Source: Candidatus Saccharimonadota bacterium
Lineage (GTDB): Bacteria > Patescibacteriota > Saccharimonadia > Saccharimonadales > Saccharimonadaceae
Length of the DNA stretch: 64,000 nt
NCBI GenBank assembly: GCA_017460225.1
Contig: JAFUBM010000019.1
Coordinates: 1-64,000, forward strand
Direction of reading: 5' to 3'
Positions 1 through 64,000 of this stretch are shown one piece after another. Both the position numbers and the translations under genes were made by a program. Positions within the stretch are counted from its first letter, which is position 1. Each line of letters opens with the position of its first letter. The notes under the pieces are model-generated. The model did no database searches and was not told where the DNA came from. It saw nothing but the letters and a program-made list of their open reading frames with translations.

Positions 1-651
1 AATACCAAGATGGCGTTTGTGAAGATTGAGAACAAGACGGGCGAGCAAGAAATCATCGTGTTCCCGAACGTGTTTGAGGAATATGGGGGGAAGCTGGTGC
101 AAGATAATGTAGTAAAAATCACGGGGCGAGTGAACGCAAGAGATAAAAACGGGAATGTAGTGACGGAAGTGAAGGTGTTGATGGACTCCTGTGAGGTGAT
201 TTCTGATGAGACGTTGGCGGGCTATCAGGCAACGGGGACGCGGCTGGAGCCGCCAAAGGAAGTGGCGGGGGGATTTGCGCGAAGGCGCAACACGGCGAGC
301 TCGGCGAGCGGTGTGGCCGGCGGGCGCGGTGGGTACCGCGCCGGCGGGGCGAGTTTTAATGCGGGTAAAGAAGCGCCGGTGATTGAGCAGGTGCGGGTGG
401 TGACGCCGCCAAAAGACCGACGCCACGAAAAAGTCTACATCTTAGTCAAAGAGCCAAATAATGTGGATGTATTGTCTAGTATCAAGCGGGTGTGCGACCG
501 GAATATGGGGATGCAAGACGTGATTTTGGTGCTGCAAGAGACGCCGGAGGAGAAAAAGGCGCTGAAGATGCCGTTTAAGGTAGAGGGGTGCGAAGAGTTT
601 GTAAAAGAGATGAAGATGGTGGTGGGGGAAGATTGCGTGAAAATCGTATAA
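1..651 (+). CDS. dnaE: DNA polymerase III alpha subunit, C-terminal part
   Basis: This is the 3' end of a gene that starts before the window; the frame is open from base 1 (N-T-K before the first visible Met), so that Met is probably internal. The visible 216 residues begin with the OB-fold of DnaE (FVKIENKTGEQEIIVFPNVF, then a VKITGRV strand), which in this family lies behind the polymerase and helix-hairpin-helix regions and contacts single-stranded DNA. A Gly/Ala/Arg-rich linker follows at about residues 85-120, then a terminal alpha/beta domain. The protein would be the replicative polymerase; dnaB and dnaX lie elsewhere in the window. It ends in TAA just before a hairpin. The family call is firm for the OB region; the catalytic part cannot be seen. 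Confidence 0.85.
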   Translation, partial: NTKMAFVKIENKTGEQEIIVFPNVFEEYGGKLVQDNVVKITGRVNARDKNGNVVTEVKVLMDSCEVISDETLAGYQATGTRLEPPKEVAGGFARRRNTASSASGVAGGRGGYRAGGASFNAGKEAPVIEQVRVVTPPKDRRHEKVYILVKEPNNVDVLSSIKRVCDRNMGMQDVILVLQETPEEKKALKMPFKVEGCEEFVKEMKMVVGEDCVKIV

Positions 652-676
652 AAAGTCCCGCTCGGGGAGCGGGACT
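649..676 (-). terminator. Rho-independent terminator between convergent genes
   Basis: A perfect 10-bp stem (AGTCCCGCTC / GAGCGGGACT, 654-663 with 667-676) has a 3-base loop and is followed on the minus strand by a T run. It ends the peptidoglycan-binding gene and also lies just behind dnaE. Confidence 0.85.
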
Positions 677-681
677 AGGCT

Positions 682-1557
682 TTAGGGAGTGAAATTGCGA
701 TCGTCGATGACGAGGAGCGTGCCGGTGGGGCAGGTGGAGACTAGCTGGTTGGCCGTGTCGTTATTGACGCCAAAGAGACCGGTCGGGAAGCCGCTGGCTA
801 GAGTGTGGATGCCAAGCGAGTTGGTGGCCGAGAGGTCGGTGCTGAGGTTGAAACTGACAGGGGTGGACCAGTTGCGTTGCCAAGTGCCGTCGGCGTTGCG
901 ATGGAACTGAGTCAGAGTGGCACCGTTGTAGGTAGCGATGTAATAAAGATAATCGCTAGAGGAGCTACGGGCGATGGTCTCGAGGTCGGCTTCGTAATGA
1001 TAATTACGTACGACATTGAGTTCGACACCGAGCGCCTGGGCGGTCTCCGGACCAGTGACGCCGTCGATGTTGCCAAGATGCTGGACAGACTGAAATTGAC
1101 GGATGCTGGTAGCGGTCTCTGGGCCGTAACCGCCGTCGACTGAAGTCGTGAGACCGGCGAGGTTGAGAGCCTGCTGGATCTGTACGACACTGAGAAAATC
1201 ATAGGCGTTCTGCGCGGGGAAAGTGGCGGAGACAGGGGTCGCGGTAGGCGAGGTAGGCTCAAGCGCGCTAGCTCCAACCGTAGCACCGGTGCCGTAGAGG
1301 CCGGGGATAAAGACCGGCTGCTCGGGGACGGGGGTAGGAGTGGGCGTAGGAGTGGCACTGGGAACAAAAGTCACGGTGCCGCCTTGGACAGGAGTAGCCG
1401 CGGGTTCGACTACGGCGGGCTGGGAAGGACCGCTGATCAGCGCGGTTAAGGCGCTAGAGATGGGCAAACCCATCCGGGCGTAGACGAAGCCGACAACGAT
1501 AAAAGTAACCAGGATTGCGAGTACAACAGAGACAAAACCAACTAAAATGCGTTTCAT
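682..1557 (-). CDS. Membrane-anchored peptidoglycan-binding-domain protein
   Basis: A 291-residue protein. One N-terminal membrane segment (about residues 4-28) works as an uncleaved anchor or signal. A Thr/Pro/Val-rich wall-spanning linker follows (about 45-115, with TPTPTPTP), then a peptidoglycan-binding domain 1 (about 125-180: QIQQALNLAGL, DGGYGPET, IRQFQ). In this domain family paired helices bind stem peptides of murein. The last 110 residues contain a Tyr/Ser/Thr-rich region with no catalytic motif I recognise. It is probably an extracellular wall-binding protein; the enzymatic or adhesive role is unknown. It has its own promoter and a good ribosome site (AGGAGGG). Confidence 0.7.
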   Translation of the reverse strand: MKRILVGFVSVVLAILVTFIVVGFVYARMGLPISSALTALISGPSQPAVVEPAATPVQGGTVTFVPSATPTPTPTPVPEQPVFIPGLYGTGATVGASALEPTSPTATPVSATFPAQNAYDFLSVVQIQQALNLAGLTTSVDGGYGPETATSIRQFQSVQHLGNIDGVTGPETAQALGVELNVVRNYHYEADLETIARSSSSDYLYYIATYNGATLTQFHRNADGTWQRNWSTPVSFNLSTDLSATNSLGIHTLASGFPTGLFGVNNDTANQLVSTCPTGTLLVIDDRNFTP

Positions 1558-1614
1558 AGATTACCCTCCTAATCTATTCCCTAAAGGTTTTTAAGGTACG
1601 AAAATTATGACCTT

Positions 1615-1643
1615 ATTATAGCACAAAGTTGCAAAATAGTCAA
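1615..1643 (-). promoter_or_regulatory. Consensus promoter for the peptidoglycan-binding gene
   Basis: On the minus strand a -35 TTGACT (1638-1643) is separated by 17 bases from an extended -10 TGC-TATAAT (1615-1620). The transcript would carry an untranslated leader of about 50 nt with AGGAGGG before the ATG at 1557. Confidence 0.75.
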
Positions 1644-1645
1644 GG

Positions 1646-1924
1646 TTATTTGTCGGTGTCGAGTTTCTTTTTGACGGCGTGGACGACGGCGTCTTTGACG
1701 GCGCTGGTGGTTTTGGTGACGTCGGAGGCGGCGGTGTCGACGGTGTCGCCAGCTTTGTCGACGATTTTTTGACCGCCCTTGGCAATCTTGCGGAGGTCTT
1801 TGACCAGGTGTTTGGCCTCATAGGTGAGGTCGAAGAGTTTGGTGATGAGGATGATACTAAGGGTTAAAAAGACAAATAAAGTGAGGCTGAGAATGGCGAC
1901 GATGATCCATTCGGCGGTGTTCAT
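1646..1924 (-). CDS. Small single-pass membrane protein with amphipathic tail
   Basis: A 92-residue protein with one N-terminal membrane helix (about 7-30) followed by a Lys/Asp/Val/Thr-rich helix-forming tail (LVKDLRKIAKGGQKIVDKAG and onward). The shape recalls small YtxH/DUF948-like envelope stress proteins, but the similarity is only architectural. It lies 11 bp downstream of galU on the same strand, so the two are probably co-transcribed; a GGAG ribosome site precedes the ATG. Function unknown. Confidence 0.55.
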   Translation of the reverse strand: MNTAEWIIVAILSLTLFVFLTLSIILITKLFDLTYEAKHLVKDLRKIAKGGQKIVDKAGDTVDTAASDVTKTTSAVKDAVVHAVKKKLDTDK

Positions 1925-1935
1925 AGAGGGCTCCT

Positions 1936-2811
1936 TTAGTTATGGTTGATAAAGTCGCGGTATTCGTCCGCGAAAGGCTCGTGATCGAGGAGATATTTGG
2001 CCTGGGCAAAGGCGTAGTTACGGGGATCGCCGGTGGTCATCCAGAGGCCGGAAGTCTTTTTGGTATAGACCTGGCCGGTGGGGATGAGGCGAGCGATGGC
2101 GTCGGCGGTCCAAAGCTCGGCGTCGAGGCCGGTGTGGTCGGGGCTTAAGAACTCAAAAATCTCGGGGGTCAAAAGATAGCGGCCGTAAGAGGCGAGATCG
2201 GAAGCAGCGTCCTCGGGAGCAGGCTTCTCGACGAGGCCTTTTAGAACTTCTGTCTCGGGGTCGTAGTCGACGGAGGCGTACTTCTTAATCTCTTCGTGCG
2301 GGACGAGCTGGGCGCCGATGATGGCGCGGGCGTCTGGGTGTTGCTCGAAAGAATCTAGGAGATCTTTGACGGCGGAGGGACCAAAGACGACATCGTCGGA
2401 ATAACAGACGATAAAGGCTTCGTCCTTGTCAATCAAATCTTTGGCGGAGGCGATAGGGGAGCCGTTGCCATAAGGGAGGGAGGGGTCTTGGACGATGATA
2501 GTGGGCTTAGGATGGGACAGAAGCTCCTCGACGGAGGCGAAGCGGTCTTGCTTGCCCTGGGAATAGAGGAGGGTCTTGGCACGAGAGGCGGGGTTGTTGA
2601 AGTAATCTTCATAAATGGCCTTACCCTCGGGGGTGACGACGAGGATTAAATCCTCGATTCCGGCGGCGCGACACTCAGCGGCGACGAGCTCAATTACGGG
2701 GCGGTTGCCGAGGGGTAACATAGCCTTGGGGATGGTCTTAGTAATGGGGAGAAAGCGCGATGCAAAACCAGCGTCGGTGATGATCGCTTTTGTAGGTTTC
2801 TTGTAGTTCAT
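1936..2811 (-). CDS. galU: UTP--glucose-1-phosphate uridylyltransferase
   Basis: A 291-residue nucleotidyltransferase of the GalU type, making UDP-glucose from UTP and glucose-1-phosphate for polysaccharide or glycolipid synthesis in the cytosol. The N-terminal nucleotide-binding loop reads GFASRFLPITKTIPKAMLPL, matching the family pattern G-x-G-T-R-F-L-P-x-T-K-x-x-P-K-E-M-L-P, but the GxGTR part is changed to GFASR and the Glu of PKEML to Ala. Later motifs include ILVVTPEGKAIYEDYF and a downstream EKP (LVEKPAPEDA). Full length for the family. On the minus strand TATAAT lies 9 nt before the ATG. The altered loop leaves some doubt about efficiency or exact sugar substrate. Confidence 0.85.
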   Translation of the reverse strand: MNYKKPTKAIITDAGFASRFLPITKTIPKAMLPLGNRPVIELVAAECRAAGIEDLILVVTPEGKAIYEDYFNNPASRAKTLLYSQGKQDRFASVEELLSHPKPTIIVQDPSLPYGNGSPIASAKDLIDKDEAFIVCYSDDVVFGPSAVKDLLDSFEQHPDARAIIGAQLVPHEEIKKYASVDYDPETEVLKGLVEKPAPEDAASDLASYGRYLLTPEIFEFLSPDHTGLDAELWTADAIARLIPTGQVYTKKTSGLWMTTGDPRNYAFAQAKYLLDHEPFADEYRDFINHN

Positions 2812-2828
2812 GATGAGACTATTATATA

Positions 2829-3455
2829 CTATTTGGACTTTTTAGCGGGAGATTTGCGGGAGTTTTTCTTGCGGGTTTTAGCGGCGAGGGCGGCAGACTC
2901 ACGGCGCGCGGCGCGGTCTTCGAGCTTCTGGGCGCGGTTGTGGACGCCGTAGAAGAGGGAGCAGGTCCCAAAAATCAGGAGATAGACGCCAAAGAAGCGA
3001 AGGAAGAACTCACCGGAGTTGAGGATGACAACACCCATGATGGCGCCAATCATTCCACCAAAGACCCAGGTAAAGCGGTCTGTGGGGTCGACCGTGGCGC
3101 GGAAGCCGGAGATAATCTCAAAGAGGCCACGGAGGAGTGTGTAGCCAGCGATGAGGAAAAGATGCCAGGTAACGCTTTGGTCGACGGTGAAGAGGAGGGC
3201 GAGGGCGACGACGGAGTCAACCACGGCGAGGGAGACGGAGACCGCCCAGCCAGTCTTCATGTGGGCGCGATAGAGGGCGTTGATAAACTCGATGATGGAG
3301 AGACAGAGTAGGAAGACGCCAACGAGCGAGACCATAGAGGTCATATCGCGGCGCATGTCAAAGAGGGCGAGGCCGCCAAAGAGAATGGCGACGAGACCCT
3401 TGATGACAAAGATGAGCCAGTGGGAGTCGATATATTTACGGTTGATGTGGGCCAT
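2829..3455 (-). CDS. HdeD/DUF308-family membrane protein
   Basis: A 208-residue protein with six predicted membrane helices between about residues 14 and 172, in three pairs, and a long basic C-terminal tail (KTRKKNSRKSPAKKSK). The helix-pair pattern, with Gly-rich turns such as KGLVAILFGGLALF, is typical of the DUF308/HdeD family, linked in enterobacteria to acid resistance but of unknown biochemical role. The start is set by a strong AAGGAGG ribosome site. It sits 11 bp downstream of the next membrane protein gene, so the two are probably one transcription unit. Confidence 0.7.
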   Translation of the reverse strand: MAHINRKYIDSHWLIFVIKGLVAILFGGLALFDMRRDMTSMVSLVGVFLLCLSIIEFINALYRAHMKTGWAVSVSLAVVDSVVALALLFTVDQSVTWHLFLIAGYTLLRGLFEIISGFRATVDPTDRFTWVFGGMIGAIMGVVILNSGEFFLRFFGVYLLIFGTCSLFYGVHNRAQKLEDRAARRESAALAAKTRKKNSRKSPAKKSK

Positions 3456-3466
3456 GGAGTTCCTCC

Positions 3467-4174
3467 TTAATTACTAAATGTTATGGTTTTGAGCAGAGAG
3501 TCAAAATCGGCACGATAAATCTCGGCATCAGACTCGAGGGTGACAACTTTGTCGCGGATGCGGAAGATGACGACGGAGCCGACGAGTTTGTTGGGGAGAG
3601 TGCCGTCAAAGCGGGTGGCGGAATCGCTACCGTTGACGGTGATGACAGAGGACTTGAGCTCGCCGTTTTCTACGAGGCGGTTGTAACGATTAGCGACGTT
3701 CTCGAAATTAGTGTTGGACTCGATAGTGACGCGGAGGGCGAAGATAGTGCCGCCCGAGACGGGGGAGACTTCTCCGGGGTGGAGATAGGCCTCAAAGTTG
3801 CCACCGGAGGAGGCGTCTTTGGCGATGTAGACACTCCAGGTCCTAGGGTATTTGAAGCTGAGGGAGCCATAGTCGGACGGGCCGGTAAAGGTAGACGAGG
3901 GGGACTTCTCGCGCTCGGCGAACTCGGCCTCTAGCTCGTCTTCTCGCGCCTTGACGGCGTCTAGGACGGCGGCGTCGACTTTGGCGTCGACTTCTGAGGA
4001 GAGGAGGGAGTATTCGGAGTAAAAATAGAACGCGCCAAGACCGGCACCAATCAGCAACAAGACAAGAATAACAATCACGGCAGTCTTGAGGACAGAAGAG
4101 ACGGCGGCGGGATCCTTAGCGGGCTTAGGCGGCTCAATAGGGGTATAGCCGGCAGGGGCAGGGTTGTTGTTCAT
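3467..4174 (-). CDS. Membrane-anchored protein with PsbP-like extracellular domain
   Basis: A 235-residue protein. After a Pro-rich cytosolic start (PAPAGYTPIEPPKPAKDPAA) there is one membrane helix (about 30-55), a charged coiled stretch (about 58-92), then a beta-rich domain beginning YGSLSFKYPRTWSVYIAKD. That pattern (a Y-P-x-x-W strand, later a residue run ending in SLLKTITF) is what PsbP-like or MOG1-like secreted domains of CPR membrane proteins show. No catalytic motif is visible. On the minus strand TGTTAAACT lies 6 nt before the ATG, so the mRNA may be leaderless. Confidence 0.5.
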   Translation of the reverse strand: MNNNPAPAGYTPIEPPKPAKDPAAVSSVLKTAVIVILVLLLIGAGLGAFYFYSEYSLLSSEVDAKVDAAVLDAVKAREDELEAEFAEREKSPSSTFTGPSDYGSLSFKYPRTWSVYIAKDASSGGNFEAYLHPGEVSPVSGGTIFALRVTIESNTNFENVANRYNRLVENGELKSSVITVNGSDSATRFDGTLPNKLVGSVVIFRIRDKVVTLESDAEIYRADFDSLLKTITFSN

Positions 4175-4198
4175 AAGATTAGTTTAACACAAGCGGGA

Positions 4199-4396
4199 TT
4201 ATTTGGCAACGTTCAGGACGGTGATTTTGTTTTTGAGGGCGGAGAGGTCTTGCTCGATTTCTTGGTGGAGCTTGAGTGCGGCTTTGTAGCGGGATTCGGC
4301 TTCGTCGAGAGAGAATTCGTCGGAGTAGAACCATTGGATCTGGGCGTCGAGCTCGGTGATTTTAGTGGTGATGGAGTTAGATTTTGGGTTGGACAT
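4199..4396 (-). CDS. xseB: Exodeoxyribonuclease VII small subunit
   Basis: A 65-residue helical protein with the XseB pattern (LDAQIQWFYSDEFSLDEAESRYKAALKL in outline: a hydrophobic helix, a short acidic turn, then a second helix). Several small subunits bind one XseA to form the nuclease that degrades single-stranded DNA in mismatch and recombination repair. The gene overlaps the end of xseA by 20 bp, which supports the pairing and suggests translational coupling. Length is normal for the family. Confidence 0.85.
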   Translation of the reverse strand: MSNPKSNSITTKITELDAQIQWFYSDEFSLDEAESRYKAALKLHQEIEQDLSALKNKITVLNVAK

Positions 4397-5495
4397 GGGT
4401 AACCTTTGCTGAGATTAGTTTATCGAATGTTGTAATTTTTACAACATTACCAGGGGAAGGGTCGCCAGTGAGGATGGAGTAACCTTGGCGCAGGACGTTC
4501 TCTGGGTTGAGCGAGTCGAGGACGGCGCGCTTGCTGGCTAGCTCCTTTTCTATAAGGGAGAGGCGGGAAAGGATTTCTCGCTCGGCGCGAGCGAGGGCGG
4601 CGCGCCGGGTCTCGAGGAGGGTAGAGAGGTAATGATCTAGATAGGTTTTAAGGGAGGAGAAGGAGCCGCGGAGGCGGCGGAGCTCGGCGGATTTGTCGCG
4701 AGTTAGAAGCTCGGCGGCGTTGGACGGGGTGGAAGCGCGGACGTCGGCGGCGAGATCTGCGAGGCTGACGTCGACTTCGTGGCCGATGCCGGTAATCACG
4801 GGGATTTTGGAGGCGGCGATGCGGCGGACGAGTAGCTCGTCGTTGAACACGGCGAGGTCGTCTTTGCTGCCGCCACCGCGGAGAAGGGCGATGACGTCGA
4901 CAGTTCCCTGCTCGTTGAAATAATCTAGGGCGCGGATGAGTTCGTCGGCGGCGGAAGCGCCTTGGACGCCGCAGTTATAGACGCGGATGTCGAGGCCGCC
5001 CCAGCGGGCGTCGAGAATCTTGATAAAGTCGGCGTAGCCGGCGGCGTTGACAGAGGAGATGACGCCGAGGGTGGTCAAATCTTCTGGGAGAGGGCGCTTT
5101 TTCTCGGGAGCGAAAAGGCCTTCTCTCGTCAACTTGTCTTTGAGGAGGTCGAATGCCTTTTTGAGGCTACCCTCGCCGAGAGGACGGACAGACTGGATGG
5201 TAAAAGAAAACTTGCCAAAATCCGTAACCTTAGGCGCGCCAGAGACGAGGACTTTCATACCATCCTCTAGAGCGGTGCGGAGAGAGAAGAGAGGGAGGAA
5301 GCAGGAGACGGTGCCGGAGGCGTCCTTGAGGTCGAAGAAGACCCATTTACCTTTGGAGACTTTGAAGCTGGAGACTTCGCCAACGAGCTCGAGCTTAGGG
5401 AAAGCGTAGTTGAGGGTCTGGTTAGTGATAGCAAGGAACTCCGAGACGGAGAAGCGCGGGACGGGGGAGGCGGAATCAAAAGACGAGGGTTGCAT
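4377..5495 (-). CDS. xseA: Exodeoxyribonuclease VII large subunit
   Basis: A 372-residue XseA. It opens with the family start VSEFLAITNQTLNYAF, an OB-fold that binds single-stranded DNA (about 12-105), then the catalytic domain with TLGVISSVNAAGYADFIKIL, a GGGSKDDLAVFNDE motif and PVITGIGHEVDVSLADLAAD, followed by the long helical region that carries the small subunits. It is slightly shorter than the E. coli protein. The frame is open far upstream, but the ATG at 5495 is chosen because it matches the family start and lies 6 nt after an extended -10 (TGCTATAAT, 5502-5507). Confidence 0.93.
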   Translation of the reverse strand: MQPSSFDSASPVPRFSVSEFLAITNQTLNYAFPKLELVGEVSSFKVSKGKWVFFDLKDASGTVSCFLPLFSLRTALEDGMKVLVSGAPKVTDFGKFSFTIQSVRPLGEGSLKKAFDLLKDKLTREGLFAPEKKRPLPEDLTTLGVISSVNAAGYADFIKILDARWGGLDIRVYNCGVQGASAADELIRALDYFNEQGTVDVIALLRGGGSKDDLAVFNDELLVRRIAASKIPVITGIGHEVDVSLADLAADVRASTPSNAAELLTRDKSAELRRLRGSFSSLKTYLDHYLSTLLETRRAALARAEREILSRLSLIEKELASKRAVLDSLNPENVLRQGYSILTGDPSPGNVVKITTFDKLISAKVTHVQPKI

Positions 5496-5501
5496 AGGAA
5501 A

Positions 5502-5523
5502 ATTATAGCATATATGGTATAAT
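5502..5523. promoter_or_regulatory. Divergent leaderless promoters for xseA and the TRM11-like gene
   Basis: Two extended -10 boxes lie back to back: TGC-TATAAT on the minus strand (5502-5507) and TGG-TATAAT on the plus strand (5518-5523). Each is exactly 6 nt from its ATG (5495 and 5530), so each transcript would begin at or next to the start codon. Confidence 0.7.
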
Positions 5524-5529
5524 TTGGGC

Positions 5530-6687
5530 ATGAAGTATATTGCGTTGCTTGGGCGATTGCCAAAGCTGTCACTAGCGGAGCTAGAAAGCCAGTTTACAGG
5601 GGTAAAAATGACGGAAGGCCGGGGCGGTGGCTTAGAGACACCGCTGGTGGCGGAGTTTGAGAGCGAAACGGTGCCAGAAATCGGGCGGCTAGGCGGGGTT
5701 TTGAAGCTAGCGGAAAGATTGGGGAAGTTCCCAGAAGCGCTGGGATTTCTTGAGGGGTTGCCGGAAGGCAAAATCACGCTCGGAGTGAGCGATCTGCGGC
5801 CGGGGGCGAGCGGATTTAAGGCGCAGGGGGAGGCGTTGAAGCTAAAGAAGATTCTCCAGAGGCGAGGACGGTCTGTTCGGGTGTTATCCAATAAAACCGC
5901 CGTGTTGTCAACGGCGACGTCGCACCACAACCAGCTGGCCGAGAAGCCGAACCATGTAGAGATTTTGATCACAAAGGACGGATATTACAAGTTGACGGGA
6001 GTGCAGAATATTACGGAATACGCCAAGCGTGATCAAGCGCGGCCGGCGCGTGACGCGAAAGTGGGGATGTTGCCGCCGAAGCTGGCGCAGATTCTGATCA
6101 ACCTCTGTGGTCCTCTTCCGGAAAATGCTATTCTCCTCGACCCGTTTTGCGGCACCGGCGTCGTCCTTCAGGAAGCGTTTATCATGGGCTATACCCCGTA
6201 TGGTACAGACCTTGAGCCGCGTATGGTTGAATATTCGAAGAAAAATATGAAGTGGCTCGTGGAGCGACTATCAAAGATTGACGTAAAATACTTTTTTGAC
6301 AAATCTTATATCGCCGAAGGCGATGCAACTAGCTATTGTTGGGATCGCTCGTTTGACGCTGTGGCCTGTGAGGCTTTTCTTGGCCAGCCGATGTCTCAGC
6401 CACCGGCCGAGATCAAACTAAAACAAGAAAAAGAGCGCTGTAAGACTATTATTCTTGGTTTTCTTAAGAACTTAAGCGGCCAAGCCCGGACGGGGACGCC
6501 GGTGGTCGTGGCGGTGCCGGCGTGGCTAAGAGAAAATGGGGAGTATTCTCGGCTAAACATCCTTGACGAAGTGGAAAAACTGGGGTATAATGTAGTGAAG
6601 TTTAGAAACTCGAGGCAGGACGACCTCTTATATTATCGAGAGGGGCAGATTGTCGCCCGAGAAATAATAGTATTAAGGAAGAAATAA
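5530..6687 (+). CDS. TRM11-like SAM-dependent RNA methyltransferase
   Basis: A 385-residue protein. The N-terminal ~150 residues correspond to the THUMP-type RNA-binding region of TRM11/TrmG10 proteins; the C-terminal half is a Rossmann methyltransferase with motif I LLDPFCGTGVVLQEAFIMGY and an acidic SAM-ribose loop YGTDLEPRMVEYSKKN. Relatives methylate N2 of guanosine in tRNA. Motif IV, usually DPPYG, appears as CEAFLGQP, so activity or target could differ. Codon choice changes inside the gene: about 6110-6470 uses C/T-ending codons while the flanks use G-ending ones. The ATG at 5530 is preferred over a TTG six bases earlier because of the -10 box position. rpmA follows after 1 nt. Confidence 0.7.
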   Translation: MKYIALLGRLPKLSLAELESQFTGVKMTEGRGGGLETPLVAEFESETVPEIGRLGGVLKLAERLGKFPEALGFLEGLPEGKITLGVSDLRPGASGFKAQGEALKLKKILQRRGRSVRVLSNKTAVLSTATSHHNQLAEKPNHVEILITKDGYYKLTGVQNITEYAKRDQARPARDAKVGMLPPKLAQILINLCGPLPENAILLDPFCGTGVVLQEAFIMGYTPYGTDLEPRMVEYSKKNMKWLVERLSKIDVKYFFDKSYIAEGDATSYCWDRSFDAVACEAFLGQPMSQPPAEIKLKQEKERCKTIILGFLKNLSGQARTGTPVVVAVPAWLRENGEYSRLNILDEVEKLGYNVVKFRNSRQDDLLYYREGQIVAREIIVLRKK

Positions 6688-6688
6688 G

Positions 6689-6961
6689 ATGTCACATGTC
6701 AAAGCGGGTGGAACCGCTAAGAACGTCCATAATAACGCCGGTCAGCGCCTTGGCGTCAAGCGCTTTGGTGGCCAGAAAGTTCGCGCCGGCGAAGTCCTCG
6801 TCCGCCAGACTGGTAGCACGAAGCTCGCAGGAGAGGGGACTTATATGAGCCGCAACTTTACGATTCACGCCGCAAAAGACGGAATCGTCAACTTTGTGAA
6901 GACGAAAAAGAGCCATTTTTCCGGGAAGAGCGTCCCGCGCGTCCGCGTAGAAGTACGGTAA
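6689..6961 (+). CDS. rpmA: Ribosomal protein bL27
   Basis: A 90-residue bL27, whose N-terminal arm reaches toward the peptidyl-transferase centre of the 50S subunit. The family core is clear (QRLGVKRFGGQKVRAGEVLV, then GEGTYMSRNFTIHAAKDG). The N-terminus reads MSHVKAGGTAKN instead of the usual MAHKKGGGSTRN and has no cleavable Firmicute-type extension. It starts 1 nt after the TRM11-like gene, and is followed at once by a terminator, so the two share a transcript. Confidence 0.93.
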   Translation: MSHVKAGGTAKNVHNNAGQRLGVKRFGGQKVRAGEVLVRQTGSTKLAGEGTYMSRNFTIHAAKDGIVNFVKTKKSHFSGKSVPRVRVEVR

Positions 6962-6963
6962 AT

Positions 6964-6990
6964 AAAATCCCCCTCTCAGGGGGATTTTTC
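6964..6990 (+). terminator. Rho-independent terminator after rpmA
   Basis: A 7-bp stem ATCCCCC / GGGGGAT (6967-6973 with 6979-6985) and 5-base loop are followed by a T run. It directly follows the rpmA stop codon. Confidence 0.9.
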
Positions 6991-6992
6991 TA

Positions 6993-7021
6993 TTTACAAA
7001 AGCGGTTTGGTGTGGTATAAT
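6993..7021 (+). promoter_or_regulatory. Strong consensus promoter with no downstream ORF
   Basis: -35 TTTACA (6993-6998), a 17-base spacer and an extended -10 TGG-TATAAT (7016-7021). The only thing downstream on this strand is a short hairpin region ending in a T run; the next gene is on the opposite strand. Confidence 0.7.
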
Positions 7022-7027
7022 GAGGAT

Positions 7028-7079
7028 ATATCGGGATTTTCCCGCCCCACTCCTCTAGTTAATAGGGGAGGAATTTTTT
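7028..7079 (+). ncRNA. Candidate small structured RNA (~52 nt)
   Basis: The predicted transcript holds two hairpins in tandem: CGGGA-TTT-TCCCG (7032-7044) and CTCCTCT-agttaat-AGGGGAG (7050-7070), the second followed by six T residues (7074-7079), so it doubles as a terminator. No start codon with a ribosome site is visible. It ends 5 nt before the 3' end of the convergent PemK-like gene. It may be a small regulatory RNA or an abortive transcript; no known family was recognised. Confidence 0.45.
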
Positions 7080-7084
7080 GAGGA

Positions 7085-7507
7085 TTAAAAATTCAAAAAC
7101 TCCTTTAATCTTTGTCGGATTAGCGTAATGTCTGAATCATCTAGCTCGCCCTTCTTTCGGACTAACCTGAATACGCTGAAGGTGCGGAGCTGGTTTAGGA
7201 CTGCGTAACTTTCTTTGCCCTTGAACATAAACTTTACGAAGCCATAACCTTCGTGAGCTTGTGTCGTTAAAGGAATCCCTAGGAAACTCAGTTTGCTGCT
7301 TTTCTTCAAAACAATAGCCGGTCTTAAATAATAAGCACCTTTTCCGTTTATTTCACTACCAACATTCTCTCCTACGGCCACCCACCAAACTTGCCATTCG
7401 CTAAAGGTGCGAAACTTTTGGCGATTGTTTATCTCGCTTTTGATGGGCATCCAAGTTTTGTAATCACGTTTTATTAAGAAATCTTTTCTGTTGTCATTTT
7501 TATCCAT
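7085..7507 (-). CDS. PemK/MazF-like protein, no antitoxin adjacent
   Basis: A 140-residue protein. After a charged N-terminal ~35 residues comes the MazF/PemK SH3-like barrel pattern: EWQVWWVAVGENVGSEINGK, then YLRPAIVLKK, LGIPLTT and a strand VLNQLRTFSV with a C-terminal helix. In MazF the GSE...RP segment carries the Arg used in RNA cleavage. The copy lacks a neighbouring antitoxin gene, so it may be a solitary toxin, a domesticated RNA-binding protein, or be controlled by RNA. TATAAT lies 6 nt before the ATG. A related partial gene sits at the window's far end (63727). The stretch IWW...GxNxGxExNGK is shared by both. Confidence 0.65.
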   Translation of the reverse strand: MDKNDNRKDFLIKRDYKTWMPIKSEINNRQKFRTFSEWQVWWVAVGENVGSEINGKGAYYLRPAIVLKKSSKLSFLGIPLTTQAHEGYGFVKFMFKGKESYAVLNQLRTFSVFRLVRKKGELDDSDITLIRQRLKEFLNF

Positions 7508-7558
7508 AAGCTTATTATAATGTAAATGGGGTAAAAAGCAAGCAGAGCGGTGCGTTTA

Positions 7559-9850
7559 TTACTGGGCGACACAGCGAATGGGCATGGCGGTGCGTTTGTT
7601 GCTTTGGTCGTCGATTATGGAAGCACTTATTTTAGTATCGCGGGCTGAGCCGGCATTATAACTATTCTTTGTCCAAGTGTATGACGCGCTTGTAGTGGTA
7701 CGATTGCTACTGGAATAGGAGATAAAACCAGTATTTGCAAAATTGAATGGAGTTAGTTTAAGGAAATCATCGATCGAGTTAGTAGTAAGTGCGGTTCCTG
7801 ACGGGTCGTAATATGGTGGGTTGAGGATGAGACCGACGACGCTTTTGTTGGCCTTGCCGCTGGTAGTTCCGCGGACTGGAAGCTGCCAACCTCGGGGACA
7901 AATGTCGTAACTGGCTAAGTAATCACCTTTGATGGTTTCGGCAGTGGCGGCGTACCAGTTGTAATAAATGCCAGTATAGGTAAGAGCGTGTGCAGGAGTA
8001 TAGTCGCTGTCGACGTAGATGGTTCCATTTTCTATATAGGTCAGACCGTAGTTTTTAATGTGTGCCGAAGTGTCGCTAGAAGCGCCCGGAAAAGTAAAAA
8101 TAGTTTCGGCGTTAGGCGTGTAGTCCGTGGCAATATTCGTGTCCGCCGGCGTGAGAGTTCCAACTGTAGAAAGGTCAAGCCGTAGATTTTGAGCCATCCA
8201 GCAATTACCGTCGGCGAGATGACGGACAAGATACTCTGTGCCGTCGCGTACGTCGGTTAGCGCAAAGGTCCCGACTCCCGTGGCGGCGTTGGCCGCTAGG
8301 GTTGCCGTTTCGTCGAGAACATCCTCGCCGGTCTCCGGATCTATCATGGTGATGTCGTTGACTAGTTGGGTAGTTCCGGAATAATCGAGGATTCGCGCTC
8401 CGCTACCAGCAATGTTGTTCCATCGGTTGGTGTTGGCGCAGATGGCGGGTGTTATTTCTTGCATCTCGGAAATTATATAGTCATATTCACCATCGTTGTC
8501 GTTGTCGGAAGTTCTGGATTGTAAGCCGGCGTAGAGGACAGAGGCGGCGGTTTGGTTAGTCTCTAGACTAGAGGGGCTAGTATAGCGAGAGATGTAGTTG
8601 TAATCATACGGCTCGATGTGAAGCCAGAAGTCGTAATACCCTTCATCGTCATTGTCGCCCAAGATGGTCTCGGCCGGCATAGTGCAGACGATAATCGCGC
8701 CGTTGTCGGTTAAAGATAAATTTTCATCGGTGAAGGTACAAGTTTGGTAACCACCATCATCGGTAGACAGAGTAGCGGTAGTCCGCATGCTACTCGTAAC
8801 GGTATAGTTGCCGTCTGAGTCTTTGCTAGCGAGAATGGTGGAGTGGGGTACTAGATAGACCGTAATGTTGTCTGCTGTAATAAGCGAAGAAGCGGAGCTG
8901 GAACTGACGGAGGCGGATAGATCGAAGCTAAGGGTCTGGTTGGTGCCTTGGGAGACATAATAAGTGCTACGGGTTAAGTTCTTGCTGGCCGTATCTAGAG
9001 AATCGCTACTGGCAAGAGCAGTATAAACGAGCTCGTTGGTATAAGTACCCGCTAAGACATCCGTGTCGATCATAATGCCATAGTAGATGTCGAAAGTGTC
9101 GCCAGCGGAGAAACCGGCATTGCTGGCGGTAGTATTAGTATATAGCTCTACGGCCTGGCCAAAGATTGGGACGGCGGACCAAGTATCTTGGTTGTAGATG
9201 GCAGCGTCATTGACTTTGGTGAGTTCTTGGCCTAGTTTGTTAGACGGAATAATACTAGACAGAGTCCAGCCCCAAGAAGAGTCAGAGAAGATGGCAGGGG
9301 TAGCGAGACCGGTTTGGCTGTCGATGGAATTAGTAATGGCGGGGATGGTGGCGTTGGTAGAGGAGAAGGTATGAGAAAGAGCGTTGGAGTCGGAAATAGT
9401 GGAGAGATAAACCGCATAGAACTTACCCGGGGTAGTAATACCGATTGTTTTCTTGATTACGACTTCCGTGCCAAGATTGCCGTCTGAGACGGAGGTGGGG
9501 TGGATATCACCAAAGAGAATGTCGCCATGGTTGGAGTCGCTAATCGACCCGCCGGCCTCGGTTGCGGCGACGTCTGGGTCGAGCTCTAGACTGACGGCGT
9601 CCCACATGGCTCCAGCGGAAACGGTTTCGGCATGAGCGGAGGACTCAGCTACGGCATAAGGAATAAGCACAAAAGAGAGGAGGAAGACCGCGAGTCTAGC
9701 GAGTGAACAATAGAAGGAGCGCCGGGCGGCACGTTGAGAACTGCCTGCGGAAGTAAGCGTGCCTGAGGAAGCGAGCGGATTGCAATAGTGTCCAATATAA
9801 TCACCTTGGCTTCTTGCCCGGATTAGATTGATTTTGTGCTGGTCTTGCAT
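7559..9850 (-). CDS. Large secreted FISUMP-domain surface protein (paralogue 1)
   Basis: A 763-residue protein. The start is unusual: ~45 residues precede the hydrophobic signal (about 47-70, FYCSLARLAVFLLSFVLIPY) and include the motif GDYIGHYCNP, which is repeated in the paralogue at 53779. A long Ser/Thr/Asp-rich beta region follows (about 75-520) with ELDPDVAATEAGGSISDSNH. The C-terminal ~220 residues match the Fibrobacter succinogenes major paralogous (FISUMP) pattern: GNCWMAQNLRLDLS, YNWYAATAET, ICPRGWQLPVRG, ending PIRCVAQ. No LPXTG signal or second membrane helix was seen. The protein is probably exported and displayed on the surface, perhaps for host contact. It has a ~250-nt structured leader. 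Binding partner unknown. Confidence 0.75.
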   Translation of the reverse strand: MQDQHKINLIRARSQGDYIGHYCNPLASSGTLTSAGSSQRAARRSFYCSLARLAVFLLSFVLIPYAVAESSAHAETVSAGAMWDAVSLELDPDVAATEAGGSISDSNHGDILFGDIHPTSVSDGNLGTEVVIKKTIGITTPGKFYAVYLSTISDSNALSHTFSSTNATIPAITNSIDSQTGLATPAIFSDSSWGWTLSSIIPSNKLGQELTKVNDAAIYNQDTWSAVPIFGQAVELYTNTTASNAGFSAGDTFDIYYGIMIDTDVLAGTYTNELVYTALASSDSLDTASKNLTRSTYYVSQGTNQTLSFDLSASVSSSSASSLITADNITVYLVPHSTILASKDSDGNYTVTSSMRTTATLSTDDGGYQTCTFTDENLSLTDNGAIIVCTMPAETILGDNDDEGYYDFWLHIEPYDYNYISRYTSPSSLETNQTAASVLYAGLQSRTSDNDNDGEYDYIISEMQEITPAICANTNRWNNIAGSGARILDYSGTTQLVNDITMIDPETGEDVLDETATLAANAATGVGTFALTDVRDGTEYLVRHLADGNCWMAQNLRLDLSTVGTLTPADTNIATDYTPNAETIFTFPGASSDTSAHIKNYGLTYIENGTIYVDSDYTPAHALTYTGIYYNWYAATAETIKGDYLASYDICPRGWQLPVRGTTSGKANKSVVGLILNPPYYDPSGTALTTNSIDDFLKLTPFNFANTGFISYSSSNRTTTSASYTWTKNSYNAGSARDTKISASIIDDQSNKRTAMPIRCVAQ

Positions 9851-10101
9851 GATTCCTACCTCTCTTTAGTTTTGCACCTCGGAGGTGGAATTGTGTCGAC
9901 TAGAGAAATCTAGAAAAACAAAATTGGCACCGCGAGGTGCAACAAATCATTACGACATATCAACGCGCTGATGCACTTTGAATGCATACTGACTTTCCTA
10001 CACGGTGCCAATATGTCATTCAAATAAGCATTACACGTTTGAAAAATCGTATAAAGTGCGCGTTTTGTTTCTTAACAAAACATTGTCGTATAATTTGTTG
10101 C
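9851..10101 (-). promoter_or_regulatory. Structured ~250-nt 5' leader of FISUMP gene 1 (riboregulator candidate)
   Basis: Read on the minus strand, the leader holds: hairpin GTTTTGTT-aaga-AACAAAAC near the 5' end; a long-range helix ATTGGCACCG / CGGTGCCAAT (strands at 10003-10012 and 9923-9932); an internal hairpin ATGCA/TGCAT; and a local hairpin GCACC-tcgc-GGTGC (9927-9940) that uses the same bases as the long-range helix, so only one can form. A last hairpin CACC/GGTG precedes the ribosome site AGAGAGGTAGG. The leader at 55939-56187 has the same order of elements. Promoter: TTGCAA, 18-base spacer, TGC-TAAAAT (10108-10137). The interval 10138-10191 holds nothing I recognise. Confidence 0.6.
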
Positions 10102-10191
10102 AGTTTTATTTTAGCACGAGCCTAGAGCGCTTTGCAAGCCTTGATATTTTATTCCGCTTATATTGTAATATTTTTGTTTTTAATGAGTAGG

Positions 10192-10220
10192 TTGCAAAAT
10201 ACGGGGAACTTATCTATAAT
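10192..10220 (+). promoter_or_regulatory. rplY promoter
   Basis: -35 TTGCAA (10192-10197), 17-base spacer, -10 TATAAT (10215-10220). The leader is ~16 nt with AAGGAGG before the ATG, so this gene is not leaderless. Confidence 0.75.
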
Positions 10221-10242
10221 AGAGGGAAACTAAGGAGGTAAA

Positions 10243-10926
10243 ATGTCTGATTATAATTTAAGTTTAGCTTTGCGAACAGAGACCGGCAAGAAAGCGCTCG
10301 CCCTCCGGAAAGAAGGCTTGGTGCCGTCGGTGATTTATGGTGGGAAATCGGAAGTGTTGGCGAAGTCGCCCTATAACGAGACGGAGAAGGTTGTCCGGCT
10401 GGCGGGGTATCATTCCCCGGTGGACCTGGTGATTGATGACAAGAAGAAGCTCGCCATCGTGAAATCCGTCCAGACGGACCCGGTCTCGCGGCGAATTATT
10501 GCTGTGTCGTTCCAGGAAGTGTCGGCAAAGAAGGCGGTGGAGGCAACGACGCCGATTGTGGTGAAAGATTTTGAGACGTCGGAAGCGTCGAAAGCGCACC
10601 TGTCGCTCGACCAAGTCTTAGAAGAAATTGACGTGAAGGCAAAGCCGGCGGATTTGCCAAAGGAAATCGCGATTGACGGCTCGAAGCTAGCGACTACGGA
10701 AGACAAACTGTTTGTGCGTGACCTAGTTCTCCCGGCAGGGGTGGAGCTGGCGGACAAGGAGCTGGACCCGGAGACGGTAGTAGCGAACGTCTATGACGCG
10801 GCGGCGGAAGCCGAGGCGCGTGAGGCGGAAGACAAGGCGGCCGCCGAGGCAGGCGAAATGTCCGCGGCGGACGTCCCGGCGGACAATGGTAGCAAGCCAG
10901 AGGAAGCCGCGCCAGCCGAAGCGTAA
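10243..10926 (+). CDS. rplY: Ribosomal protein bL25 (CTC/TL5 type)
   Basis: A 227-residue bL25 of the long CTC type that binds 5S rRNA. The N-terminal domain (about 1-95: LRTETGKKALALRKEGLVPS, VIYGG, then HSPVDLVIDDKKKLAIVKSV) is the 5S-binding barrel; a second beta domain follows (about 100-185), then an Ala/Glu/Pro-rich acidic tail of about 40 residues typical of the extended forms. The start is fixed by AAGGAGG. It forms a single-gene unit between its own promoter and a terminator. Confidence 0.93.
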   Translation: MSDYNLSLALRTETGKKALALRKEGLVPSVIYGGKSEVLAKSPYNETEKVVRLAGYHSPVDLVIDDKKKLAIVKSVQTDPVSRRIIAVSFQEVSAKKAVEATTPIVVKDFETSEASKAHLSLDQVLEEIDVKAKPADLPKEIAIDGSKLATTEDKLFVRDLVLPAGVELADKELDPETVVANVYDAAAEAEAREAEDKAAAEAGEMSAADVPADNGSKPEEAAPAEA

Positions 10927-10942
10927 ACTCGATACAAAAAAT

Positions 10943-10970
10943 GCCCCGGGCGGAGAGCTCGGGGCTTTTT
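10943..10970 (+). terminator. Rho-independent terminator after rplY
   Basis: Stem GCCCCG / CGGGGC (10943-10948 with 10960-10965) followed by TTTTT. Confidence 0.85.
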
Positions 10971-10976
10971 GCGGGG

Positions 10977-11285
10977 TTAAAATAGCGAACTGAGATAGTA
11001 GAATGCGAGGTGGTTCTGGGCCTTCTCAAATTCGGTGCGGAGTTCGTGCAGAGTGCGCAGTTCGTAATCGTCGGACTTCGACTTCTTGGCGAGCCGGTCT
11101 TCCAGCCAGGCAAACTCCGATACGAGGTTGGTGGCCATTTGGTCGAGCCTGGTAATCTGACGATCGAACAGTTGCTTGGACTCGGTCACGGACTGGTAAT
11201 CCGGGAAGTTTTCTTCCAGATCGGCCATGACGTTCTTGAACAGATTGACGTTCTGTGTGCAGTCTTTTAGAGTAGTGTACTCCAT
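10977..11285 (-). CDS. Small coiled-coil protein of unknown function
   Basis: A 102-residue charged, mostly helical protein with heptad-like hydrophobics (LFKNVMADLEENF, then LDQMATNLVSEFAWLEDRL) and no membrane segment, cysteine cluster or catalytic motif. It is transcribed from its own extended -10 (TGC-TATAAT near 11338-11343) with a ~45-nt leader that contains a small AGGCTG/CAGCCT hairpin and a GGAGGG ribosome site. It is convergent with rplY. I do not recognise the family; a structural or partner-binding role is possible. Confidence 0.5.
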   Translation of the reverse strand: MEYTTLKDCTQNVNLFKNVMADLEENFPDYQSVTESKQLFDRQITRLDQMATNLVSEFAWLEDRLAKKSKSDDYELRTLHELRTEFEKAQNHLAFYYLSSLF

Positions 11286-11405
11286 TTGCTAACCCTCCAA
11301 AATGGAAAAATACAAGGCTGAGACAGCCTAACTTCTTTATTATAGCACATTTCTTTAAAAAATACAAGTCTAAAATCTGCTTATGGCTCGTGATATAATC
11401 TAAGC

Positions 11406-13229
11406 ATGAGCAAGATTTTGATTATTGGTAATGTGCTTAAAGATATTTATCTTAGACTGGATGAGCGGAAGGAAGAGATTGAGGAAGATGGGAAGGGGGT
11501 GAAGTGGATCAACTGGGGGTTTGACGGGACGGCGCACGAGTTTTTCCGGCGGACAAGCGTGTTCTCCGGGGCGATTGTAACACTAGAGGTGCTGAAGAAG
11601 TTTGGGATAGAGGCGGAGATTTTGGGCGACGTGGCAAAGTGGACGGAAGACGGCATCGAGATTGACGAAAAGAAGACGGCGAACTACCGTTATATTCTCC
11701 AGGTGGGCGAGCAAATCTCGTATCTTTCGCCGAGTGAGAAGAGGGCAACGGAGCTGCCAGCGGAGCTGAAACTGCCGGCGGGAACGGAGCTGGTGTTTGT
11801 GGACCGGAGTGCGGTGTGGTCAAGAGAGCTGGTAGAGAAGCTGCTGAAATTGCTGGAGGAAAAGAAGAAGCTGAAGCTGGCGGTGTTTGCGCCTAAACGA
11901 GTGCAGAAGTTTATGGAGCCACTGATCGAGCAGGCGGACTATGTTTTTACGGAGCGGAAGTTCCGGGGGTTGCTACCGCGAGGGAAAGTTTGCTTGATCA
12001 ACGAAGAGGGGGCGAGCCTCGATGGAGCGGAAGTGAAGTTCCACGGGCTGTCGAAAACGGAGCTGCTAACGCACCTGACAACTTATTCTATCGTGGCGGC
12101 AAGCATACTGGGGGCGAGCCTGAGAGGCAAGACGGTGTATGATTCCCTGTTGATGGCAAAATTAAATATAGAAAACACACGGCTGGACGAAACTGTGCCG
12201 TTTAAGGAATTGGAGGAACTCGTGAGAGAAGAAAAAAGTAACGGTGTAAACCTAAAACAAATGGCCGCGCAACTCGTGGCGCGAGGTAAAGGTATCTTGG
12301 CCGCGGACGAAAGTGGCGGCTCGATTCACAAAAAGTTTGAGGGGATGGGGATTCCGGACGATTATGACCACCGGCGGGATTACCGTAACCTGTTCTTTAC
12401 GACAAAAGATCTGGAAAAATATGTCAACGGGGTGATTTTGTTTGACGAGACGGCGCGGCAGACAGCGGACGACGGACGGAACTTCGTGGAGTATCTGACG
12501 GCCAAGGGGATTATCCCGGGGATTAAGGTGGACATGGGTTTGGCAAACTTGCCGGGGAGCACGGAGAAATATACTTTGGGACTAAACGGGCTGACGGAAC
12601 GGCTGGAAGAGTACTATGAGATGGGGCTGAGATTTGCGAAGTGGCGCGCGGCGTTTGAGATTACAGAGACGACGCCGACAAAGAACGCCATCCAGAAAAA
12701 TTGCGAAATCCTGGCGGAGTATGCGCTGCTTTGCCAGAAGGCGCGGATTGTGCCGATTGTGGAGCCGGAAGTGGTGCACGACGGAGACTATGCGATAGAA
12801 AAATGTGCGGCGGTGACGGGGATAATCCTAAAGACATTGTTTGCTGAGATGGAGAAGAAACAAGTACAGATGAATGCGGCGATTCTCAAGGTCAATATGG
12901 TGCTGGCGGGGAGCAAGTTTGCGACGCCGTCGACGGCGAAAGAAGTGGGCGATTGGACGGCAAAAGTCCTGCGACGATATGTGCCGGAGAGCCTGGCCGG
13001 GGTAGTGTTCCTGTCTGGTGGGCAGGGGGTAGAAGAAGCGACGGAAAACTTGCAGGAAGTCACGAATCAAGGGCCGTTTCCTTGGCCGGTAACGTTTTCT
13101 TTTGCCCGGGCGCTGCAGGCGCCGGCGCTAGAAGCTTGGAAGGGCGATAACAAAAATGTCGAGGCAGCGCGCGAGGGATTCCACGCGCGGCTGGTAGCTA
13201 ACGCAAAGGCGCTGAAGAAAAACAGCTAG
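11406..13229 (+). CDS. Fusion: degenerate PfkB-like domain + class I fructose-bisphosphate aldolase
   Basis: A 607-residue two-domain protein. Residues 1-~262 follow the PfkB/ribokinase fold: ILIIGNVLKDIYLRLDE, a GFDGTAHEFF substrate loop, an LINEEGASLDG strand, and LGASLRGKTVYDSLLMA, which normally follows the GAGD anion hole. Here the GAGD position reads LTTYSIVAA, so the catalytic Asp is gone. Residues ~280-607 are a class I aldolase with every key residue in place: GILAADES, AKWRAAFEI (Lys 412), PIVEPEV, ILKVNMV (Schiff-base Lys 495), LSGGQG and FSFARALQ. It would split fructose-1,6-bisphosphate; the front domain may bind a sugar phosphate. TGA-TATAAT lies 6 nt before ATG. Its stop overlaps that of uvrA. 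Confidence 0.85.
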   Translation: MSKILIIGNVLKDIYLRLDERKEEIEEDGKGVKWINWGFDGTAHEFFRRTSVFSGAIVTLEVLKKFGIEAEILGDVAKWTEDGIEIDEKKTANYRYILQVGEQISYLSPSEKRATELPAELKLPAGTELVFVDRSAVWSRELVEKLLKLLEEKKKLKLAVFAPKRVQKFMEPLIEQADYVFTERKFRGLLPRGKVCLINEEGASLDGAEVKFHGLSKTELLTHLTTYSIVAASILGASLRGKTVYDSLLMAKLNIENTRLDETVPFKELEELVREEKSNGVNLKQMAAQLVARGKGILAADESGGSIHKKFEGMGIPDDYDHRRDYRNLFFTTKDLEKYVNGVILFDETARQTADDGRNFVEYLTAKGIIPGIKVDMGLANLPGSTEKYTLGLNGLTERLEEYYEMGLRFAKWRAAFEITETTPTKNAIQKNCEILAEYALLCQKARIVPIVEPEVVHDGDYAIEKCAAVTGIILKTLFAEMEKKQVQMNAAILKVNMVLAGSKFATPSTAKEVGDWTAKVLRRYVPESLAGVVFLSGGQGVEEATENLQEVTNQGPFPWPVTFSFARALQAPALEAWKGDNKNVEAAREGFHARLVANAKALKKNS

Positions 13230-16105
13230 AGGTATTTGGCGAGATATTTCCCCGTTGGGGTCTGGGCGGCTTTAGCCAGGTCTTCTGGCGTGCCTTCGGC
13301 GACGATTTGGCCGCCGCCTTGGCCGCCTTCGGGGCCCATATCGATAATCCAGTCGGCGGATTTGATGACGTGGAGATTGTGTTCGATGACAATCATCGAG
13401 TTGCCGCCGGCCACAAGTTTGTCGAGGATGGCGAGGAGACGTTTGACGTCGTCGGTGTGGAGGCCGGTAGTGGGCTCATCTAAGATATAGAGGGTCTTGC
13501 CGGTGCTGCGGCGAGAGAGCTCGGTGGCGAGTTTGATACGTTGGGCTTCGCCGCCGGAGAAGGTGGTGGCGGGCTGGCCGAGGCGGATGTAGCCAAGGCC
13601 GACTTCTTGGAGAGTCTTGAGCTTGTTATAAATCGCGGGGAGGTTTTTGAAAAACTCACAGGCTTCGTCGATGGTCATCTCTAGGACTTCGGAGATGTCC
13701 TTGCCCTTGTATTTGATCTCCAGGGCTTCGCGGTTGTAGCGGCGGCCGTGGCAGGTGGGACAGGTAACGTAGACGTCCGGGAGGAAGTGCATTTCGATTT
13801 TGTTGACGCCGTCGCCTTGGCAAGCTTCACAGCGGCCGCCCTTGACGTTGAAGGAGAAGCGGCCGGACTTATAACCGCGGACTTCCGCCTCCGGCTGGGC
13901 GGCAAAGAGGTCGCGGATGGCGGTAAAGACGCCGGTGTAGGTGGCCGGGTTGCTACGCGGAGTGCGGCCGATGGGAGACTGATCAACGATGACGACTTTG
14001 TCGAGATGCTCTAGGCCGTCGATGCGGTCGTGGAGGCCGGGGACGGTCTGGGCGTGGTTGAGACGAGCCTGGAGCTCTTTGGCAAGGATTTCGTTGACGA
14101 GGGTGGACTTGCCGGAGCCGGAGACGCCGGAGACGACAGTCATAACGCCGAGCGGGAACTTCACCGTGAGGTTTTTGAGATTGTTCTCGCGCGCGCCGAT
14201 GACGGTGAGGAACTTATCCTTCTTAGGCTTGCGGCGGGACTTGGGAGTGTCAATCTTGAGCTCGCCTTTGAGGTATTTGCCGGTCAGCGAGGCGGGATTT
14301 TGCATAATCTCCTCTGGCGTACCGGCGGCAACGAGACGGCCACCTTGGCTGCCGGCGGCAGGGCCGATGTCGATGATGTAGTCTGAAGACAGCATGGTGT
14401 CTTCGTCGTGTTCGACGACAAGGACGGTGTTTTTGAGATCGCGTAGATGCTTCAAGGTGGCGATGAGCTTGTCGTTGTCGCATTGGTGCAGGCCGATAGA
14501 CGGCTCATCGAGGACGTAGAGGACGCCCTGGAGACCGGAGCCGATTTGGGTGGCCAGGCGGATGCGCTGGGCTTCGCCACCGGAGAGAGTGTTGGCGGCG
14601 CGGCCAAGCTCGAGATAGCCGAGGCCAACGTCGTGCATAAACTGGACGCGCTCGCGGATTTCTTTTAGAATCGGGTCGGCGATTTGGTGTTCGGATTCGG
14701 TAAACTCCAAATCTTGGTTCAGAACCTTGAGGGTCTGGTCGACGTCGAGCGAACACATATCGATGATGTTTAGATCGTGGACAGTAACGGCGAGGACGGC
14801 GGGCTTGAGCCGGGCGCCGTGACAAGTCTGGCACTCGCGGACGCGCATAAAACGCTCGATGTCTTTCTTAATAAACTCGGAGACGTCGGGGTTATTATAA
14901 CGACGCTCAAGGTTAGGGATGACACCCTCGTAGGTGGTCTCGTAGACGGTGCCGGCGGCAAACTTGCCGCGACCGGAGACGGTGACTTTGTATTTTTCTC
15001 CGCCGGTGCCGTAGAGGATTTTTTCGATATCTTCGTCTCTGAGCTTGCCGATGGGAACGTGGATGGAAAAGCCGTGGCGCTCGCCGACGGTAGCGAGGCG
15101 TTTGAGCCAGTAAGAATCGTAAGAGATGCGGTTGAACGGACGGATGCCGCCCTCGGCGATGGTGAGATTGGGGTTTAAGACGAGCTTGGGGTCGATTTCC
15201 ATGCGGATGCCAAGGCCGGTACAGGTGGGACAGGCGCCCTCGGGGGCGTTGAAGCTAAATAAACGCGGCTCAAGCTCCGGGATGAGCTCGTCTGGGTGAT
15301 TAGGACAGGCGTAACGCTGGGAGAAAGTGTAGAGTTCTTCGCTTTTGAGGCCCTTTTGGGAGAGGGCGGTGGAGTTGTCGGTAATTTTGAGGAGCTTGAT
15401 GATTCCCTGCCCGAGCTCGAGAGCCTGCTCGATGGAGCCGGAGATGCGGGATTGCAAATCTGGCGAGAGAATAAAACGGTCGACCACAAGCTCGATGTCG
15501 TGACGCTCTTGTTTTTCGAGCTCCGGGAATTCATCGAGGGCATAGACGATGCCGTCGACGCGGACGCGAGAGAAACCTTTGGGGAGGTATTGGTCTGGGA
15601 GGTGGGCAAACTCACCCTTTTTTTGCTGAACGAGCGGGGCGAGGAGGAGGAGCTTGCTGCCCAAAGGGAGCTTCAAGACTTCTTCTACGATGTCTTCGAC
15701 GGAGCGGCGGGAGACCTCGCGGTGGCAAACGGGGCAGTGGGGGGTGCCGACGCGGGCAAAAAGCAGGCGGAGGTAATCATAAACTTCTGTAACGGTGGCA
15801 ACGGTAGAGCGAGGGTTGCGGGAAGTGGACTTTTGGTCGATGGAGATGGCGGGAGAGAGGCCGGTGATAGAGTCGACATCGGGCTTGTCCATGACGCCGA
15901 GGAACATCCGAGCATAGGAAGAAAGCGACTCGACATAACGGCGCTGGCCCTCGGCATAAATTGTGTCGAAAGCGAGGCTGGACTTGCCCGAGCCGGAGAG
16001 ACCGGTAATCACGACGAGTTTATCGCGCGGGATGTCGACATCGAGATTCTTAAGATTGTGTTGGCGGGCGCCGCGCACCCGGATGTAATTGTCTTCTAAG
16101 CTCAT
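13226..16105 (-). CDS. uvrA: UvrABC excinuclease subunit A
   Basis: A 959-residue UvrA, the damage-sensing ABC ATPase of nucleotide excision repair. Both ATP sites are complete: Walker [10 protein letters not shown] and GVSGSGKST; signatures [14 protein letters not shown] and [14 protein letters not shown]; Walker [14 protein letters not shown] and [12 protein letters not shown]. Zinc modules are kept (CPVC early; CEAC...CPTC in the second half). A start four codons earlier (MYKF) is rejected because that ATG overlaps the TATAAT box (16116-16121); the ATG at 16105 lies 10 nt after it and matches the family. The stop codon overlaps the convergent aldolase-fusion stop through a shared CTAG. Confidence 0.96.
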
Positions 16106-16154
16106 AAACTTATACATTATACACTAAATGGGAGAGAAAGTCGAGAGCCTCGGG

Positions 16155-17555
16155 CTAGCTGTCATATTCGACAAGGGATTGGTACCACAAATAGAGCTCT
16201 TCTAGCAAAAAACTGTCTGCGCCTTTGTCTTCAAAGGTTTTTAGCTCCGCTAGGAACTTTGGCGCTTGGCGTGACAGGCGCGCTACGCGGTATTGTTGCC
16301 ACGCTTTAGCTTCGGCTTCTGTCAAAGCCGTGGGGAAATTGTGTGCTTTGTAATGGACTAGCAGCTCTGGTAAACGTTCGTCGTGGAAGTTGGGATGGAA
16401 ATCCGCTAAATCGTCCGCCGACGTTGCTTCGCGGATGACCGACAAGCGCAATCTATCGCCATCTGGCACAAAGGAGTCGTATAGCGCTCCCTCTACGTCC
16501 GCGGGCTTGCCTTCGTACACATCTTCGTCGGCCTCTTGCTTTAGCTGCTCGATTATTTCCGGGTGTTTTTGCAAGATGGCGAGATTTGCCTCTACGGTCT
16601 CGCGCGTTAGGCCGATATTCTGCCAAGCTTCGCCGGCGTCTAGGACGCCTAGCGGAGCGACCGCCGGACAGCGGTTGTAGGCTAGCTCTTTGACGCTGGG
16701 ATATAGCCGGTCTAGCAGACGGTTCGATTTCTGCGGGCGCTCCGGGTCTTCTGGCCTTTTTAACAATTCCTCTAGGTTTTGGCGTAAGTCAAAGACCAGG
16801 CAACCGCCTTTTTTAGTCAAAAACAGCGGGTAGGCAACGGTGGTAAAATTGTGCGCTGAGCCGTAGCGGCCGGACGAGTAGACAAAGGGGGCGGGATGCT
16901 CCGGGTTGAGAAGAGTTTTGACCTCGCGTTTGTCGCGGAGCTTGAAGAGGAAGCTAAATAGCTTGGGTTGTTTGTCGCGGATGAGCCGCGTAACGTCGAT
17001 GAGAGCGTTAACGTCCGATAGGGCGTCGTGGGCGGATTCGTGGGAGATGCCATTTGCCTTAGTTAAGAGCTCGAGACGGTTGGTAGGTTTGCCCTCTGCT
17101 GTAACGGGCCAGTTGATGCCCTCCGGGCGGAGCGCCCGCGTCATCCGGACGACGTCCAGTAAATCCCAGCGGGAGCGGCCATCTTTCCACATCCACTCAT
17201 ACGGGTCATAGAAATTGCGCCACATCAGATGTTGGATGAACTTGTCGTCGAAGCGGATGGAATTATACCCGGTGATAATTGTATCCGGCGTAAACACTTC
17301 TTCTGTCAAAAACTTTGCCAGCTCTCGCTCCGGGATGCCGTCTTCTACGGTCTTTTGCGGAGTAATCTTGGTGGTAAAAATCGCGCCTGGGGAGGGTAAG
17401 GTGTCGTCGGCTAGCCGGACTAGTAAGTTTACTGGCTTGCCGAGCGGCTTGAAATCGAGCGTGGTGCGCTGTCCGGCAAACTGCATAATCCGGTCGTCTG
17501 CCGCTGACAACCCAGAAGTCTCAAGGTCATAGAAGAAGAAGCTCGGCGCCGTCAC
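16155..17555 (-). CDS. sbcB: Exodeoxyribonuclease I
   Basis: A 466-residue ExoI, a 3'-5' single-strand DNA exonuclease used in recombination and repair. The DEDD nuclease core is visible: FFFYDLETSGL (motif I), GYNSIRFDDKF (motif II) and SAHDALSDVNALIDVTRLI (motif III). An SH3-like insert and a helical C-terminal domain follow. It starts with GTG two bases after the FKBP gene stop, so the pair is co-transcribed. From here to 22.9 kb the plus strand is no longer G-rich, unlike uvrA next door. Confidence 0.9.
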   Translation of the reverse strand: MTAPSFFFYDLETSGLSAADDRIMQFAGQRTTLDFKPLGKPVNLLVRLADDTLPSPGAIFTTKITPQKTVEDGIPERELAKFLTEEVFTPDTIITGYNSIRFDDKFIQHLMWRNFYDPYEWMWKDGRSRWDLLDVVRMTRALRPEGINWPVTAEGKPTNRLELLTKANGISHESAHDALSDVNALIDVTRLIRDKQPKLFSFLFKLRDKREVKTLLNPEHPAPFVYSSGRYGSAHNFTTVAYPLFLTKKGGCLVFDLRQNLEELLKRPEDPERPQKSNRLLDRLYPSVKELAYNRCPAVAPLGVLDAGEAWQNIGLTRETVEANLAILQKHPEIIEQLKQEADEDVYEGKPADVEGALYDSFVPDGDRLRLSVIREATSADDLADFHPNFHDERLPELLVHYKAHNFPTALTEAEAKAWQQYRVARLSRQAPKFLAELKTFEDKGADSFLLEELYLWYQSLVEYDS

Positions 17556-17557
17556 GG

Positions 17558-18277
17558 TTATTCCTCGACCGTAGCGTCGGAATAGTCGGAAGACGAGTAG
17601 CTAGCGGCATAGGCCGAAGACAGGGCGGAGTAAATCTTGTTTAACTTCTCTGTCAGCTCGGTGATTTTGTCGTCGTTGGGCACGGCGTAGACGATAAACT
17701 TGAGCGGGGAGTTGTATCCGCCACAGATTTCGTAAGTTGAGCCGTAGGCTAGCTCGCCCGGAATCGTAATCTTCCGCACGCCACCGAGCTTCATCCCCTC
17801 TACGCCGGTATACCAGCCTTCGATCAAGCTGTCGGCTTCGATAGCTAGCGGGGCTTTTAGCGTGGTAGGCTCGTCTGCGTTGTCGAAGGAAGAGTCAAAC
17901 ACTGTTTCGTCTGCGCAGTAGCCGATGTAATAGGCGGAGTAATTGCCGTTTGCGACTACCTCCCCATCACCTTCTTTGAGGTCGCGGGAAGATACTTCCG
18001 TGACGGACTCGGCGTTAAACGCCTTGACTTCGGAACGGTATTCTTTGAAGGTGTCAAAATAATCTTTGGATAATTCCTCGGCCCGTGTGTTATATTCTGC
18101 GTAGGTTTCTTCGTAGGCGGACTCTAGCTGAGAGAGAGTCATTTTTGAATAATTTACTGTGTCGTTGCCCATGACGATCATAACGTAGACGGCAATCGTT
18201 GAGCCGAGCATCAACAGCGCAATCAGCCCGATAATCAGACGTTGCTTGGGGCTAGTCTTTAATTCTTTTTCTTCCAT
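17558..18277 (-). CDS. Membrane-anchored FKBP-type peptidyl-prolyl isomerase
   Basis: A 239-residue protein with one N-terminal membrane helix (about 15-37), a charged helical stalk (about 45-90), and an FKBP domain (about 95-205: EGDGEVVANGNYSAYYIGY, LIEGWYTGVEGMKLGGVRKI, TIPGELAYGS, and PLKFIVYAV). In this family the domain speeds proline isomerisation in exported proteins, which fits an outside-facing orientation. The Ser/Tyr-rich tail is variable. An AGGAGGTAAC ribosome site fixes the start. It stands between pheT and sbcB on the same strand. Confidence 0.85.
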   Translation of the reverse strand: MEEKELKTSPKQRLIIGLIALLMLGSTIAVYVMIVMGNDTVNYSKMTLSQLESAYEETYAEYNTRAEELSKDYFDTFKEYRSEVKAFNAESVTEVSSRDLKEGDGEVVANGNYSAYYIGYCADETVFDSSFDNADEPTTLKAPLAIEADSLIEGWYTGVEGMKLGGVRKITIPGELAYGSTYEICGGYNSPLKFIVYAVPNDDKITELTEKLNKIYSALSSAYAASYSSSDYSDATVEE

Positions 18278-18295
18278 GTTACCTCCTTACGGTTT

Positions 18296-20704
18296 CTAGA
18301 CAACTTCCGCACCAAGTTCGGTCAGAGAATTAGTAATTTTTTCTATTATAGCAGAAATCTCTTTGGATTCGAGAGTTTTTTCTGTGCTGGTCATCTCTAG
18401 GTGGAAAGAAAGATTTTTGCTAGTCTCCTCTTTCCGGAAAATCGAGACTGGTTCTATTGTATAGAGCAAACCTGTATTTTGGCTTAAAGCGGCGCGGATG
18501 GCGGCTTCTACTTGCTCAAACGCGGTGTCTGCGTCTACGCGTACGGTCAAATCTCTCGAGACCGATGGGAAGCGCGACAAAGCAATCTTGGCCGTGCGTT
18601 GCGTTTTCTGCCCTAACAACTTGTCTAGCGTCAACTCTAGCGCGGACGCCGTCTCCCCTAGCTTAAACGCTCGGCAGACTCCCGTCTTAATCTCGCCGAT
18701 CTGGCCGACTTTTGTCTCGTTTAGATAGATTGCGGCAGCGTGTACCGGCTCAAATGTCCCGTCTGTCTCTAGCCTGCTTAATTTAAACTTTACTCCCAGA
18801 TATTTTTCTAGCTCGAGCAGCACGGCTTTTGCCGCGTAGAAGTCTCCCGGCATCACTACTCCGAGGTCTGTCTCCATCACTGGTACGCCTTCGTCGTTTA
18901 GACCCAAAGATTTCCTGGTTACTTGGTTTAGCTCGTAGAGCGTGCGTTCTTTGTAGCCGGCCTTTTGGTTCTCACGGAGTTTTTCTAGCAGCGACGGCAC
19001 TAGGGTCTGGCGGAAACACTCTAGCTCTGGCGATAAAGAATTGACGATTTTGTAAGAGTCGGTAACGTCCTCGCCCGCCTTTTCTTGCAGGGATTTGGAG
19101 ACAAAGGAGTAAGTCAATAGCTCGTTGGCGTCCAGACGATCGGACAGCAAAGTCCGAAGCTGTTCTTTGAGCGTCCAGAGCTCGTCTACACTCGGGCAGA
19201 CAAACGGGCGGAGCGGGAAGTTGAGCGGGAGGTTGTCAAAGCCGAGGAGGCGGCCGACCTCTTCGATGATGTCTTCTTTGATATGAATATCCGTTCGCCA
19301 GGCTGGCGCGGTTACCGTTAGTGTCTCGCCGGCGGGCTTGACGGCAAATCCGGTATTTTCTAGTGTCTGGATGATTAGCTCGGGCGTGTAACTAGAGCCT
19401 AGCAGGGCGTTGATTTCTTTTGTCGTCAGCGTAATCACGATTGGCGCTAGCGGCGCGGCGTAGTGGACGGCATAGAACTCTGCTTGCGCGCGCTGAGAGA
19501 CATCAACGATGTCTTGGGTGGCGGCGAGGAGGACTGGCTCGCAGTTTGCCGCCGGCTGGCCCTTGGTAAACCGAGTGATGGCTTCCGAGAAAATACCGTG
19601 GGCCATCTGCGTCTTGCGGAGATTGCACAGCGAGAACGTTGCTGACTCAAGAATTACGCGCTCAGTGGTCTCGTCGATTTTGGTCAACTCGCCACCCATC
19701 GCCCCGGCTAGCGCTACGGGGACGTCGTTTGAGGTAATCACGATGTCGTGCTGAGTCAACTTAACGTTGCTACCGTCGAGTAAAGTCAGGCTTTCTGGTT
19801 CGCGGGCTAGACGCACGCCAATCTTGGGTTCGGCAGTGCCGCCGACTTTTAGGAACTTGTCGTAGTCAAACGCGTGTAGGGGCTGGCCGGTTAATAGCAT
19901 ATATATATTAGTAACGTCGACGATGGGGGAGATGCTATGCATCCCGGCCTTGGCTAGGAATACGTCGCCAAAGTCAAAATAGGGCTTTTTAGCGAGCGGA
20001 TTTTCTAAGTTGATTACGGAATAAGAGTAGCAGGGGCAAAGGTCTGGGGATTCGATCGTGATGCTACCCTTTTTTGCCTCGCAGTCTATCTGCGGCAAAC
20101 GCGGCTCTACAAACTGTTGTCCCAGAATCCCGGCGACTTCCCGGGCAAAGCCGATGAGTCCAAAGCAGTCCGGACGGTGGGTCAGAGATTTGTTTTCTAC
20201 TTCGATGATTTTGTCGTCTAGGTCTAGCACGTCCGTAAGCGGCGTACCTGGTGCGGCGGTTAGGTCCGGCGAGAGCTCGATAATTCCGGCGTGGTCTGTC
20301 CCTAGAGCTAGCTCGTCTGCCGCCGCCAGCATACCGTTACTCTCAAACCCGTGCAGCTTCCGCACGGCAATCTCAAACGGCTCGTTTGTTCCAAACGTGG
20401 CCGGGACAATCGCCCCTGGTGCGATCCACGCGGCCAACATCCCCGCATGGACGTTGGGCGCGCCGCAGACGACTTGGACGCTGTGCCCTAGCTCTTCTCC
20501 GGCGTCGATTTTGCAGAGATGTAGATGAGTCCCCTCGATGTCTTCTGCTGACAAGACCTTGACTAGATAAATCTTCTTGTATTTTTCTTTCAAATCCGTG
20601 ACTGACTCTACCTCTACCAGCCGTGAGCCGATGAGCTTGACTAGCTCGGCGTCGGTCAAATCTACTTTGACTAATTTTTTGATTTCGTTCAGGGAAATAA
20701 GCAT
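18296..20704 (-). CDS. pheT: Phenylalanyl-tRNA synthetase beta subunit
   Basis: An 802-residue PheT. It begins LISLNEIKKLVKVDLTDAEL, has the EMAP/tRNA-binding fold (about 40-155), the B3/B4 editing region (about 210-390: TRFTKGQPA near its end), the B5 domain (DIIEEVGRLLGF) and a C-terminal ferredoxin-like anticodon-binding domain (ALSRFPSVSRDLTVRVD). With PheS it forms the (alpha-beta)2 enzyme that charges tRNA-Phe. It lies 2 bp downstream of pheS, so the two are translated from one mRNA. Normal length. Confidence 0.96.
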   Translation of the reverse strand: MLISLNEIKKLVKVDLTDAELVKLIGSRLVEVESVTDLKEKYKKIYLVKVLSAEDIEGTHLHLCKIDAGEELGHSVQVVCGAPNVHAGMLAAWIAPGAIVPATFGTNEPFEIAVRKLHGFESNGMLAAADELALGTDHAGIIELSPDLTAAPGTPLTDVLDLDDKIIEVENKSLTHRPDCFGLIGFAREVAGILGQQFVEPRLPQIDCEAKKGSITIESPDLCPCYSYSVINLENPLAKKPYFDFGDVFLAKAGMHSISPIVDVTNIYMLLTGQPLHAFDYDKFLKVGGTAEPKIGVRLAREPESLTLLDGSNVKLTQHDIVITSNDVPVALAGAMGGELTKIDETTERVILESATFSLCNLRKTQMAHGIFSEAITRFTKGQPAANCEPVLLAATQDIVDVSQRAQAEFYAVHYAAPLAPIVITLTTKEINALLGSSYTPELIIQTLENTGFAVKPAGETLTVTAPAWRTDIHIKEDIIEEVGRLLGFDNLPLNFPLRPFVCPSVDELWTLKEQLRTLLSDRLDANELLTYSFVSKSLQEKAGEDVTDSYKIVNSLSPELECFRQTLVPSLLEKLRENQKAGYKERTLYELNQVTRKSLGLNDEGVPVMETDLGVVMPGDFYAAKAVLLELEKYLGVKFKLSRLETDGTFEPVHAAAIYLNETKVGQIGEIKTGVCRAFKLGETASALELTLDKLLGQKTQRTAKIALSRFPSVSRDLTVRVDADTAFEQVEAAIRAALSQNTGLLYTIEPVSIFRKEETSKNLSFHLEMTSTEKTLESKEISAIIEKITNSLTELGAEVV

Positions 20705-20706
20705 GG

Positions 20707-21654
20707 TTAAAACTCCTTTAGAAAGTCGAGTTTGCCCGACTCAAAATAGCGCACATCGTTGATGCCGTATTTTAGCATGACGAGGCGGTCGATGCCGCCG
20801 CCCCAGGCAAAGCCTTTGTAGACCTCTGGGTCGATACCGGCGGTCTTGAGGACGTTGGGGTGGACCATCCCGCAGCCGCACATCTCGAGCCAACCGTCGC
20901 CCTTGCCGCCGAGTGCGGCGGGCTTTTCAATCTGGAACTCTAAGCTTGGCTCGGTAAACGGGAAGTAGCCGGGCTGGGTCTTAATATTGAGCTTTTGACC
21001 GTAATAGGTCTCAAAAAATGTCTTGAGGACGGAGAGGAGCTGGCCCATGTTGGCGCTACGCGAGACAAAGACGCCTTCGCACTGGTAGAAGGTGTGTTCG
21101 TGGGTAGCGTCGACGTCTTCGTTGCGGAAGACGCGGCCGGGGACGACTACGGCGATTTGACCCTTTTCTTCTAAATTCCCGCGGAAGCGAGTCAGCGCAC
21201 GGTATTGCATGGTGGAAGTGTGGGCCGGGGGAATGAAGCCCTCCTCGGTACGGAAGGTGTCGTAACCGTCGCGTGCCGGATGTCCCTCCGGGAAGTTGAG
21301 GCTCTCAAACATATGGAATTCGTCGTCCAGCTGGCGAGCTTCGATGACGTTGAAGCCCATATTGCGATAAATCTCACCGACAATCGACAGCTCCGTCGTT
21401 AACGGGTGTTTGGTCCCCTTTTTGTAGGTAAACTTTGGGGCGTTTTCCCCGAACGGAGCGGAAAAATCAAGCGCGGGCAAATCTTCCGAAAAAGCGGCGT
21501 CTTCTAGCGCCTTAATCTCGGCGAGTAACCCCTGTTTCTTAGCGTTTAACTTCTCGCCAAAAGCCTTGCGCTCCGCCGGGTCTAAGGTCTTTATCTTGGC
21601 ATATTCTCGACCTAAGTTTTTTAATTCAAGTTTTAGTTCTTCTAACTTTGACAT
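20707..21654 (-). CDS. pheS: Phenylalanyl-tRNA synthetase alpha subunit
   Basis: A 315-residue PheS, somewhat short because the N-terminal coiled coil is trimmed (about 55 residues). Class II motifs are clear: motif 2 VFRNEDVDATHEHTFYQCEG and motif 3 GFAWGGGIDRLVMLKYGI; the substrate stretch FRGNLEEKGQIAVVVPGRV precedes them. The active site for phenylalanine adenylation is in this subunit. TATAAT lies 11 nt before the ATG, longer than the 6-nt gap seen at many other genes here. A short membrane-protein gene lies just upstream on the same strand. Confidence 0.95.
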   Translation of the reverse strand: MSKLEELKLELKNLGREYAKIKTLDPAERKAFGEKLNAKKQGLLAEIKALEDAAFSEDLPALDFSAPFGENAPKFTYKKGTKHPLTTELSIVGEIYRNMGFNVIEARQLDDEFHMFESLNFPEGHPARDGYDTFRTEEGFIPPAHTSTMQYRALTRFRGNLEEKGQIAVVVPGRVFRNEDVDATHEHTFYQCEGVFVSRSANMGQLLSVLKTFFETYYGQKLNIKTQPGYFPFTEPSLEFQIEKPAALGGKGDGWLEMCGCGMVHPNVLKTAGIDPEVYKGFAWGGGIDRLVMLKYGINDVRYFESGKLDFLKEF

Positions 21655-21676
21655 AATTGTTACCTATTATACTCCT

Positions 21677-21907
21677 CTAGAGAATAATAATAAAGACAAG
21701 AGAGGCTAGCGCCAGTGCTACCAACACAAACCAAATCCAGGAAAACTTGGACTTTTTCTCGTACCCTTCTAGATATTCCGCGTCGGCAAAATCTGGGTCG
21801 ATGCCGTCCGGCAGCTGTGTCTGCTCCATCTTGGCGCGCAAATCCGCATTGATTTTCTCGGTCAACTCTACGTTGTCGTCTTCGGTTTTGCTCATCATCA
21901 CACCCAT
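21677..21907 (-). CDS. Small tail-anchored membrane protein
   Basis: A 76-residue protein with an acidic cytosolic part (about 1-50) and one C-terminal membrane helix (FSWIWFVLVALALASLVFII). The chosen ATG (MGVMMSK) is preceded by an AAGGAG ribosome site; an ATG nine codons earlier has none. Its promoter (TGA-TATAAT, 21955-21960) faces that of the aquaporin gene. Function unknown; tail-anchored topology suggests a membrane-associated adaptor. Confidence 0.5.
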   Translation of the reverse strand: MGVMMSKTEDDNVELTEKINADLRAKMEQTQLPDGIDPDFADAEYLEGYEKKSKFSWIWFVLVALALASLVFIIIL

Positions 21908-21954
21908 TTTGGTCTCCTTTAAGGTTGGTTTCAATTTTCTAAAATCTACTTACA

Positions 21955-21978
21955 ATTATATCATAGGTGTAGTATAAT
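21955..21978. promoter_or_regulatory. Divergent promoters for the tail-anchored protein and aquaporin genes
   Basis: TATAAT on the minus strand (21955-21960, with a TG extension) and TATAAT on the plus strand (21973-21978) are only 12 bases apart. Both transcripts would have short leaders with ribosome sites. Confidence 0.65.
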
Positions 21979-22005
21979 GTTCGTAAACATTATTTAAGGA
22001 GGTTT

Positions 22006-22908
22006 ATGGCTAAACCAAAAAAATCTAGTAAGAAGCCCGCCGAGAAAAAGCCGGCTTCCGAGAAGAAAACTACAAAGCCAGACAAGGCTGAGAAAACAAC
22101 TGTCGAGAAAAAGCCGGTGGTAACGGCGCCAGTAAAGCAAGAAAGCTGCGTGAAAAAGTTTTTTGCCAAAAAGTATGACGGGAATGAGTCGATTTTGACG
22201 ATTTTCAAAGACAAGAAAATCTACGGCGCGCTCCTAGGCGAGATTTTTGGCACGATGATTATCGCGCTGGTTATCTTGACCCTTGGTCTGTACCAGCCGC
22301 TCTATACTTTCTTCCTCCTGCTGGCTACGATTGTTGCTGTATACAAACTCTCTGGCGCTAACCTAAACCCCATCAACACCGCCGGGATGATGGCCACTCG
22401 CCGGATCTCCGTGATCCGCGGCGTGCTGTATATGCTCGCGCAGCTCGTTGGGGCTTGGCTCGGGGTCTTGATTGTCTCCGCCTTTGCCAAGGCTAGCGGT
22501 CCGGATGTGGAGCTGACCGGTATGACCATGGTTGACGCCACTTATTACTGGGTTGTTACCCTCACGGAGTTTACTGGCGCCGCGATCGTGGGCTTCTTCT
22601 TTGCACGCGCTCAGCAGTTCAAGAAAAGCGCCTTTACCTTTGCTGCAGTCGCCGCGGGCGGTGTCCTGGCGGCTACGGTTGTAGTCTATCTTGTACTCTA
22701 CAACTACTTTGGCCTGACCGGTACCTTTATGATGAACCCGGCCATTGCTTTGATGTACCAGATTCTCCCGACCAGCGCTGACACCGTGGGTGAGCTCTTG
22801 CTCGAGATTGGTAAAGCCCTCTTTACCTACGTCCTCTTCCCGATGGTAGGCGGAGTCTTGGGCTTCTATCTTTCTGATGTCTCTTCGCAGCTAGCGGACG
22901 AGCAATAG
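22006..22908 (+). CDS. Aquaporin / major intrinsic protein family channel
   Basis: A 300-residue membrane channel. A Lys/Pro-rich cytosolic N-terminus of about 65 residues comes first, then six membrane helices from about residue 72. The two half-helix loops are present but the first NPA is altered: LNPINTAG (NPI) and MNPAIALM (NPA). In MIP proteins these loops form the pore constriction for water, glycerol or small solutes. AAGGAGGT fixes the start. The gene has its own promoter and a terminator. Its C/T-ending codons contrast with the G-ending codons of most plus-strand genes here. Solute unknown. Confidence 0.8.
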   Translation: MAKPKKSSKKPAEKKPASEKKTTKPDKAEKTTVEKKPVVTAPVKQESCVKKFFAKKYDGNESILTIFKDKKIYGALLGEIFGTMIIALVILTLGLYQPLYTFFLLLATIVAVYKLSGANLNPINTAGMMATRRISVIRGVLYMLAQLVGAWLGVLIVSAFAKASGPDVELTGMTMVDATYYWVVTLTEFTGAAIVGFFFARAQQFKKSAFTFAAVAAGGVLAATVVVYLVLYNYFGLTGTFMMNPAIALMYQILPTSADTVGELLLEIGKALFTYVLFPMVGGVLGFYLSDVSSQLADEQ

Positions 22909-22924
22909 CTGCTCTGGCAGACTC

Positions 22925-22952
22925 AAAAATCCCCCGCTTACGGGGGATTTTT
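22925..22952. terminator. Bidirectional terminator between aquaporin and metG
   Basis: A perfect 12-bp inverted repeat AAAAATCCCCCG / CGGGGGATTTTT with a CTTA loop gives a T run in both directions, serving the two convergent genes. Confidence 0.92.
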
Positions 22953-22978
22953 GTGGCAGAGAGAAAGGCGGAGACAGA

Positions 22979-24415
22979 TTAGGACTTGGGGAAGAGAGGG
23001 GCGGGAGGGGTGATTTCTGGCGCAGAGAAGACTGCGGAAATCTTGCTTGAAGTCTCCGGCAGGAAGGGGGCGAGGAGCGTAGCGACGGTAAGAAGCCCGG
23101 AGGCGAGAGATTTGAGCGAACGCTCGGCGGCGGCGGGGTCGGTCTTGGCAAGAGCCCAAGGCTGGTCTTCGTCGATCTGCTTGTTCAAAGCGACGACTTT
23201 GTCCCAGATATAGTCAAAGGCTTTGGAGAACTTAAACTCGTCCATCAGCTTAGCAAAAGCGGGGTCTGCTTTGTCGGCAGCCTGAGCCTTACTGACGGAG
23301 GAGCTGGGGAGGGAGACGGAGTTCTTAGCGCAGAGGGTGGCGAGGCGGGAGACGAGATTACCGAGGTCGTTGGCGAGCTCGCCGGTGTAGGCGGCGGAGA
23401 ACTTGTCCCAGGTGAAGTCGGAGTCGGCAAAAGTGTCGATATGGCGGAGGAAGAAGTAACGGAAAGGATCGAGACCGTACTTCTCGAGGACGTCGAGCGG
23501 GTCGACGACGTTGCCGAGAGATTTGGACATCTTAGCGCCGTCGACGTTGATGTGGCCGTGGGACAGGAGAGTTTTGGGGAGCGGGAGGTCGAGCGCGAGA
23601 AGCATAGCTGGCCAGATAATGGCGTGGAAGCGAAGAATGTCTTTGCCAACGACTTGGACGTCAGCCGGCCAGACGGAAGAGATGTCGGTCTCCGGGAAGC
23701 CAAGGACGGTGATGTAGTTGGCGAGGGCGTCGATCCAGACGTACATGACTTGGTCGGCGTCGCCCGGGACGGGGACACCCCAAGAAAGGTGCTTGCGCGG
23801 GCGGGAGATGGAGACATCGGGCGAATCCGCTAGGAGATGAAGGACTTCCTTTTTGCGGAAATCGGGGAGGATGCGGAGCTCGTCTGACTCAATCTTCTGG
23901 CGGATAGCGTCTTTGAAATCGGAAATGCGGAAATAATAGTTGGTCTCGGACAGCTTCTCATAGGGCTTTTGATGGTCCGGGCAGACACCATGGGTCTCCT
24001 TATATTCGTTTTCGGTGATAAAGCGTTCGCAGCCGGAGCAGTACCAGCCTTCGTAGGTGCTTTGGTAGATATGGGGGGCGAGGCGTTCCCAGATAAGCTG
24101 GCAACGGCGTTCGTGGGCGGGGTCGGTAGTGCGGACAAAATCCGTGGGGTGGACACCGAGCTTATCGATAAAGGCGCGGAACTTGGCGGCGTTCTCGGTA
24201 ACGTAATCTTCAACCGGGACGCCGAGTTCGGCGGCTTTGCTCCAGATTTTGTTGCCGTGTTCGTCGGTGCCGGCTTGGAAACGGACGGTTTTGCCCTGCC
24301 CGGTTTGGTAACGGAAATAGGTGTCGGCGAGCAGATAATCTAGAGCGTGGCCGACATGAGGGGCGCCGTTGACATAAGGGATGGCGGTGCAGACATAGAG
24401 AGACTTGTTTGTCAT
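22979..24415 (-). CDS. metG: Methionyl-tRNA synthetase
   Basis: A 478-residue class I synthetase. HIGH motif: PYVNGAPHVGHALDYLLAD; KMSKS motif: GAKMSKSLGNVVDP. The zinc knuckle in the connective insert is kept (WYCSGC ... GVCPDH). The helical anticodon-binding domain ends the protein; the C-terminal tRNA-binding extension of longer MetG proteins is missing, as in many compact genomes. The reading frame is open ~77 codons upstream, but that part overlaps the next gene in another frame, so the ATG at 24415 is used. Confidence 0.95.
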   Translation of the reverse strand: MTNKSLYVCTAIPYVNGAPHVGHALDYLLADTYFRYQTGQGKTVRFQAGTDEHGNKIWSKAAELGVPVEDYVTENAAKFRAFIDKLGVHPTDFVRTTDPAHERRCQLIWERLAPHIYQSTYEGWYCSGCERFITENEYKETHGVCPDHQKPYEKLSETNYYFRISDFKDAIRQKIESDELRILPDFRKKEVLHLLADSPDVSISRPRKHLSWGVPVPGDADQVMYVWIDALANYITVLGFPETDISSVWPADVQVVGKDILRFHAIIWPAMLLALDLPLPKTLLSHGHINVDGAKMSKSLGNVVDPLDVLEKYGLDPFRYFFLRHIDTFADSDFTWDKFSAAYTGELANDLGNLVSRLATLCAKNSVSLPSSSVSKAQAADKADPAFAKLMDEFKFSKAFDYIWDKVVALNKQIDEDQPWALAKTDPAAAERSLKSLASGLLTVATLLAPFLPETSSKISAVFSAPEITPPAPLFPKS

Positions 24416-24443
24416 TTTTGGATTCCTTGATAAAAGTTGTAAG

Positions 24444-25022
24444 TTAGACCGCAAAGGCGAGGAGAAGGACCAGAGCGATGATGATGAGGACGCTACCAAC
24501 GATGATGGCGATGACGGGGTTTGCCTTGAGCTTGGCAAGGACAGGAGGAAGCTGTTTCTGAGCGGAGAGAGGCTTAGGGGCGTCAGGAGCCTGGGCGGGG
24601 TCGTTGAAGGCAACAGAAGGAGTGGTCTTGGGCGGCTCGGCCGCAAAATCTGGCGTAGCGGCAGGCGCGGCGGTGTCTAATGGTGCGGCCGGCTCAGCGG
24701 CGGGCACAGCGGGAGCTTCTGCGGCCGGAGCGGCAGAAAAGTCAACGGCGGAGGGAGCGGCCGGAGCGCCGGTGGCTTCTTCTGGGACGTCGTTGATGGC
24801 TTGCTGGAGGAGAGAGGGGTCGATAGACGGCACAGCAAGCGGAGCGGCCGGCTCAGCAACGGGGGCGGCCATCATAGGGTCTGGCATGGCAGGAGCTTCT
24901 GGCATAGCGGGGGCGGCCGCAGCGGCAGGGTTGATATAAGGCTGGTCCGCGGCAGGCATCACGGGCGCCGCCGGGGCAACCGGAACTTCTGGGGCGACAG
25001 GGTTCATGGGATCTTGGTTCAT
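24444..25022 (-). CDS. Ala/Pro-rich protein with C-terminal membrane anchor
   Basis: A 192-residue low-complexity protein rich in Ala and Pro (repeats such as PAMPEAPAMPDP and AAEPAAPLD), with one membrane helix near the C-terminus (VIAIIVGSVLIIIALVLLLA). The soluble part would lie in the cytosol if tail-anchored. The ATG at 25022 has an AAGGAG site; an upstream in-frame extension overlaps rsmA and is rejected. Low-complexity composition prevents a family assignment. Confidence 0.55.
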   Translation of the reverse strand: MNQDPMNPVAPEVPVAPAAPVMPAADQPYINPAAAAAPAMPEAPAMPDPMMAAPVAEPAAPLAVPSIDPSLLQQAINDVPEEATGAPAAPSAVDFSAAPAAEAPAVPAAEPAAPLDTAAPAATPDFAAEPPKTTPSVAFNDPAQAPDAPKPLSAQKQLPPVLAKLKANPVIAIIVGSVLIIIALVLLLAFAV

Positions 25023-25050
25023 AATTCTCTCCTTATAACTTATATATATT

Positions 25051-25821
25051 TTAGTCTTTTTCCAGCGTTTCCGCAAGGGCGATATAATCTTTGAATGATA
25101 AGTCGGCGGGGCGGGCGTTAGCAGAAAACCCGAGCGAGACGAGTAAGGCTTCGGCGGCAGACTTGGACAGGCCGGTAAAGGCGGCGAGGTTGGCGGAGAG
25201 CTTTTTGCGCGGGCTGGCAAAGGCACGGTGGATGAAAGCTAAGGTCCGGTCGCTAGCGAGCGGGATTTTGCGCGGGGCGAGACGGAGGACACGGGAGTCG
25301 ACCTTAGGCGGCGGGGTAAAGAGGGCGCGCGGGACAAGCGGGCCGAGAGTAACCACTGCAAAGTTTTCGATAAAAAGCGAGAAGGAAGAGGAGCCGGAGA
25401 GACCGGCGGCTTTCTCGGCGACTTCTTTTTGGACGAGGAGGACGATGTTTTCTGGCGGGTTGGGCAGGCGAAGGAGCTTTTCGATAATGGGGGTGGTGAT
25501 GTAATAAGGGATGTTGCCGGCGACGACGTAGGGCTCCTTAATGGAGCTAAAGTTAAACTGCAAGATGTCTTGATTGACCACGGTGAGGGGTTTGCCGGGG
25601 AAAGAGGCAGGGAGATTCCTGGCCAGCGAAGCGTCAAACTCGACAGCCGTGACCTTCTCGAAGCGGCGGAGGAGACTGGAGGTGAGCGTGCCAAGGCCGG
25701 GGCCAATCTCAACGCAGAGCCGGACGTCCTTGTCTAAAGAGTCTTCTGCGAGGTCGGCGATGGTTTCGAGGCTGGGGCGATCTTCGAGCCAGTTTTGGCC
25801 TAAACTTTTTTTGTTTTTCAT
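25051..25821 (-). CDS. rsmA: 16S rRNA dimethyladenosine transferase
   Basis: A 256-residue RsmA/KsgA, which dimethylates the two adjacent adenines in helix 45 of 16S rRNA. Motifs: KKSLGQNWL (the usual SxGQNFL with Trp), CVEIGPGLGTLTSSLL (SAM site), VVAGNIPYYITTPIIEKLL (catalytic NxPY) and FTPPPKVDSRVLRL. It starts 1 nt after the YabE-like gene stop. This order recalls the yabE-rnmV-ksgA cluster of Bacillus, here without rnmV. Confidence 0.95.
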   Translation of the reverse strand: MKNKKSLGQNWLEDRPSLETIADLAEDSLDKDVRLCVEIGPGLGTLTSSLLRRFEKVTAVEFDASLARNLPASFPGKPLTVVNQDILQFNFSSIKEPYVVAGNIPYYITTPIIEKLLRLPNPPENIVLLVQKEVAEKAAGLSGSSSFSLFIENFAVVTLGPLVPRALFTPPPKVDSRVLRLAPRKIPLASDRTLAFIHRAFASPRKKLSANLAAFTGLSKSAAEALLVSLGFSANARPADLSFKDYIALAETLEKD

Positions 25822-25822
25822 C

Positions 25823-26749
25823 TTACACTCCGTTGTGATTAGTCCAGTCAGTAGCGAGGTCAAACTGTTCGGGGTTGGAAGCGGCAAAAGTGCCGGTGTC
25901 GTAGACTTTGCCGAGACCGAGCGAGGTCTCGACCACGGAACAGCGAGGATAACGATCGAGCGCGGCGGCCACGAGGATGTAGCCGTCTGGGTCGACTTTT
26001 ACGCCGTCATCGCGGATGGTGTAGGAACTTTGGCCACAAAAGCCCATTACGCCAGACATGGGTAAGTCATAATAGGTCTCTTGGCGCTCAACGAGCTCGC
26101 CGGAGAGGTTGTGTCCGACGTAGCGGTTGCGCCCCATACGGGCGGTGAGACGAGGGACATCGAGCGAGGCGACCAGCTCGGCCTTAAAATCTGAGGCAAG
26201 AGGCGTGGTAGAGTGGGACTTGGCAAGAGCGGCGAGGCGGTAATCTTCTCCCCGGGTAATTTGGTAGACGGTAACGACGCCAGTCTCAAGGAAGCTGTCT
26301 AGATTGACGCGGGAGACGGAATCGGTATCGTAGAGGGTAAAGCCGGCGGAGAGGACGGCGAGCGAAGGGTCGTAGCTAGTGGCGGTGGTAACTTTGCGAA
26401 CGGCGCCGTCGATAATCAGGACCGGGAAAGAACGGTGGACGGAGATAAAGATGTCTGGAGTGTCTAGAGGGGTGTCAAGCGAGGGGGAGACTTGGTCGGA
26501 AGCATCGACCGAGAGACCTAGCCTATCAAAGAGCTCGGCGACAGTGGCGGCGTCGGTCTTGACGGTGCGTTTGGAGACGGCGCGATCGCTAAAATGGTCG
26601 GTAATGGTGACAAAATGTTCGGCGGAGGAGGCAGGAGAAGAAGTCTCAGCAAAAGTCTGAGGCATATTCTTACCGAGGAAGAGAAAAAGAAGCCCGACAA
26701 AAACCGGGACAAGCCAAAACAGCGAGCGGTCAGACTTAAAAGTCCTCAT
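25823..26749 (-). CDS. YabE-like exported protein with ubiquitin-like and 3D-type domains
   Basis: A 308-residue protein with one N-terminal membrane helix (about 10-28). Two or more DUF348-like segments (TVKTDAATVAELFDRLGLSV, and TATSYDPSLAVLSAGFTLYD) are followed by a C-terminal region resembling the 3D domain of YabE/Rpf-type wall enzymes (DGVKVDPDGYILVAA, then GLGKVYDTGTF and FDLATDW). Related proteins act on peptidoglycan. The aspartates of the 3D pattern are partly visible (VYDTG, FDLATDW). TGC-TATAAT lies 7 nt before the ATG, and rsmA follows after 1 nt. Activity is inferred from family only. Confidence 0.65.
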   Translation of the reverse strand: MRTFKSDRSLFWLVPVFVGLLFLFLGKNMPQTFAETSSPASSAEHFVTITDHFSDRAVSKRTVKTDAATVAELFDRLGLSVDASDQVSPSLDTPLDTPDIFISVHRSFPVLIIDGAVRKVTTATSYDPSLAVLSAGFTLYDTDSVSRVNLDSFLETGVVTVYQITRGEDYRLAALAKSHSTTPLASDFKAELVASLDVPRLTARMGRNRYVGHNLSGELVERQETYYDLPMSGVMGFCGQSSYTIRDDGVKVDPDGYILVAAALDRYPRCSVVETSLGLGKVYDTGTFAASNPEQFDLATDWTNHNGV

Positions 26750-26778
26750 AAGAATAATTATAGCATAACTGGCGTAAA

Positions 26779-27966
26779 CTATAAAGCAAGAGCAGCGTCG
26801 AGCTGGGGGTCGCGGAGGGCGTTGATGTCGTCGTAGGACATCTCAACTTCTATATCTGGCTCAATACCGGTGCCGTTGATGGAGTTCTCGAGGGGGGTGT
26901 ACCAGTGGGCAGTGGTGACCTTGAGGATGGTGCTGCCGGAGAGGTTGAGCATAGTCTGGACGACGCCTTTACCAAAAGTGGTCTTGCCGAGGACGGTGGC
27001 TTTTCCATAGTCCTTAAGAGCACCGGTGACGATCTCGGAGGCGGAGGCGGTGTTTTCGTTGACGAGGACGATGGTCCGGGTGTTGCCAAAGAGGGCTTGG
27101 CCGCGGAGGGAGTAGGTGAGCTCGTCGGAGCTGGAGAGTTTGGACTTCTGGATGAGGATTTTTTCGCCGTCGAGCCAGAGGGAGAGAAGGTCCCGCGCGG
27201 CAGAGACATAGCCGCCGCCGTTGTTGCGGAGGTCGAGGATGATTTTTTTGGCGCCGGAATTAAGGATGTCGTTGGCAAAGCTGGCAACGAGCGAGCCGGT
27301 GTCGGTATCGAAGCGAGTGATGGTGATGATGGCGGCGTCATCGCGGAGCTCGTAATAAGCGGAGACGTTGTTGATGGTCTCGCGGATGAGGTCAAAGGAC
27401 AGCTCTTCTTCGTCGCGGAGGACAGTGAGCTTGACGCTGGTGCCGGAAGCGCCCCGGAGGACGTTGGCGATGTCTTCGGAGTCCCAAGAATAGACCGGCT
27501 CGTCGTCAACTTTGTAGATAATATCGCCAGCGAGGACGCCGGCTTTGCGGGCGGGATTGTCTGGGAGGGTACGGAGGATGCGGACGTAGCCGTCGCGCAG
27601 ACCCATCTCTACGCCGATACCGGAGCCAACGTCGCCGTGGAGGGATTTGGTAAACTCGGCAGCTTCGTCCTTAGAGAGGTAGACGGTGTATGGGTCGCCA
27701 ACGGAGGCGGCGATGCCCTTTTTGGCGTTTTCTAGGACGAGGGAGCGGTCTAGCTCACCGTCGTAGTTCTTGGCGAGCTTGTCGTAGACTTCGTTTAGGC
27801 TAGACCAAGAAATATCGGAGCCGGAGGAGACAGCGCCACCGAGATAGGGCAGGAAGGCGTTGAGCTTGAAGCCGAGAAACAGGCCGAGGGCCAGCGTAAC
27901 GGCGGCGGTCACAACCGTAGACCCGAGGCTAACTTGTTTTGCTTTCCACTCCGTTTTATTACTCAT
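26779..27966 (-). CDS. S41-family C-terminal processing peptidase
   Basis: A 395-residue exported protease. One membrane anchor near the N-terminus (about 15-40), a PDZ domain (about 90-180: DGYVRILRTLPDNPARKAGV, GDIIYKVDDEPV), then the S41 catalytic core with the Ser/Lys dyad in TASASEIVTGAL and TTFGKGVVQ. Family members trim the C-termini of exported proteins or activate wall hydrolases. It lies immediately downstream of the CHAP hydrolase and ftsEX genes. TGT-TACAAT lies 7 nt before the ATG. Confidence 0.9.
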   Translation of the reverse strand: MSNKTEWKAKQVSLGSTVVTAAVTLALGLFLGFKLNAFLPYLGGAVSSGSDISWSSLNEVYDKLAKNYDGELDRSLVLENAKKGIAASVGDPYTVYLSKDEAAEFTKSLHGDVGSGIGVEMGLRDGYVRILRTLPDNPARKAGVLAGDIIYKVDDEPVYSWDSEDIANVLRGASGTSVKLTVLRDEEELSFDLIRETINNVSAYYELRDDAAIITITRFDTDTGSLVASFANDILNSGAKKIILDLRNNGGGYVSAARDLLSLWLDGEKILIQKSKLSSSDELTYSLRGQALFGNTRTIVLVNENTASASEIVTGALKDYGKATVLGKTTFGKGVVQTMLNLSGSTILKVTTAHWYTPLENSINGTGIEPDIEVEMSYDDINALRDPQLDAALAL

Positions 27967-27996
27967 ATAGATTATTGTAACACAGGAGACGGAAAA

Positions 27997-29121
27997 TTAG
28001 TCAAAATGGATAAAGACAAGACCGGCCGTGGAGACGCCGATGCGATAGCCGTAGTCGCCGGGGACGTGGGAGACGGAAGAGTAGCTGTTGTTGTACTCGG
28101 AGAGGTTGATAGTGCCGTTGTCGTTGACGCCTTCGACCCACATAACGTGGCCCCAGGCGCCGGAGTTGGAGACGGCGATGGTATAGGGGGCGGGATTGCG
28201 GTCGACACGGTAGCCGCGGGCGACGGCGGACTCGTCCCAAGAGTAAGCGTTGCCCCAGTAGGCGATGTAGACGCCCCAGTGTTCATAAGCTTTGTAGCCG
28301 GCGTAGGAGGTACACTGACAGACGTAGCCCCACTGGGTAGAGTACCAAAGGTTTTTCTGAGGGCAGTCGCCTTGGTAAGGGTAAGTGTTGGTGCCGAGGG
28401 CGGCGACACCGGAAGAGTTCAACCGGGCGACTTCTTCGGCGATTTCCTGCTCTTTGACACGGCGGGCTTCTTCTGCCTCGGCAGTAAAGGCCTCGGCGTT
28501 GTTCATGTAGCGGACCATGAGGGCGTTTTGTTCGGCACGCTTGGCCTCGATCTCTTTCTTTTGGTTTTCTTGGTCGACAAGGATGCGGTCTACCTCGGCC
28601 TTTTCTGCCTCAAGCTCAAGCTTGACGGCCTTGATATTGCGGGCGCTGAGGTTAATCTGTTGCTTGATGGTCTCGGCGCGGGTCTCGTGCTCGGACAAAT
28701 CCGAGAGGGAGTTGGAGCCGGCGAGGAGCATAATAGTGTCTGGCTTGGCCTCAAAATAGTTGTCGACGAGGAGGGAGGCGAGGGCGGACTTTTGGACGTT
28801 TAGCTTATCTTCGTTTTCGGCGATGCGGGCGGCGAGATCGGCCGCGACGGCTTCGTTGGATGCGATCTTGGCTTCAAGGGCAAAAATCTCTAGCTCGAGA
28901 CCTTGGATGACGGACTCGAGATTATCGGCGGCGGCAGCGGCGGCGCTGGCCTTGGCGCGAGCCTCGGCTTCCCGGGCGGCGGCGGCTTTACACTCTTCCG
29001 AGATACAATAGTCGACGGCAAAAGCGGGCTCAGAACGGTAGCGGACGGTGAGGGCGATAGTAGAGATTACGCCAAAAACAAGGGCGACAAAGATGGTGCT
29101 AAGTCTTCTAAGTATTACCAT
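27997..29121 (-). CDS. CHAP-domain peptidoglycan hydrolase with coiled coil (PcsB-like)
   Basis: A 374-residue protein: signal/anchor (about 8-27), an Ala/Glu-rich coiled coil (about 40-235), then a CHAP amidase/endopeptidase domain (about 255-374) with the catalytic Cys in CQCTSYAGYKAYEHW and the His in GAWGHVMWVEGV. PcsB and similar hydrolases are kept inactive by the coiled coil until FtsEX, in the membrane, changes shape. Here ftsX and ftsE lie directly upstream on the same strand, which strongly suggests this is the FtsEX-controlled division hydrolase. TGT-TATCAT lies 6 nt before the ATG. Confidence 0.88.
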   Translation of the reverse strand: MVILRRLSTIFVALVFGVISTIALTVRYRSEPAFAVDYCISEECKAAAAREAEARAKASAAAAAADNLESVIQGLELEIFALEAKIASNEAVAADLAARIAENEDKLNVQKSALASLLVDNYFEAKPDTIMLLAGSNSLSDLSEHETRAETIKQQINLSARNIKAVKLELEAEKAEVDRILVDQENQKKEIEAKRAEQNALMVRYMNNAEAFTAEAEEARRVKEQEIAEEVARLNSSGVAALGTNTYPYQGDCPQKNLWYSTQWGYVCQCTSYAGYKAYEHWGVYIAYWGNAYSWDESAVARGYRVDRNPAPYTIAVSNSGAWGHVMWVEGVNDNGTINLSEYNNSYSSVSHVPGDYGYRIGVSTAGLVFIHFD

Positions 29122-29165
29122 AAGCTTATGATAACACTTTTGGCGGAAAATTACAATAAGCGAGA

Positions 29166-30194
29166 TTATTTGGCGGTGTTGCGCATATATTTGTGAACGG
29201 CAAGACGGGCGGAGAGCGTGCCAATCAGCATACCGGCAAGGACCATGGCGAGGACGATATAGATGATGCGATTGGAATCTAAGATGTCGGAGATGGTGGC
29301 GACGTTGATGCCGTAGCGCGAGAGACGCGGCTCAAGGAAGCGGAAGCCGCCATAAAACAGCCCAAAGGACAAGAGGCCGGAGACGACGCCGGAGAGCTGA
29401 GCTTCAACGAGGAACGGGCCGCGGATAAAGGCGCGGTCGGCGCCGACGAGCTTCATCATATAAATCTCTTCGCGGCGGGAGAAGATGGCCATGCGGATGG
29501 TGTTGAAAATGACGAGGACGGAGATGACAAGGAAGACGACGGAGAGAATCAGGCCGCCGGTCTTGGCAATACGGGCCCAGCGGGTAATCGTGGCGATTTC
29601 GTTGCGGTTGACGTCGTAGGTGGGCTCTTCGTTGGGGTCGAGATTTTTGACAAAGAGGATGTTGGAGGCAACGAGGGTCTTGATAGAATCGAGATTGTCC
29701 GGATCGTGGACCTTGAGGCGAAGCGTGCCCTGCATAGTGGAAATCATGGTGCTACGCATATCCATATCGGGGTCCTCTAGGGTCTCGATCAGGAGGGAGT
29801 TATCGGCGTTTTCTTTGAGGAAGTTTTCGTACTCTTCCTCGCTAGTGCGGACCTCGGCAGACTTGACGTTTTCTAGGGCGAGGGCGGCATCCTTAGCTTC
29901 GTTGAGGACTTCTAGACCGGTGCCGGGCTTAAAGAAGAGAGTGATGTCGATGCGGTCACGCATGGCGTCGGCGGTCTCGGAGAGGACGACGGTGGCGACG
30001 AGGGTGACGGAGAGGACGATGAGGGTGAGCGTCATAACGAGGGTGGCGGCGGTGGAGAGCCAGATGTTGCGGCCGAAGTTAATCGTGCCGTATTTGACAA
30101 CGCGGGAAGCGTTGCGGAGCTTTTTGGTCCGGCCGTTTTTGGTCAGGGTCTTGAGGTGTTTTTTGGTGATTTTCTTTTGGGCGGAGTCGGACAT
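29166..30194 (-). CDS. ftsX: Cell-division ABC transporter permease-like protein FtsX
   Basis: A 342-residue FtsX with a basic cytosolic N-terminus of ~45 residues, a first membrane helix (about 50-75), a ~120-residue outside domain that would bind the hydrolase, and three more helices (from about 215, 265 and 310). The family stretch IYMMKLVGADRAFIRGPF is present. FtsX does not transport; it passes the ATP state of FtsE to a wall hydrolase. The ATG shares one base with the ftsE stop (TAATG), so the genes are translationally coupled. Confidence 0.93.
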   Translation of the reverse strand: MSDSAQKKITKKHLKTLTKNGRTKKLRNASRVVKYGTINFGRNIWLSTAATLVMTLTLIVLSVTLVATVVLSETADAMRDRIDITLFFKPGTGLEVLNEAKDAALALENVKSAEVRTSEEEYENFLKENADNSLLIETLEDPDMDMRSTMISTMQGTLRLKVHDPDNLDSIKTLVASNILFVKNLDPNEEPTYDVNRNEIATITRWARIAKTGGLILSVVFLVISVLVIFNTIRMAIFSRREEIYMMKLVGADRAFIRGPFLVEAQLSGVVSGLLSFGLFYGGFRFLEPRLSRYGINVATISDILDSNRIIYIVLAMVLAGMLIGTLSARLAVHKYMRNTAK

Positions 30195-31015
30195 TAGATA
30201 ACCTTCTTCTTAGACTTAGGTTTCTTTGCGGATTTCTTGGCCTTTTCGAGGCTGGAGATATCGGCACGGGTCAGCTCAAAGCCGGGGGCTTTCAGGATGG
30301 ATGAATCGTAGAGAGTCTCGGACTCGCCGTCGAGGCGGTAGATACCGTTTTCCTTTTGGTCAGAGACGATGGCGCCATCTTTGAGGGTAATCACGCGCTT
30401 GCCGAGGTTGTTGACGATATTGCGGTTGTGGGTAGTGACGAGGATGGTGGTGCCAAAATCGTTGATTTTTTTCAGGAGGTCGATGATTTCGGAAGAGGTG
30501 GCTGGGTCGAGGTTGGCTGTGGGCTCATCCGCGATGAGAATCTTGGGCTGGCGAGCGACGGAACGGGCAATAGCGGTGCGCTGTTTTTGGCCACCGGAGA
30601 GCTGGGCGGGGAATTTGTTGGCTTGGTCTGAGAGACCGACGAGCTCAAGGACCTTGGGGACGGTGTGGCGAATCTCGCGACCGGACATCCCGGCGATCTC
30701 GAGCGCAAAGGCGACGTTTTCATAAACGGTGCGGCGAGGTAGGAGCTTGAAATCTTGGAAGACGACGCCGAGACGGCGGCGGTAATGCGGGATGTGGCGA
30801 CGCTTGACGTAGTCTAGATCGATACCACCGACGACAATTTTGCCAAAGGAAGGGTTTTCCTCCTTGGTAATCATCTTGATCAAGGTGGACTTGCCGGCGC
30901 CGGACTTGCCAACGAGGAAGACAAAATCATTCGGCTCGATATGAAGCGAGACGTTGTCGAGAGCAGGCTTTTTGTCGCCCGGATAGACCTTAGTGACGCT
31001 ATCTAACAGAATCAT
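30194..31015 (-). CDS. ftsE: Cell-division ATP-binding protein FtsE
   Basis: A 273-residue ABC ATPase: Walker [18 protein letters not shown]-loop [17 protein letters not shown], signature [13 protein letters not shown], Walker [13 protein letters not shown] and H-loop VTTHN. It is longer than typical FtsE (~225) because of a ~45-residue Lys-rich tail. Powers FtsX at the division site. On the minus strand TGC-TATTAT is 6 nt before the ATG. Upstream lies the palindromic region 31070-31349. Confidence 0.94.
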
Positions 31016-31069
31016 ATTATTATAATAGCATTATCGTTATAATTATTCAAGCCGGCGTCGGATGGAATG

Positions 31070-31290
31070 GTTTTCTCGGGATTTTGCTCGCTTGCAGGGG
31101 CTTATTCTTTTTCGCTAGGGAAAATCCAGTCTGATTTTTCTCGACGTCCAGTCGTGCGGCTCGCAAAGCCGTTCGGGTAGCACCGGCCACGTTTTGCTCG
31201 CCTTCGTGTCCGTCTCGAAAAATCCGTGGATTTTCTTTAGTCGCTTCAAAAGAATAAATCCCCTCGCTCGCAAAATCACCTAGAGAAAAC
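31070..31290. repeat. Giant imperfect palindrome, copy A
   Basis: About 220 bp between prfB and ftsE. Nested arms: GTTTTCTC (31070-31077) with GAGAAAAC (31283-31290); TTATTCTTTT (31102-31111) with AAAAGAATAA (31248-31257); AAAATCC with GGATTTT; centre GCAAAGCCG...CGGCCACGTTTTGC (31163-31197). The inner ~150 bp matches copy B inside dnaX with a near-identical 35-base centre, and arm differences compensate between copies. No coding potential or promoter is apparent inside. Confidence 0.8.
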
Positions 31291-31297
31291 GGTTTTT

Positions 31298-31349
31298 GGC
31301 TGGGCGGGGTCTATCCCGCCCAGAACCGGAGGCGAGAGACCGCCTCCGG
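31298..31349. repeat. Two GC-rich hairpins beside copy A
   Basis: CTGGGCGGG / CCCGCCCAG (31300-31308 with 31315-31323) and CCGGAGGCG / CGCCTCCGG (31326-31334 with 31341-31349). The first, with its GTTTTTGG flank, recurs beside copy D at 50943-50975. They lie behind prfB on the minus strand and could help end its transcript, though no T run follows. A weaker GTTCTC/GAGAAC pair (31358-31393) abuts the prfB stop. Confidence 0.65.
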
Positions 31350-31395
31350 CAGAAGCAGTTCTCCCGAGCGAGGAACGAGCGAAGGACGAGAACCA

Positions 31396-32466
31396 CTATT
31401 GTTCTAGAAAGGCATCGATAAAGGGCATGAGGTTGCCGTCGAGGACGGAGGCGGCGTCGGAAGTTTCGAAGCCGGTGCGGGTGTCTTTGACAAGCTTGTA
31501 GGGCTGGAGGACGTAATTCCTAATTTGCTGACCCCATTTGGCGGATTCGCCGGCGCGAAGCTTGTCGATCGACTCGGCGCGTTGCTCGAGCTGCATTTGG
31601 ACGAGCTTGCCGCGCAGAATTTCCATGGCTTTTTCCTTGTTTTGGAGCTGGGAGCGCTCGTTTTGGATGGCGACGACAGTGCCGGTTGGGAGGTGGGTGA
31701 TGCGGACGGCGGAGTTGGTGGTGTTGACGGACTGGCCGCCGTGACCACCGGAATGATAGACGTCGATGCGGAGGTCTTTTTCGTCAATCTTGATGTTACT
31801 GTCGGACTTGAGGACGGGGAGGATTTCGACGAGGGAGAAAGAGGTCTGACGGAGGTTGTCGGCATTGAACGGCGAGAGGCGAACCAGGCGGTGGACGCCG
31901 TGCTCGGACTTGAGCGTGCCGTAGGCATTACGGCCGGAGATTTCGTAGACGGCGGTCTTAATCCCGGCTTCTTCTCCGGGGACGCGCTCGACGAGGGCGG
32001 CTTTGAAGCCGTTACGCTCGAAGAAGCGGAGATACATCCGCTCGAGCATCGATGCCCAATCCATGGCCTCCGTCCCGCCGACGCCGGCGGTAATCCGGAG
32101 AATGGCGTCGGAAGCGTCGAACTTGCCGGTAAAGCGGAGAGACTTTTTTAGCTCGGCGTAGGAGTTTTGCATGGCGGAGAGCTGGGCGGAAATCTCGTCT
32201 TTTAGATCTTCCCCGCCGAGGTCGATAAGACCCTCCAGGTCATCAATTTGGGTCCTTAAAAGCTGCCAGGGTTCGACTTCTTCGCGGAGGCGAGCAAAGG
32301 CTTCATTCTTGGCCTTGGCGTTGTCGGGGTTTTGCCAGAGCTCGGGGAGGGCGATTTCTGCCTCGAGAGACTGGAGCTCGGCTAACTTCTCCGGCAGCTG
32401 GAGTTTGGCCCAAGATTCGGCGAGGGCGACAGAGAGGGAGCGGAGCTGTTTTTTAAGATCTTCCAT
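31396..32466 (-). CDS. prfB: Peptide chain release factor 2
   Basis: A 356-residue RF2, which ends translation at UGA and UAA. The tripeptide that reads the stop codon is SPF (VRLSPFNADN), diagnostic for RF2 rather than RF1; the GGQ catalytic loop is SGGHGGQSVNTTNSAVRITH, and the family stretch GVGGTEAMDWASMLERMYLR is present. The frame is continuous: the programmed +1 frameshift found in many prfB genes is not seen. Its presence shows UGA is a stop codon here. It begins 2 bp after the murD stop, so they share an mRNA. Confidence 0.94.
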   Translation of the reverse strand: MEDLKKQLRSLSVALAESWAKLQLPEKLAELQSLEAEIALPELWQNPDNAKAKNEAFARLREEVEPWQLLRTQIDDLEGLIDLGGEDLKDEISAQLSAMQNSYAELKKSLRFTGKFDASDAILRITAGVGGTEAMDWASMLERMYLRFFERNGFKAALVERVPGEEAGIKTAVYEISGRNAYGTLKSEHGVHRLVRLSPFNADNLRQTSFSLVEILPVLKSDSNIKIDEKDLRIDVYHSGGHGGQSVNTTNSAVRITHLPTGTVVAIQNERSQLQNKEKAMEILRGKLVQMQLEQRAESIDKLRAGESAKWGQQIRNYVLQPYKLVKDTRTGFETSDAASVLDGNLMPFIDAFLEQ

Positions 32467-32467
32467 G

Positions 32468-33820
32468 TTAGCTGAGGTTGTTTACGAGTTGTTTGAAAAT
32501 ATCGCCACGCTGTTTGTAGGACTCAAACATATCAAAGGAGCTGGCGCAGGGGGAGAGGAGGACAACGGGGGATTTTATCTCTGGCTTGGCGTCGACGAGG
32601 CAGGTGTCAGAGTTTTCCTCTTCCCTTTCGAGGGCGGATTCGGCAAGCTGCTGGGCGGTCTGGACGGCGAGCTCAAAATCTGTGCCGGCTAGAACAAACT
32701 TTGCCGGGTCTTCGCCAGCGGCGAGGGCGTCTGCAGTCTCGCCAATCAAGACGGCTTTTAGGAGATTCTTTTTGTCAAAAATTGCGCGTTTGGCCGGGGT
32801 GAGGTCGAAGCCCTTGTCTTTGCCACCAGCAATCAGGACGAGCGGCTGGTCTGGGAAGCTGTTGAGCGCGGCCTCAAGGCTGGGGAAGACGGTGGAGAAA
32901 GAATCGTCGTAGTAAGAAACGCCGTTGAGCTCGCGGACAAACTCGATGTGGTGCGGGAGGGGGCGAAAGCTACCAAGCGCTTCGATGAGCGGGGCCTCGA
33001 AATCGGAGAGAAAAGTATTAAAAGATTTGTGATAAGACTGATATTTCTGATAGTAGGCAAAGACGGCGAGCAGGGTGGCTTCGGCGTCCTCACGGTTGTG
33101 GGCGCCGGGGATTTTGAGCGCGGTCAAAACTTCCGAAAGTTTTGACGATCTGGTAGGGTAGGGGAGCTTCTGGGACGGGGCGGAAGAGACAAGGCGTTTG
33201 GTATTCTCATTATCCTTAAAATAGACACAAAAATCGTCGGCGGATTGGTGGGCGATGATGTTGGACTTGGCGGTATAATACTCGTCGACGGAAGCGTGGA
33301 CGTCAAGATGGTCTGGCTCAAGACGCAAGACAACGGCAATGGCAGGAGATTTTTTGAGGTCCCAGAGCTGGAAAGAGGAAAGTTCGTAGACGACGACGTC
33401 GTCTGGCTGGATTTCTGGCAGGACGTCAAGGGCGGGCGTGCCGATGTTGCCGAGCAAATGAACGGTTTGTTGGTTTGCTTGCGAGCTCGCAGACAAACTG
33501 TTTAAGATGTCTTTTATCATTGTGCAGGTTGTGCCCTTCCCTTTGGTACCGGTGACGCCGATGATGGGGCAGGGGCAGTTGGCGAAGAAAAACTGGGTGA
33601 CGGAAGTGATTTTCTCGGCGGGGGCGGGGATGAACTTGGGCGGGACGCTAGGCGTGCGGAAGATGAGGTCGTAGCCGGAAAAATCCTGAAAAAGGAGCGC
33701 TTCTTTCTGGAAATGGTCAAGGACGGTGAGCTTGGTGTGCTCGGCGAGCGAAGGGTCGTGTTTGAAATAGTTTTCTACGGACTGGCCTTCGAGTCCGTGG
33801 CCGAGAACGAGAATGTTCAT
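32468..33820 (-). CDS. murD: UDP-N-acetylmuramoyl-alanine:D-glutamate ligase
   Basis: A 450-residue MurD, the cytosolic ligase adding D-Glu to UDP-MurNAc-L-Ala in peptidoglycan synthesis. ATP loop: GVTGTKGKGTTCTMI; then LGNIGTPAL, YELSSFQLWDL, LEPDHLDVHAS and HHIEFVRELNGVSYYDDSFS. Between the ATP loop and LGNIG there are about 7 more residues than in E. coli (region ASSQANQQTV); the DNA there forms a small palindrome (33464-33501). TGC-TATACT lies 6 nt before the ATG. Divergent from the CofE-like gene. Confidence 0.93.
   Translation of the reverse strand: MNILVLGHGLEGQSVENYFKHDPSLAEHTKLTVLDHFQKEALLFQDFSGYDLIFRTPSVPPKFIPAPAEKITSVTQFFFANCPCPIIGVTGTKGKGTTCTMIKDILNSLSASSQANQQTVHLLGNIGTPALDVLPEIQPDDVVVYELSSFQLWDLKKSPAIAVVLRLEPDHLDVHASVDEYYTAKSNIIAHQSADDFCVYFKDNENTKRLVSSAPSQKLPYPTRSSKLSEVLTALKIPGAHNREDAEATLLAVFAYYQKYQSYHKSFNTFLSDFEAPLIEALGSFRPLPHHIEFVRELNGVSYYDDSFSTVFPSLEAALNSFPDQPLVLIAGGKDKGFDLTPAKRAIFDKKNLLKAVLIGETADALAAGEDPAKFVLAGTDFELAVQTAQQLAESALEREEENSDTCLVDAKPEIKSPVVLLSPCASSFDMFESYKQRGDIFKQLVNNLS
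33464..33501. repeat. Small palindrome within murD
   Basis: CGGTTTGT (33464-33471) faces ACAAACTG (33494-33501) around a perfect 12-base palindrome TGCGAGCTCGCA (33481-33492). Its ends resemble those of the large palindromes (GGTTT ... AAACTG). It coincides with extra residues in MurD. Membership of the same family is only a suggestion. Confidence 0.4.
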
Positions 33821-33826
33821 ACGTCT

Positions 33827-33856
33827 AGTATAGCACGGAATGGGCTGTGTTATAAT
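33827..33856. promoter_or_regulatory. Divergent leaderless promoters for murD and the CofE-like gene
   Basis: Minus strand TGC-TATACT (33827-33832) and plus strand TGT-TATAAT (33851-33856), each 6 nt from its ATG (33820 and 33863). Confidence 0.7.
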
Positions 33857-33862
33857 AGCCCT

Positions 33863-34588
33863 ATGAAATTAGAGTTTTTGCCGGTAAAGACGCGGTTGGT
33901 GCGCTCGCCAAAGGATGAGATCTGGGATATCTTAGACGGGCTGGATGTGCGGGAGGAAGATATTATATTTATCTCTTCAAAAGTATTGGCAATAGCGGAG
34001 GGGCGGTGCGTCTCGGCGGAGGGGCGAAGCAAAGAAGAGCTGGCACGGGAGGAGGCAGAGAGATTTTTGCACCATACATTGCCGGCGGGATATAGCGCAA
34101 ATTTGACGATTACGCAGGGGGTGTTGATTCCGGCGGCGGGAATCGACGCGTCGAACGCAGACGGGTATTATGTAAAATGGCCGAAAGATCCGGACGAGAT
34201 GTGCCGGCGGGTGCGCGAGCGACTAAGAAAACAGAGCGGAGTGAGCCGGCTGGGAGTAGTGACAACGGATTCACATTCGACGCCGCTAAGATACGGCGTG
34301 ACGGGGATGGCGATTGGACTGGCGGGAGTGGAGCCGCTAGAGGACATCCGCGGAAAGGCGGACCTCTACGGGCGGGAGCTAAAGATTACGCAGGTAAACA
34401 AAATCGACCCGCTAGCCGCGATGGCGGTGGCGGTGATGGGCGAAGCGGATGAGAGGACGCCGATCGTGATTTTGCGGGGATACACGGACATCACGTTTTC
34501 TGAGACGGGGTCGATGCGGGAGCTAAAAGTGCCGCTAGAGGATGATCTGTACCGGCCGCTGTTGGAAGTGCTACCAGAGACGCGCTAG
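33863..34588 (+). CDS. CofE-like gamma-glutamyl ligase (F420-0:L-glutamate ligase family)
   Basis: A 241-residue protein of the CofE/FbiB ligase family (PF01996). Visible motifs: EEDIIFISSKVLAIAEGRCV near the N-terminus, VLIPAAGIDASNADGYYVKW, a GVVTTDSHSTPLRYGVTGMA metal/nucleotide stretch, and INPLA-like NKIDPLAAMAVAVMGEA. Family members add glutamate to coenzyme F420-0 using GTP. No other F420 gene is visible here and this group is not expected to make F420, so the real acceptor may be folate or something else. The ATG at 33863 is preferred over an upstream frame extension because of the -10 position. The stop overlaps that of the M16 gene. Confidence 0.72.
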   Translation: MKLEFLPVKTRLVRSPKDEIWDILDGLDVREEDIIFISSKVLAIAEGRCVSAEGRSKEELAREEAERFLHHTLPAGYSANLTITQGVLIPAAGIDASNADGYYVKWPKDPDEMCRRVRERLRKQSGVSRLGVVTTDSHSTPLRYGVTGMAIGLAGVEPLEDIRGKADLYGRELKITQVNKIDPLAAMAVAVMGEADERTPIVILRGYTDITFSETGSMRELKVPLEDDLYRPLLEVLPETR

Positions 34589-35859
34589 AAGCGGAGTTTG
34601 CCGGCGAGGGTGGAGACGAGAGATTTGTCGCAAGAGCCAACGGCGACGAGCGAGGAGATACGGGAGTCGATAAACTCGCGGGCGAGCTCGACAATCTCGG
34701 TCTTGTCGACGGTGCGGACGATGTCGGGAATCTTGCCGTAGTTCTCGACTTCGTCGGCTTTGAAAAACTCTTCGGCGTAGAAGTCGGCGATTTGGCCAAC
34801 GGTCTGGGCGGCCATCTGGAAGCGGCCAAGAGTATAGCTTTTGGCGGCTTCGAGGTCGGCGTCGTCCAGCTCGCCGTTTAAGACGCGCAAGAGTTCGTCG
34901 TGAATCAAATCAAAGAGCTCTACGGCGTGCTCTTCCTCGACTTCACCGTCGAAATCCCAGGAAGACTTGGACTCGTCCATATTGAGCGAGCTGCCCATAC
35001 CGTAGACCAGGCCGCGCCGGCGGGCTTCGCCAAAAATCCGGGAGGACATGGTGCCGGTCAAAATATGGTTAAGACAGGCGAGGGCGATAGTGCAGGAAGC
35101 GTCGAGACGACGTGGGGTAACGAAGGAGAAGCCAAAGGTGAGGTTAGACGCGTCTTTGCGGCGGATGAGAGTGGGCTCGGCGGAGTGAAGGTCATCTAGG
35201 GGGACTTCGAGGCGGTCGCCCTGGCGTAAGTCCCAAGAGTTGAGCATCTTGATAATCTTGCGGCGGCGAGCAAAGCCGAGGTTGCCGGCGATAACAAAGC
35301 GCATATTGCCAGCGGTATGGGTGCGGCGGTAGTGTTCGCGGATGTCTTTTAGCTCGATGTCGGGAAGCGTGCGGAGACGGTCGGCGAGATTCTCGACGTT
35401 TTCGCCGATGGACTGCTGGAGACGCGGCCAGAGAAGGCGGTTGTAATCGTTTAAGTAGCTAGTAAGCTCGGATTTGACGTTGCCCTTTTCGCTTTTGAGC
35501 TCGACGTCGTTAAAGTGGGGGCTGCAGAGGGCGAGGCGTTTTAAGTCGAGGATGCGACTCCACTCAAAATCCGCACATTCGGTCTCATAGACAATCGAAA
35601 GGTCAGAGGTCCAGGCGTTGTGGTAGGCGCCGTTTTTGGTAAACTCGGATTCGTAGGCGGACTCGGACTTGTATTTGGCGTTGGCACCAAAGCTAAGGTG
35701 TTCTACTACATGGGCGATTTCAAAAATCTCGGGTTTTTTGGCGTAGCGCAAGCCGCCACGGAATTGGACGCGGGTGGACATAACGCTAGCGCCAGGGACG
35801 TTGATGAGAAGTCCCTTGGCACCGGATTTGAGAGTGACGGTTTCGACGGAATGGCGCAT
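34585..35859 (-). CDS. M16-family zinc metallopeptidase
   Basis: A 424-residue protein of the insulinase/processing-peptidase type. The inverted zinc motif HxxEH is present as HVVEHLSFG (about residues 48-56), with the distal glutamate likely in ELKSEKGNVKSEL (about 120-132). Two repeated halves with an inter-domain linker are typical of the family. Members degrade short peptides in a closed chamber; many bacterial ones work as pairs, but no partner is adjacent. No signal peptide is seen. The stop codon overlaps the convergent CofE-like gene (shared CTAG). Confidence 0.83.
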   Translation of the reverse strand: MRHSVETVTLKSGAKGLLINVPGASVMSTRVQFRGGLRYAKKPEIFEIAHVVEHLSFGANAKYKSESAYESEFTKNGAYHNAWTSDLSIVYETECADFEWSRILDLKRLALCSPHFNDVELKSEKGNVKSELTSYLNDYNRLLWPRLQQSIGENVENLADRLRTLPDIELKDIREHYRRTHTAGNMRFVIAGNLGFARRRKIIKMLNSWDLRQGDRLEVPLDDLHSAEPTLIRRKDASNLTFGFSFVTPRRLDASCTIALACLNHILTGTMSSRIFGEARRRGLVYGMGSSLNMDESKSSWDFDGEVEEEHAVELFDLIHDELLRVLNGELDDADLEAAKSYTLGRFQMAAQTVGQIADFYAEEFFKADEVENYGKIPDIVRTVDKTEIVELAREFIDSRISSLVAVGSCDKSLVSTLAGKLRF

Positions 35860-35876
35860 ATATAATATATATTGGG

Positions 35877-38582
35877 TTAGCGGCGCTTGCGGTTCTGGCG
35901 CTGTTTCTTGCGGGCCTTTTTGACCTTGTTGCGTTGGGTATTGACGTTGGTGTTGGCGCCGGACGGTTTTTTAGCCAGGGATTTGTTCTCGGCCTTAAAC
36001 TCGGAGTCGAGATTTTTCTCGCCTTTACTGATTTCGTTGACGCCCTTTTCGTTGCCCTTGCCGGCCATCTTGGTGAGCTCGGAATCGTATTCGTCGTCGG
36101 TGTTTTCCGGCTTCTTGGCGTCTTGGACGGAGAGGGTGAGCAACAGGCGAAGGACTTGCTCGCGAAGATTGCGCTCGAGGCCATCAAAGAGCTTCTGGGA
36201 CTCGGAGCGATATTCTACCAGCGGGTCGCGTTGGCCGACCGAACGCCAGTGGATACCCTCGCGGAGGTGTTGCATATTCTCGAGATGTTGCATCCAGAGA
36301 GCATCGAGGACGCGGAGGTAGACGTCGCGCTCGAGCTTGCGCATGAGGTCGCTGCCGACTTCCTCTTCCTTTCTGGCATAGGCTTCTTCGACGGCTTCGC
36401 GCGCGAGCTTGGCGCGGTCTTTTTCTTTGTGAAGCAAACCGATTTCTTTGACTAATTCTTCCTCTACGGTTGGGAAGACGGCGCGGAACTTGGAGACAAA
36501 TTGTTTGTCGACGCGGGAGGAGAACATGGTAAGCTCGGCGCAGGCGTCGGCGATGAGGCGCTTAATCTCCGGAGTGATGTCTTCGCCCTCGAGAATCTTG
36601 CGGCGGATGCCGTAGACAACCTTGCGGTGGCGGTTGATGACGTTGTCGTATTGGACGACGTTTTTGCGGGAGTCGAAGTTAAAGCCTTCGATCTTTTTCT
36701 GAGCGTTTTCGAGAGTTTTGGAGATGGACTTGGTCTGAATCGGGGTGTCTTCGTCAACGCCGAGGCGAGACATCAGCGCGGCGACGCGTTCGCCTTGGAA
36801 GATACGCATAAGGTCGTCTTCGCAGGAGACAAAGAACTGGGTTGTCCCGGGGTCTCCCTGGCGGCCACCACGGCCACGGAGCTGGTTGTCGACGCGGCGG
36901 GAATCGTGGCGGGCGGAGCCGATGACGACGAGACCGCCGAGTTCTTTAACCCCCTCACCAAGCTTAATGTCAGTACCACGGCCGGCCATGTTGGTGGCAA
37001 GGGTGATGGCGCCCTTTTCGCCAGCCTTTTCGATAATGGCAGCTTCGCGTTCGTTGTTTTTGGCGTTTAAGATTTCGTAGGGGATGCCGCGTTGGTCGAG
37101 GTAGCGGGCGATTTCTTCGTTGTTGGCGATAGAATCGGAGCCAACAAGGACGGGCTGACCTTTGGCGTGGTATTTTTCGATTTCGCTGGCGATGGCGCGG
37201 AGCTTGCCGGCCTTGGTGCGGAAAATTAAATCGTCTTTATCGACGCGGGCGATGGGCTTGTTGGGCGGAATCTGGATGACGTCGAGGGCGTAGATTTGCT
37301 GGAACTCTTCGGCTTCGGTAAAGGCGGTGCCGGTCATACCGGAGAGCTTTTTGTAGAGGCGGAAGAAGTTTTGGAAAGAAATCGTGGCGAGAGTCATGGA
37401 CTCTTGCTTCACGGCGACGCCTTCTTTGGCCTCGATGGCTTGGTGGAGACCTTCGTTGTAGCGGCGGCCTTGCATCAGACGGCCGGTGTGTTCGTCGACG
37501 ATGATGACTTCGCCGGAGTTGGTGACGACGTAGTCTTTGTCGCGCTTAAAGAGGACTTGAGCGCGGAGGGCTTGCTCCATGTGGTAGACGAGGCGGGTGT
37601 TGGTGGTAGAATAGAGCTCGTCGACACCGAGAAGCTTCTCGACCTTTTCGACACCGGCGTCGGTCAGGGTAGCGGAGCGGTGTTTTTCGTCGAGGACGTA
37701 ATCATCCGGAGAAAGCTGGGAAGCGATCTTGGCGAACTGGTAATAAGCGTCGGGGTTGTCGCCGGCGGGAGCGGAGATAATCAGCGGGGTGCGGGCTTCA
37801 TCGATCAAGATGGAATCGACTTCGTCGACGATGGCAAAGTTGAGCTCGCGCTGGCGGAGGAACTTGGTCTCGGAGGTCATGTTGTCGCGGAGGTAGTCAA
37901 AACCGAACTCGTTGTTGGTACCGTAAGTGATGTCGGCAAGGTAAGCCTCTTTGCGGGTGGCCGGGCGGAGATGACGGAAGCGTTCGTCGGCGTGGTCAAC
38001 GTTTTCGTAGTTTTTGTCGTAGATAAAGGAGGCTTCGTTGATGATGACGCCTACGGAGAGGCCGAGAAAATCGTAGACCGGGCCGTTCCAGCCGGCGTCG
38101 CGCTGGGCGAGATAATCGTTGACCGTGACGACGTGAACGCCTTTGCCCTCAAGGGCGTTAAGGACGGCAGGGAGGAGGGCGACGAGGGTCTTGCCTTCGC
38201 CGGTCTTCATCTCGGCGACGTTGCCTTCGTGGAGGACCATACCGCCGATGAGCTGGACGTCAAAGTGGCGCATACCGAGGACGCGTTTGGTGGCTTCGCG
38301 GACGAGGGCAAAAGTGTCCGGAAGGATGTCGTCGAGGGACTTTTTCTTCAGCTTGTCCTTGAGCAAGCCGGACTGGGCAGCGAGCTCGGCATCAGACATA
38401 GCCTCAAACTTAGGCTCGAGCTTGTTGATCTCCTGGGCGCGCTTATAGAGACGCTTTAAGGTCTTCTTCTGAGCGTCGCCAAAGACGCCTTGGAGAAATT
38501 TCTCTAGCGCGGTTTTGTCGGCGAGCTTGTCGGACGGTTTCTTTTCTTTCTTGGGTTTGGGGGTTTTCTGCTGTTTCGGCAT
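35877..38582 (-). CDS. secA: Preprotein translocase ATPase SecA
   Basis: A 901-residue SecA that drives exported proteins through SecY. Helicase motifs: EMKTGEGKTLVALLPAVLNA (Walker A), VDEVDSILIDEARTPLIIS (Walker B/DEAD), TNMAGRGTDIKLG and RGRGGRQGDPGTTQFFVS. Both ends are unusual: a Lys-rich start (MPKQQKTPKPKKEKK) and a basic tail (KKARKKQRQNRKRR) in place of the zinc-binding CxCxSGxxxxxCH domain. Its partner gene secY is at 49135. Confidence 0.96.
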   Translation of the reverse strand: MPKQQKTPKPKKEKKPSDKLADKTALEKFLQGVFGDAQKKTLKRLYKRAQEINKLEPKFEAMSDAELAAQSGLLKDKLKKKSLDDILPDTFALVREATKRVLGMRHFDVQLIGGMVLHEGNVAEMKTGEGKTLVALLPAVLNALEGKGVHVVTVNDYLAQRDAGWNGPVYDFLGLSVGVIINEASFIYDKNYENVDHADERFRHLRPATRKEAYLADITYGTNNEFGFDYLRDNMTSETKFLRQRELNFAIVDEVDSILIDEARTPLIISAPAGDNPDAYYQFAKIASQLSPDDYVLDEKHRSATLTDAGVEKVEKLLGVDELYSTTNTRLVYHMEQALRAQVLFKRDKDYVVTNSGEVIIVDEHTGRLMQGRRYNEGLHQAIEAKEGVAVKQESMTLATISFQNFFRLYKKLSGMTGTAFTEAEEFQQIYALDVIQIPPNKPIARVDKDDLIFRTKAGKLRAIASEIEKYHAKGQPVLVGSDSIANNEEIARYLDQRGIPYEILNAKNNEREAAIIEKAGEKGAITLATNMAGRGTDIKLGEGVKELGGLVVIGSARHDSRRVDNQLRGRGGRQGDPGTTQFFVSCEDDLMRIFQGERVAALMSRLGVDEDTPIQTKSISKTLENAQKKIEGFNFDSRKNVVQYDNVINRHRKVVYGIRRKILEGEDITPEIKRLIADACAELTMFSSRVDKQFVSKFRAVFPTVEEELVKEIGLLHKEKDRAKLAREAVEEAYARKEEEVGSDLMRKLERDVYLRVLDALWMQHLENMQHLREGIHWRSVGQRDPLVEYRSESQKLFDGLERNLREQVLRLLLTLSVQDAKKPENTDDEYDSELTKMAGKGNEKGVNEISKGEKNLDSEFKAENKSLAKKPSGANTNVNTQRNKVKKARKKQRQNRKRR

Positions 38583-38607
38583 AACGGACTCCAGTGGGTT
38601 AAAGTTG

Positions 38608-38973
38608 TTATTTTTTGCGGAAGAAGCGGGACAAGCCCTTTTTCTCTTTCTTGAGGTGGGGGGTCTGCTCGAGCTTGTAGCGGCGAATCTGGCCGGTCAA
38701 CTTGGCCTCAACGATGTCGATGCCGGCGTAGAGGTTGGAGCACTCGTCTTTAGCGGAGAGGACTTTGCCGCCAGGGATTTCCATGGCGACGGAGATTTCG
38801 TATTTGTTGCCTTTGTCGCGCTTGACTTCGGTCACGACGACCTTGGCGACGACGTCTTTTTTGCTGCCGCGAGGGAGATATTTGTCGAGCTTGCCGATTT
38901 TTTTGCTGGCGTATTTTTTGAAGTTTTCTTCAATCTTGTAGTTACTCCCGGAAATGTCGAGTTTGTTGATCAT
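38608..38973 (-). CDS. hpf: Ribosome hibernation-promoting factor (HPF/RaiA family)
   Basis: A 121-residue short-type HPF. The S30AE fold is seen in INKLDISGSNYKIEENFKKY, the basic KKIGKLDKYLPRGSK stretch, VVVTEVKRDKGNKYEISVAM and LYAGIDIVEAKLTGQIRRYK. It binds the decoding region of idle 30S subunits. The long-form C-terminal dimer domain is absent; a short basic tail replaces it. Its ATG shares one base with the serS stop (TAATG). Confidence 0.88.
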   Translation of the reverse strand: MINKLDISGSNYKIEENFKKYASKKIGKLDKYLPRGSKKDVVAKVVVTEVKRDKGNKYEISVAMEIPGGKVLSAKDECSNLYAGIDIVEAKLTGQIRRYKLEQTPHLKKEKKGLSRFFRKK

Positions 38974-40223
38974 TAGATTTCCTCCTTGTTGTTAAGATAA
39001 GGCTTAAGAACGTCCGGGACTTTCAGCTTCCCGTCTTGTTGAGCGTAGTTTTCGATCACGGCGACAAGCGTGCGGGCGAGGGAGATGGCGGTGCCGTTTA
39101 AGGTGTGTGCGACGGCGAGCGAGCCGTCCGGCCGACGGACACGGATGTTGAGAGAGCGGGCCTGGAAATCGGTGCAGTTGGAGCAAGAGGTGAGCTCACG
39201 GTAGGTCTGGTCTGCAGGAGACCAGTATTCGATGTCGTATTTTTTGGCGGCGGGAGAGCCGAGGTCTCCGGCGGCGATGTTGATAACGCGATAGGGGATC
39301 CCGAGGTCTTGCCAGATGTTCTCCTCGATAGAGAGGATTTTTTCGTGCATTTCCTTGGACTGTTCTGGGAGGCAGAAAACGTACATCTCGAGCTTATTGA
39401 ACTGGTGGACGCGGAAGAGTCCGCGGGTGTGCTTGCCGTAGGCGCCGGCTTCTTTGCGGAAACAGGCGGAAAGCCCGGCGTAGCAGAGTGGGAGGTCCTT
39501 AGCCTCTAGAATCTCATCCATATGGTAGCCGGTAAGGGGCATCTCGGCGGTGGCGATGAGAGCTAGATCTTCCCCTTCGACGAAGTATTCGTCAGACTGG
39601 TCGCTGGTCCGCGGGTTGAAGCCACAGCCCTCGAGGACGTTGGACGAGACGAGATCCGGGACGGTCATAAAGGTAAAGCCGGCTTCGGTGACCTTTTTGA
39701 GGCCGTATTGGATGAGGGCGTTTTCGAGGAGAGCGAGGTCGCCCTTGAGATAATAAAACTTAGCGCCGGCGACTTTGGCGCCACGCTCAAAGTCGACCCA
39801 ATCGCGGGAGACAGCATAGTCTAGATGATCCACGCCGGATTTTTTCTTCTCACCCCAAGCTTTAACCTCGACGGAATCTTCTTCCCCGCCTAGGGGAACG
39901 TCGTCAAAAATGACGTTGGGGACGGATTTGAGCTGAATTTTGAGCGCGGAGGAAAGTTCCGAAAGTTCGGCTTCTTTCTGGGACAGCTGATCTTTGATTT
40001 CTTTGCCGGCGGCGATAAGGGAGGCGTCTGGCTTACCCTTGACGCCCTTGAGCTTGGCGGCGTTGGCGTTTTTCTGTTGACGAAGGTCTTCGACGATCTT
40101 GAGGACGGCGCGGCGGTCGTCATCTAGCTTTAAGAGTGTATCAAGCGAGACTTTGTAGCGTTTCTCGCGGATAGCGCGGGCGACAGCGTCTCGATTTTCG
40201 CGAATAAAATTGATGTCTAACAT
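38973..40223 (-). CDS. serS: Seryl-tRNA synthetase
   Basis: A 416-residue class II synthetase. An N-terminal antiparallel coiled coil (about 30-105) grips the long arm of tRNA-Ser; the catalytic domain has motif 2 CFRKEAGAYGKHTRGLFRVH and motif 3 LNGTAISLARTLVAVIENY. MLDINFIRENRDAVARAI is the family start. TGA-TATAAT lies 6 nt before the ATG (40230-40235). Normal length. Confidence 0.96.
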   Translation of the reverse strand: MLDINFIRENRDAVARAIREKRYKVSLDTLLKLDDDRRAVLKIVEDLRQQKNANAAKLKGVKGKPDASLIAAGKEIKDQLSQKEAELSELSSALKIQLKSVPNVIFDDVPLGGEEDSVEVKAWGEKKKSGVDHLDYAVSRDWVDFERGAKVAGAKFYYLKGDLALLENALIQYGLKKVTEAGFTFMTVPDLVSSNVLEGCGFNPRTSDQSDEYFVEGEDLALIATAEMPLTGYHMDEILEAKDLPLCYAGLSACFRKEAGAYGKHTRGLFRVHQFNKLEMYVFCLPEQSKEMHEKILSIEENIWQDLGIPYRVINIAAGDLGSPAAKKYDIEYWSPADQTYRELTSCSNCTDFQARSLNIRVRRPDGSLAVAHTLNGTAISLARTLVAVIENYAQQDGKLKVPDVLKPYLNNKEEI

Positions 40224-40235
40224 AGGGTTATTATA

Positions 40236-40841
40236 TCATAAAGTAGTACGGTTCGACAATGCGGCAGAGAGGGTAATTTGGTCGGCATAGGAGAGGTCGA
40301 CCCCGAGGGGTAGGCCGCGAGCGAGGCGAGTAATCTTTAGCTCGGGGAAGCGCTCGGCGAGGAGCTTTTGGAGCAGGAGGGCGGTGGACTCGCCCTCGAC
40401 GCTAGGGTTGGTAGCGATGATGACTTCTTTAACGGAATCGTCCGCAACGCGGGAGATGAGCTCTTTGATGTGGAGCTGGTCTGGAGTGATGCCGTCGATG
40501 GGGGAGATGGCGCCACCGAGGACGTGATAGGTCCCCTGATATTGTTTGGTCTGCTCGATGGCATAGATGTCGAGTGGTTCTTCGACGACGAGGACGGAGG
40601 TTTTGTCGCGGGCGGGGTCGGCGTAGAACTCGGAGACGGAACGGTCGGCGTCGATCAAGGCAAAGGTCTTGGGACAAGATTTGACGCCAGAATGGAGCGC
40701 GCCAAGGGTCTCGGCGATGGTCTCGGCAACCTTGGGGTTGGAGCGAAACAGAAAGTAAGCGTAGCGTTCCGCCGTGCGCGGACCAACGCCGGGAAGATGC
40801 CCGAGGGCATCGATGCAGTCGAGGAGAGCCTTGGGAAGCAT
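40236..40841 (-). CDS. recR: Recombination protein RecR, zinc-less variant
   Basis: A 201-residue RecR, which with RecO/RecF loads RecA at gaps. The N-terminal helix-hairpin-helix (LGHLPGVGPRTAERYAYFL) and the Toprim domain (VLVVEEPLDIYAIEQT, then ATNPSVEGESTALLL) are intact. The four-Cys zinc finger between them is lost: the stretch reads SCPKTFALIDADRSVSEFYA, keeping one Cys. This is the only gene in the window seen to end in TGA. ybaB lies 8 bp upstream, the usual partner order. Confidence 0.92.
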   Translation of the reverse strand: MLPKALLDCIDALGHLPGVGPRTAERYAYFLFRSNPKVAETIAETLGALHSGVKSCPKTFALIDADRSVSEFYADPARDKTSVLVVEEPLDIYAIEQTKQYQGTYHVLGGAISPIDGITPDQLHIKELISRVADDSVKEVIIATNPSVEGESTALLLQKLLAERFPELKITRLARGLPLGVDLSYADQITLSAALSNRTTL

Positions 40842-40849
40842 AAGCTAGA

Positions 40850-41152
40850 CTAGAAGCCGAGATTACCGAGGTTTAAGTTGCCCATTAGGGGCTTCATCTT
40901 CTCCGTAGCGATTTCTTGGGCCTTGGCGTAGCCGTCGCGGAAGCAGCTCTCGATCCAGCGCTCAAGCTCGCGGATGTCGTCAAAATCAATCTTCTCTGGG
41001 TCGAGCGTGACCTTTTTGACCTTGAGCTCGCCGTTGATTTGGACGACAACGGCACCATCGCCGGCTTCGACCTCGACGATTTCGTTCTTGAGGTCTTTTT
41101 GCGCCTTGCGCAACTGGTTTAGCATTTTCATTTGATCCATAGTTTGGCCCAT
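40850..41152 (-). CDS. ybaB: Nucleoid-associated protein, YbaB/EbfC family
   Basis: A 100-residue DNA-binding dimer of the YbaB type: QMKMLNQLRKAQKDLKNEIV, then AVVVQINGELKVKKVTLDPE and DIRELERWIESCFRDGYAKA. Usually found with recR, as here. It is 8 bp downstream of a membrane glycosyltransferase gene and may share its transcript. Confidence 0.9.
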   Translation of the reverse strand: MGQTMDQMKMLNQLRKAQKDLKNEIVEVEAGDGAVVVQINGELKVKKVTLDPEKIDFDDIRELERWIESCFRDGYAKAQEIATEKMKPLMGNLNLGNLGF

Positions 41153-41160
41153 AAAAACTC

Positions 41161-42630
41161 CTAATTATTTACAAAATAACGATATATGTATATTCTATCA
41201 GAATTGTCGGATTTTGGGGAGGTGATAATCTGGGTGAGGTGGTAGTGCTCAGGGAGAGAGGCGGCTTTGCCGAGGGTGGCGAGGGTTGGCTTGGCGCTGG
41301 TCTTCTCAAAGAGGGAGAGGTCGGAGAGGAGGTTGATGGCATGGGTGCGGTCTTCGTAGACCTCAAAGAAGCGATAAGTCAGAGGGTCATCGGCGATGTA
41401 GAGATAAGTCTCGTCGTCGAGCGAGCTGGAGACGAGAGACAAGTCGGACGAGAACTCGCTAGCTACGATAGGGGTATAGCGGTAGCCGTAGACGTAGTGA
41501 TTAAGGCTGGGGATAATCATCAGGGAGAGGAGGATGCCAAGCGGAAAGATGGCAAAAATGCGGGCGTAAGGGTTCTCCGGGAAGAGACCGTACCATTTCT
41601 CGAGGAGGTAGCGGAGACCATGGGCGGTGAGGATGGCAAAGGGGAGGAGAAGGAGCAGGGCGGAGTCCGGGACGAGCCCGGCAAGGAGCACGGAGAAGAC
41701 GATGAAACAGCTAGCGATGGCGTTGCGCGAGGCAAGAAAACCTTTGCGCGTAGAGAAGAGACCGGTAAGCGCGAGCGCAAACTCGGCTAGGCCAATCAGC
41801 GGGGAGAGATAGACGCCGTCTAGAGGCTTCTTCCACATGAAGAACGGCAGGAAGCCGGTTTTAATGTTGCTAAAAACTTGGCTAAAGGAAAAATCCTTGG
41901 CAAAGAAGAGCGAAAGTGCAACGGAGCTGCTGCTGAAGAGATTAGTGAGCCACATGGCAAAGCCGGCGAGCAGTAAAATACCCATGGCAATAAGGGGGAC
42001 TTTGGGCAGGCTCTTGACGGTAAAGCGGAGATGAGGGTTCCAGAGGGTGAAGAAGATGATAAAGAGGACGAGGTAAATCAAATGAGGAGTGTAGATAGAG
42101 AGAAGGAGCGCTAGGGCGAAGACATAACAGAAGATGGGGTTGGGGGATTTTTCTCCCTGGATTTTGCTACCGAGCCAGAGCAGGAGCGTAGGCCAAAAGA
42201 CCAGCATAATGAGCGGCGTGCCGGAGCCGGCGAGATAGAGGAAAGACGTGGAGAGAACGGCAAGGATGGAGGCGAGGAGGGCGACGTTGGACTTAAACCA
42301 GCGGTTGAGCAGGAGAATCAGCAACAGTCCCAGGAGGAGACCGATAAGGATACTGGGGAGTTTGATAACGTAGGGAGTCATACCAAAGGCGAGAATACAG
42401 AGCTTCTGGAGGACGTGATAAGGCAGGTCAACGAGGTCGCCGGAGGTGACGGAAGAAAAGTGGAGATTATAGCTAGAGACGGCGGAGGCCATCTCGGCCT
42501 CGGAGAGGCCGGCGGGAGAAATCAGCGGGATACCAAAAAGTAGAGCGGTAAAGGCGAGGCCGAGGAGAATGTAGCCGATATAAAAGCGATAGCGGTAGAG
42601 GAAAAGTCGAGAAATAACGAGTTTACTCAT
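41161..42630 (-). CDS. Multi-pass membrane protein, likely GT-C type glycosyltransferase
   Basis: A 489-residue protein with 10-12 predicted membrane helices and a C-terminal soluble domain of about 110 residues. The first outside loop has an acidic pair in GLSEAEMASAVSSYN, the position of the catalytic Asp/Glu of PMT/ArnT-type (GT39/83) glycosyltransferases. It would transfer a sugar from a lipid carrier onto a protein or lipid outside the membrane. Sugar and acceptor cannot be told. TGC-TATAAT lies 7 nt before the ATG. Confidence 0.6.
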   Translation of the reverse strand: MSKLVISRLFLYRYRFYIGYILLGLAFTALLFGIPLISPAGLSEAEMASAVSSYNLHFSSVTSGDLVDLPYHVLQKLCILAFGMTPYVIKLPSILIGLLLGLLLILLLNRWFKSNVALLASILAVLSTSFLYLAGSGTPLIMLVFWPTLLLWLGSKIQGEKSPNPIFCYVFALALLLSIYTPHLIYLVLFIIFFTLWNPHLRFTVKSLPKVPLIAMGILLLAGFAMWLTNLFSSSSVALSLFFAKDFSFSQVFSNIKTGFLPFFMWKKPLDGVYLSPLIGLAEFALALTGLFSTRKGFLASRNAIASCFIVFSVLLAGLVPDSALLLLLPFAILTAHGLRYLLEKWYGLFPENPYARIFAIFPLGILLSLMIIPSLNHYVYGYRYTPIVASEFSSDLSLVSSSLDDETYLYIADDPLTYRFFEVYEDRTHAINLLSDLSLFEKTSAKPTLATLGKAASLPEHYHLTQIITSPKSDNSDRIYIYRYFVNN

Positions 42631-42676
42631 TCGTCTTATTATAGCATATCAAAAGCGCTTACGGCAACTTTCTGGG

Positions 42677-43438
42677 CTAGACGGCGGTGTAGCCACCATC
42701 GACAGGAAGAATGGCACCGGTAACGTAGCTGGCTTCGCGCGAAGCGAGGAAGACCGCCGCAGCGTCGAGCTCCCCTGGCTGGCCGTAGCGGCTCATGGGG
42801 ACGTGGATTTTGGCAAATTGTTGGAAAGTTTCTGTGTCTAGGACGGGCTGGGTAAGCTCGGTATAGAAGTAGCCTGGACAAATGGCGTTGACGGTAATTC
42901 CCTCCTTGGCGAGCTCGGCGGCAGCGGCGCGGGTAAAGTTGACGACGGCGCCTTTGGAGGTATGGTAGGCAATAGTAGGGATTTCCGTGTTGCCTACAAG
43001 ACCATACATACTGGCGATGTTGATGATGCGGCCGTAATGATTTTTTTGCATGATTTTACCAAAGGCGCGAGTCATCTTAAACACAGAGGTTTCGTCGGTG
43101 GCGATGGTGAAGTCCCATTCATCGTCTGCCATGTCTAGTACGCCTTTGTCTTTGGAGCTGCCAGCACAGTTAAAGAGAATGTCCACTTTTTTGAAGTGCT
43201 TTTCGACCTTTTCGGCGGCAGCGTTGATGGACTCGGTAGAAGTAACGTCGCATTTGATGGGTAAGACCTCTACTTTGTATTTTTCTGATAGTTCTTTGGC
43301 GAAAGACTCGAGACGCTCAAAACGGCGAGCGAGGAGGGCGAGAGACGCACCTTGACGCGCAAAAGCTTCGGCGATTTGTTTGCCTAATCCAGAACTGGCT
43401 CCGGTAACGACGGCGACTTGATTTTTAAGACTAAACAT
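42677..43438 (-). CDS. Short-chain dehydrogenase/reductase
   Basis: A 253-residue classical SDR: cofactor loop VTGASSGLGKQIAEAF, NCAGS, the catalytic set Ser (INIASMYGL), Tyr and Lys (AYHTSKGAVVNF), CPGYFYTE, and the ending GAILPVDGGYTAV. It resembles gluconate 5-dehydrogenases and 3-oxoacyl-ACP reductases; the substrate is not evident. The ATG at 43438 follows AAGGAGGT; a longer frame start lacks a ribosome site. The tRNA-Leu gene lies immediately upstream on the same strand, so both may come from one transcript. Confidence 0.82.
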   Translation of the reverse strand: MFSLKNQVAVVTGASSGLGKQIAEAFARQGASLALLARRFERLESFAKELSEKYKVEVLPIKCDVTSTESINAAAEKVEKHFKKVDILFNCAGSSKDKGVLDMADDEWDFTIATDETSVFKMTRAFGKIMQKNHYGRIINIASMYGLVGNTEIPTIAYHTSKGAVVNFTRAAAAELAKEGITVNAICPGYFYTELTQPVLDTETFQQFAKIHVPMSRYGQPGELDAAAVFLASREASYVTGAILPVDGGYTAV

Positions 43439-43466
43439 AAAAACCTCCTTATAAAAAATCAACTGA

Positions 43467-43553
43467 TGGTGGGCGAAGTGGGAATCGAACCCACACTCCC
43501 TTGCGGGAACTAGATTTTGAGTCTGGCGCGTCTACCAATTCCGCCATTCGCCC
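43467..43553 (-). tRNA. tRNA-Leu (anticodon CAA)
   Basis: An 87-nt tRNA with encoded CCA. Acceptor arms GGGCGAA / TTCGCCC pair fully; D arm TGGCGGAATTGGTAGACG; anticodon loop CTCAAAA (anticodon CAA at 43517-43519); long variable arm TTCCCGCAAGGGAG typical of class II leucine tRNAs; T arm with GGTTCGATTCC. One A-C mismatch is seen in the anticodon stem. Reads UUG. Confidence 0.95.
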
Positions 43554-43574
43554 AATAAAGATATTTTACTATAA

Positions 43575-44135
43575 TTAGAAGCCAAAATCAACGGATTCTT
43601 GGAGGAGGGCCGGGAAGTAACCGGAGTGGAACTCTGGCTCTTCCTTAAAATCAAGAAAGTCAAAGGCGGAGAGGCCGAGCTTGTCGCGGAGCAGAGACTC
43701 GGCAAACTCAACAGTGAGCGGCGGGGCTAGGGGGTCAACTACGGGAGAAAGCGCGCGGAGATCGGCGATAGAAGACTTGAGTATTTGGGCGGTGCGAGAG
43801 ATATGGGTGCGGAGAAGCGCAAGCTGCGCCGGAGTAAGAGCGAGTCCCTCTTCTTCTGGCTCAAGATAAGCGAGAGAGGGGCGCAACTCCCGCGCGAGTT
43901 TGGGGATGGTGGCGGAAAAGGTAGTATCGTTGGCGGTCTCCCAGGCGGTAAGGAGAGTAGCGAGACAAGAGACGATGGAGCGATGCTGCTCGTTCTCGTA
44001 GAAATTGAGACGGTGGGAGAGGGAGCTAGAGAGATTTAGCTCGCCAAGAGCGACGCGGGTCTCCTGCCAAGAGGAAAGCCAGGCTTCATAAATAAAGCCC
44101 AAAATCTCAACCCCACGCTCGCGTGTGTCAAACAT
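43575..44135 (-). CDS. Hypothetical soluble protein
   Basis: A 186-residue, mainly helical protein, rich in Leu, Ala, Glu and Ser (LSSSLSHRLNFYENEQHRSI; LALTPAQLALLRTHISRTAQ). No motif, membrane segment or signal was recognised. The ATG at 44135 (MFDTRERG) is preferred to a TTG six codons earlier that lies upstream of the -10 box; TATAAT (44145-44150) is 9 nt before it. Function unknown. Confidence 0.55.
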   Translation of the reverse strand: MFDTRERGVEILGFIYEAWLSSWQETRVALGELNLSSSLSHRLNFYENEQHRSIVSCLATLLTAWETANDTTFSATIPKLARELRPSLAYLEPEEEGLALTPAQLALLRTHISRTAQILKSSIADLRALSPVVDPLAPPLTVEFAESLLRDKLGLSAFDFLDFKEEPEFHSGYFPALLQESVDFGF

Positions 44136-44151
44136 AATATATATATTATAC

Positions 44152-44180
44152 AAAAAACTTGACTAAAAGTCAAGTTTTTT
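44152..44180. terminator. Bidirectional terminator after the ribosomal operon
   Basis: A perfect 12-bp inverted repeat AAAAAACTTGAC / GTCAAGTTTTTT with loop TAAAA. It ends the infA-rpsI operon on the minus strand. Confidence 0.92.
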
Positions 44181-44205
44181 GCTGTTTTGAACAGAGATAG
44201 AAAGC

Positions 44206-44604
44206 TTAACGCTTGCTGAACTGTTCTTTCTTGCGGGCGGAGCGAAGACCGTATTTCTTGCGCTCTTTCTCGCGCGGGTCGCGCTTGACGAAGCCAGCTT
44301 TCTTCAAGACTGGGCGGAGATCCGGAGCTTCGGTCTCAAGAGCCTTGGAGATGGCAAGCTTGATAGCGTCGACTTGGCCGGCAAGGCCGCCACCAAGAAC
44401 GCGGATAGAGATGTCGTAGTTTTTCTGCTTCTGGGTGAGGGCTAGCGGGTCGGTAATCTCGGCAAGCATGGTTTTGTTGCCGGAGAAGTAGTCGAGCGCG
44501 GGTTTGCCGTTGATGGTGATTTCGCCCTTGCCTTTGTAGAGGCGGACGCGAGCGGAAGCGGCTTTGCGGCGGCCGAGGCCGTAGATGTATTTCTTGTCTG
44601 CCAT
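44206..44604 (-). CDS. rpsI: Ribosomal protein uS9
   Basis: A 132-residue uS9 of the 30S head: YGLGRRKAASARVRLYKGKG at the start, LGGGLAGQVDAIKLAISKAL, and the basic tail KKYGLRSARKKEQFSKR that reaches the P-site tRNA. The ATG overlaps the rplM stop by one base (TAATG). Last gene of the operon. Confidence 0.96.
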   Translation of the reverse strand: MADKKYIYGLGRRKAASARVRLYKGKGEITINGKPALDYFSGNKTMLAEITDPLALTQKQKNYDISIRVLGGGLAGQVDAIKLAISKALETEAPDLRPVLKKAGFVKRDPREKERKKYGLRSARKKEQFSKR

Positions 44605-45032
44605 TACTTAATCTCCTTTGGATTTTGGGCGGTATGAGCGTGCTCAGCGCCATCAAAGATGCGCAAGCGAGCCAACCGGTCAGCCGCGAGCTTGTTCTTA
44701 GGGAGCATACCCTTGACAGCGGCTTTGATCGCAACAGACGGGTCTTTCTCTATGACTTCTTCGAGCTTGAGCTCGGTGAGGCCGCCGGGGAAGCCGGAGT
44801 GACGATAGTACATCTTGTCTGTTAGCTTGTCGCCAGTGACCTTGAGATGTTTGGCGTTGGTGACGACGACGTAGTCGCCGTTGTCGATATGGGGAGTGAA
44901 AGTAACTTTGCTCTTCCCCATGAGTTTGTCCGCGACGACGACGGCGAGCTTGCCAAGTGGTATAGTGCTGGCGTCGACGACCCACCATTCGCGGGAAATC
45001 TCAGCGGATTTCTGGGAATAGGTTTTCTGCAT
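44604..45032 (-). CDS. rplM: Ribosomal protein uL13
   Basis: A 142-residue uL13, an early 50S assembly protein: WWVVDASTIPLGKLAVVVAD, HIDNGDYVVVTNAKHLKVTG, YYRHSGFPGGLTELKLEEVI and AVKGMLPKNKLAADRLARLRI. It sits between rplQ (2-bp gap) and rpsI, the usual order in many bacteria. Confidence 0.96.
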   Translation of the reverse strand: MQKTYSQKSAEISREWWVVDASTIPLGKLAVVVADKLMGKSKVTFTPHIDNGDYVVVTNAKHLKVTGDKLTDKMYYRHSGFPGGLTELKLEEVIEKDPSVAIKAAVKGMLPKNKLAADRLARLRIFDGAEHAHTAQNPKEIK

Positions 45033-45034
45033 AA

Positions 45035-45430
45035 CTATTTCTTCCCTTTCTTCTCACTCTTAAGCTCGAGATCGATGTCGTCGACGAAAGAAATCGTAGC
45101 TAGTTCGGCGTGGTCTCCCTTGCGGAAGCCGGCGCGCTCAATCTTAAGGTAGCCGGAATTGCGGCTGAGCTGAGGCGCGATGACGTCGATGAGGAGGCTA
45201 GCGACTTCGAGATCGTCCAAACGGGCGATAACGAGGCGACGAGAGGCGAGGGTGCCTTTCTTCGCGAGAGTAACGAGTTTCTCGACTGGGCGGCGGATTT
45301 CCTTAGCCCTTTCGAGAGTCGTGGTAATACTTTGGTATTTGATCAGAGAGCACATCAGCCCACGTTCGAGTGCCTTCCTCTGGTCGGTTTCTCGGCCGAA
45401 CTTGCGGCCTACATATCCGTGGCGGTGCAT
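45035..45430 (-). CDS. rplQ: Ribosomal protein bL17
   Basis: A 131-residue bL17: MHRHGYVGRKFGRETDQRKA, then LMCSLIKYQSITTTLERAKE and RLDDLEVASLLIDVIAPQLS. Binds 23S rRNA near the exit tunnel. The ATG shares a base with the rpoA stop. Confidence 0.95.
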   Translation of the reverse strand: MHRHGYVGRKFGRETDQRKALERGLMCSLIKYQSITTTLERAKEIRRPVEKLVTLAKKGTLASRRLVIARLDDLEVASLLIDVIAPQLSRNSGYLKIERAGFRKGDHAELATISFVDDIDLELKSEKKGKK

Positions 45431-46380
45431 TATTTAGTAAACTCCGTTATTTTATCTTTGACTTCCTCGAGAGCTTTGGAGCCAAAACCTTTGAGATCCT
45501 TGAGCTGGGTCTCGGAGAGACCAACGAGCTGGGAAAGGTTCTTAATTCCGTTGTTCACGAGGGCGTTAGCGGTGCGAGCGGAGAGTCCGAGCTCTTCGAT
45601 CGGGAGGAGGAGACCAGAATTGTCTTCTTCGTCTTCTAGACCCGGGGTAGGAGCGGACTCGACTTTGGTCGAACCGGCTAGGGCTTGGTATTGGTTGACG
45701 AGGATGGCAGCGGCTTCCTCAAAAGCTTCACGCGGGGTAATTGTACCGTCGGTGTCGATGGTGAGGGTGAGCTGCTGGAGGTTGGTATCTTGGCCAACAC
45801 GGGTGTTCTCAACTTTGTAGCGAACGCGAAGTACCGGGGTAAAGACGGCGTCGAGCGCAATCATGTCGGTGTGGATCCGGCCAGCGGCGGATTCGTCGAT
45901 GGTCAGGTAGCCACGACCGGACTCAATCACAAAACGCATCTTGAGAGTGAAGTTGGGATCGTCGATGTGACAGATGACTTGGTTAGGGTTGCCGAGTTCG
46001 ACGTCAGCCGGAAGCTTGAGGTCGGAAGCGACGACACGCTTGTCGCCGTCTTTTTCGGACTGCTTGCTGCCTTTGATCTCAAGGGTAGCTTCGACGGGAG
46101 CGTCGGTGTGGAGCTTAAAGCGAATGTTCTTTAAGTTTAGCATGATATCGACGACGTCTTCGCGGATGCCCGGGATAGCGGAGAATTCGTGAGTCGTGCC
46201 TTCGATAGCAAACGCGGTAATAGCGGCACCTTTGATAGAAGAAAGGAGCACGCGGCGGAGAGAGTTCCCGAGGGTGTTGCCGTAGCCGTAGTAAAGCGGC
46301 TTAATCACGAACTCAGCGCTGTTTTCTCCGAGGTCGTTGACTTCGGCGAGATTGGCTTCGTGGATAGCTTTGGTTGTCAT
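45430..46380 (-). CDS. rpoA: RNA polymerase alpha subunit
   Basis: A 316-residue alpha subunit. N-terminal assembly domain: FVIKPLYYGYGNTLGNSLRR, VLLSSIKGAAITAFAIEGTT, HEFSAIPGIREDVVDIMLNL. A flexible acidic linker (about 245-258) leads to the C-terminal DNA- and activator-binding domain: IEELGLSARTANALVNNGIK, NLSQLVGLSETQLKDLKGFG. Both domains are complete, so UP-element or activator contact is possible. Confidence 0.97.
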   Translation of the reverse strand: MTTKAIHEANLAEVNDLGENSAEFVIKPLYYGYGNTLGNSLRRVLLSSIKGAAITAFAIEGTTHEFSAIPGIREDVVDIMLNLKNIRFKLHTDAPVEATLEIKGSKQSEKDGDKRVVASDLKLPADVELGNPNQVICHIDDPNFTLKMRFVIESGRGYLTIDESAAGRIHTDMIALDAVFTPVLRVRYKVENTRVGQDTNLQQLTLTIDTDGTITPREAFEEAAAILVNQYQALAGSTKVESAPTPGLEDEEDNSGLLLPIEELGLSARTANALVNNGIKNLSQLVGLSETQLKDLKGFGSKALEEVKDKITEFTK

Positions 46381-46400
46381 GTTTTTTTCTCTCCTTTTTA

Positions 46401-47003
46401 CTAGCGCGAGTAATACTCGACGATTAATTGTTCGTTGATACCCACCTCAGCTTCTTCACGCTTTGGTAAACCGGTAACTTCGATTTTGAGTTTTTTGGAG
46501 TCGGCTTTCATCCAAGAAAGAGGAGTGGTAGTGCCCTCGATGGACTTGAAATAGTCGGACTTGGCGGACTTGGGGCGGACCTCAAGGACGTCGCCGGGCT
46601 TGAGCCGAATCGACGGGATGTTGATGCGCTTGCCATTCAAGAGAAAGTGGCCGTGGGAGACGAGCTGGCGAGCTTGGCGACGGGTGGTCGCAAAGCCAGC
46701 ACGGTAGACGGCGTTGTCGGCGCGGCGCTCGAGGAACTGAAGCAGGTTTTCACCGGTCAGACCTTCGGCACGAGTAGCTTCTTTCATGAGTTTGGCAAAC
46801 TGTTTTTCAAGGACACCGTAGAGACGGCGCACCTTTTGCTTTTCGCGGAGCTGGACGAGATAGAGGCTCTGGGAGCGAGAACGCATGCCAGAGTGCTCAC
46901 CCGGGATGCCACTCTTCTTAGCCATAATCTTGGCGGCTTTGGGCGCGAGGGCGTAACCTTCGCGGCGAGATTGTTTGACAATAGGGGAATTATCGCGAGC
47001 CAT
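46401..47003 (-). CDS. rpsD: Ribosomal protein uS4
   Basis: A 200-residue uS4, a primary 16S binder and often the operon's translational regulator. C-terminal S4 domain: LLQFLERRADNAVYRAGFAT, TRRQARQLVSHGHFLLNGKR, INIPSIRLKPGDVLEV. The N-terminus (ARDNSPIVKQSRREGYALAP) lacks the four-Cys zinc site, as in C-minus S4 proteins. One-base overlap with rpsK. Confidence 0.96.
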   Translation of the reverse strand: MARDNSPIVKQSRREGYALAPKAAKIMAKKSGIPGEHSGMRSRSQSLYLVQLREKQKVRRLYGVLEKQFAKLMKEATRAEGLTGENLLQFLERRADNAVYRAGFATTRRQARQLVSHGHFLLNGKRINIPSIRLKPGDVLEVRPKSAKSDYFKSIEGTTTPLSWMKADSKKLKIEVTGLPKREEAEVGINEQLIVEYYSR

Positions 47004-47443
47004 TACGGTTTCCTTTCTCCCTTAGGGCGTACGCCACCGTGCGCGATAGGGGTAATGTCAGTGATGGAGTCGATGCGGATGCCTACGCTAGAGATGGCGC
47101 GGATGGCGCTGTCGCGACCGAGGCCGATACCTTTGACGTAGACGTCGACGCTAGAGAGACCGTGGTCTTTCTTGGCAATCTCCAAGGCTTTTTCTGCGGC
47201 GATTTGGGCGGCGTAGGCGGTACCCTTTTTGGACCCGCGGAAACCGTTGGCACCGGCAGAAGAGCTAGAGAGGACTTCGCCTTTTTTGTCACTGACGCTG
47301 ATAATAGTGTTGTTAAAGGTAGCTTGGATATGGACTTGCCCGGACTGGACAATGCGTTTACCCTTTTTACCTTTAGCGGCTTTGGTAGTTCCTGCTTCAA
47401 CCACAGGAGCTTCAGTAGATGTGTTTTTAACTTCTTCAGACAT
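47003..47443 (-). CDS. rpsK: Ribosomal protein uS11
   Basis: A 146-residue uS11 of the 30S platform with a ~20-residue variable N-terminal extension, then SGQVHIQATFNNTIISVSDK, SSAGANGFRGSKKGTAYAAQ and the C-terminal DITPIAHGGVRPKGERKP. Within the alpha operon between rpsM and rpsD. Confidence 0.96.
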   Translation of the reverse strand: MSEEVKNTSTEAPVVEAGTTKAAKGKKGKRIVQSGQVHIQATFNNTIISVSDKKGEVLSSSSAGANGFRGSKKGTAYAAQIAAEKALEIAKKDHGLSSVDVYVKGIGLGRDSAIRAISSVGIRIDSITDITPIAHGGVRPKGERKP

Positions 47444-47452
47444 AATTTACTC

Positions 47453-47839
47453 CTAGGTTTTGCTGGCGGCTTTAGGTTGTGCACCGCCGACCGCGATCGC
47501 TTTACCCTTACGCGTACGCGCGTTCGTACGGGTACGTTGACCGTTGACCGGGAGACCGGCCTTGTGGCGCAGACCTTTGTAGGAATTAATGTCTTTGAGA
47601 CGTTTGATATTGTTGGTCACGAGGCGTTTCAGATCACCTTCAACGGAATATTTGGCGGAAATAATATCGTTGATTTTCTGTTCTTCAGCCTCGGTGAGAT
47701 CTTTTACCCGAGTGGTAGGCGCAATTTTCGCCTCCGCAAGGATGGCTTTAGAGGTTGTTGGTCCGATACCGTAAACATAAGTGAGAGCGGTCTCAATCTG
47801 TTTCTCGGAGGGGATAACAACGCTAGCAATTCGTGCCAT
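47453..47839 (-). CDS. rpsM: Ribosomal protein uS13
   Basis: A 128-residue uS13 forming head-to-50S bridges: [56 protein letters not shown] and [14 protein letters not shown]. It starts 2 bp after rpmJ. Confidence 0.96.
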
Positions 47840-47841
47840 GC

Positions 47842-47958
47842 TTAACCCTGCCTTTGCTTGTTCTTAGGTTTTTTCTTGTTGATAACTCGGAGCACACCTT
47901 TGCGGCGGACGAGAATATCATCAGGGGAGATTTTTTTAACACTTGCGCGTACTTTCAT
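47842..47958 (-). CDS. rpmJ: Ribosomal protein bL36, cysteine-free form
   Basis: A 38-residue bL36: [20 protein letters not shown], then [10 protein letters not shown] and the ending NKQRQG. The zinc-binding CxxC...C...H set of usual bL36 is gone (C positions read S, D, N). It lies between infA and rpsM, the conserved place for this gene. An AAAGGAAGG ribosome site precedes the ATG. Confidence 0.93.
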
Positions 47959-48021
47959 AGTGTAAAAAATTTTCCTTCCTTTAAGGTTGTTATTATGTAA
48001 TCCTTAGCCTCGTAAGCTAAG

Positions 48022-48240
48022 TTAGCGGCGGAAGCTGATTCTACCCTTTGTAAGATCGTAAGGGGTTAACTCAACGTCGACCGTATCACCGGGCACGAGA
48101 CGGATAAAGTTTTTGCGCATTTTTCCGCTCATGTGCGCAATGATAATATGGCCGTTCTCGAGTTCGACCCTAAACTGAGTATGAGGCAGAGCCTCAACGA
48201 CTTTGCCGGTGAGTTTGATCACTTCCTTTTGACTAGCCAT
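48022..48240 (-). CDS. infA: Translation initiation factor IF-1
   Basis: A 72-residue OB-fold protein: [60 protein letters not shown] and GRISFRR. It binds the 30S A-site with IF-2 and IF-3. First gene of the rpmJ-rpsI operon; a small CTTAG/CTAAG hairpin lies just behind it. Confidence 0.97.
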
Positions 48241-48294
48241 AAATTACCTAGCTATTTTAGCAGATTTTCTAGGATTTTACAAGACTGATTTTGG

Positions 48295-49113
48295 TTAATT
48301 TTCTACGCGGACGGCGCGGACAAATTGGCGCGAGAGATAAGTCTGGCGAGACTGGGACCATTCGCCGATGCAGGAGATCAAGGTCAGCCCTTCGACGCCG
48401 GGAACGGCGGAGACGAGAGCGGTTTTCATATAATTGTCCGACTCGGCGAGGGGGATTTCTTTGTTTTCGACGACTTTGTAGGTAAAAATTTCGCCGTCGC
48501 CGCGCTCGACGGTGATCAAATCACCCTCGAAAAGCTGGTTGATATGCTTGAAGACGCCTTCGATGTTGGGGCCGCCGTTGTGGCCGTCGATGAGGAGGGT
48601 GCGGCCGGAGCCGGGCGTGCCCGAAGCGTTGTACCAGCCAACGTCAAAGATGTTGCCGGGGGTATTGAGCTCGCCGTTGTTTTTGAGCCCCATATTGAGG
48701 ACGCGAGCGTTTTTGATACCGAGCTTGTCGATAGAAAGGTAGCGCGGATGGTCGGCTGGGACGGTATATTCGGCGCGTTGCTCCGCGGTGACTTCGGTCT
48801 CGTCGAGCTCCTCGGTCTCTTCAACGACGGTGGCGGGGGAGCGAGGCGTGCCTTCTTTGCCGGAATAGTAGTAGTATTCCCAGATGCCGGTCTTCACAAA
48901 GAAGATGACGAGGGCTAGGATGACGGCGCCAAAGAGGATTTTGCCAAAGAGATGCTTGGACTCGGAAAGGTCAAGGCCAGACTCGGGAGCGGGAGTTTCT
49001 GGGTATTGGTCGACAATACGGTCTGGGCGAGACGTGGCGCGACGCTTGGCTTTAGGACGCGGCGAGCGTTTGACCTTGGGCTCGGACGATGTTTTTGTAG
49101 TTTTGTTTGGCAT
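48295..49113 (-). CDS. Sortase-family transpeptidase
   Basis: A 272-residue membrane protein: a basic, disordered N-terminus (about 1-50), one membrane helix (about 57-77), and a sortase beta-barrel. Catalytic residues are visible: His in LLIDGHNGG, Cys in LTLISCIGE, Arg in YLSRQFVRAV. Sortases join proteins bearing an LPxTG-like signal to the wall or build pili. The DGHNGG and short loops point to the class E/F-like group. No substrate with an obvious sorting signal is in the window. It stands between infA and secY. Confidence 0.85.
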   Translation of the reverse strand: MPNKTTKTSSEPKVKRSPRPKAKRRATSRPDRIVDQYPETPAPESGLDLSESKHLFGKILFGAVILALVIFFVKTGIWEYYYYSGKEGTPRSPATVVEETEELDETEVTAEQRAEYTVPADHPRYLSIDKLGIKNARVLNMGLKNNGELNTPGNIFDVGWYNASGTPGSGRTLLIDGHNGGPNIEGVFKHINQLFEGDLITVERGDGEIFTYKVVENKEIPLAESDNYMKTALVSAVPGVEGLTLISCIGEWSQSRQTYLSRQFVRAVRVEN

Positions 49114-49134
49114 ATTACCTCCACCCGTGCGGGA

Positions 49135-50601
49135 TTATTTGTTTTTCTTAAAAAGTTTTCTGGGCGCTTTTTTGGGCGCGTCGGCTTGGAAATCGTCGTA
49201 AGTGACCATGAGGGCGCGAGAGTCGAGCGCGCGAAGATTCTCGAGAGCGACGGTGACGACGATGAGTAGCCCAGTTCCGGAGAGCGAGAGCCCGAGCGGA
49301 GCACCCATAGTCTGGATGAAGATGAAGTCGGAGATAAACGGCAGAAGTGCGATGAGACCAAGCGACAGCGCGCCGAAGAGGTTGAGACGGTTGATGATGC
49401 GCTCAAGATACTCGGCAGTCTGCAGGCCGGGGCGAACACCTTCGATGAAGCCGCCTTGTTTCTGGAGATTGTCTGCAATCTCCTTGGTGTTGAAGATGAT
49501 ACTGGTATAGAAATAGGTAAACATAAAGACCAGCAGGAAGTAACAGGCGGGGTAGATAAACCACTTCCAGGTCAGACCGAGGGGGTAGAGGCTGGAGAAG
49601 TTAGAGGCGGAAGGAGCGGTAAAGAGCATAACGATGTTTTGCGCGAGTTCAGCGTCTGGGTTTTTGGATAGGATGAATTGGCCAATAAGCGCTGGGAGCG
49701 AGAGAAAAGCCGTGGCGAAGATGACGGGGATGACGCCGGCGGCGATGAGCTTAAGCGGGAGAATAGAGCGGATGCCACCGTAGGCGGAGTTGCCATGGAC
49801 ACGCTTGGCGTAGTTGATGGTGATGATACGCTGGGCTTCGTTGAGCTTGACTAGGATATAGATAATCAGGACGATGGCGGCGAGGAAAGCGAGACCAATC
49901 CAGAACCAAGTGGGGTTGACTGGGAGGTTGAGCCAGCCAAATAGCGTGAGGCTACCAGCGGAAGTGTCTGTGATGGTGGCCCAAAGACTGGCGAAGATGG
50001 ACGGGAAGCCAGTTATGATGGATGCGAAGATTAACATGGAGATACCGTTACCAATTCCCTGTTCGGTCATCAGTTCACCGAGCCACATGAGGAGCGTGGA
50101 GCCGGCAACCATAGCGGTGATGGCGATAACCCATTCCATAGTGGAGAGGTCTGGCAGGACAGTAGTGGCGGAAGCCACGACGGATTGATAGAGAATGTAA
50201 GAGTAGGCGATAGACTGGACAACGGCGAGAGGAATGGAGCAGATGCGGGTCCATTGGTTAAGCTTGCGGCGACCAGTCTCGCCGTCTTGGGAAATCTCCT
50301 CGAGAGAGGGGATGGCCTTGGATAATAGCTGGATGACGATGGAGCTGGTGATGTATGGCGAGAGCCCGACAAGAATAATGCTAAAACTGGTTAATCCACC
50401 GCCGGAGATCATGTTGAGGAACGAGCCAAAGTCGGAGTTGTTGATGATTTGATGGACGGCGTCGCGGAGCGTGGTGGCTTCGCCGAGCGGGACGGGGATG
50501 TGTGCCAAGAAACGATAAACGAACAAAATGCCCAGGATGATTAAAAATTTCTTGAGCATATCTTTGTTCTTGAAGGATTTGAAAATGGTTTTGAAATGCA
50601 T
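49135..50601 (-). CDS. secY: Preprotein translocase channel SecY
   Basis: A 488-residue channel with ten membrane helices. Motifs: FVYRFLAHIPVPLG (TM1), ISGGGLTSFSIILVGLSPYI (plug and TM2), SLEEISQDGETGRRKLNQWT, LNEAQRIITINYAKRV and GGFIEGVRPGLQTAEYLERI. Somewhat longer than E. coli SecY, with added length in loops. The motor SecA is at 35877. It has its own promoter (TGT-TATTAT, leader about 40 nt), with palindrome copy D upstream. Confidence 0.96.
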   Translation of the reverse strand: MHFKTIFKSFKNKDMLKKFLIILGILFVYRFLAHIPVPLGEATTLRDAVHQIINNSDFGSFLNMISGGGLTSFSIILVGLSPYITSSIVIQLLSKAIPSLEEISQDGETGRRKLNQWTRICSIPLAVVQSIAYSYILYQSVVASATTVLPDLSTMEWVIAITAMVAGSTLLMWLGELMTEQGIGNGISMLIFASIITGFPSIFASLWATITDTSAGSLTLFGWLNLPVNPTWFWIGLAFLAAIVLIIYILVKLNEAQRIITINYAKRVHGNSAYGGIRSILPLKLIAAGVIPVIFATAFLSLPALIGQFILSKNPDAELAQNIVMLFTAPSASNFSSLYPLGLTWKWFIYPACYFLLVFMFTYFYTSIIFNTKEIADNLQKQGGFIEGVRPGLQTAEYLERIINRLNLFGALSLGLIALLPFISDFIFIQTMGAPLGLSLSGTGLLIVVTVALENLRALDSRALMVTYDDFQADAPKKAPRKLFKKNK

Positions 50602-50667
50602 CGTGAACCTCGGGTAAAATTACTTTATCTATAATAACATAGGTTATGCGAAAAATCTAGAAAAATG

Positions 50668-50942
50668 GTTTTCTTTCGAGTTGGTTTTATGAGGACATAG
50701 TTGAGGTCGGAGAGTCGAAGAAAGCCAAAAACATATTTTTTCGCTGGTCCTCCTCCGCCCTATAAAAATAGCAACATATCAGTCTAGCTCGCGCTCGATC
50801 ACCTAATCGCTCACTGCGTTCGCTCTACGGTTACTCGCACTCGCTAGTGAATGTTGTTATTTTTATCGGGGGAGATGCGGATTCGCTCAAAAATAGTTTT
50901 TGGCTTTCTGCTGTTCTATTGGACATTGCGTCGAAAGAAAAC
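50668..50942. repeat. Giant imperfect palindrome, copy D
   Basis: A 275-bp palindrome between the HD gene and secY. Perfect arms: GTTTTCTTTCGA (50668-50679) with TCGAAAGAAAAC (50931-50942); AGAAAGCCAAAAAC (50719-50732) with GTTTTTGGCTTTCT (50896-50909); a third arm pair 50762-50777 with 50851-50866 matches 15 of 16 with one G-T. The centre is CTAGC/GCTAG-like and GC-rich. The outer ends match copies A and E. Confidence 0.85.
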
Positions 50943-50951
50943 TGTTTTTGG

Positions 50952-50975
50952 CTGGGCGGGGTCGTTCCCGCCCAG
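50952..50975. repeat. GC-rich hairpin beside copy D
   Basis: CTGGGCGGG / CCCGCCCAG (50952-50960 with 50967-50975), with flank GTTTTTGG, is nearly identical to the hairpin at 31300-31323. Confidence 0.75.
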
Positions 50976-51005
50976 AAAAAGCCCTTCGCCTGAAGCTGAA
51001 GGGCT
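50976..51005 (-). terminator. Terminator after the HD-domain gene
   Basis: Minus strand stem AGCCCTTC / GAAGGGCT (50980-50987 with 50998-51005) followed by TTTTT. Confidence 0.8.
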
Positions 51006-51011
51006 GGAGAA

Positions 51012-51647
51012 TTAGGATTTGCGAGATTGATTAAACGCGAATTGGAGCTTCTTGAACTCGGCTGGGTCGCGAGTAATTTCTTCAACTTTCTTTAAGAATG
51101 CAATGTATTCGTCTTTAAGAAAGTAGATTTTGTTTGCTGCATAACCGTTGGGCGAATACTTTTTGCGCAAGATTTGGCGAACCGCCTCGCAACGTTCGTC
51201 GTCGTTGTAGTTTGGGTGAAGAACGCCGTTATAATCCCAAGCGCGAGCAAGAATTTCCTCGATGTCGTGAGAGCGGTCGGCCGAAGAAACGATTTTGCCA
51301 TAAAGGCTGCGCGGCTCATGATCGAGCGAAGCACGGTGGTCTTCGACGGCTTGCGCCATAGTTTCGATATCTTCTGGCGGGAAAAGTTCGGCCAACTTTG
51401 CGTCGCGACGCAATAGATACCCAGACCATTTATTATGCGTTTCGTTGTCGATTTCTCGACCGAGGTCGTGATAAGCCGCGATGACGTAAACCATGTCGAT
51501 ATCGACATCTGCTAGGCTTTCAGCGATGCGCAAACTACGCGCGATAACTTGTTCAATATGGTCGCTGGTGTGTCCGGGGAGTTTGCGGTAACGCGGTAGG
51601 ATTTCGGCTTCGATATAGTGTTTGACTTTTGGACAAATTTCTCTCAT
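51012..51647 (-). CDS. HD-domain phosphohydrolase
   Basis: A 211-residue metal-dependent phosphohydrolase. HD superfamily signature: His in GHTSDHIEQVIARSL, the HD pair in IAAYHDLGREID, and a later Asp in SSADRSHDIEE. Substrates of such proteins are nucleotides or cyclic nucleotides; none is indicated. It has its own promoter (TGT-TATAAT) and a ~45-nt leader with GGAGG, and separates the rplF-rplO operon from secY, which are normally adjacent. Confidence 0.8.
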   Translation of the reverse strand: MREICPKVKHYIEAEILPRYRKLPGHTSDHIEQVIARSLRIAESLADVDIDMVYVIAAYHDLGREIDNETHNKWSGYLLRRDAKLAELFPPEDIETMAQAVEDHRASLDHEPRSLYGKIVSSADRSHDIEEILARAWDYNGVLHPNYNDDERCEAVRQILRKKYSPNGYAANKIYFLKDEYIAFLKKVEEITRDPAEFKKLQFAFNQSRKS

Positions 51648-51701
51648 ATAATAATCCTCCGTTTCTGTAAGGTTCTGCCCATTGGCGAATATTATAACAT
51701 A

Positions 51702-51727
51702 AAAAATAGCCCCGAGGGGCTATTTTT
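51702..51727 (-). terminator. Terminator of the rplF-rplO operon
   Basis: Inverted repeat AAAAATAGCCCC / GGGGCTATTTTT (51702-51713 with 51716-51727) gives a T run on both strands; it directly follows rplO on the minus strand. Confidence 0.9.
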
Positions 51728-51730
51728 CGG

Positions 51731-52198
51731 TTATTCGTCGGCTTTTTTGGCTTCGCGCATAGGGACGGGGGTCTTCTTGAAAGAGCCACCGGCCTTTTTG
51801 AGAGCTTCAACCGCGGATTTGGAAGCGAATTGAGTCTCGAGCGCGATTTTGCTCTTGAGCTCGCCGCGAGAGATAACTTTTACCTTAACGTACGGGCTGG
51901 AGATAAAGTGTTTCTCGGCGAGGACAAAGTTGTCGACGTTACCGGAGAGCTCGTTCAAGACATCCGTGTAGACAACTTCTGCCTTGCTATGCAAAGATTT
52001 GAAGCCTTTGAGCTTTGGGATGGCCTGCATAATGGCGCGTTGACCGCCCATAAAGCCGTTTGGCATCTTGCGATGACCAGTACGAGCCTTCTGACCCTTA
52101 GTACCACGGCCGGCGGTTTTGCCCTGGCCGGCGGAGATGCCGCGACCCTTGCGGGACGGGCGAGTGTTGGCGTTGACAGTTAGATCATTGTACTTCAT
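51731..52198 (-). CDS. rplO: Ribosomal protein uL15
   Basis: A 155-residue uL15, a late 50S assembly protein: the Gly/Arg-rich start (RKGRGISAGQGKTAGRGTKG, QKARTGHRKMPNGFMGGQRA) and C-terminal domain VVYTDVLNELSGNVDNFVLA. In most bacteria rpmD stands between rpsE and rplO; here rplO overlaps rpsE by one base and rpmD is absent. Confidence 0.96.
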   Translation of the reverse strand: MKYNDLTVNANTRPSRKGRGISAGQGKTAGRGTKGQKARTGHRKMPNGFMGGQRAIMQAIPKLKGFKSLHSKAEVVYTDVLNELSGNVDNFVLAEKHFISSPYVKVKVISRGELKSKIALETQFASKSAVEALKKAGGSFKKTPVPMREAKKADE

Positions 52199-52839
52199 TA
52201 TTTATCCTCCTTTTTGGCAGAGGCTTTTTTAGCGACGGTAGTGGTCCACTCGGCGCGCGGAGTCTGGGCACGGAGGCCATCAATCACGGCGTAGGCGATG
52301 TTGACCTTGTTGGTCGAGCCGAGGCTCTTAGAGATGAGGTTCTTGACGCCAGTGAGGCCGATAATCGAACGGACGACACCGCCAGCGATAATACCAGTAC
52401 CCGGAGCGGCAGGCTTCATCAGGACGTTGGCGCCGGTAACCTTGGTCTCGACTTCGTGGCAGATAGTCTCGCCATCCATGGCAAAGGTTACCATGTTTTT
52501 CTTGGCCTTGGTAGTGGCTTTTTGGACGGCAGAGGTAACGTCGTTACCCTTGGCGACAGCAACGCCGACTTTGTTCTTGTGGTTGCCAACGGCAACGAGA
52601 GCTTTGAAGCGCATACGGCGACCACCGGCAACGGTGCGGGAGACACGATAGATATGGATCGTGGTCTCGTCGAACTCTTTAGGAGCGTCGCTAACACGGT
52701 TGCGGTCGCGGCGGCCGTTGCGGTTCATCCGGCGGCCAGAGATGTCGCGCGTCTCTTTCTTGGCGGCGACAGCGTCGGACATTTTGAGGGTGCCGGCTTT
52801 GTTAATAACTTTGGCTTTGGTTTCTTTAGTTTCGGGCAT
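52198..52839 (-). CDS. rpsE: Ribosomal protein uS5
   Basis: A 213-residue uS5 important for decoding accuracy. A variable basic N-terminus of about 50 residues comes first, then the double-stranded RNA-binding fold (VAGGRRMRFKALVAVGNHKN, KVGVAVAKGNDVTSAVQKAT) and the C-terminal domain (APGTGIIAGGVVRSIIGLTG, KSLGSTNKVNIAYAVIDGL). Confidence 0.96.
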   Translation of the reverse strand: MPETKETKAKVINKAGTLKMSDAVAAKKETRDISGRRMNRNGRRDRNRVSDAPKEFDETTIHIYRVSRTVAGGRRMRFKALVAVGNHKNKVGVAVAKGNDVTSAVQKATTKAKKNMVTFAMDGETICHEVETKVTGANVLMKPAAPGTGIIAGGVVRSIIGLTGVKNLISKSLGSTNKVNIAYAVIDGLRAQTPRAEWTTTVAKKASAKKEDK

Positions 52840-52840
52840 A

Positions 52841-53170
52841 TTAGAACTCCAATCCTTCTTTCCTAGCCGCGTCAGCGAGGGCGGACATCCGACCAGCGTA
52901 GAGTTTGGACCCGCGGTCGAAGACGGCTTTGGAGATTTTGGCTTTTTTAGCTTTTTTGCCGAGTTCGGCGCCGATCTGGGCGGCGAGTTCGGTCTTGGTG
53001 CCCTTGAGTTTGGTGCCGACGGTAGAAGCGTAGACGAGAGTCACGCCTTTGTCGTCATTGATGAGCTGGGCGGTAATGTGCTTGTTTGAGATGTTGACGC
53101 TGAGGCGTGGGCGCTCGGCGGTACCGTGGATTTTAGCGCGGGTACGATTTGCGCGGAAAATAGCTTTCAT
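52841..53170 (-). CDS. rplR: Ribosomal protein uL18
   Basis: A 109-residue uL18 that binds 5S r[43 protein letters not shown] and [20 protein letters not shown]. The ATG at 53170 (MKAIFRANR) is used; a longer frame would run into rplF. One-base gap to rpsE and rplF. Confidence 0.95.
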
Positions 53171-53171
53171 A

Positions 53172-53708
53172 TTATTTCTTCCCTGCCTTTCCAGCCTTGC
53201 GGAGGATTTGCTCATCCACGTACTTGATACCTTTGCCCTTGTAAGGCTCAGGCTTCTTGAGGCTTCTAATTTCTGCCGCGACCTGGCCGACTTTTTGTTT
53301 GTCGATGCCGGAGACGGTGATGTTCATCTTGTCGACTTTGAGGTCGATACCGTCAGGGGCGGTGTATTTAACGGGATGAGAAAAGCCGAGGGCCATCTCA
53401 ATTTGTTTGCCGCCGCCTTGGAGACGGAAGCCAACGCCGTTGATTTCTAGTTGTTTGGAAAAGCCTTTGGTGACGCCGATGACGGCGTTGTTTAACAAGG
53501 CTCTTTGGAGACCGTGCCAAGCGCGAGATTCGGGCTCGTCGTCCGTGCGAGTAACGACGATTTTGTCGCCTTCGACGGCGGTCTGAGTGTTTTTCTGAAC
53601 CGGAACATTGAGCGAACCCTTAGGTCCAGCGACGGTAATTTCCGTTTCGCCGACCGTAATTGTCACTCCTGCCGGAACTTGGATAGGTTGTTTTCCGATA
53701 CGACTCAT
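53172..53708 (-). CDS. rplF: Ribosomal protein uL6
   Basis: A 178-residue uL6 with its two repeated domains: [30 protein letters not shown]-like [34 protein letters not shown] and [20 protein letters not shown]. It is the first gene of a short operon (rplF-rplR-rpsE-rplO) with a TAAAAT box upstream; rpsH, rplE and the rest of the S10/spc cluster are not in the window. Confidence 0.96.
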
Positions 53709-53778
53709 TTGATTCCTTAGGTTAGTAATATCTAGCGCATTTTAGCATATTTTGCGAGATTTTACAAGAGGAAAATTG

Positions 53779-55938
53779 TTAGCGAGCGACGCAACGGACG
53801 GGGGTGGGGGACTTTTTCTCGTAATTAGAGGAGTTGGCGGTGCCCCTAGTGTATCTATAAGCGTAAGCCGTGGTGCTGGCATAACTTTGCCTGGACCAAA
53901 GATAGGCTAAAGATCCGCCGTTGTAACCGCTAGAATTAGAGTAGTAGCCGGAGGCCTGGGCGGAAAATGGCAGAACAGTGCCGGCAGTACCCCCACTAAG
54001 TGCCGTTCTAGTCGGCAGCATCCAACCACGAGGACAAATGCTTCTGGTGGCGGTCGTAAATGTAGCCCCTACAGTTTCCGCCACTGCGGCGTACCAGTTA
54101 TAGTAGGTTATGCCATTTGCAACCAGCATACGAGCCTGACCGGCCGATGCACCAGTATAGGAGTTTTTGACTGTGCTTGCATCTGGCGTCCAGTCGGCGG
54201 CTAGATCGCTGTCTGCCGGCGTAAGAGTGCCGACGATTGAGAGATCAAGACGGAGATTTTCGACCATCCAGCAGCTACCGTTGGAAAGACGACGGACGAG
54301 GTAGACGTTATTATCACGCGTGTCGGTAAGGGCGAAAGTGCCGAGGCCAGTGGCGGTATTGGCGGCGAGGGTGGCTTCGGTGTCGACGATGGTGGTTTCT
54401 TCGCCGGTTTCTTCGTCGATTGCAGTAGTCATGATATCTTCGACGAGCTGGGTGGCGCCGGAATAGTCAAGAATTCGAGCATTGTCACCAACTTGGTTGC
54501 TCCAGCGGTTGGTGTTCTTACAAACATCGCTAGTGATGCCCTGCATGGTGTCGACATAATAGTCGCCAGCGGCGTCTTTAGACTGGAGACCGGCGTAAAT
54601 AGCGGAGGCGACGAAGTTGGTACCGTCGGTGTATTTGCTGAGATAATTATAGCCGTATTCTGGGATGGAGACCCAAAAATCGTAGAGGCCGGCGTGTTGG
54701 TCTGGGTCGGCGGAGTCGGATAAATTGCCGGCGGGAGTGAGGTCGGGCATGGTGAAGGTAATCATAGCACCGGTATTGCTCAAGCTAAAGTTAGTACTAG
54801 TAACAGTAATCGAGATGGCGGTGCCGGCGGAGACGGCGACACGGATGGGGTCGTCTGCATCATCGGTGATGGTATAGTTGGCGGACTCGACAATATCGTG
54901 AGGAACGAGATAGAGCTCGACTTTGTCGTAAGTAACAACATCAGCGGTGGAGGCCGAGAGATCGAAAGATAAGACTTCTGTAGCGCCGTTAGCGACGTAA
55001 GCTTGGCTGCGAGAGATGTTACTAGAGACAGCATCGAGAGCGTCGGAGGAAGCAAGGGCGGTATAGACGAGAGTGTTTTGGTATGTTCCGGCGAGGACGT
55101 CCGTGTCGATCATGACGCCATAGTAGACATCGAACGTAAAATTAGTGTCGCCGGAGGGGCCAAAGCCGGCAGAGTTGTTGGTTGAGGCGGACCAGATTTC
55201 TTGAGACTGGCCGTAGACTGGGACGGCAGCCCATTTGTCGCGATTGTAGACGGCAGAATGGTCGAGGGCGTTTAGCTCGATGCCGAGAGTGCTGGAAGAG
55301 AAGGTAGAGGATTGGGTAAAGTCGGACTGGGCGGAGCCGTCGGATTTGGGGACGCTAGTACCGGGGACGGCATAACCCCAAGTAGCATCAGAGAAGGCGA
55401 CGGGAGAATCCCAAGTGCCGCCGATGGTGGGGATGGTGAGACCGGAGTTGGCGGCGGTGTGCTGGAGGTCGCTAGTGTATTGGTTGTTGCTATCGACGCC
55501 GCTGGTGGAAAGGAAGACACGGAAATACTGCCCCTCAGTAGTGACAGCGATGGTTTTCTTGATGACGACTTCGGTGCCAATATTACTGCCGGAAGTGGTC
55601 GAGGGATGGATACCGGTTGTACCGCCGAACAGAATGTTGCCGTGGTCGGAGTCGGAGATGCTACCGCCAGCTTGGGTGGCGGCATAATCTGGGTCGAGCT
55701 CGACGGAGACGGCCGCCCAAGAGACTGCGGCGTCGACGGCTTGGGAGGCGTTAGCTTCTGTGATGAGATAAGGCGTAATCACAAAAGAGAGGAGGAAGAG
55801 AGCGAGACAAGCGAGTGAACAATAGAAGGACTTCCGGATGCTAGCAGTAGACGGATTGCAATAGTGTCCAATATAATCACCGAGGTGATAAGCGTCTGCT
55901 CCTTTCCGGACGGTTAAAGATTTTTGCTGGTCTTGCAT
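53779..55938 (-). CDS. Large secreted FISUMP-domain surface protein (paralogue 2)
   Basis: A 719-residue paralogue of the protein at 7559. The N-terminus again has a ~40-residue pre-signal stretch with GDYIGHYCNP and SIRKSFYCSLACLALFLLSF before the hydrophobic core, then a Ser/Thr/Asp-rich beta region with ELDPDYAATQAGGSISDSDH. The C-terminal ~220 residues form the FISUMP domain: GSCWMVENLRLDLSIVGTLT, ITYYNWYAAVAETVG, ICPRGWMLPTRTAL, ending PTPVRCVAR. The last part (about 650-710) is rich in Tyr, Ser, Asn and Gly and differs strongly from paralogue 1, while the N-terminal 75 codons are very similar even at DNA level. Probably a displayed adhesin-like protein. Confidence 0.75.
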   Translation of the reverse strand: MQDQQKSLTVRKGADAYHLGDYIGHYCNPSTASIRKSFYCSLACLALFLLSFVITPYLITEANASQAVDAAVSWAAVSVELDPDYAATQAGGSISDSDHGNILFGGTTGIHPSTTSGSNIGTEVVIKKTIAVTTEGQYFRVFLSTSGVDSNNQYTSDLQHTAANSGLTIPTIGGTWDSPVAFSDATWGYAVPGTSVPKSDGSAQSDFTQSSTFSSSTLGIELNALDHSAVYNRDKWAAVPVYGQSQEIWSASTNNSAGFGPSGDTNFTFDVYYGVMIDTDVLAGTYQNTLVYTALASSDALDAVSSNISRSQAYVANGATEVLSFDLSASTADVVTYDKVELYLVPHDIVESANYTITDDADDPIRVAVSAGTAISITVTSTNFSLSNTGAMITFTMPDLTPAGNLSDSADPDQHAGLYDFWVSIPEYGYNYLSKYTDGTNFVASAIYAGLQSKDAAGDYYVDTMQGITSDVCKNTNRWSNQVGDNARILDYSGATQLVEDIMTTAIDEETGEETTIVDTEATLAANTATGLGTFALTDTRDNNVYLVRRLSNGSCWMVENLRLDLSIVGTLTPADSDLAADWTPDASTVKNSYTGASAGQARMLVANGITYYNWYAAVAETVGATFTTATRSICPRGWMLPTRTALSGGTAGTVLPFSAQASGYYSNSSGYNGGSLAYLWSRQSYASTTAYAYRYTRGTANSSNYEKKSPTPVRCVAR

Positions 55939-56187
55939 GGTTCCTACCTCTCTTTAGCTTTTGCATCCTCTGTGGATGCCAAGGTTTGCGAGCTGGTAAG
56001 AATTACTGCTTACAAAAATGGCACCACGAGGGTGCACAAGTCAATCGAGTCAACTTACGTGTTTTTCAAGTAAGCAAATCAATCAGCTTTCCTCATGGCG
56101 CCAATTCTAATTTGCTTAACTTAAAAACCAAATTGATAGGTACACGCAGTTTTGATTTCTCAAAACTTTGACTCAATAAACTTGTGC
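55939..56187 (-). promoter_or_regulatory. Structured ~250-nt 5' leader of FISUMP gene 2 (riboregulator candidate)
   Basis: Same order of elements as the leader at 9851. On the minus strand: hairpin GTTTTGA-gaaa-TCAAAAC; long-range helix TGGCGCCATGAGG / CCTCGTGGTGCCA (13 pairs including G-U); inner hairpin CTTAC/GTAAG; local hairpin GCACC-ctcgt-GGTGC (56021-56035) competing with the long helix; last hairpin GCATCC-acaga-GGATGC right before the ribosome site. Promoter: TTGCGA, 17-base spacer, TGC-TATTAT (56194-56222). Confidence 0.6.
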
Positions 56188-56254
56188 AGTTCTATAATAG
56201 CAAAGCTTTTGCGGTTTCGCAAGCCCTTTTTGCCATTTTAAAAAGTCTTTATGG

Positions 56255-56260
56255 TAAAAT
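56255..56260 (+). promoter_or_regulatory. Extended -10 of the candidate RNA gene
   Basis: TGG-TAAAAT, about 10 bases before the start of the closing stem of the downstream RNA. Confidence 0.5.
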
Positions 56261-56266
56261 AAATTA

Positions 56267-56486
56267 TAGATAACTTTGTGGCTAAAACAAGGCAAGTACG
56301 TAATAATCTGGTGAGTAGAAGGGAGGTAGAATGGATGAACATTCAAATTCGTCTCGGGCGATTACGCCTAACTCTGAAGATGAAACTCGCCCTCGTTAGA
56401 CGAAGGCGATAATTCATTTTATCCATACTTAGTATAAACCTAAGCCGACTAAAAGTCAACCACAAGTTATAAACCTCGCCAAATAT
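56267..56486 (+). ncRNA. Candidate structured RNA (~200 nt) with possible micro-ORF
   Basis: The ends pair: ATAACTTTGTGG (56270-56281) with CCACAAGTTAT (56460-56470), one bulge. Inside are ATGGAT/ATCCAT, GGCG-atta-CGCC, CGCCcTCGTtagACGAaGGCG, CTTAG-tataaac-CTAAG and GACT-aaaa-GTC. A strong terminator follows. Alternatively it is an mRNA: GGGAGGT precedes two overlapping ATGs, giving 22 codons (56331-56399) or 25 codons (56335-56412; MNIQIRLGRLRLTLKMKLAL then Val and four Arg). No tmRNA, RNase P, SRP or 6S signature was recognised. Confidence 0.5.
56335..56412 (+). CDS. Possible 25-residue Arg/Leu-rich micro-protein
   Basis: ATG at 56335 lies 7 nt after GGAGGT; the product carries nine basic and no acidic residues, alternating with Leu/Ile, and ends in four Arg. 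An overlapping 22-codon frame starts 4 bases earlier and encodes an acidic/polar peptide. The start codon lies in a predicted stem. It may be a real cationic peptide, a leader peptide, or chance inside a structured RNA. Confidence 0.3.
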   Translation: MNIQIRLGRLRLTLKMKLALVRRRR

Positions 56487-56522
56487 CCGCTCCGGAGATT
56501 GGATCTCTGGAGCGGTTTTTTT
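56487..56522 (+). terminator. Strong rho-independent terminator after the candidate RNA
   Basis: 12-bp stem CCGCTCCGGAGA / TCTCTGGAGCGG (56487-56498 with 56504-56515), one G-T pair, loop TTGGA, then seven T. Confidence 0.92.
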
Positions 56523-56527
56523 GATTT

Positions 56528-57895
56528 TTAGTCATCGGCGTGGGTTTTGTCGAGAGACATAAAGCGCAGGAGCTCGGGGTGGAAGTAGAGCTCGATTTTG
56601 CCGACGGGGCCGTGGCGGTGCTTGGCGATAATCAGCTCGGTAATGTTAGTGGGGACAAAATCTGGCTTGTTCTGATTATAATAGTCGACACGGTGGAGGA
56701 ACATAACGATGTCGGCGTCTTGCTCGATAGAGCCGGACTCACGGAGGTCCGAGAGGACCGGACGCGGGTCGTCGCGGCCGGTGACGGAACGTGAAAGCTG
56801 GGCGAGCGCCACCACCGGGACTTCTAGCTCGCGAGCGAGCTGCTTAAGACCGCGGGAAATCTCCGTAACTTCTTGGACACGGTTGCCGGCATAGCGATCG
56901 GTCCCCTGGAGAAGCTGAAGGTAATCAACGACAATCATACCAATATCGTGGTCATGGGCGGCGCGGCGGGCCTTGTTGCGCAGCTCTAGAATAGTCATGG
57001 CGGAAGAATCGTCGAGATAAAGCGGGACGGAGTCCATCTCGCCGAGAGCATCGCCGATACGGCCAAAATCTTCGTCCGTGACGTTGCCGGTGCGGATTTT
57101 CCAGTTATCCACGCCGGAGACGTCAGAAATCATACGGTCTACGATCTCGGCGTTGGCCATCTCCATCGAGAAGAAAAGCACTCCGCGTTGGTTGATCGTG
57201 GCGGCATTGTAGGCTAGATTCTCGGCAAAGGTGGTTTTGCCCATGGCCGGGCGAGCACCAATAATGATTAGGTCTCCCTTTTGGAAGCCGGCGGTGATTT
57301 TGTCGAGGTCGCGGAAGCCGGTTTTAAGACCGCGGAGCGCACCTTTGTTGCGATGGAGCTCTTCCATACGGTCAAAAGCGTCGGCAAGGAGCGATTCGAG
57401 CGCGACGTATTCGGTTTTGGTGGTTTTGTCTGAGACTTCAAAGAGGGCTTTTTCTGCATTACCTAAGAGGTCGGGGATTTCTGCCCCCTCTTCGTAGGCG
57501 GATTCGGCGATATTGGTTCCGGCTTGGATGAGCCGGCGACGGACGGCGCACTTAGTTACAAGGTCTGCATAAGCCTGAGCGTGAGAAGCGGTGGGGACAA
57601 AATTGGTGAGCTCTGTAAGATAGGCTGCCCCGCCGACGGATTTGAGCGCTTTGGCGGCGCGGAGCTCGGCCGTGACGGTCAAAAGGTCAATCGGGCGGTG
57701 GTGTTGATAAAGCGAGACAAAGGCGGCAAAAATCTTCTCATGGCGCTGGTCGTAAAAATCTTTGGCTTTGACAATTTCTAGGACATCCGGAAAAGCGGCG
57801 TCGGAGAGCAGCAGCGCTCCGAGCAAGGACTTCTCCGCGACTAGATCTTGGGGCGGGACGCGGCCAGAACTGGCGTTAGAAGGGGACTCCTCCAT
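56528..57895 (-). CDS. dnaB: Replicative DNA helicase
   Basis: A 455-residue DnaB hexameric helicase. N-terminal primase-binding domain: PPQDLVAEKSLLGALLLSDA; RecA-type core: LIIIGARPAMGKTTFAENLA (Walker A), MIVVDYLQLL (Walker B), VVALAQLSRSVTGR, RESGSIEQDADIVMFLHR and IIAKHRHGP (arginine finger region). Its first 20 bases overlap the end of dnaX, so helicase and clamp-loader genes are translated together. No intein. Confidence 0.97.
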   Translation of the reverse strand: MEESPSNASSGRVPPQDLVAEKSLLGALLLSDAAFPDVLEIVKAKDFYDQRHEKIFAAFVSLYQHHRPIDLLTVTAELRAAKALKSVGGAAYLTELTNFVPTASHAQAYADLVTKCAVRRRLIQAGTNIAESAYEEGAEIPDLLGNAEKALFEVSDKTTKTEYVALESLLADAFDRMEELHRNKGALRGLKTGFRDLDKITAGFQKGDLIIIGARPAMGKTTFAENLAYNAATINQRGVLFFSMEMANAEIVDRMISDVSGVDNWKIRTGNVTDEDFGRIGDALGEMDSVPLYLDDSSAMTILELRNKARRAAHDHDIGMIVVDYLQLLQGTDRYAGNRVQEVTEISRGLKQLARELEVPVVALAQLSRSVTGRDDPRPVLSDLRESGSIEQDADIVMFLHRVDYYNQNKPDFVPTNITELIIAKHRHGPVGKIELYFHPELLRFMSLDKTHADD

Positions 57896-59303
57896 CTTGG
57901 TTAGTGTTTACCTCCGTTACATTACCCATTATATCAGAAATTGCCTGGATTTCTGGCGATTTTTCTACGGGAGCGTCAGCGGGGCTGTGGATAACGAAGG
58001 GTTTGGCGAAATAAGCTCGCAATAGCTCTTGGTTGTTCTCGCGAGACAGAATCAGCTTGGTGACGTTTTGCTTTGGGTAAATATGGATAGCGTCGGGGGA
58101 TTCTTGGATGGTGCATTTGGCGAGCTGCTGTTGTAATGCAGAGGTAAGCGTGGTTCCGGCTTTGGGGCTTGCGGTCGGCAGATTCTTCCTCGCTAGGGAA
58201 AATTCAGTCGGATTTTCAGCGTCGTTCAGGCGGTCTGCGGGCAAAGCCGTTCGGGTAGCACCGGCCACGTTTTGCCCTTGACCGTTCTCTCCGCTAAAAA
58301 TCCGTGAATTTTCTTTAGTCGCTTCGGAAGAACTGGCCGACCCGCGCCATAAGCCGGAACTGTTTTCTGACTTAAGGTCTGATAGGAGCGCGACGAGGAG
58401 TTTGGCTTCTGGGAAGGGGGCGGAGACGGAGGGAAGCTTTTCTAGGAGCGGGAGGAGCGCGGGCGAGGGAGCGGAGATGATTTTGGCAATCAAAGCTTCC
58501 GCGAGAGACTCGGGCTTTAGACCCTCGGAGAGAAGAGATTTGAGAGTGGAAGTTAGAGCCGTAGCGTTGCCGGAGGCGTAGGCGGAGAGTAAGTCGGAGA
58601 CTGTGGAGTCGAGCGGAAGACCGAGGAGATTAGCGATGGTAGACTCGGAGAGCTCGGATTTGCCATCGGAGACGGTGGAGATTTGGTCGAGGAGAGAGAG
58701 TGTGTCGCGGAAAGAACCCCCGCCGCGGGAGATGATAACCCGGAGCGCGGAATCAGAGATTTTAATTTTTTCTGCATCGCAGATGGAGCGGAGGTGAGAG
58801 AACATCGTCTCGGCGCTAGCGAGACGGAAGCGGAAGACTTGGGAGCGGGAAGTGATAGTGACCGGGACTTTTTCAAGATCTGTCGTGGCGAGAATAAAGA
58901 CTACGTGCGCTGGCGGCTCTTCGAGCGTCTTAAGCAGGGCGTTGAACGCGGGCTTGGAAAGCATATGGACTTCGTCGATGATGTAAACCTTGTACTTCCC
59001 TTCTGAGGGAGCAATCAGCGCTTTTTCTCGGAGGTCGCGAATGTTGTCCACTCCGGTATTGCTGGCCGCGTCAATCTCGATAATGTCGAGATAAGAATCC
59101 TCCAGCTCGTAGGGGAAACCGTTGAGCTCGTGCGCAAGAATCCGGGCAACGGAGGTCTTACCGCAACCGCGCGGGCCGGTAAAGAGATAAGAGTGCGACA
59201 GCTTGCCGGACTTGAGAGCGGCAGAAAGCGGCTCGGTAACCTGGGGTTGACCGATAACTTCCGCGAGGGAGCGGGGGCGATATTTGCGATAGAGAGCGAG
59301 CAT
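57876..59303 (-). CDS. dnaX: DNA polymerase III gamma/tau subunit with palindrome-encoded insert
   Basis: A 475-residue clamp-loader ATPase. Walker A LFTGPRGCGKTSVARILA, Walker B VYIIDEVHMLSKPAFNALLK, sensor 1 FILATTDLEKVPVTITSRSQ. The four-Cys zinc module normally found after Walker A is absent; the sequence runs AHELNGFPYELEDSYLDIIE, then IDAASNTGVDNIR. Residues about 315-384 are a low-complexity stretch (GLWRGSASSSEATKENSR ... NPTEFSLARKNLPTASPK) encoded exactly by the palindromic element 58153-58360. It falls in the linker before the C-terminal tau-type domain. The gene overlaps the upstream unknown gene by 1 base. Confidence 0.94.
   Translation of the reverse strand: MLALYRKYRPRSLAEVIGQPQVTEPLSAALKSGKLSHSYLFTGPRGCGKTSVARILAHELNGFPYELEDSYLDIIEIDAASNTGVDNIRDLREKALIAPSEGKYKVYIIDEVHMLSKPAFNALLKTLEEPPAHVVFILATTDLEKVPVTITSRSQVFRFRLASAETMFSHLRSICDAEKIKISDSALRVIISRGGGSFRDTLSLLDQISTVSDGKSELSESTIANLLGLPLDSTVSDLLSAYASGNATALTSTLKSLLSEGLKPESLAEALIAKIISAPSPALLPLLEKLPSVSAPFPEAKLLVALLSDLKSENSSGLWRGSASSSEATKENSRIFSGENGQGQNVAGATRTALPADRLNDAENPTEFSLARKNLPTASPKAGTTLTSALQQQLAKCTIQESPDAIHIYPKQNVTKLILSRENNQELLRAYFAKPFVIHSPADAPVEKSPEIQAISDIMGNVTEVNTNQDGGVPF
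58153..58360. repeat. Giant imperfect palindrome, copy B, inside dnaX
   Basis: 208 bp lying wholly in the dnaX frame. Arms: GTTCCGGCTT (58153-58162) with AAGCCGGAAC (58351-58360); GGTCGGC and TTCTTCC (58173-58179, 58183-58189) with GGAAGAA and GCCGACC (58326-58332, 58336-58342); AAAATTC with GAATTTT; GGATTTT with AAAATCC; centre 58241-58275 is the same 35 bases as copy A. It adds about 70 codons without a stop. Confidence 0.88.
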
Positions 59304-59821
59304 TATAGAGCGGCTTCAACGGCAGCCCATTGGGCGTCGGCGTTGTTGGCAGGGATGATGACGGAGACTTGGGAGCCTTCTTTGAGGTGGAAATAGGTGA
59401 CGGAAGCGTAAAGAATCTCATACTCACGGCCAGAGACCTCGACGTAATATTTGTCGTCGTGGTGGACGAGGGTGCCGATAACGGTCTTGCGCTCAACCGG
59501 GCCGATTTGTTTATAGAGGAACTTGCCATCGGGGGTAATCGTCAGCTTCATGAGGTCTCCCTCGACGAGCTTGGACTTAGAAGCGTAGTTGGCGGGGACG
59601 GGGTAATTCTTGCCATCGGGACCAATCATAATCGAGCCGTCGAAGACGCCTTCGATAATCTTCCCGTCTGGGTCAGAGACGACGGTATCGCGAGGAGCGG
59701 TGATGATATCGCCATCACCAAGGACAGAGTTCAAAAGTTCCTTAGCGGCAGCTAAGTTTGTCTCGGCGTCTTGGATAAGAGCACGGAGACGCTTGATTTG
59801 TTTTTCTGGTAGTTCAGACAT
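59303..59821 (-). CDS. Conserved-looking protein of unknown function upstream of dnaX
   Basis: A 172-residue protein with an N-terminal helical hairpin (KQIKRLRALIQDAETNLAAA) and a beta-rich remainder that contains KIIEGVFDGSIMIGPDGKNY, PVPANYASKSKLVEGDLMKL and ITPDGKFLYKQIGPVERKT. The Gly-rich strands suggest OB or barrel folds and nucleic-acid or protein binding, but no family was recognised. It is translationally coupled to dnaX (one-base overlap) and starts the dnaX-dnaB transcript (TATAAT at about 59866-59871). The ATG at 59821 is used; a GTG just before it is possible. Confidence 0.65.
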   Translation of the reverse strand: MSELPEKQIKRLRALIQDAETNLAAAKELLNSVLGDGDIITAPRDTVVSDPDGKIIEGVFDGSIMIGPDGKNYPVPANYASKSKLVEGDLMKLTITPDGKFLYKQIGPVERKTVIGTLVHHDDKYYVEVSGREYEILYASVTYFHLKEGSQVSVIIPANNADAQWAAVEAAL

Positions 59822-59970
59822 CACCTCGCATCCTGTCTATTTTTGTTATAGTACTGATATTATATTATACCGCGCTGGCGTTTATGTCAAGGAAGATTTG
59901 GAAAAGTTTTCCACGAAAAAATATGGGGTGAGTGAAAAAATGTTGTATTTTTGACAAAAGGGAGTAGACC

Positions 59971-60000
59971 AAAAAGTCCCCTCTAGGCAGAGGGGACTTT
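59971..60000 (-). terminator. Terminator after rplL
   Basis: 12-bp stem AAAGTCCCCTCT / AGAGGGGACTTT with loop AGGC; followed by TTTTT on the minus strand. The rest of 59872-60032 holds nothing else recognised. Confidence 0.92.
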
Positions 60001-60032
60001 GGACAATTCGCAGATGGTTGATATAGACTAAA

Positions 60033-60410
60033 CTAGGCGAGTTCGACGGTAGCGCCAGCTTCCTCGAGAGATTTCTTGAGGGCTTCGGCTTCGTCTTTCT
60101 TAACTTTTTCTTTGACGGTAGCAGGAGCGCCATCGACGATAGCCTTGGCTTCGCCAAGACCGAGACCGGTAGCTTCCTTGACAGCTTTGATGACGGCAAT
60201 CTTCTGAGCGCCGGCGTCTTTCAGGACGACGTCGAATTCGGACTTACCTTCATCGGCAGCAGCGGCACCTTCAGCAGGAGCAGCAGCGACAGCAACGGCG
60301 GCCGCAGCCGGCTCGATGCCATATTCGTCTTTTAGGGTGTTCTTGAGTTCGTTGACTTCGAGAACGGTGAGGTTGACGAGTTCCTCAGCGAGTTTCTTAA
60401 TATCAGCCAT
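60033..60410 (-). CDS. rplL: Ribosomal protein bL12 (L7/L12)
   Basis: A 125-residue stalk protein: dimerising N-terminal helices ([20 protein letters not shown]), Ala-rich hinge, and the factor-binding C-terminal domain ([40 protein letters not shown]). Several copies bind uL10 and recruit GTPases. 13 bp after rplJ. Confidence 0.97.
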
Positions 60411-60423
60411 GATAGTTCCTTTC

Positions 60424-60939
60424 TTATTTATTTTCCAGGCCGGAGATAATTCCAGACAAGGAGTTTGCAGTTGCTGAAACGACGTCGTTTATCGGCGAGA
60501 GCAAGGTTGCGACAACCTGGGCAATCATCTCGTTCTTGGACGGCATCGAGGCGAGCGCCTTGACTTCGTCTTCGGAAAGAGCGGCACCGAGGTCGGAGAA
60601 GCCGCCCGCGAGGGCGAGGGCTTCGTGGTCCTTGGCAAAGGTCGCAAGGACCTTGGCCGGCATGACTTCGTCGGAATCCGAGACCGCATAGAGGAGTTGG
60701 CCGGTGAGACCGGTCGTGTCCGTGTCTTTATAGACGGCGATTTCGTTCATCGCGACGCGAACGAGGCGGTTTTTGACGACTTTGATTTTTACTCCCGCTT
60801 CACGGGCGGCTTTGCGGAGCTCTTGGAGCTCGGCAACGGTCAAACCTTGGTAGCGAGCGTAGACGGTCGCCTTGGCGCTCGAAAGCAGTTCAGTCAAATC
60901 AGCAACTAAAGTGGATTTTTTATCCTTTGAGATAGCCAT
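60424..60939 (-). CDS. rplJ: Ribosomal protein uL10
   Basis: A 171-residue uL10, base of the L12 stalk: [60 protein letters not shown]. The C-terminal helix that carries bL12 dimers is present ([20 protein letters not shown]). Preceded by a structured leader for autoregulation. Confidence 0.95.
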
Positions 60940-61088
60940 TTTAGTTTCCTTTTTAATTAAATCTGCGAATTGTTAAACACCGTTACCAACTCGTAAAAAG
61001 AGAAAGATTTCCTCGGCGACGTGGGGGTTTAAGGAGACTGGCCCGACGCGATGGCCGGACGACGCTCCCGTCGCTGTCTTTGGTAACT
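60940..61088 (-). promoter_or_regulatory. uL10(bL12)4-binding leader of rplJL
   Basis: About 149 nt. On the minus strand GTTACCAA / TTGGTAAC (61080-61087 with 60982-60989) closes the structure. Inside is the GACAGCGACG ... CGTCGCCGAGG pair typical of L10 leaders, where a kinked helix mimics the 23S stalk base and lets excess L10-L12 repress the operon. Promoter TGC-TACAAT at 61095-61100. Confidence 0.7.
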
Positions 61089-61125
61089 TGAAACATTGTA
61101 GCAGATTATGGTAAAATTGTAAAGT

Positions 61126-61557
61126 ATGATTACTATTATTGCTGGGGGTAAAAAACACTCGGGGGAATACGGCTGGATCATTAAGGATTATCAGAAGCGG
61201 TGTCGGAAGCCGTTTGACTACGAGTTTAAGTTTTATGAGGGGGAGAAGCTGGACGATTATTTGAGCGTCTGGCCGTTTAAGGGGGACCAGTTTGTGATCC
61301 TCTGCGATGAGCGGGGCGAAAACATTTCTTCGCCGGAGTTTGCGGAGCTACTAGAAACGCAGTTTAACGGCAGCCGAGAAGTCGTGATCATTATCGGCGG
61401 AGCGTATGGCGTGGCGCCGGAGGTGCGCGAGAAGGCAAACTTTGTTTGGAGCTTCTCAAAGCTGGTGATGCCGCATATGATTGCAAGGTTGGTGGTGGCG
61501 GAGCAGATATATCGGGCGCAGGAGATTAGCCACGGCTCGCACTACCATCATGAGTAG
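61126..61557 (+). CDS. rlmH: 23S rRNA pseudouridine-1915 N3-methyltransferase
   Basis: A 143-residue SPOUT methyltransferase. Motifs: VILCDERGENISSPEFAELL, VVIIIGGAYGVAPEVREKAN (knot/SAM site), and the C-terminal LVMPHMIARLVVAEQIYRAQ, EISHGSHYH that holds catalytic contacts. Short but complete. TGG-TAAAAT lies 8 nt before the ATG. Its stop is 5 bp from palindrome copy E. Confidence 0.94.
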   Translation: MITIIAGGKKHSGEYGWIIKDYQKRCRKPFDYEFKFYEGEKLDDYLSVWPFKGDQFVILCDERGENISSPEFAELLETQFNGSREVVIIIGGAYGVAPEVREKANFVWSFSKLVMPHMIARLVVAEQIYRAQEISHGSHYHHE

Positions 61558-61561
61558 AATG

Positions 61562-61712
61562 GTTTAATTTTTGGGGCTTGCGGTCGGAAGTTCCTTTTGG
61601 GGGCCGGCCTCCTTCGCGCCCGTCGTTACGGGGCTCCGGGGCCTTAATCCTCGGTCGTAACCTCCGGACACCCCCAAAACGAACCTTCCTCCCCGCCGCC
61701 TAAAAATTAAAC
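61562..61712. repeat. Giant imperfect palindrome, copy E
   Basis: 151 bp between convergent rlmH and dus. GTTTAATTTTT (61562-61572) with AAAAATTAAAC (61702-61712); TTTTGGGGG (61595-61603) with CCCCCAAAA (61671-61679); GTTACG with CGTAAC near the centre. The right arm contains the stop codon of the dus gene. The left arm shares GGGGCTTGCGGTCGG with copy B. Confidence 0.82.
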
Positions 61713-62654
61713 TGTTTTTAAGATTGTTTTAACTTCCGCAATGTTTTTACATTCCATCATTTTGGCGCGTAAGTCTGAGGCGCCGGGGAAGTCGCGGACG
61801 TAAATCTTGAAATAATGTTTGAGCGGCTCGAAAGATTTGCCTGAGTTATATTTAGCGTAGAGATCGAGATGAAGCTTGAGCAGAGCGAGGAGCTCGGAGC
61901 GGGAGGGCTGGTGGTTGTCCTGCGCAAAGCAGTAAGGATTCTCAAAGATACCACGGCCAATCATAAAGCCATCGAGCTCGGGATATTTTTCGTAGAGCTG
62001 GAGCGCGACGGTGCGGTCTTTGATGTCGCCGTTGATGAGGAGCTTGGTCTCGGGGGAGTACTCGGCGCGGAGCTGGAGAATCTCCGGGATGAGTTCGTAG
62101 TGCGCCGGGACTTTGGACATCTCTTTGCGAGTGCGGAGATGGACGGTGAGCGCGGCGGGATGTTCTTTGAGGATGGTAGGAAGCCAAGTCTGATATTCAT
62201 CAACGAAGGAGAAGCCAAGGCGGGTTTTGACCGAGACAGGAAGTCCGTTGGAGCTGGCTACGGCGTTGCGATAGCAGGCTACGGCGAGGTCTGGCGTCTT
62301 AATCATAGCGGCGCCGCCACCGGCTTTGTTGACATGTTTGTCGGGGCAACCAAAGTTGAGGTCGATACCGGCAAAGCCGAGATTTTTCAGCGCGGCGGCG
62401 AGCTCCGAAAAATGGTCGGGGTTTTTGCCCCAAATTTGAGCGATAATCGGAGTGTCCGTGGGGGTGATTTTGAGGCGGTCGAGCGCATCGTGACGACCTT
62501 TTTCGCTAGCAAAGGAGGAGACGTTGGTAAACTCCGTGAAAAAGAGATCCGGACGGGCAGCGGAGGCAACGACGGCACGAAAGGCCGCGTCGGTGACGCC
62601 TTCCATCGGGGCGAGGGCGAGGATAGGTTTTTGCAGCTCTTGCCAGATGTTCAT
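61707..62654 (-). CDS. dusB: tRNA-dihydrouridine synthase
   Basis: A 315-residue FMN enzyme reducing uridines in tRNA D-loops. ILALAPMEGVTDAAFRAVVA (FMN site), GIDLNFGCPDKHVNKAGGGA with the catalytic Cys, VSVKTRLGFS, LTVHLRTRKEM and DGFMIGRGIFENPYCF. The subfamily (DusB-type) is a guess from the core. TGT-TATAAT lies 8 nt before the ATG. The final Val and stop codon lie within palindrome copy E. Confidence 0.88.
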   Translation of the reverse strand: MNIWQELQKPILALAPMEGVTDAAFRAVVASAARPDLFFTEFTNVSSFASEKGRHDALDRLKITPTDTPIIAQIWGKNPDHFSELAAALKNLGFAGIDLNFGCPDKHVNKAGGGAAMIKTPDLAVACYRNAVASSNGLPVSVKTRLGFSFVDEYQTWLPTILKEHPAALTVHLRTRKEMSKVPAHYELIPEILQLRAEYSPETKLLINGDIKDRTVALQLYEKYPELDGFMIGRGIFENPYCFAQDNHQPSRSELLALLKLHLDLYAKYNSGKSFEPLKHYFKIYVRDFPGASDLRAKMMECKNIAEVKTILKTV

Positions 62655-62694
62655 AATATGTTATTATAACACAAAAATGGAGTATCTTGGGTGT

Positions 62695-63042
62695 CTAATT
62701 AAGGACTAGTTTGCCGACAAGAAAATGGATTACGCAAAATGAGAATGTTATGAAAAAGAATAAAATGTTCTCTTTAGATATTTTTTGATGGAGGATGTTT
62801 TTTGCGATTATAAAAGTGCTCATTATGGACAAATAGAAAAACGAAATCGTATCGATGCTTATGTAGATTAATGTTTTTGAAAAAAGTGTCGGATTGAGGA
62901 TTTCTTCTGGCGAACCGGACATTTGGCATAAGAATTTGATATGTGGGTAAATAATCTCTATAATTATTATTGCAATAGCAAGAGTCAATAGCGAGATGAT
63001 AAGCAGTTGTTTTTGTGTGTATTTTTTTGTTTTGGGTCTCAT
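62695..63042 (-). CDS. Small three-helix membrane protein, AT-rich
   Basis: A 115-residue protein with three membrane helices (about 14-34, 56-78 and 91-112) and a basic start (MRPKTKKYTQKQ). Rich in Ile, Phe and Ser; no motif recognised. Its A/T-ending codons differ from the core genes, suggesting recent acquisition. Function unknown. Confidence 0.5.
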   Translation of the reverse strand: MRPKTKKYTQKQLLIISLLTLAIAIIIIEIIYPHIKFLCQMSGSPEEILNPTLFSKTLIYISIDTISFFYLSIMSTFIIAKNILHQKISKENILFFFITFSFCVIHFLVGKLVLN

Positions 63043-63106
63043 GATTTTATTTTAATAAATATAGATATGAATGTCAACGTGGCGGTATGTATTTTGTGTA
63101 ATTTTA

Positions 63107-63135
63107 TTGCATAAAAGTAAAATGTATGTTATAAT
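63107..63135 (+). promoter_or_regulatory. Promoter of the small secreted protein gene
   Basis: -35 TTGCAT (63107-63112), 17-base spacer, -10 TATAAT (63130-63135). A leader of about 40 nt follows with AGGAGGT. Confidence 0.75.
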
Positions 63136-63180
63136 TTGGTGGTCGCAGAGGATTTCTAAGAAATAGGAGGTATAAATGAA

Positions 63181-63576
63181 ATGAAAATCAATGCGAAGAA
63201 ATTTATTTTTGTCGTGGCTATCGTGTTAGTGGTTGCCATTGCGTTGCAGGCTGTAGCTTTTGCCGCCACGGAGTCCAATGTTACGATTAATGGTATTTAT
63301 ACTGACGTAACTACTGCTGGAGCTGGACAACATCGTTATATAACTTGTTCCGTAGCAAATCCGTATGGTGGTCAAGTAACCGATGTAAGAATGCTTGGAG
63401 CGAGTGGCAATATCGTTTGGGAGGAAGAGGGCGCCATTGCTAATAATGGCACTCGTACATTTGAATGTGGTTCCAATGTCTATAAGATACAGATGAAAGT
63501 GAGAGGCGTCACTCTTGTGGGAATAATCGCTAATAAAATAGCTTCTGTAAGTATTATAAGCGTAAACTATTCGTAA
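63181..63576 (+). CDS. Small secreted protein
   Basis: A 131-residue protein with a classical signal peptide (FIFVVAIVLVVAIALQAVAF, cleavage likely after AFA). The mature ~102 residues look like a beta-sandwich, with two Cys (ITCSVANP, FECGSNV) that could form a disulfide. No family recognised. A closer ATG (63176) sits at the better ribosome-site distance but ends after two codons (ATGAAATGA), overlapping this start. Confidence 0.6.
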   Translation: MKINAKKFIFVVAIVLVVAIALQAVAFAATESNVTINGIYTDVTTAGAGQHRYITCSVANPYGGQVTDVRMLGASGNIVWEEEGAIANNGTRTFECGSNVYKIQMKVRGVTLVGIIANKIASVSIISVNYS

Positions 63577-63659
63577 TGTTTTATCTGTGATTAAAATCTT
63601 AATTCTGCGAACCGGATTGTTATTATGCATCGGTTAGATTATCTGCGACAAAAAAATTA

Positions 63660-63686
63660 ATCCCCGCCACGAGCGGGGATTTTTTA
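63660..63686 (+). terminator. Terminator after the secreted protein gene
   Basis: Stem ATCCCCGC / GCGGGGAT (63660-63667 with 63673-63680), loop CACGA, then TTTTT. Confidence 0.9.
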
Positions 63687-63726
63687 TTGGCCGTATGGTA
63701 TAATAGAATAAGAAATTTGGAGGGAC

Positions 63727-64000
63727 ATGGAAGAAAAAAAGAAACTGTTTTGCGATTGGAATAGCGTAAAAACGAACCTTGATCTAAATGGGCGACAGCC
63801 AAATCCAGCGCAGGGTGAGATTTGGTGGGCTGGCGTAGGGTTGAACATTGGCACGGAGATGAATGGTAAGAGTCGAACTTTTGCGAGGCCGGTTTTGGTC
63901 TATAAAAAATTGAGTAGGTACAATTTTATGGCAATCCCGCTTACTTCGCAGAAGCATGAGGGCTCTTGGTATGTGAGCTTCAGGCAAAACGGCGTGGATG
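63727..64000 (+). CDS. PemK/MazF-like protein, N-terminal part (runs off the window)
   Basis: The first 91 codons of a gene cut by the window end. After a charged ~30 residues: GEIWWAGVGLNIGTEMNGKS, then FARPVLVYKK and MAIPLTSQKHEG, the same pattern as the protein at 7085 (WWVAVGENVGSEINGK ... RPAIVLKK ... GIPLTTQAHEG). Extended -10 TGG-TATAAT at 63699-63704 and a GGAGG site precede the ATG. No antitoxin gene lies upstream. Confidence 0.68.
   Translation, partial: MEEKKKLFCDWNSVKTNLDLNGRQPNPAQGEIWWAGVGLNIGTEMNGKSRTFARPVLVYKKLSRYNFMAIPLTSQKHEGSWYVSFRQNGVD

Follow-up and report, generated by a model that had tools for sequence, protein, structure and literature searches.

The window, that is, the whole stretch of 64,000 nucleotides that was analyzed, belongs to a genome of 694,526 bases (G000) and contains two copies, A and B, of a palindromic element, as well as a member of a second palindrome family, termed X. 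The corresponding features are as follows.

30194 to 31015, minus strand: ftsE, one neighbor of copy A
31072 to 31104, minus strand: outer arm of copy A, 3' side in element orientation, used in the flank-pairing comparison
31105 to 31257, minus strand: core of copy A, 153 nt, intergenic between prfB and ftsE, covariance-model score of 189.6 bits
31258 to 31290, minus strand: outer arm of copy A, 5' side in element orientation, base-paired with the flank across the core
31396 to 32466, minus strand: prfB, the other neighbor of copy A
57876 to 59303, minus strand: dnaX (DNA polymerase III gamma/tau), host of copy B, with the insert downstream of the ATPase and lid domains
58150 to 58182, minus strand: outer arm of copy B, 3' side; positions 58161 to 58187 match a family X outer arm
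58183 to 58335, minus strand: core of copy B, in-frame insert at about residues 322 to 373 of the 475 residues of DnaX
58336 to 58369, minus strand: outer arm of copy B, 5' side, used in the flank-pairing comparison
61562 to 61712, no strand assigned: family X palindrome with the core CCCGTCGTTACGGG, intergenic, with relatives in frame elsewhere in the same genome

A first-pass annotation of this DNA had reported matched base changes between copies A and B around an unchanged center. Direct reading of the sequence confirmed the quoted arm ends, namely, TTCTTTT...AAAAGAA and AAAATCC...GGATTTT in copy A and TTCTTCC...GGAAGAA and AAAATTC...GAATTTT in copy B (window positions of about 58187 to 58332), and the center, GCAAAGCCGTTCGGGTAGCACCGGCCACGTTTTGC, is exactly 35 nt long and identical in both copies. 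The quoted pairs are real; however, they were a selection, and the pair-by-pair tally of A versus B in the register of the family comprises three two-sided changes that keep the pair and seven pairs that are changed on one side or broken, because the middle of copy B re-registers into a hairpin of its own that is even stronger. The fold of copy A had a z value of -5.2 relative to dinucleotide shuffles, none of which (0 of 200) was equally stable, and the element's frame runs open through this intergenic copy. The main point had escaped the annotation, namely, that the two copies are part of a dispersed family and that copy B lies within the coding frame of dnaX.

With copy A as the query, 10 copies, A and B included, were retrieved from G000, of which 4 are coding and 6 are intergenic. 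These 10 sequences were used to build a covariance model, R1, with which we searched the genus and an order-wide sample. Within the genus, 9 of the 174 genomes searched had copies of the family, and R1 had no match in the 142 other genera of the 143-genus sample. The relatives identified by name are metagenome assemblies of Candidatus Saccharibacteria, obtained from the ileum and jejunum of sheep and goats. Since metagenome assembly is the source of the relatives' genomes, and probably also of the window, an assembly artifact or chance inverted repeats may be considered as explanations, but related copies occur in nine independent genomes, named RGIG assemblies among them, and this recurrence refutes such an origin beyond reasonable doubt. 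A hairpin was present in every well-scored copy. The element is short (~150 nt) and multicopy, has a frame of ~50 amino acids as its only coding capacity and carries no transposase gene, features that it shares with miniature inverted-repeat transposable elements (MITEs).

In total, 12 in-frame copies were found in six genomes, at seven sites in six genes: der, obg, valS (two sites), dnaX, tatD, and a cysteine-desulfurase-like gene. They are located in der, obg, valS, and dnaX (copy B) of G000, in dnaX of G031, in der of G016, in valS (twice), dnaX, and der of G088, in tatD of G022, and in a class V aminotransferase (cysteine-desulfurase-like) gene of G076; the dnaX and der copies of G088 and the tatD copy of G022 form a longer subfamily of the insert. 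In all 12 copies strand and frame are identical and the frame is open, and they share a recognizable peptide of ~50 amino acids, [SL]FEATKENxRIF...RLxxEKNxTEFSxAKK. In the Protein Data Bank, the profile of this peptide matched only designed armadillo repeats, over short stretches and weakly; these hits were judged compositional and discarded. Mapping of Pfam domains placed the inserts between domains in Der, Obg, and ValS (site 499), as was also seen for family X in PyrG and PepN. In G000, the Der copy lies between the two GTPase domains, that of Obg between the GTPase and C-terminal domains, and that of ValS between the catalytic and anticodon domains. Empty Der sites were found in the relatives G002, G128, and G022, and relatives with empty sites, which have short linkers instead of the insert, were also found for ValS-499, Obg, and ValS-231.

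The insert is thus apparently translated as a segment of ~50 residues, without removal. Long stable hairpins within essential genes might also be spliced out or bypassed by the ribosome, as are the byp elements of yeast mitochondria; this reading is very improbable, since the frame is open and the peptide recognizable in all 12 coding copies, and likewise in family X, and since nothing requires a removal. The byp elements of Magnusiomyces mitochondria resemble the present element in being palindromic inserts in coding genes, but differ from it in that they are not translated (PMC6649704), whereas the frame in Saccharibacteria is always open. When the synonymous codons of each coding copy with 60-nt flanks were permuted, the fold weakened in 12 of 12 cases, with z values of -3.6 to -9.2. 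Codons drawn instead from genome usage gave z values from -0.4 to -5.7, with those of tatD and of der in G016 being near 0 and -1.4, respectively. Taken together, these values indicate for most copies, but not clearly for the tatD copy and the der copy of G016, that the hairpin goes beyond what the peptide entails.

We then aligned 15 cores. In a structure of 47 pairs, 94.8% of the cells were standard pairs, as compared to 31 to 48% in slid controls, and two-sided changes were present at 15 pairs, as compared to 7.9 in shuffles. Parsimony on a neighbor-joining tree, with the outermost helix left out, yielded 25 two-sided events from one Watson-Crick pair to another and 7 two-sided events ending unpaired; these counts are approximate, as segments are exchanged between the repeats from which the tree was built. 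Losses of a Watson-Crick pair by a change on one side amounted to 13 when those of the transversion type were counted, namely, 4 to G-U, 4 to A-C, and 5 to other mismatches. The annotation had stated that one-sided changes as frequent as two-sided ones in further copies would speak against it; we found 25 two-sided events and 8 one-sided transitions. The hairpin is really maintained across copies. As to the cause, the annotation had left the choice between selection for the hairpin and a copying mechanism, and the evidence leans toward copying, or another process at the DNA level, given that G-U is no commoner than A-C. G-U and A-C are the RNA readings of the same transition; therefore, an excess of G-U is expected if pairing is selected in RNA and none is expected if the arms are matched as DNA. 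Among mismatched cells of the cores, G-U (4) and A-C (5) were equally rare, and mismatches in the outer arms comprised 6 G-U, 5 A-C, and 9 transversions. This equal rarity favors a DNA-level process, such as arm copying, nesting, or conversion, over selection on RNA structure, although the mismatch counts are small and the copies not fully independent phylogenetically.

This result bears on the possibility that the element is a functional structured RNA, for instance, an mRNA pause or stability element between domains, in which case the matched changes would be classical compensatory mutations. We regard this as unlikely. The strong covariation of the cores, a hairpin that exceeds the demand of the peptide under synonymous permutation and the location of several inserts at domain linkers are what such an RNA would lead one to expect, but an excess of G-U is absent from core and outer arms, the copies have little outer-arm sequence in common, which fits one RNA motif poorly, and the intergenic copies lack a common gene context. 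Furthermore, the element is lacking from most genomes of the genus, the Der and ValS linkers are occupied by different families, and an Rfam scan of the window returned only a tRNA and no match for the element.

Most copies extend their arms past the core by roughly 10 to 35 bp, and several have a one-base bulge just outside the core. These outer arms are specific for the site: the own flanks of a copy paired best or second best of 28 in 24 of 28 copies, the exceptions being mostly weak model matches, and the own flanks of copy A gave -40.2 kcal/mol, as compared to a mean of -16.4 kcal/mol for swapped flanks. Cores that are ~98 to 99% identical (copy A, L039, L031, and der) have outer arms that are nearly unrelated, yet still paired. 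Stepwise compensation in place fails to account for this, unless conversion has homogenized the cores. Types of center and of arm are variously combined among L031, L036, L039, L042, and L046, which points to conversion between copies. Such conversion could yield identical cores without recent transposition; copies that agree in the core but differ in the arms were therefore not accepted as proof of a recent transposition.

Three possible origins of the outer arms emerge from the sequences. (i) In at least one case the explanation is nesting, since 27 nt of the 3' outer arm of copy B (58161 to 58187) are 89% identical to an outer arm of family X. (ii) The element may have inserted into preexisting palindromes, i.e., hairpin loops or older elements, so that the outer arms came first and arm copying is unneeded. 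This is a tentative alternative, consistent with the core of copy B inside family X outer arms, with flanks that make a further inverted match of 25/25 in G076 and with flanks that pair at 12 of 13 positions around the tatD site of G088. On the other hand, the empty Der linkers of relatives have no hairpin, and perfect palindromes of 15 to 20 bp are improbable in native coding linkers. At the tatD site of G088, both outer arms and the initial 12 nt of the element are still present; the site looks like a deletion scar, which is the better reading of 12 nt identical to the element end, the alternative being an original empty site. As it may be a scar, we did not accept this site as proof of loop targeting. 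(iii) The palindrome, on or after insertion, might convert the host sequence on its flanks into inverted arms, with part of the host gene itself being drawn into the hairpin and the arms coevolving by DNA copying, a scenario that we put forward with considerable reserve.

Family X, with its REP-like, GC-rich core, occurs in frame in G000 in the genes for CTP synthase (pyrG), aminopeptidase N (pepN), an exonuclease III-like protein, and an RNA methyltransferase and at a second site of valS; its coding copies have an open frame and a recognizable peptide. In many genomes of the genus the Der linker contains other in-frame hairpins, with z values of about -4 to -10 relative to simple shuffles, and a P-type ATPase of G072 contains a member of one of these families as well. 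The linker between the GTPase domains of Der (L080 to L099) appears as an insertion hot spot, with several in-frame palindrome families across the genus. G128 has long in-frame inserts in valS, obg, and dnaX (L108, L115, and L128); those in obg and dnaX are related and have the peptide AEPRNDG.EDAGDASEGLRKAA in common. Two further intergenic palindromes were noted in the window. That at 50719 to 50909 adjoins a secY-like gene and is nested (outer arms AGAAAGCCAAAAACATATTTT, inner arms CCCTATAAAAATAGCAACAT); it is followed by a terminator-like GGGCGGG hairpin, the flank of which recurs beside copy A. That at 56033 to 56188 consists of two arm pairs, of 21 and 19 nt, stacked on each other, and is flanked by a large secreted-protein-like gene on one side and by the gene that follows dnaX on the other. 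An identity-based search for inverted repeats served better for the palindromes of the window than a sliding-fold scan with loose rules, which separated only the top few elements from shuffled DNA.

As to the means of movement, no parent transposon was found in searches for Y1_Tnp and RVT_1. Y1_Tnp (PF01797) was absent from G000, which is 98% complete, and present in control genomes. A reverse transcriptase (RVT_1) gene is located on contig C4 of G000 (L165:724-1875), and its motifs presumably resemble those of diversity-generating retroelements; it was rejected as the mover, as nothing ties it to the element. Inspection by eye revealed no evident target-site duplication beyond the arms. In six weak R1 matches (L028, L029, L030, L034, L035, and L044) the center, of the GTGGCCGGTG..CCCGAACGG type, is seemingly kept and the arms are quite different, which suggests that the conserved center is the module recognized by whatever moves the element.

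We consider it probable that the family is a nonautonomous palindromic mobile element of one Saccharibacteria genus, located in frame in the linkers of housekeeping genes, translated, and with arms matched at the DNA level. A palindrome of ~150 nt plus site-specific outer arms would have multiplied within this Candidatus Saccharibacteria genus and landed repeatedly, in frame, in variable linkers of housekeeping genes, where selection would keep the frame. The hairpin may form during replication, with one arm being copied from the other by quasipalindrome template switching, an established route to homogenized inverted-repeat arms (PMC8604942, PMC7202029), and ectopic conversion may transfer segments between copies, which also nest within one another. 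The matched changes most likely arise at the DNA level, and a direct RNA function would be unnecessary.

The element can be compared with several known systems. Its closest known counterparts are the Rickettsia palindromic elements (RPEs), reported by Ogata in 2000 and 2002. According to later articles, RPEs are ~100 to 150 nt long, form several families, are found in intergenic regions as well as in frame in unrelated genes, and encode a family-specific peptide when in genes (PMC10969869, PMC4316617). The Saccharibacteria element agrees with these descriptions in its anatomy and resembles an RPE in its mode of action: it is in frame in unrelated genes, has a conserved peptide, and has both coding and intergenic copies. 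It differs in its occurrence in an unrelated phylum and in its arms, which stay matched via two-sided changes and carry site-specific outer arms, whereas RPEs reportedly lose arm identity over time (PMC6649704). In mitochondria of Nematomorpha, translated genes contain coding palindromes, i.e., long inverted repeats with arms kept matched, for which template switching was proposed; these share with our element the location in translated genes and the matched arms, but there the arms consist of conserved sequence native to the protein, and no mobile core is shared (PMC6649704), whereas the Saccharibacteria element is a multicopy core inserted in linkers. REP/BIME sequences and bacterial MITEs are likewise short multicopy palindromes (PMC3733652, PMC10969869), and the family X core is REP-like; however, REPs are extragenic, and G000 lacks a RAYT-type Y1 transposase.

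A search of the available literature retrieved no article on palindromic elements, inverted repeats or hairpins in Saccharibacteria, nor on MITEs in CPR bacteria. Protein-coding palindromes, previously described as a peculiarity of Rickettsia, are now seen as several families in essential genes of the tiny genomes of Saccharibacteria. Their matched arms make it testable whether covariation in repeats reflects RNA selection or DNA-level arm copying, and two cautions follow: covariation tests on repeats may mimic a structured RNA, and mobile DNA can underlie the indel-rich linkers of such proteins. The data suggest that new protein segments arise time and again from mobile hairpins.

Follow-up and report, generated by a model that had tools for sequence, protein, structure and literature searches.

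What is encoded in the short stretch of DNA between a FISUMP surface-protein gene and dnaB in a Saccharibacteria genome? Saccharibacteria are very small bacteria that depend on a host, and their genomes are reduced to about 0.7 Mb. The window, by which we mean the whole 64,000-nucleotide stretch analysed, is contig G000:C10 of a genome of 694,526 bases whose inferred genus is Candidatus Nanosyncoccus (Saccharimonadota). An earlier note on this DNA described a complete noncoding-gene architecture that also held two overlapping micro-ORFs, and offered a new RNA family and a regulated cationic micro-protein as alternatives.

A Micro-Gene between a FISUMP Gene and dnaB

The region at 56252–56522 (+ strand) is a micro-gene with an extended −10 element, a predicted transcript of about 255 nt, a strong terminator and a 25-residue peptide, and is more than a noncoding RNA. 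Its orientation is opposite to that of both neighbors, the FISUMP gene (53779–55938, − strand; Pfam PF09603, E 1.3e-10) and dnaB (56528–57895, − strand). Orthology by gene order after dnaB was rejected because a glycosyltransferase-like gene sits there in most relatives, and for the same reason we regard the locus as lineage-specific.

The promoter-like box noted earlier is present as TGGTAAAAT (56252–56260, + strand), an extended −10 recognized by eye, with transcription expected to start near 56267. Many relatives have TTGAAA-N17-TACAAT or TG-N-TAnnnT as their sense promoter. In a plain −35/−10 scan this promoter was weak, scoring at least 10 in 5 of 13 copies of subfamily 1 and 1 of 30 copies of subfamily 2 (both introduced below), and the window's own was not above shuffles. 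The strong terminator was also found (56487–56522, + strand), with a 13-bp stem, 8 G-C, and seven T; subfamily 2 has no clear sense terminator. Promoter and terminator together imply a micro-mRNA of about 255 nt (56267–56522, + strand). Within it lie the internal hairpins that had been described and a good ribosome site, the Shine-Dalgarno sequence GGGAGG (56321–56326, + strand), 8 nt before the ATG and replaced by AAAGGAG or GGAGG in relatives.

The 256 nt fold at −77.3 kcal/mol (z = −4.5), with 0 of 200 shuffles as low. For the 214 nt left without the terminator, z was −2.2 on the + strand, where 2 of 200 shuffles folded as low, and −2.0 on the − strand, where 6 of 200 did. Because the terminator supplies most of the z of −4.5, folding energy alone is modest evidence, and it is conservation that carries the case for the micro-gene.

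Several features of the surrounding DNA deserve mention. About 14 kb that include ribosomal-protein genes (41161–56528) part dnaB from the glycosyltransferase-like gene that adjoins it in most relatives, and FISUMP, not rpsH, precedes rplF; the usual gene order is rpsH before rplF. A promoter divergent from the micro-gene (TTGCGA-N17-TATTAT with TG before the −10; 56222–56194, − strand) likely serves the FISUMP gene. Dispersed repeats pair 31099–31254 with 58177–58332 (79% identical) and 31284–31325 with 50936–50977 (93% identical; hairpin-like GGCTGGGCGGGGTC element).

Relatives and Distribution

In 60 relatives, blastn found no homologue beyond the window itself. Among 174 same-genus genomes it found one, 78% identical over window positions 56249–56475. 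Searching with the 25-residue peptide gave 8 places in 7 of the 174 genomes, and a peptide profile run on 392 genomes of the order gave three further full copies. With a DNA pattern built on the conserved 5′ motif, the GTDB contig collection gave 12 matching stretches, all from Candidatus Saccharibacteria; those titles that name a source give sheep, roe deer, yak and a rumen strain. The same pattern had no match among IMG/VR viral contigs.

A second peptide type (MEVEVENIKVTIKLKIAPRKKSN and variants) was found in 49 of the 174 genomes at E ≤ 0.05, weak rows included. Our sequence profile R1 matched 97 places in 54 of them (E ≤ 0.01). Since R1 also matches second-type copies, the two types are related at the DNA level. 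Its match to the window copy covers 56265–56485 at E 9.7e-35, with that copy itself included in the model. The weakest R1 rows include chance matches: the antisense promoter described below was present in 32 of 40 places read (missing in L222, L235, L240, L242, L244, L249, L254 and L256), a count that is partly circular because R1 was built with the antisense-promoter region. When the search was taken beyond the genus, R1 matched 16 of 364 genomes of the order and 1 of 152 genera (E ≤ 1e-4), and the second peptide profile matched 26 of 392 genomes, of which 25 belong to the genus. By sequence profile, homologues are confined to the genus of the window, Candidatus Nanosyncoccus. Among weak A2 hits, L129–L131, L133, L135 and L137 were rejected as lying inside other genes or having no control parts; L134 and L138–L142 were left out of this inspection.

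Copies of the window type (subfamily 1) number 14 full-length places in 12 genomes, and genomes can hold several copies at different sites. The statistics below use 13 of these 14, leaving out the G077 copy, and 30 loci of subfamily 2. Five of the 13 subfamily 1 loci neighbor FISUMP genes, three lie beside priA, three follow tgt and two are elsewhere, with neighbors named by eye except for the window's FISUMP gene (Pfam). Two copies 1.5 kb apart, L232 and L233 (G113:C7), share 91 of 110 bases upstream of the start codon, while their first 75 ORF bases are the same at only 23 positions; the pair has its control region in common but not its peptide.

The 25-Residue Peptide

Both micro-ORFs exist as described, one of 22 residues from 56331 and one of 25 from 56335, but only the longer is supported, as the ATG of the shorter is TTG in the nearest relative. 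The 25-residue ORF MNIQIRLGRLRLTLKMKLALVRRRR (56335–56412, + strand) has nine K/R, the number of basic residues given in the earlier note. It aligns without indels in G099, the nearest relative, at 76% identity, and a hand count over the 25 codons gave 5 changes at first, 0 at second and 8 at third codon positions. Subfamily 2 showed pN/pS of 0.24 and differences per codon position of 0.216, 0.047 and 0.407 (29 of 30 loci, the one without an in-frame ATG being left out). In subfamily 1, pN/pS was 0.22 for the short type (3 loci) and 0.46 for the long type (9 loci); the reading frame of the L155/G127 copy is broken. From these codon-position patterns, clearest in subfamily 2, we conclude that the peptide is translated and under protein-level selection.

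What looked like a complete noncoding gene is an mRNA. Both sides of the earlier alternative hold: there is protein-level conservation of the peptide, and the RNA, likewise conserved, has structure and no counterpart in Rfam. Start codon and stems, which the note had proposed to compare, are both kept in relatives (the start codon of the 25-residue ORF, and helices H1 and H2 below).

Hydrophobic and polar residues alternate in the window peptide, which is strand-like, with no membrane helix. Its best 14-residue Kyte-Doolittle mean is 0.64, and its moment is 0.65 at the strand angle versus 0.16 at the helix angle. Hydropathy and moment predict no alpha-helical transmembrane segment in it; hydrophobic relatives reach 1.9. 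Among the relatives are very hydrophobic peptides, e.g., MGLEINLLFGLFQIKIIRSRKSE, and hydrophobic ones with basic tails, and some other variants are nearly neutral or acid-rich, e.g., MEELELDYVIVKLKKKSPRSSEEKS. The FGL hydrophobic and acid-rich types were left out of the statistics. The encoded cationic peptides span 24–27 residues, with C-terminal basic tails.

Long-Range Helices in the mRNA

The closing stem that had been noticed is real by our test, and we call it H1; its 5′ arm (56269–56281, + strand) pairs with its 3′ arm (56460–56470, + strand). Across the 13 subfamily 1 copies, cognate arms paired at −15.75 kcal/mol and non-cognate arms at −9.65 kcal/mol, with a permutation p of 5e-5 that is optimistic, like the other helix p values given here, because the sequences are related. 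A wide-window test in subfamily 1, made before the windows were narrowed to the arms, gave p 0.008, and the cognate test in subfamily 2 gave p 1e-4. The inner helix proposed for subfamily 2 fell short of significance (p 0.10).

The 5′ arm of a second helix, H2, is the conserved motif at 56306–56315 (+ strand), which ends five nt before the ribosome site and pairs with 56475–56484 (+ strand), just before the terminator. Over the 13 copies 99.1% of cells were paired, with both-side changes in 4 of 9 pairs; in the window copy 8 of 9 pairs are formed. The covariation score of H2 plus the ORF-end hairpin was 0.297, versus 0.192 when shuffled (0 of 500) and 0.016–0.131 when slid. Compensatory changes support the presence of both helices in the mRNA. 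H1 and H2 cross, and the predicted structure is therefore a pseudoknot. Ribosome-site access, calculated by nested folding without pseudoknots for the 13 copies, averaged 0.30 in full-length RNA and 0.30 in 3′-trimmed RNA.

A Predicted Convergent Antisense Unit

What we consider decisive in the gene layout had escaped the earlier reading: an antisense transcription unit, conserved among the copies, that converges on the micro-gene from the opposite strand. Its promoter, TTGACT-N17-TATACT (56431–56459, − strand), lies just past the stop codon, and the predicted antisense RNA of about 42–43 nt (56381–56423, − strand) would end at a terminator hairpin (56387–56409) inside the ORF end. In the window copy this terminator has a weak T-run (GTTTCATCT). 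A sigma-70-like antisense promoter with a 17-base spacer was present in all 43 copies (13/13 in subfamily 1, 30/30 in subfamily 2), and in 40 of the 43 it was joined by a terminator-like hairpin and T-rich tail (12/13 and 28/30). A terminator-like signal occurred in 4–7% of shuffles. Under the same criteria the promoter was found at 0 of 74 control ORF ends in the window, the controls being the ends of window ORFs of at least 150 residues, spurious ORFs among them. Promoter and terminator predict an antisense RNA of about 42 nt over the ORF end, one that stops short of the ribosome site.

The T-rich tail of this RNA is the complement of the K-L-K-I core of the peptide. Lysines under the antisense T-run are encoded by AAA rather than otherwise at 52:8 in subfamily 2, compared with 34:58 for the remaining lysines (p 7e-10), and at 16:1 compared with 6:11 in subfamily 1 (p 8e-4), both p values being optimistic because the sequences are related. 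Given this bias, the bases of the protein motif and of the antisense terminator seem to be selected in both directions, which suggests that one DNA stretch serves both.

At L217, L218 and L225 we saw 3′ halves of the micro-gene (antisense promoter, hairpin and terminator) without an ORF start; those at L217 and L218 come, by eye, after an apparent FISUMP end. Such halves are either orphan antisense RNAs or just borrowed terminators.

Database Searches and Known Systems

The RNA had been called unassigned, and so it stayed, with no match for the micro-gene in any Rfam family above gathering. At gathering, Rfam gave only a tRNA-Leu in the whole window; at E ≤ 10, positions 56100–56600 gave six weak hits, all far below gathering; and seven relatives gave no match at E ≤ 5. 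The peptides matched nothing in Pfam, NCBIfam or PHROGs, the plasmid search gave no match, and the RNA showed no similarity to the rest of its own genome at E ≤ 1. Among phages there were 13 weak matches at E 0.1, mostly within reductase genes, which we took as chance, as we did a 35-nt match at the end of a TlyA-like ORF in L069. Several known RNAs were rejected as identities: the genome has a normal RNase P RNA elsewhere, ARAGORN found no tmRNA or tRNA at the locus, and a DGR or reverse-transcriptase RNA was set aside because the RNA is similar to nothing else in the genome, which does have a reverse transcriptase. The micro-gene resembles Rfam structured RNA families in being a discrete structured intergenic RNA with its own terminator; it differs in its peptide product and in having no credible match. 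Literature searches, mostly outside subscription papers, found no type I toxin-antitoxin system in Saccharibacteria or the candidate phyla radiation. Papers pairing Saccharibacteria with antisense RNA were unrelated by title, and none were found that pair them with small RNA and toxin-antitoxin. We rate the family as new, nameless in every library searched, and the kind of system as already known.

Elsewhere, at L084:8470–8700, uvrB is preceded by a strong promoter and a structured intergenic RNA whose ends are complementary; by eye this RNA is 6S-like, and it has no Rfam match at E ≤ 0.5.

In the aapA/IsoA type I toxin-antitoxin system of Helicobacter and its relatives, as described for Helicobacter in PMC6733600, an 80-nt antisense RNA overlaps the mRNA, a 5′–3′ long-distance interaction blocks translation until 3′ trimming, and the antisense RNA represses the rest. 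The likeness extends to micro-ORF size (AapA3 has 30 residues, the peptide here 25), several copies per genome, a convergent overlapping antisense RNA (predicted here) and 5′–3′ long-distance pairing of the mRNA, a hallmark that H1 and H2 supply in the micro-gene. By analogy, we propose that the order of events could be the same. The micro-gene differs in its crossing long-range helices (a pseudoknot), in an antisense RNA of about 42 nt over the ORF end, and in a window peptide that is strand-like and poly-basic, not a membrane helix; the systems are compared here by layout.

Membrane type I toxins (Fst, Ibs, TisB, Ldr, AapA) share with the micro-gene a length below 60 residues, a basic C-terminus and antisense control (predicted here), and the FGL-type relatives are hydrophobic as well. 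The window peptide, in contrast, is strand-like with no helical membrane segment, and we therefore do not class it with the known membrane toxins. A 2021 review (PMC8309996) states that descriptions of membrane-associated type I toxins had until then come only from Proteobacteria and Firmicutes.

A Probable Type I Toxin-Antitoxin-like Module and Its Rivals

On our best reading the micro-gene probably belongs to a new family of type I toxin-antitoxin-like modules in gut and rumen Saccharibacteria. The + strand would yield a small, folded mRNA in which the crossing helices H1 and H2 hold the 5′ end to the 3′ end, and which encodes a cationic peptide of 24–27 residues. From the convergent promoter past the stop codon would come an antisense RNA of about 42 nt, ending at the hairpin within the ORF and complementary to the final two fifths of the ORF together with the beginning of the 3′ UTR. 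Full-length mRNA would be kept poorly translated, 3′ trimming would open it, and the antisense RNA would silence the opened form, so that peptide would be made only on loss of the antisense RNA. Such a module presumes transcription of both strands, repression and a toxic peptide.

Comparison of the copies supports this reading through protein-level selection on the peptide, compensatory changes in both helices, and a kept antisense promoter and terminator. Two marks of a type I system can be recognized in sequence, a small ORF under such selection and an overlapping antisense gene with promoter and terminator, and both are found. The AAA bias under the antisense T-run, multiple copies per genome, C-terminal basic tails, very hydrophobic relatives and the likeness to aapA/IsoA also favor it. 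Against it stand the lack of a helical membrane segment in the window peptide, the equal ribosome-site access of full-length and trimmed RNA, an antisense RNA that stops short of the ribosome site, the unclear sense terminator and inner-helix p of 0.10 in subfamily 2, the broken L155/G127 frame and the weak sense promoter. Since access does not differ, the antisense RNA falls short and the peptides are mixed, we favor the statement that the micro-gene works like a type I system, and do not claim a membrane type I toxin.

A broader claim is more tentative, and we would put it slightly below an even chance: that the copies make up a new superfamily of type I toxin-antitoxin modules, found throughout a genus of host-dependent Saccharibacteria and the first of its kind from the Candidate Phyla Radiation. 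In it the control parts (promoters, tied mRNA ends and an antisense RNA of about 42 nt) would be constant, the peptide would be strand-like and poly-basic in some members and hydrophobic or acid-rich in others, and its lysine-rich core would double as antisense terminator. A multi-copy family of antisense-paired micro-genes would mean that reduced Saccharibacteria genomes keep RNA-controlled peptide modules and that type I-like systems extend to a bacterial branch where literature searches gave none, and its variants would form a natural peptide series under one RNA control scheme.

The main rival, which we think rather unlikely, keeps the same RNA control and does away with growth arrest: the product would be a non-toxic antisense-controlled micro-protein, a basic peptide made on demand that perhaps binds RNA, DNA or the ribosome. 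An alternating strand-like pattern with a poly-basic tail, seen in the window peptide and in subfamily 2, would fit such a role, as would the nearly neutral or acid-rich variants and the single position, upstream of a recA-like gene by eye, that many subfamily 2 copies keep. However, patchy presence, multiple copies and fast peptide divergence with constant control parts suit toxin-antitoxin better than a housekeeping peptide.

It is improbable that the peptide is incidental and that the gene serves to make the structured RNA itself, as a noncoding RNA of a new kind with a pseudoknot. A conserved 5′ motif and the compensatory changes in both long-range helices would fit such an RNA, but the ORF substitution pattern and the conserved ribosome site and start codon speak against it, as do relatives that keep the control parts while the peptide changes. 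More improbable still is a short mobile repeat of the MITE kind, to which the inverted repeats at the ends of subfamily 2 (GGGGTTGACA ... TGTCAACCCC) and the scatter of copies over different sites would point; it is opposed by protein-level selection, by arms that vary between copies yet remain complementary, by orthologous positions kept across species (three copies lie beside priA and three follow tgt) and by the lack of a match in IMG/VR viral contigs. We give hardly any credence to the idea that the micro-gene is an accessory to the FISUMP genes and to the system that diversifies them, since, although FISUMP genes or cassettes adjoin 5 of 13 subfamily 1 copies by eye (window, G099, G180a, G175 and G143) and 6 of 6 genomes tested have a reverse transcriptase, the other 8 are by eye not beside FISUMP (L155, one of these, follows a large surface-like ORF) and the RNA resembles nothing else in the window's own genome (E ≤ 1).

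Two observations concern the FISUMP genes themselves. Between obg and uvrB at L084:7282–8453 (G099:C17) lie four silent FISUMP C-terminal cassettes of about 217 nt in tandem, with a micro-gene among them; the cassettes look like a sequence store on which gene conversion or retro-diversification could draw. The genome of the window has a FISUMP C-terminal fragment next to a reverse transcriptase at G000:C4:365–1683, which is probably that genome's diversity-generating retroelement.
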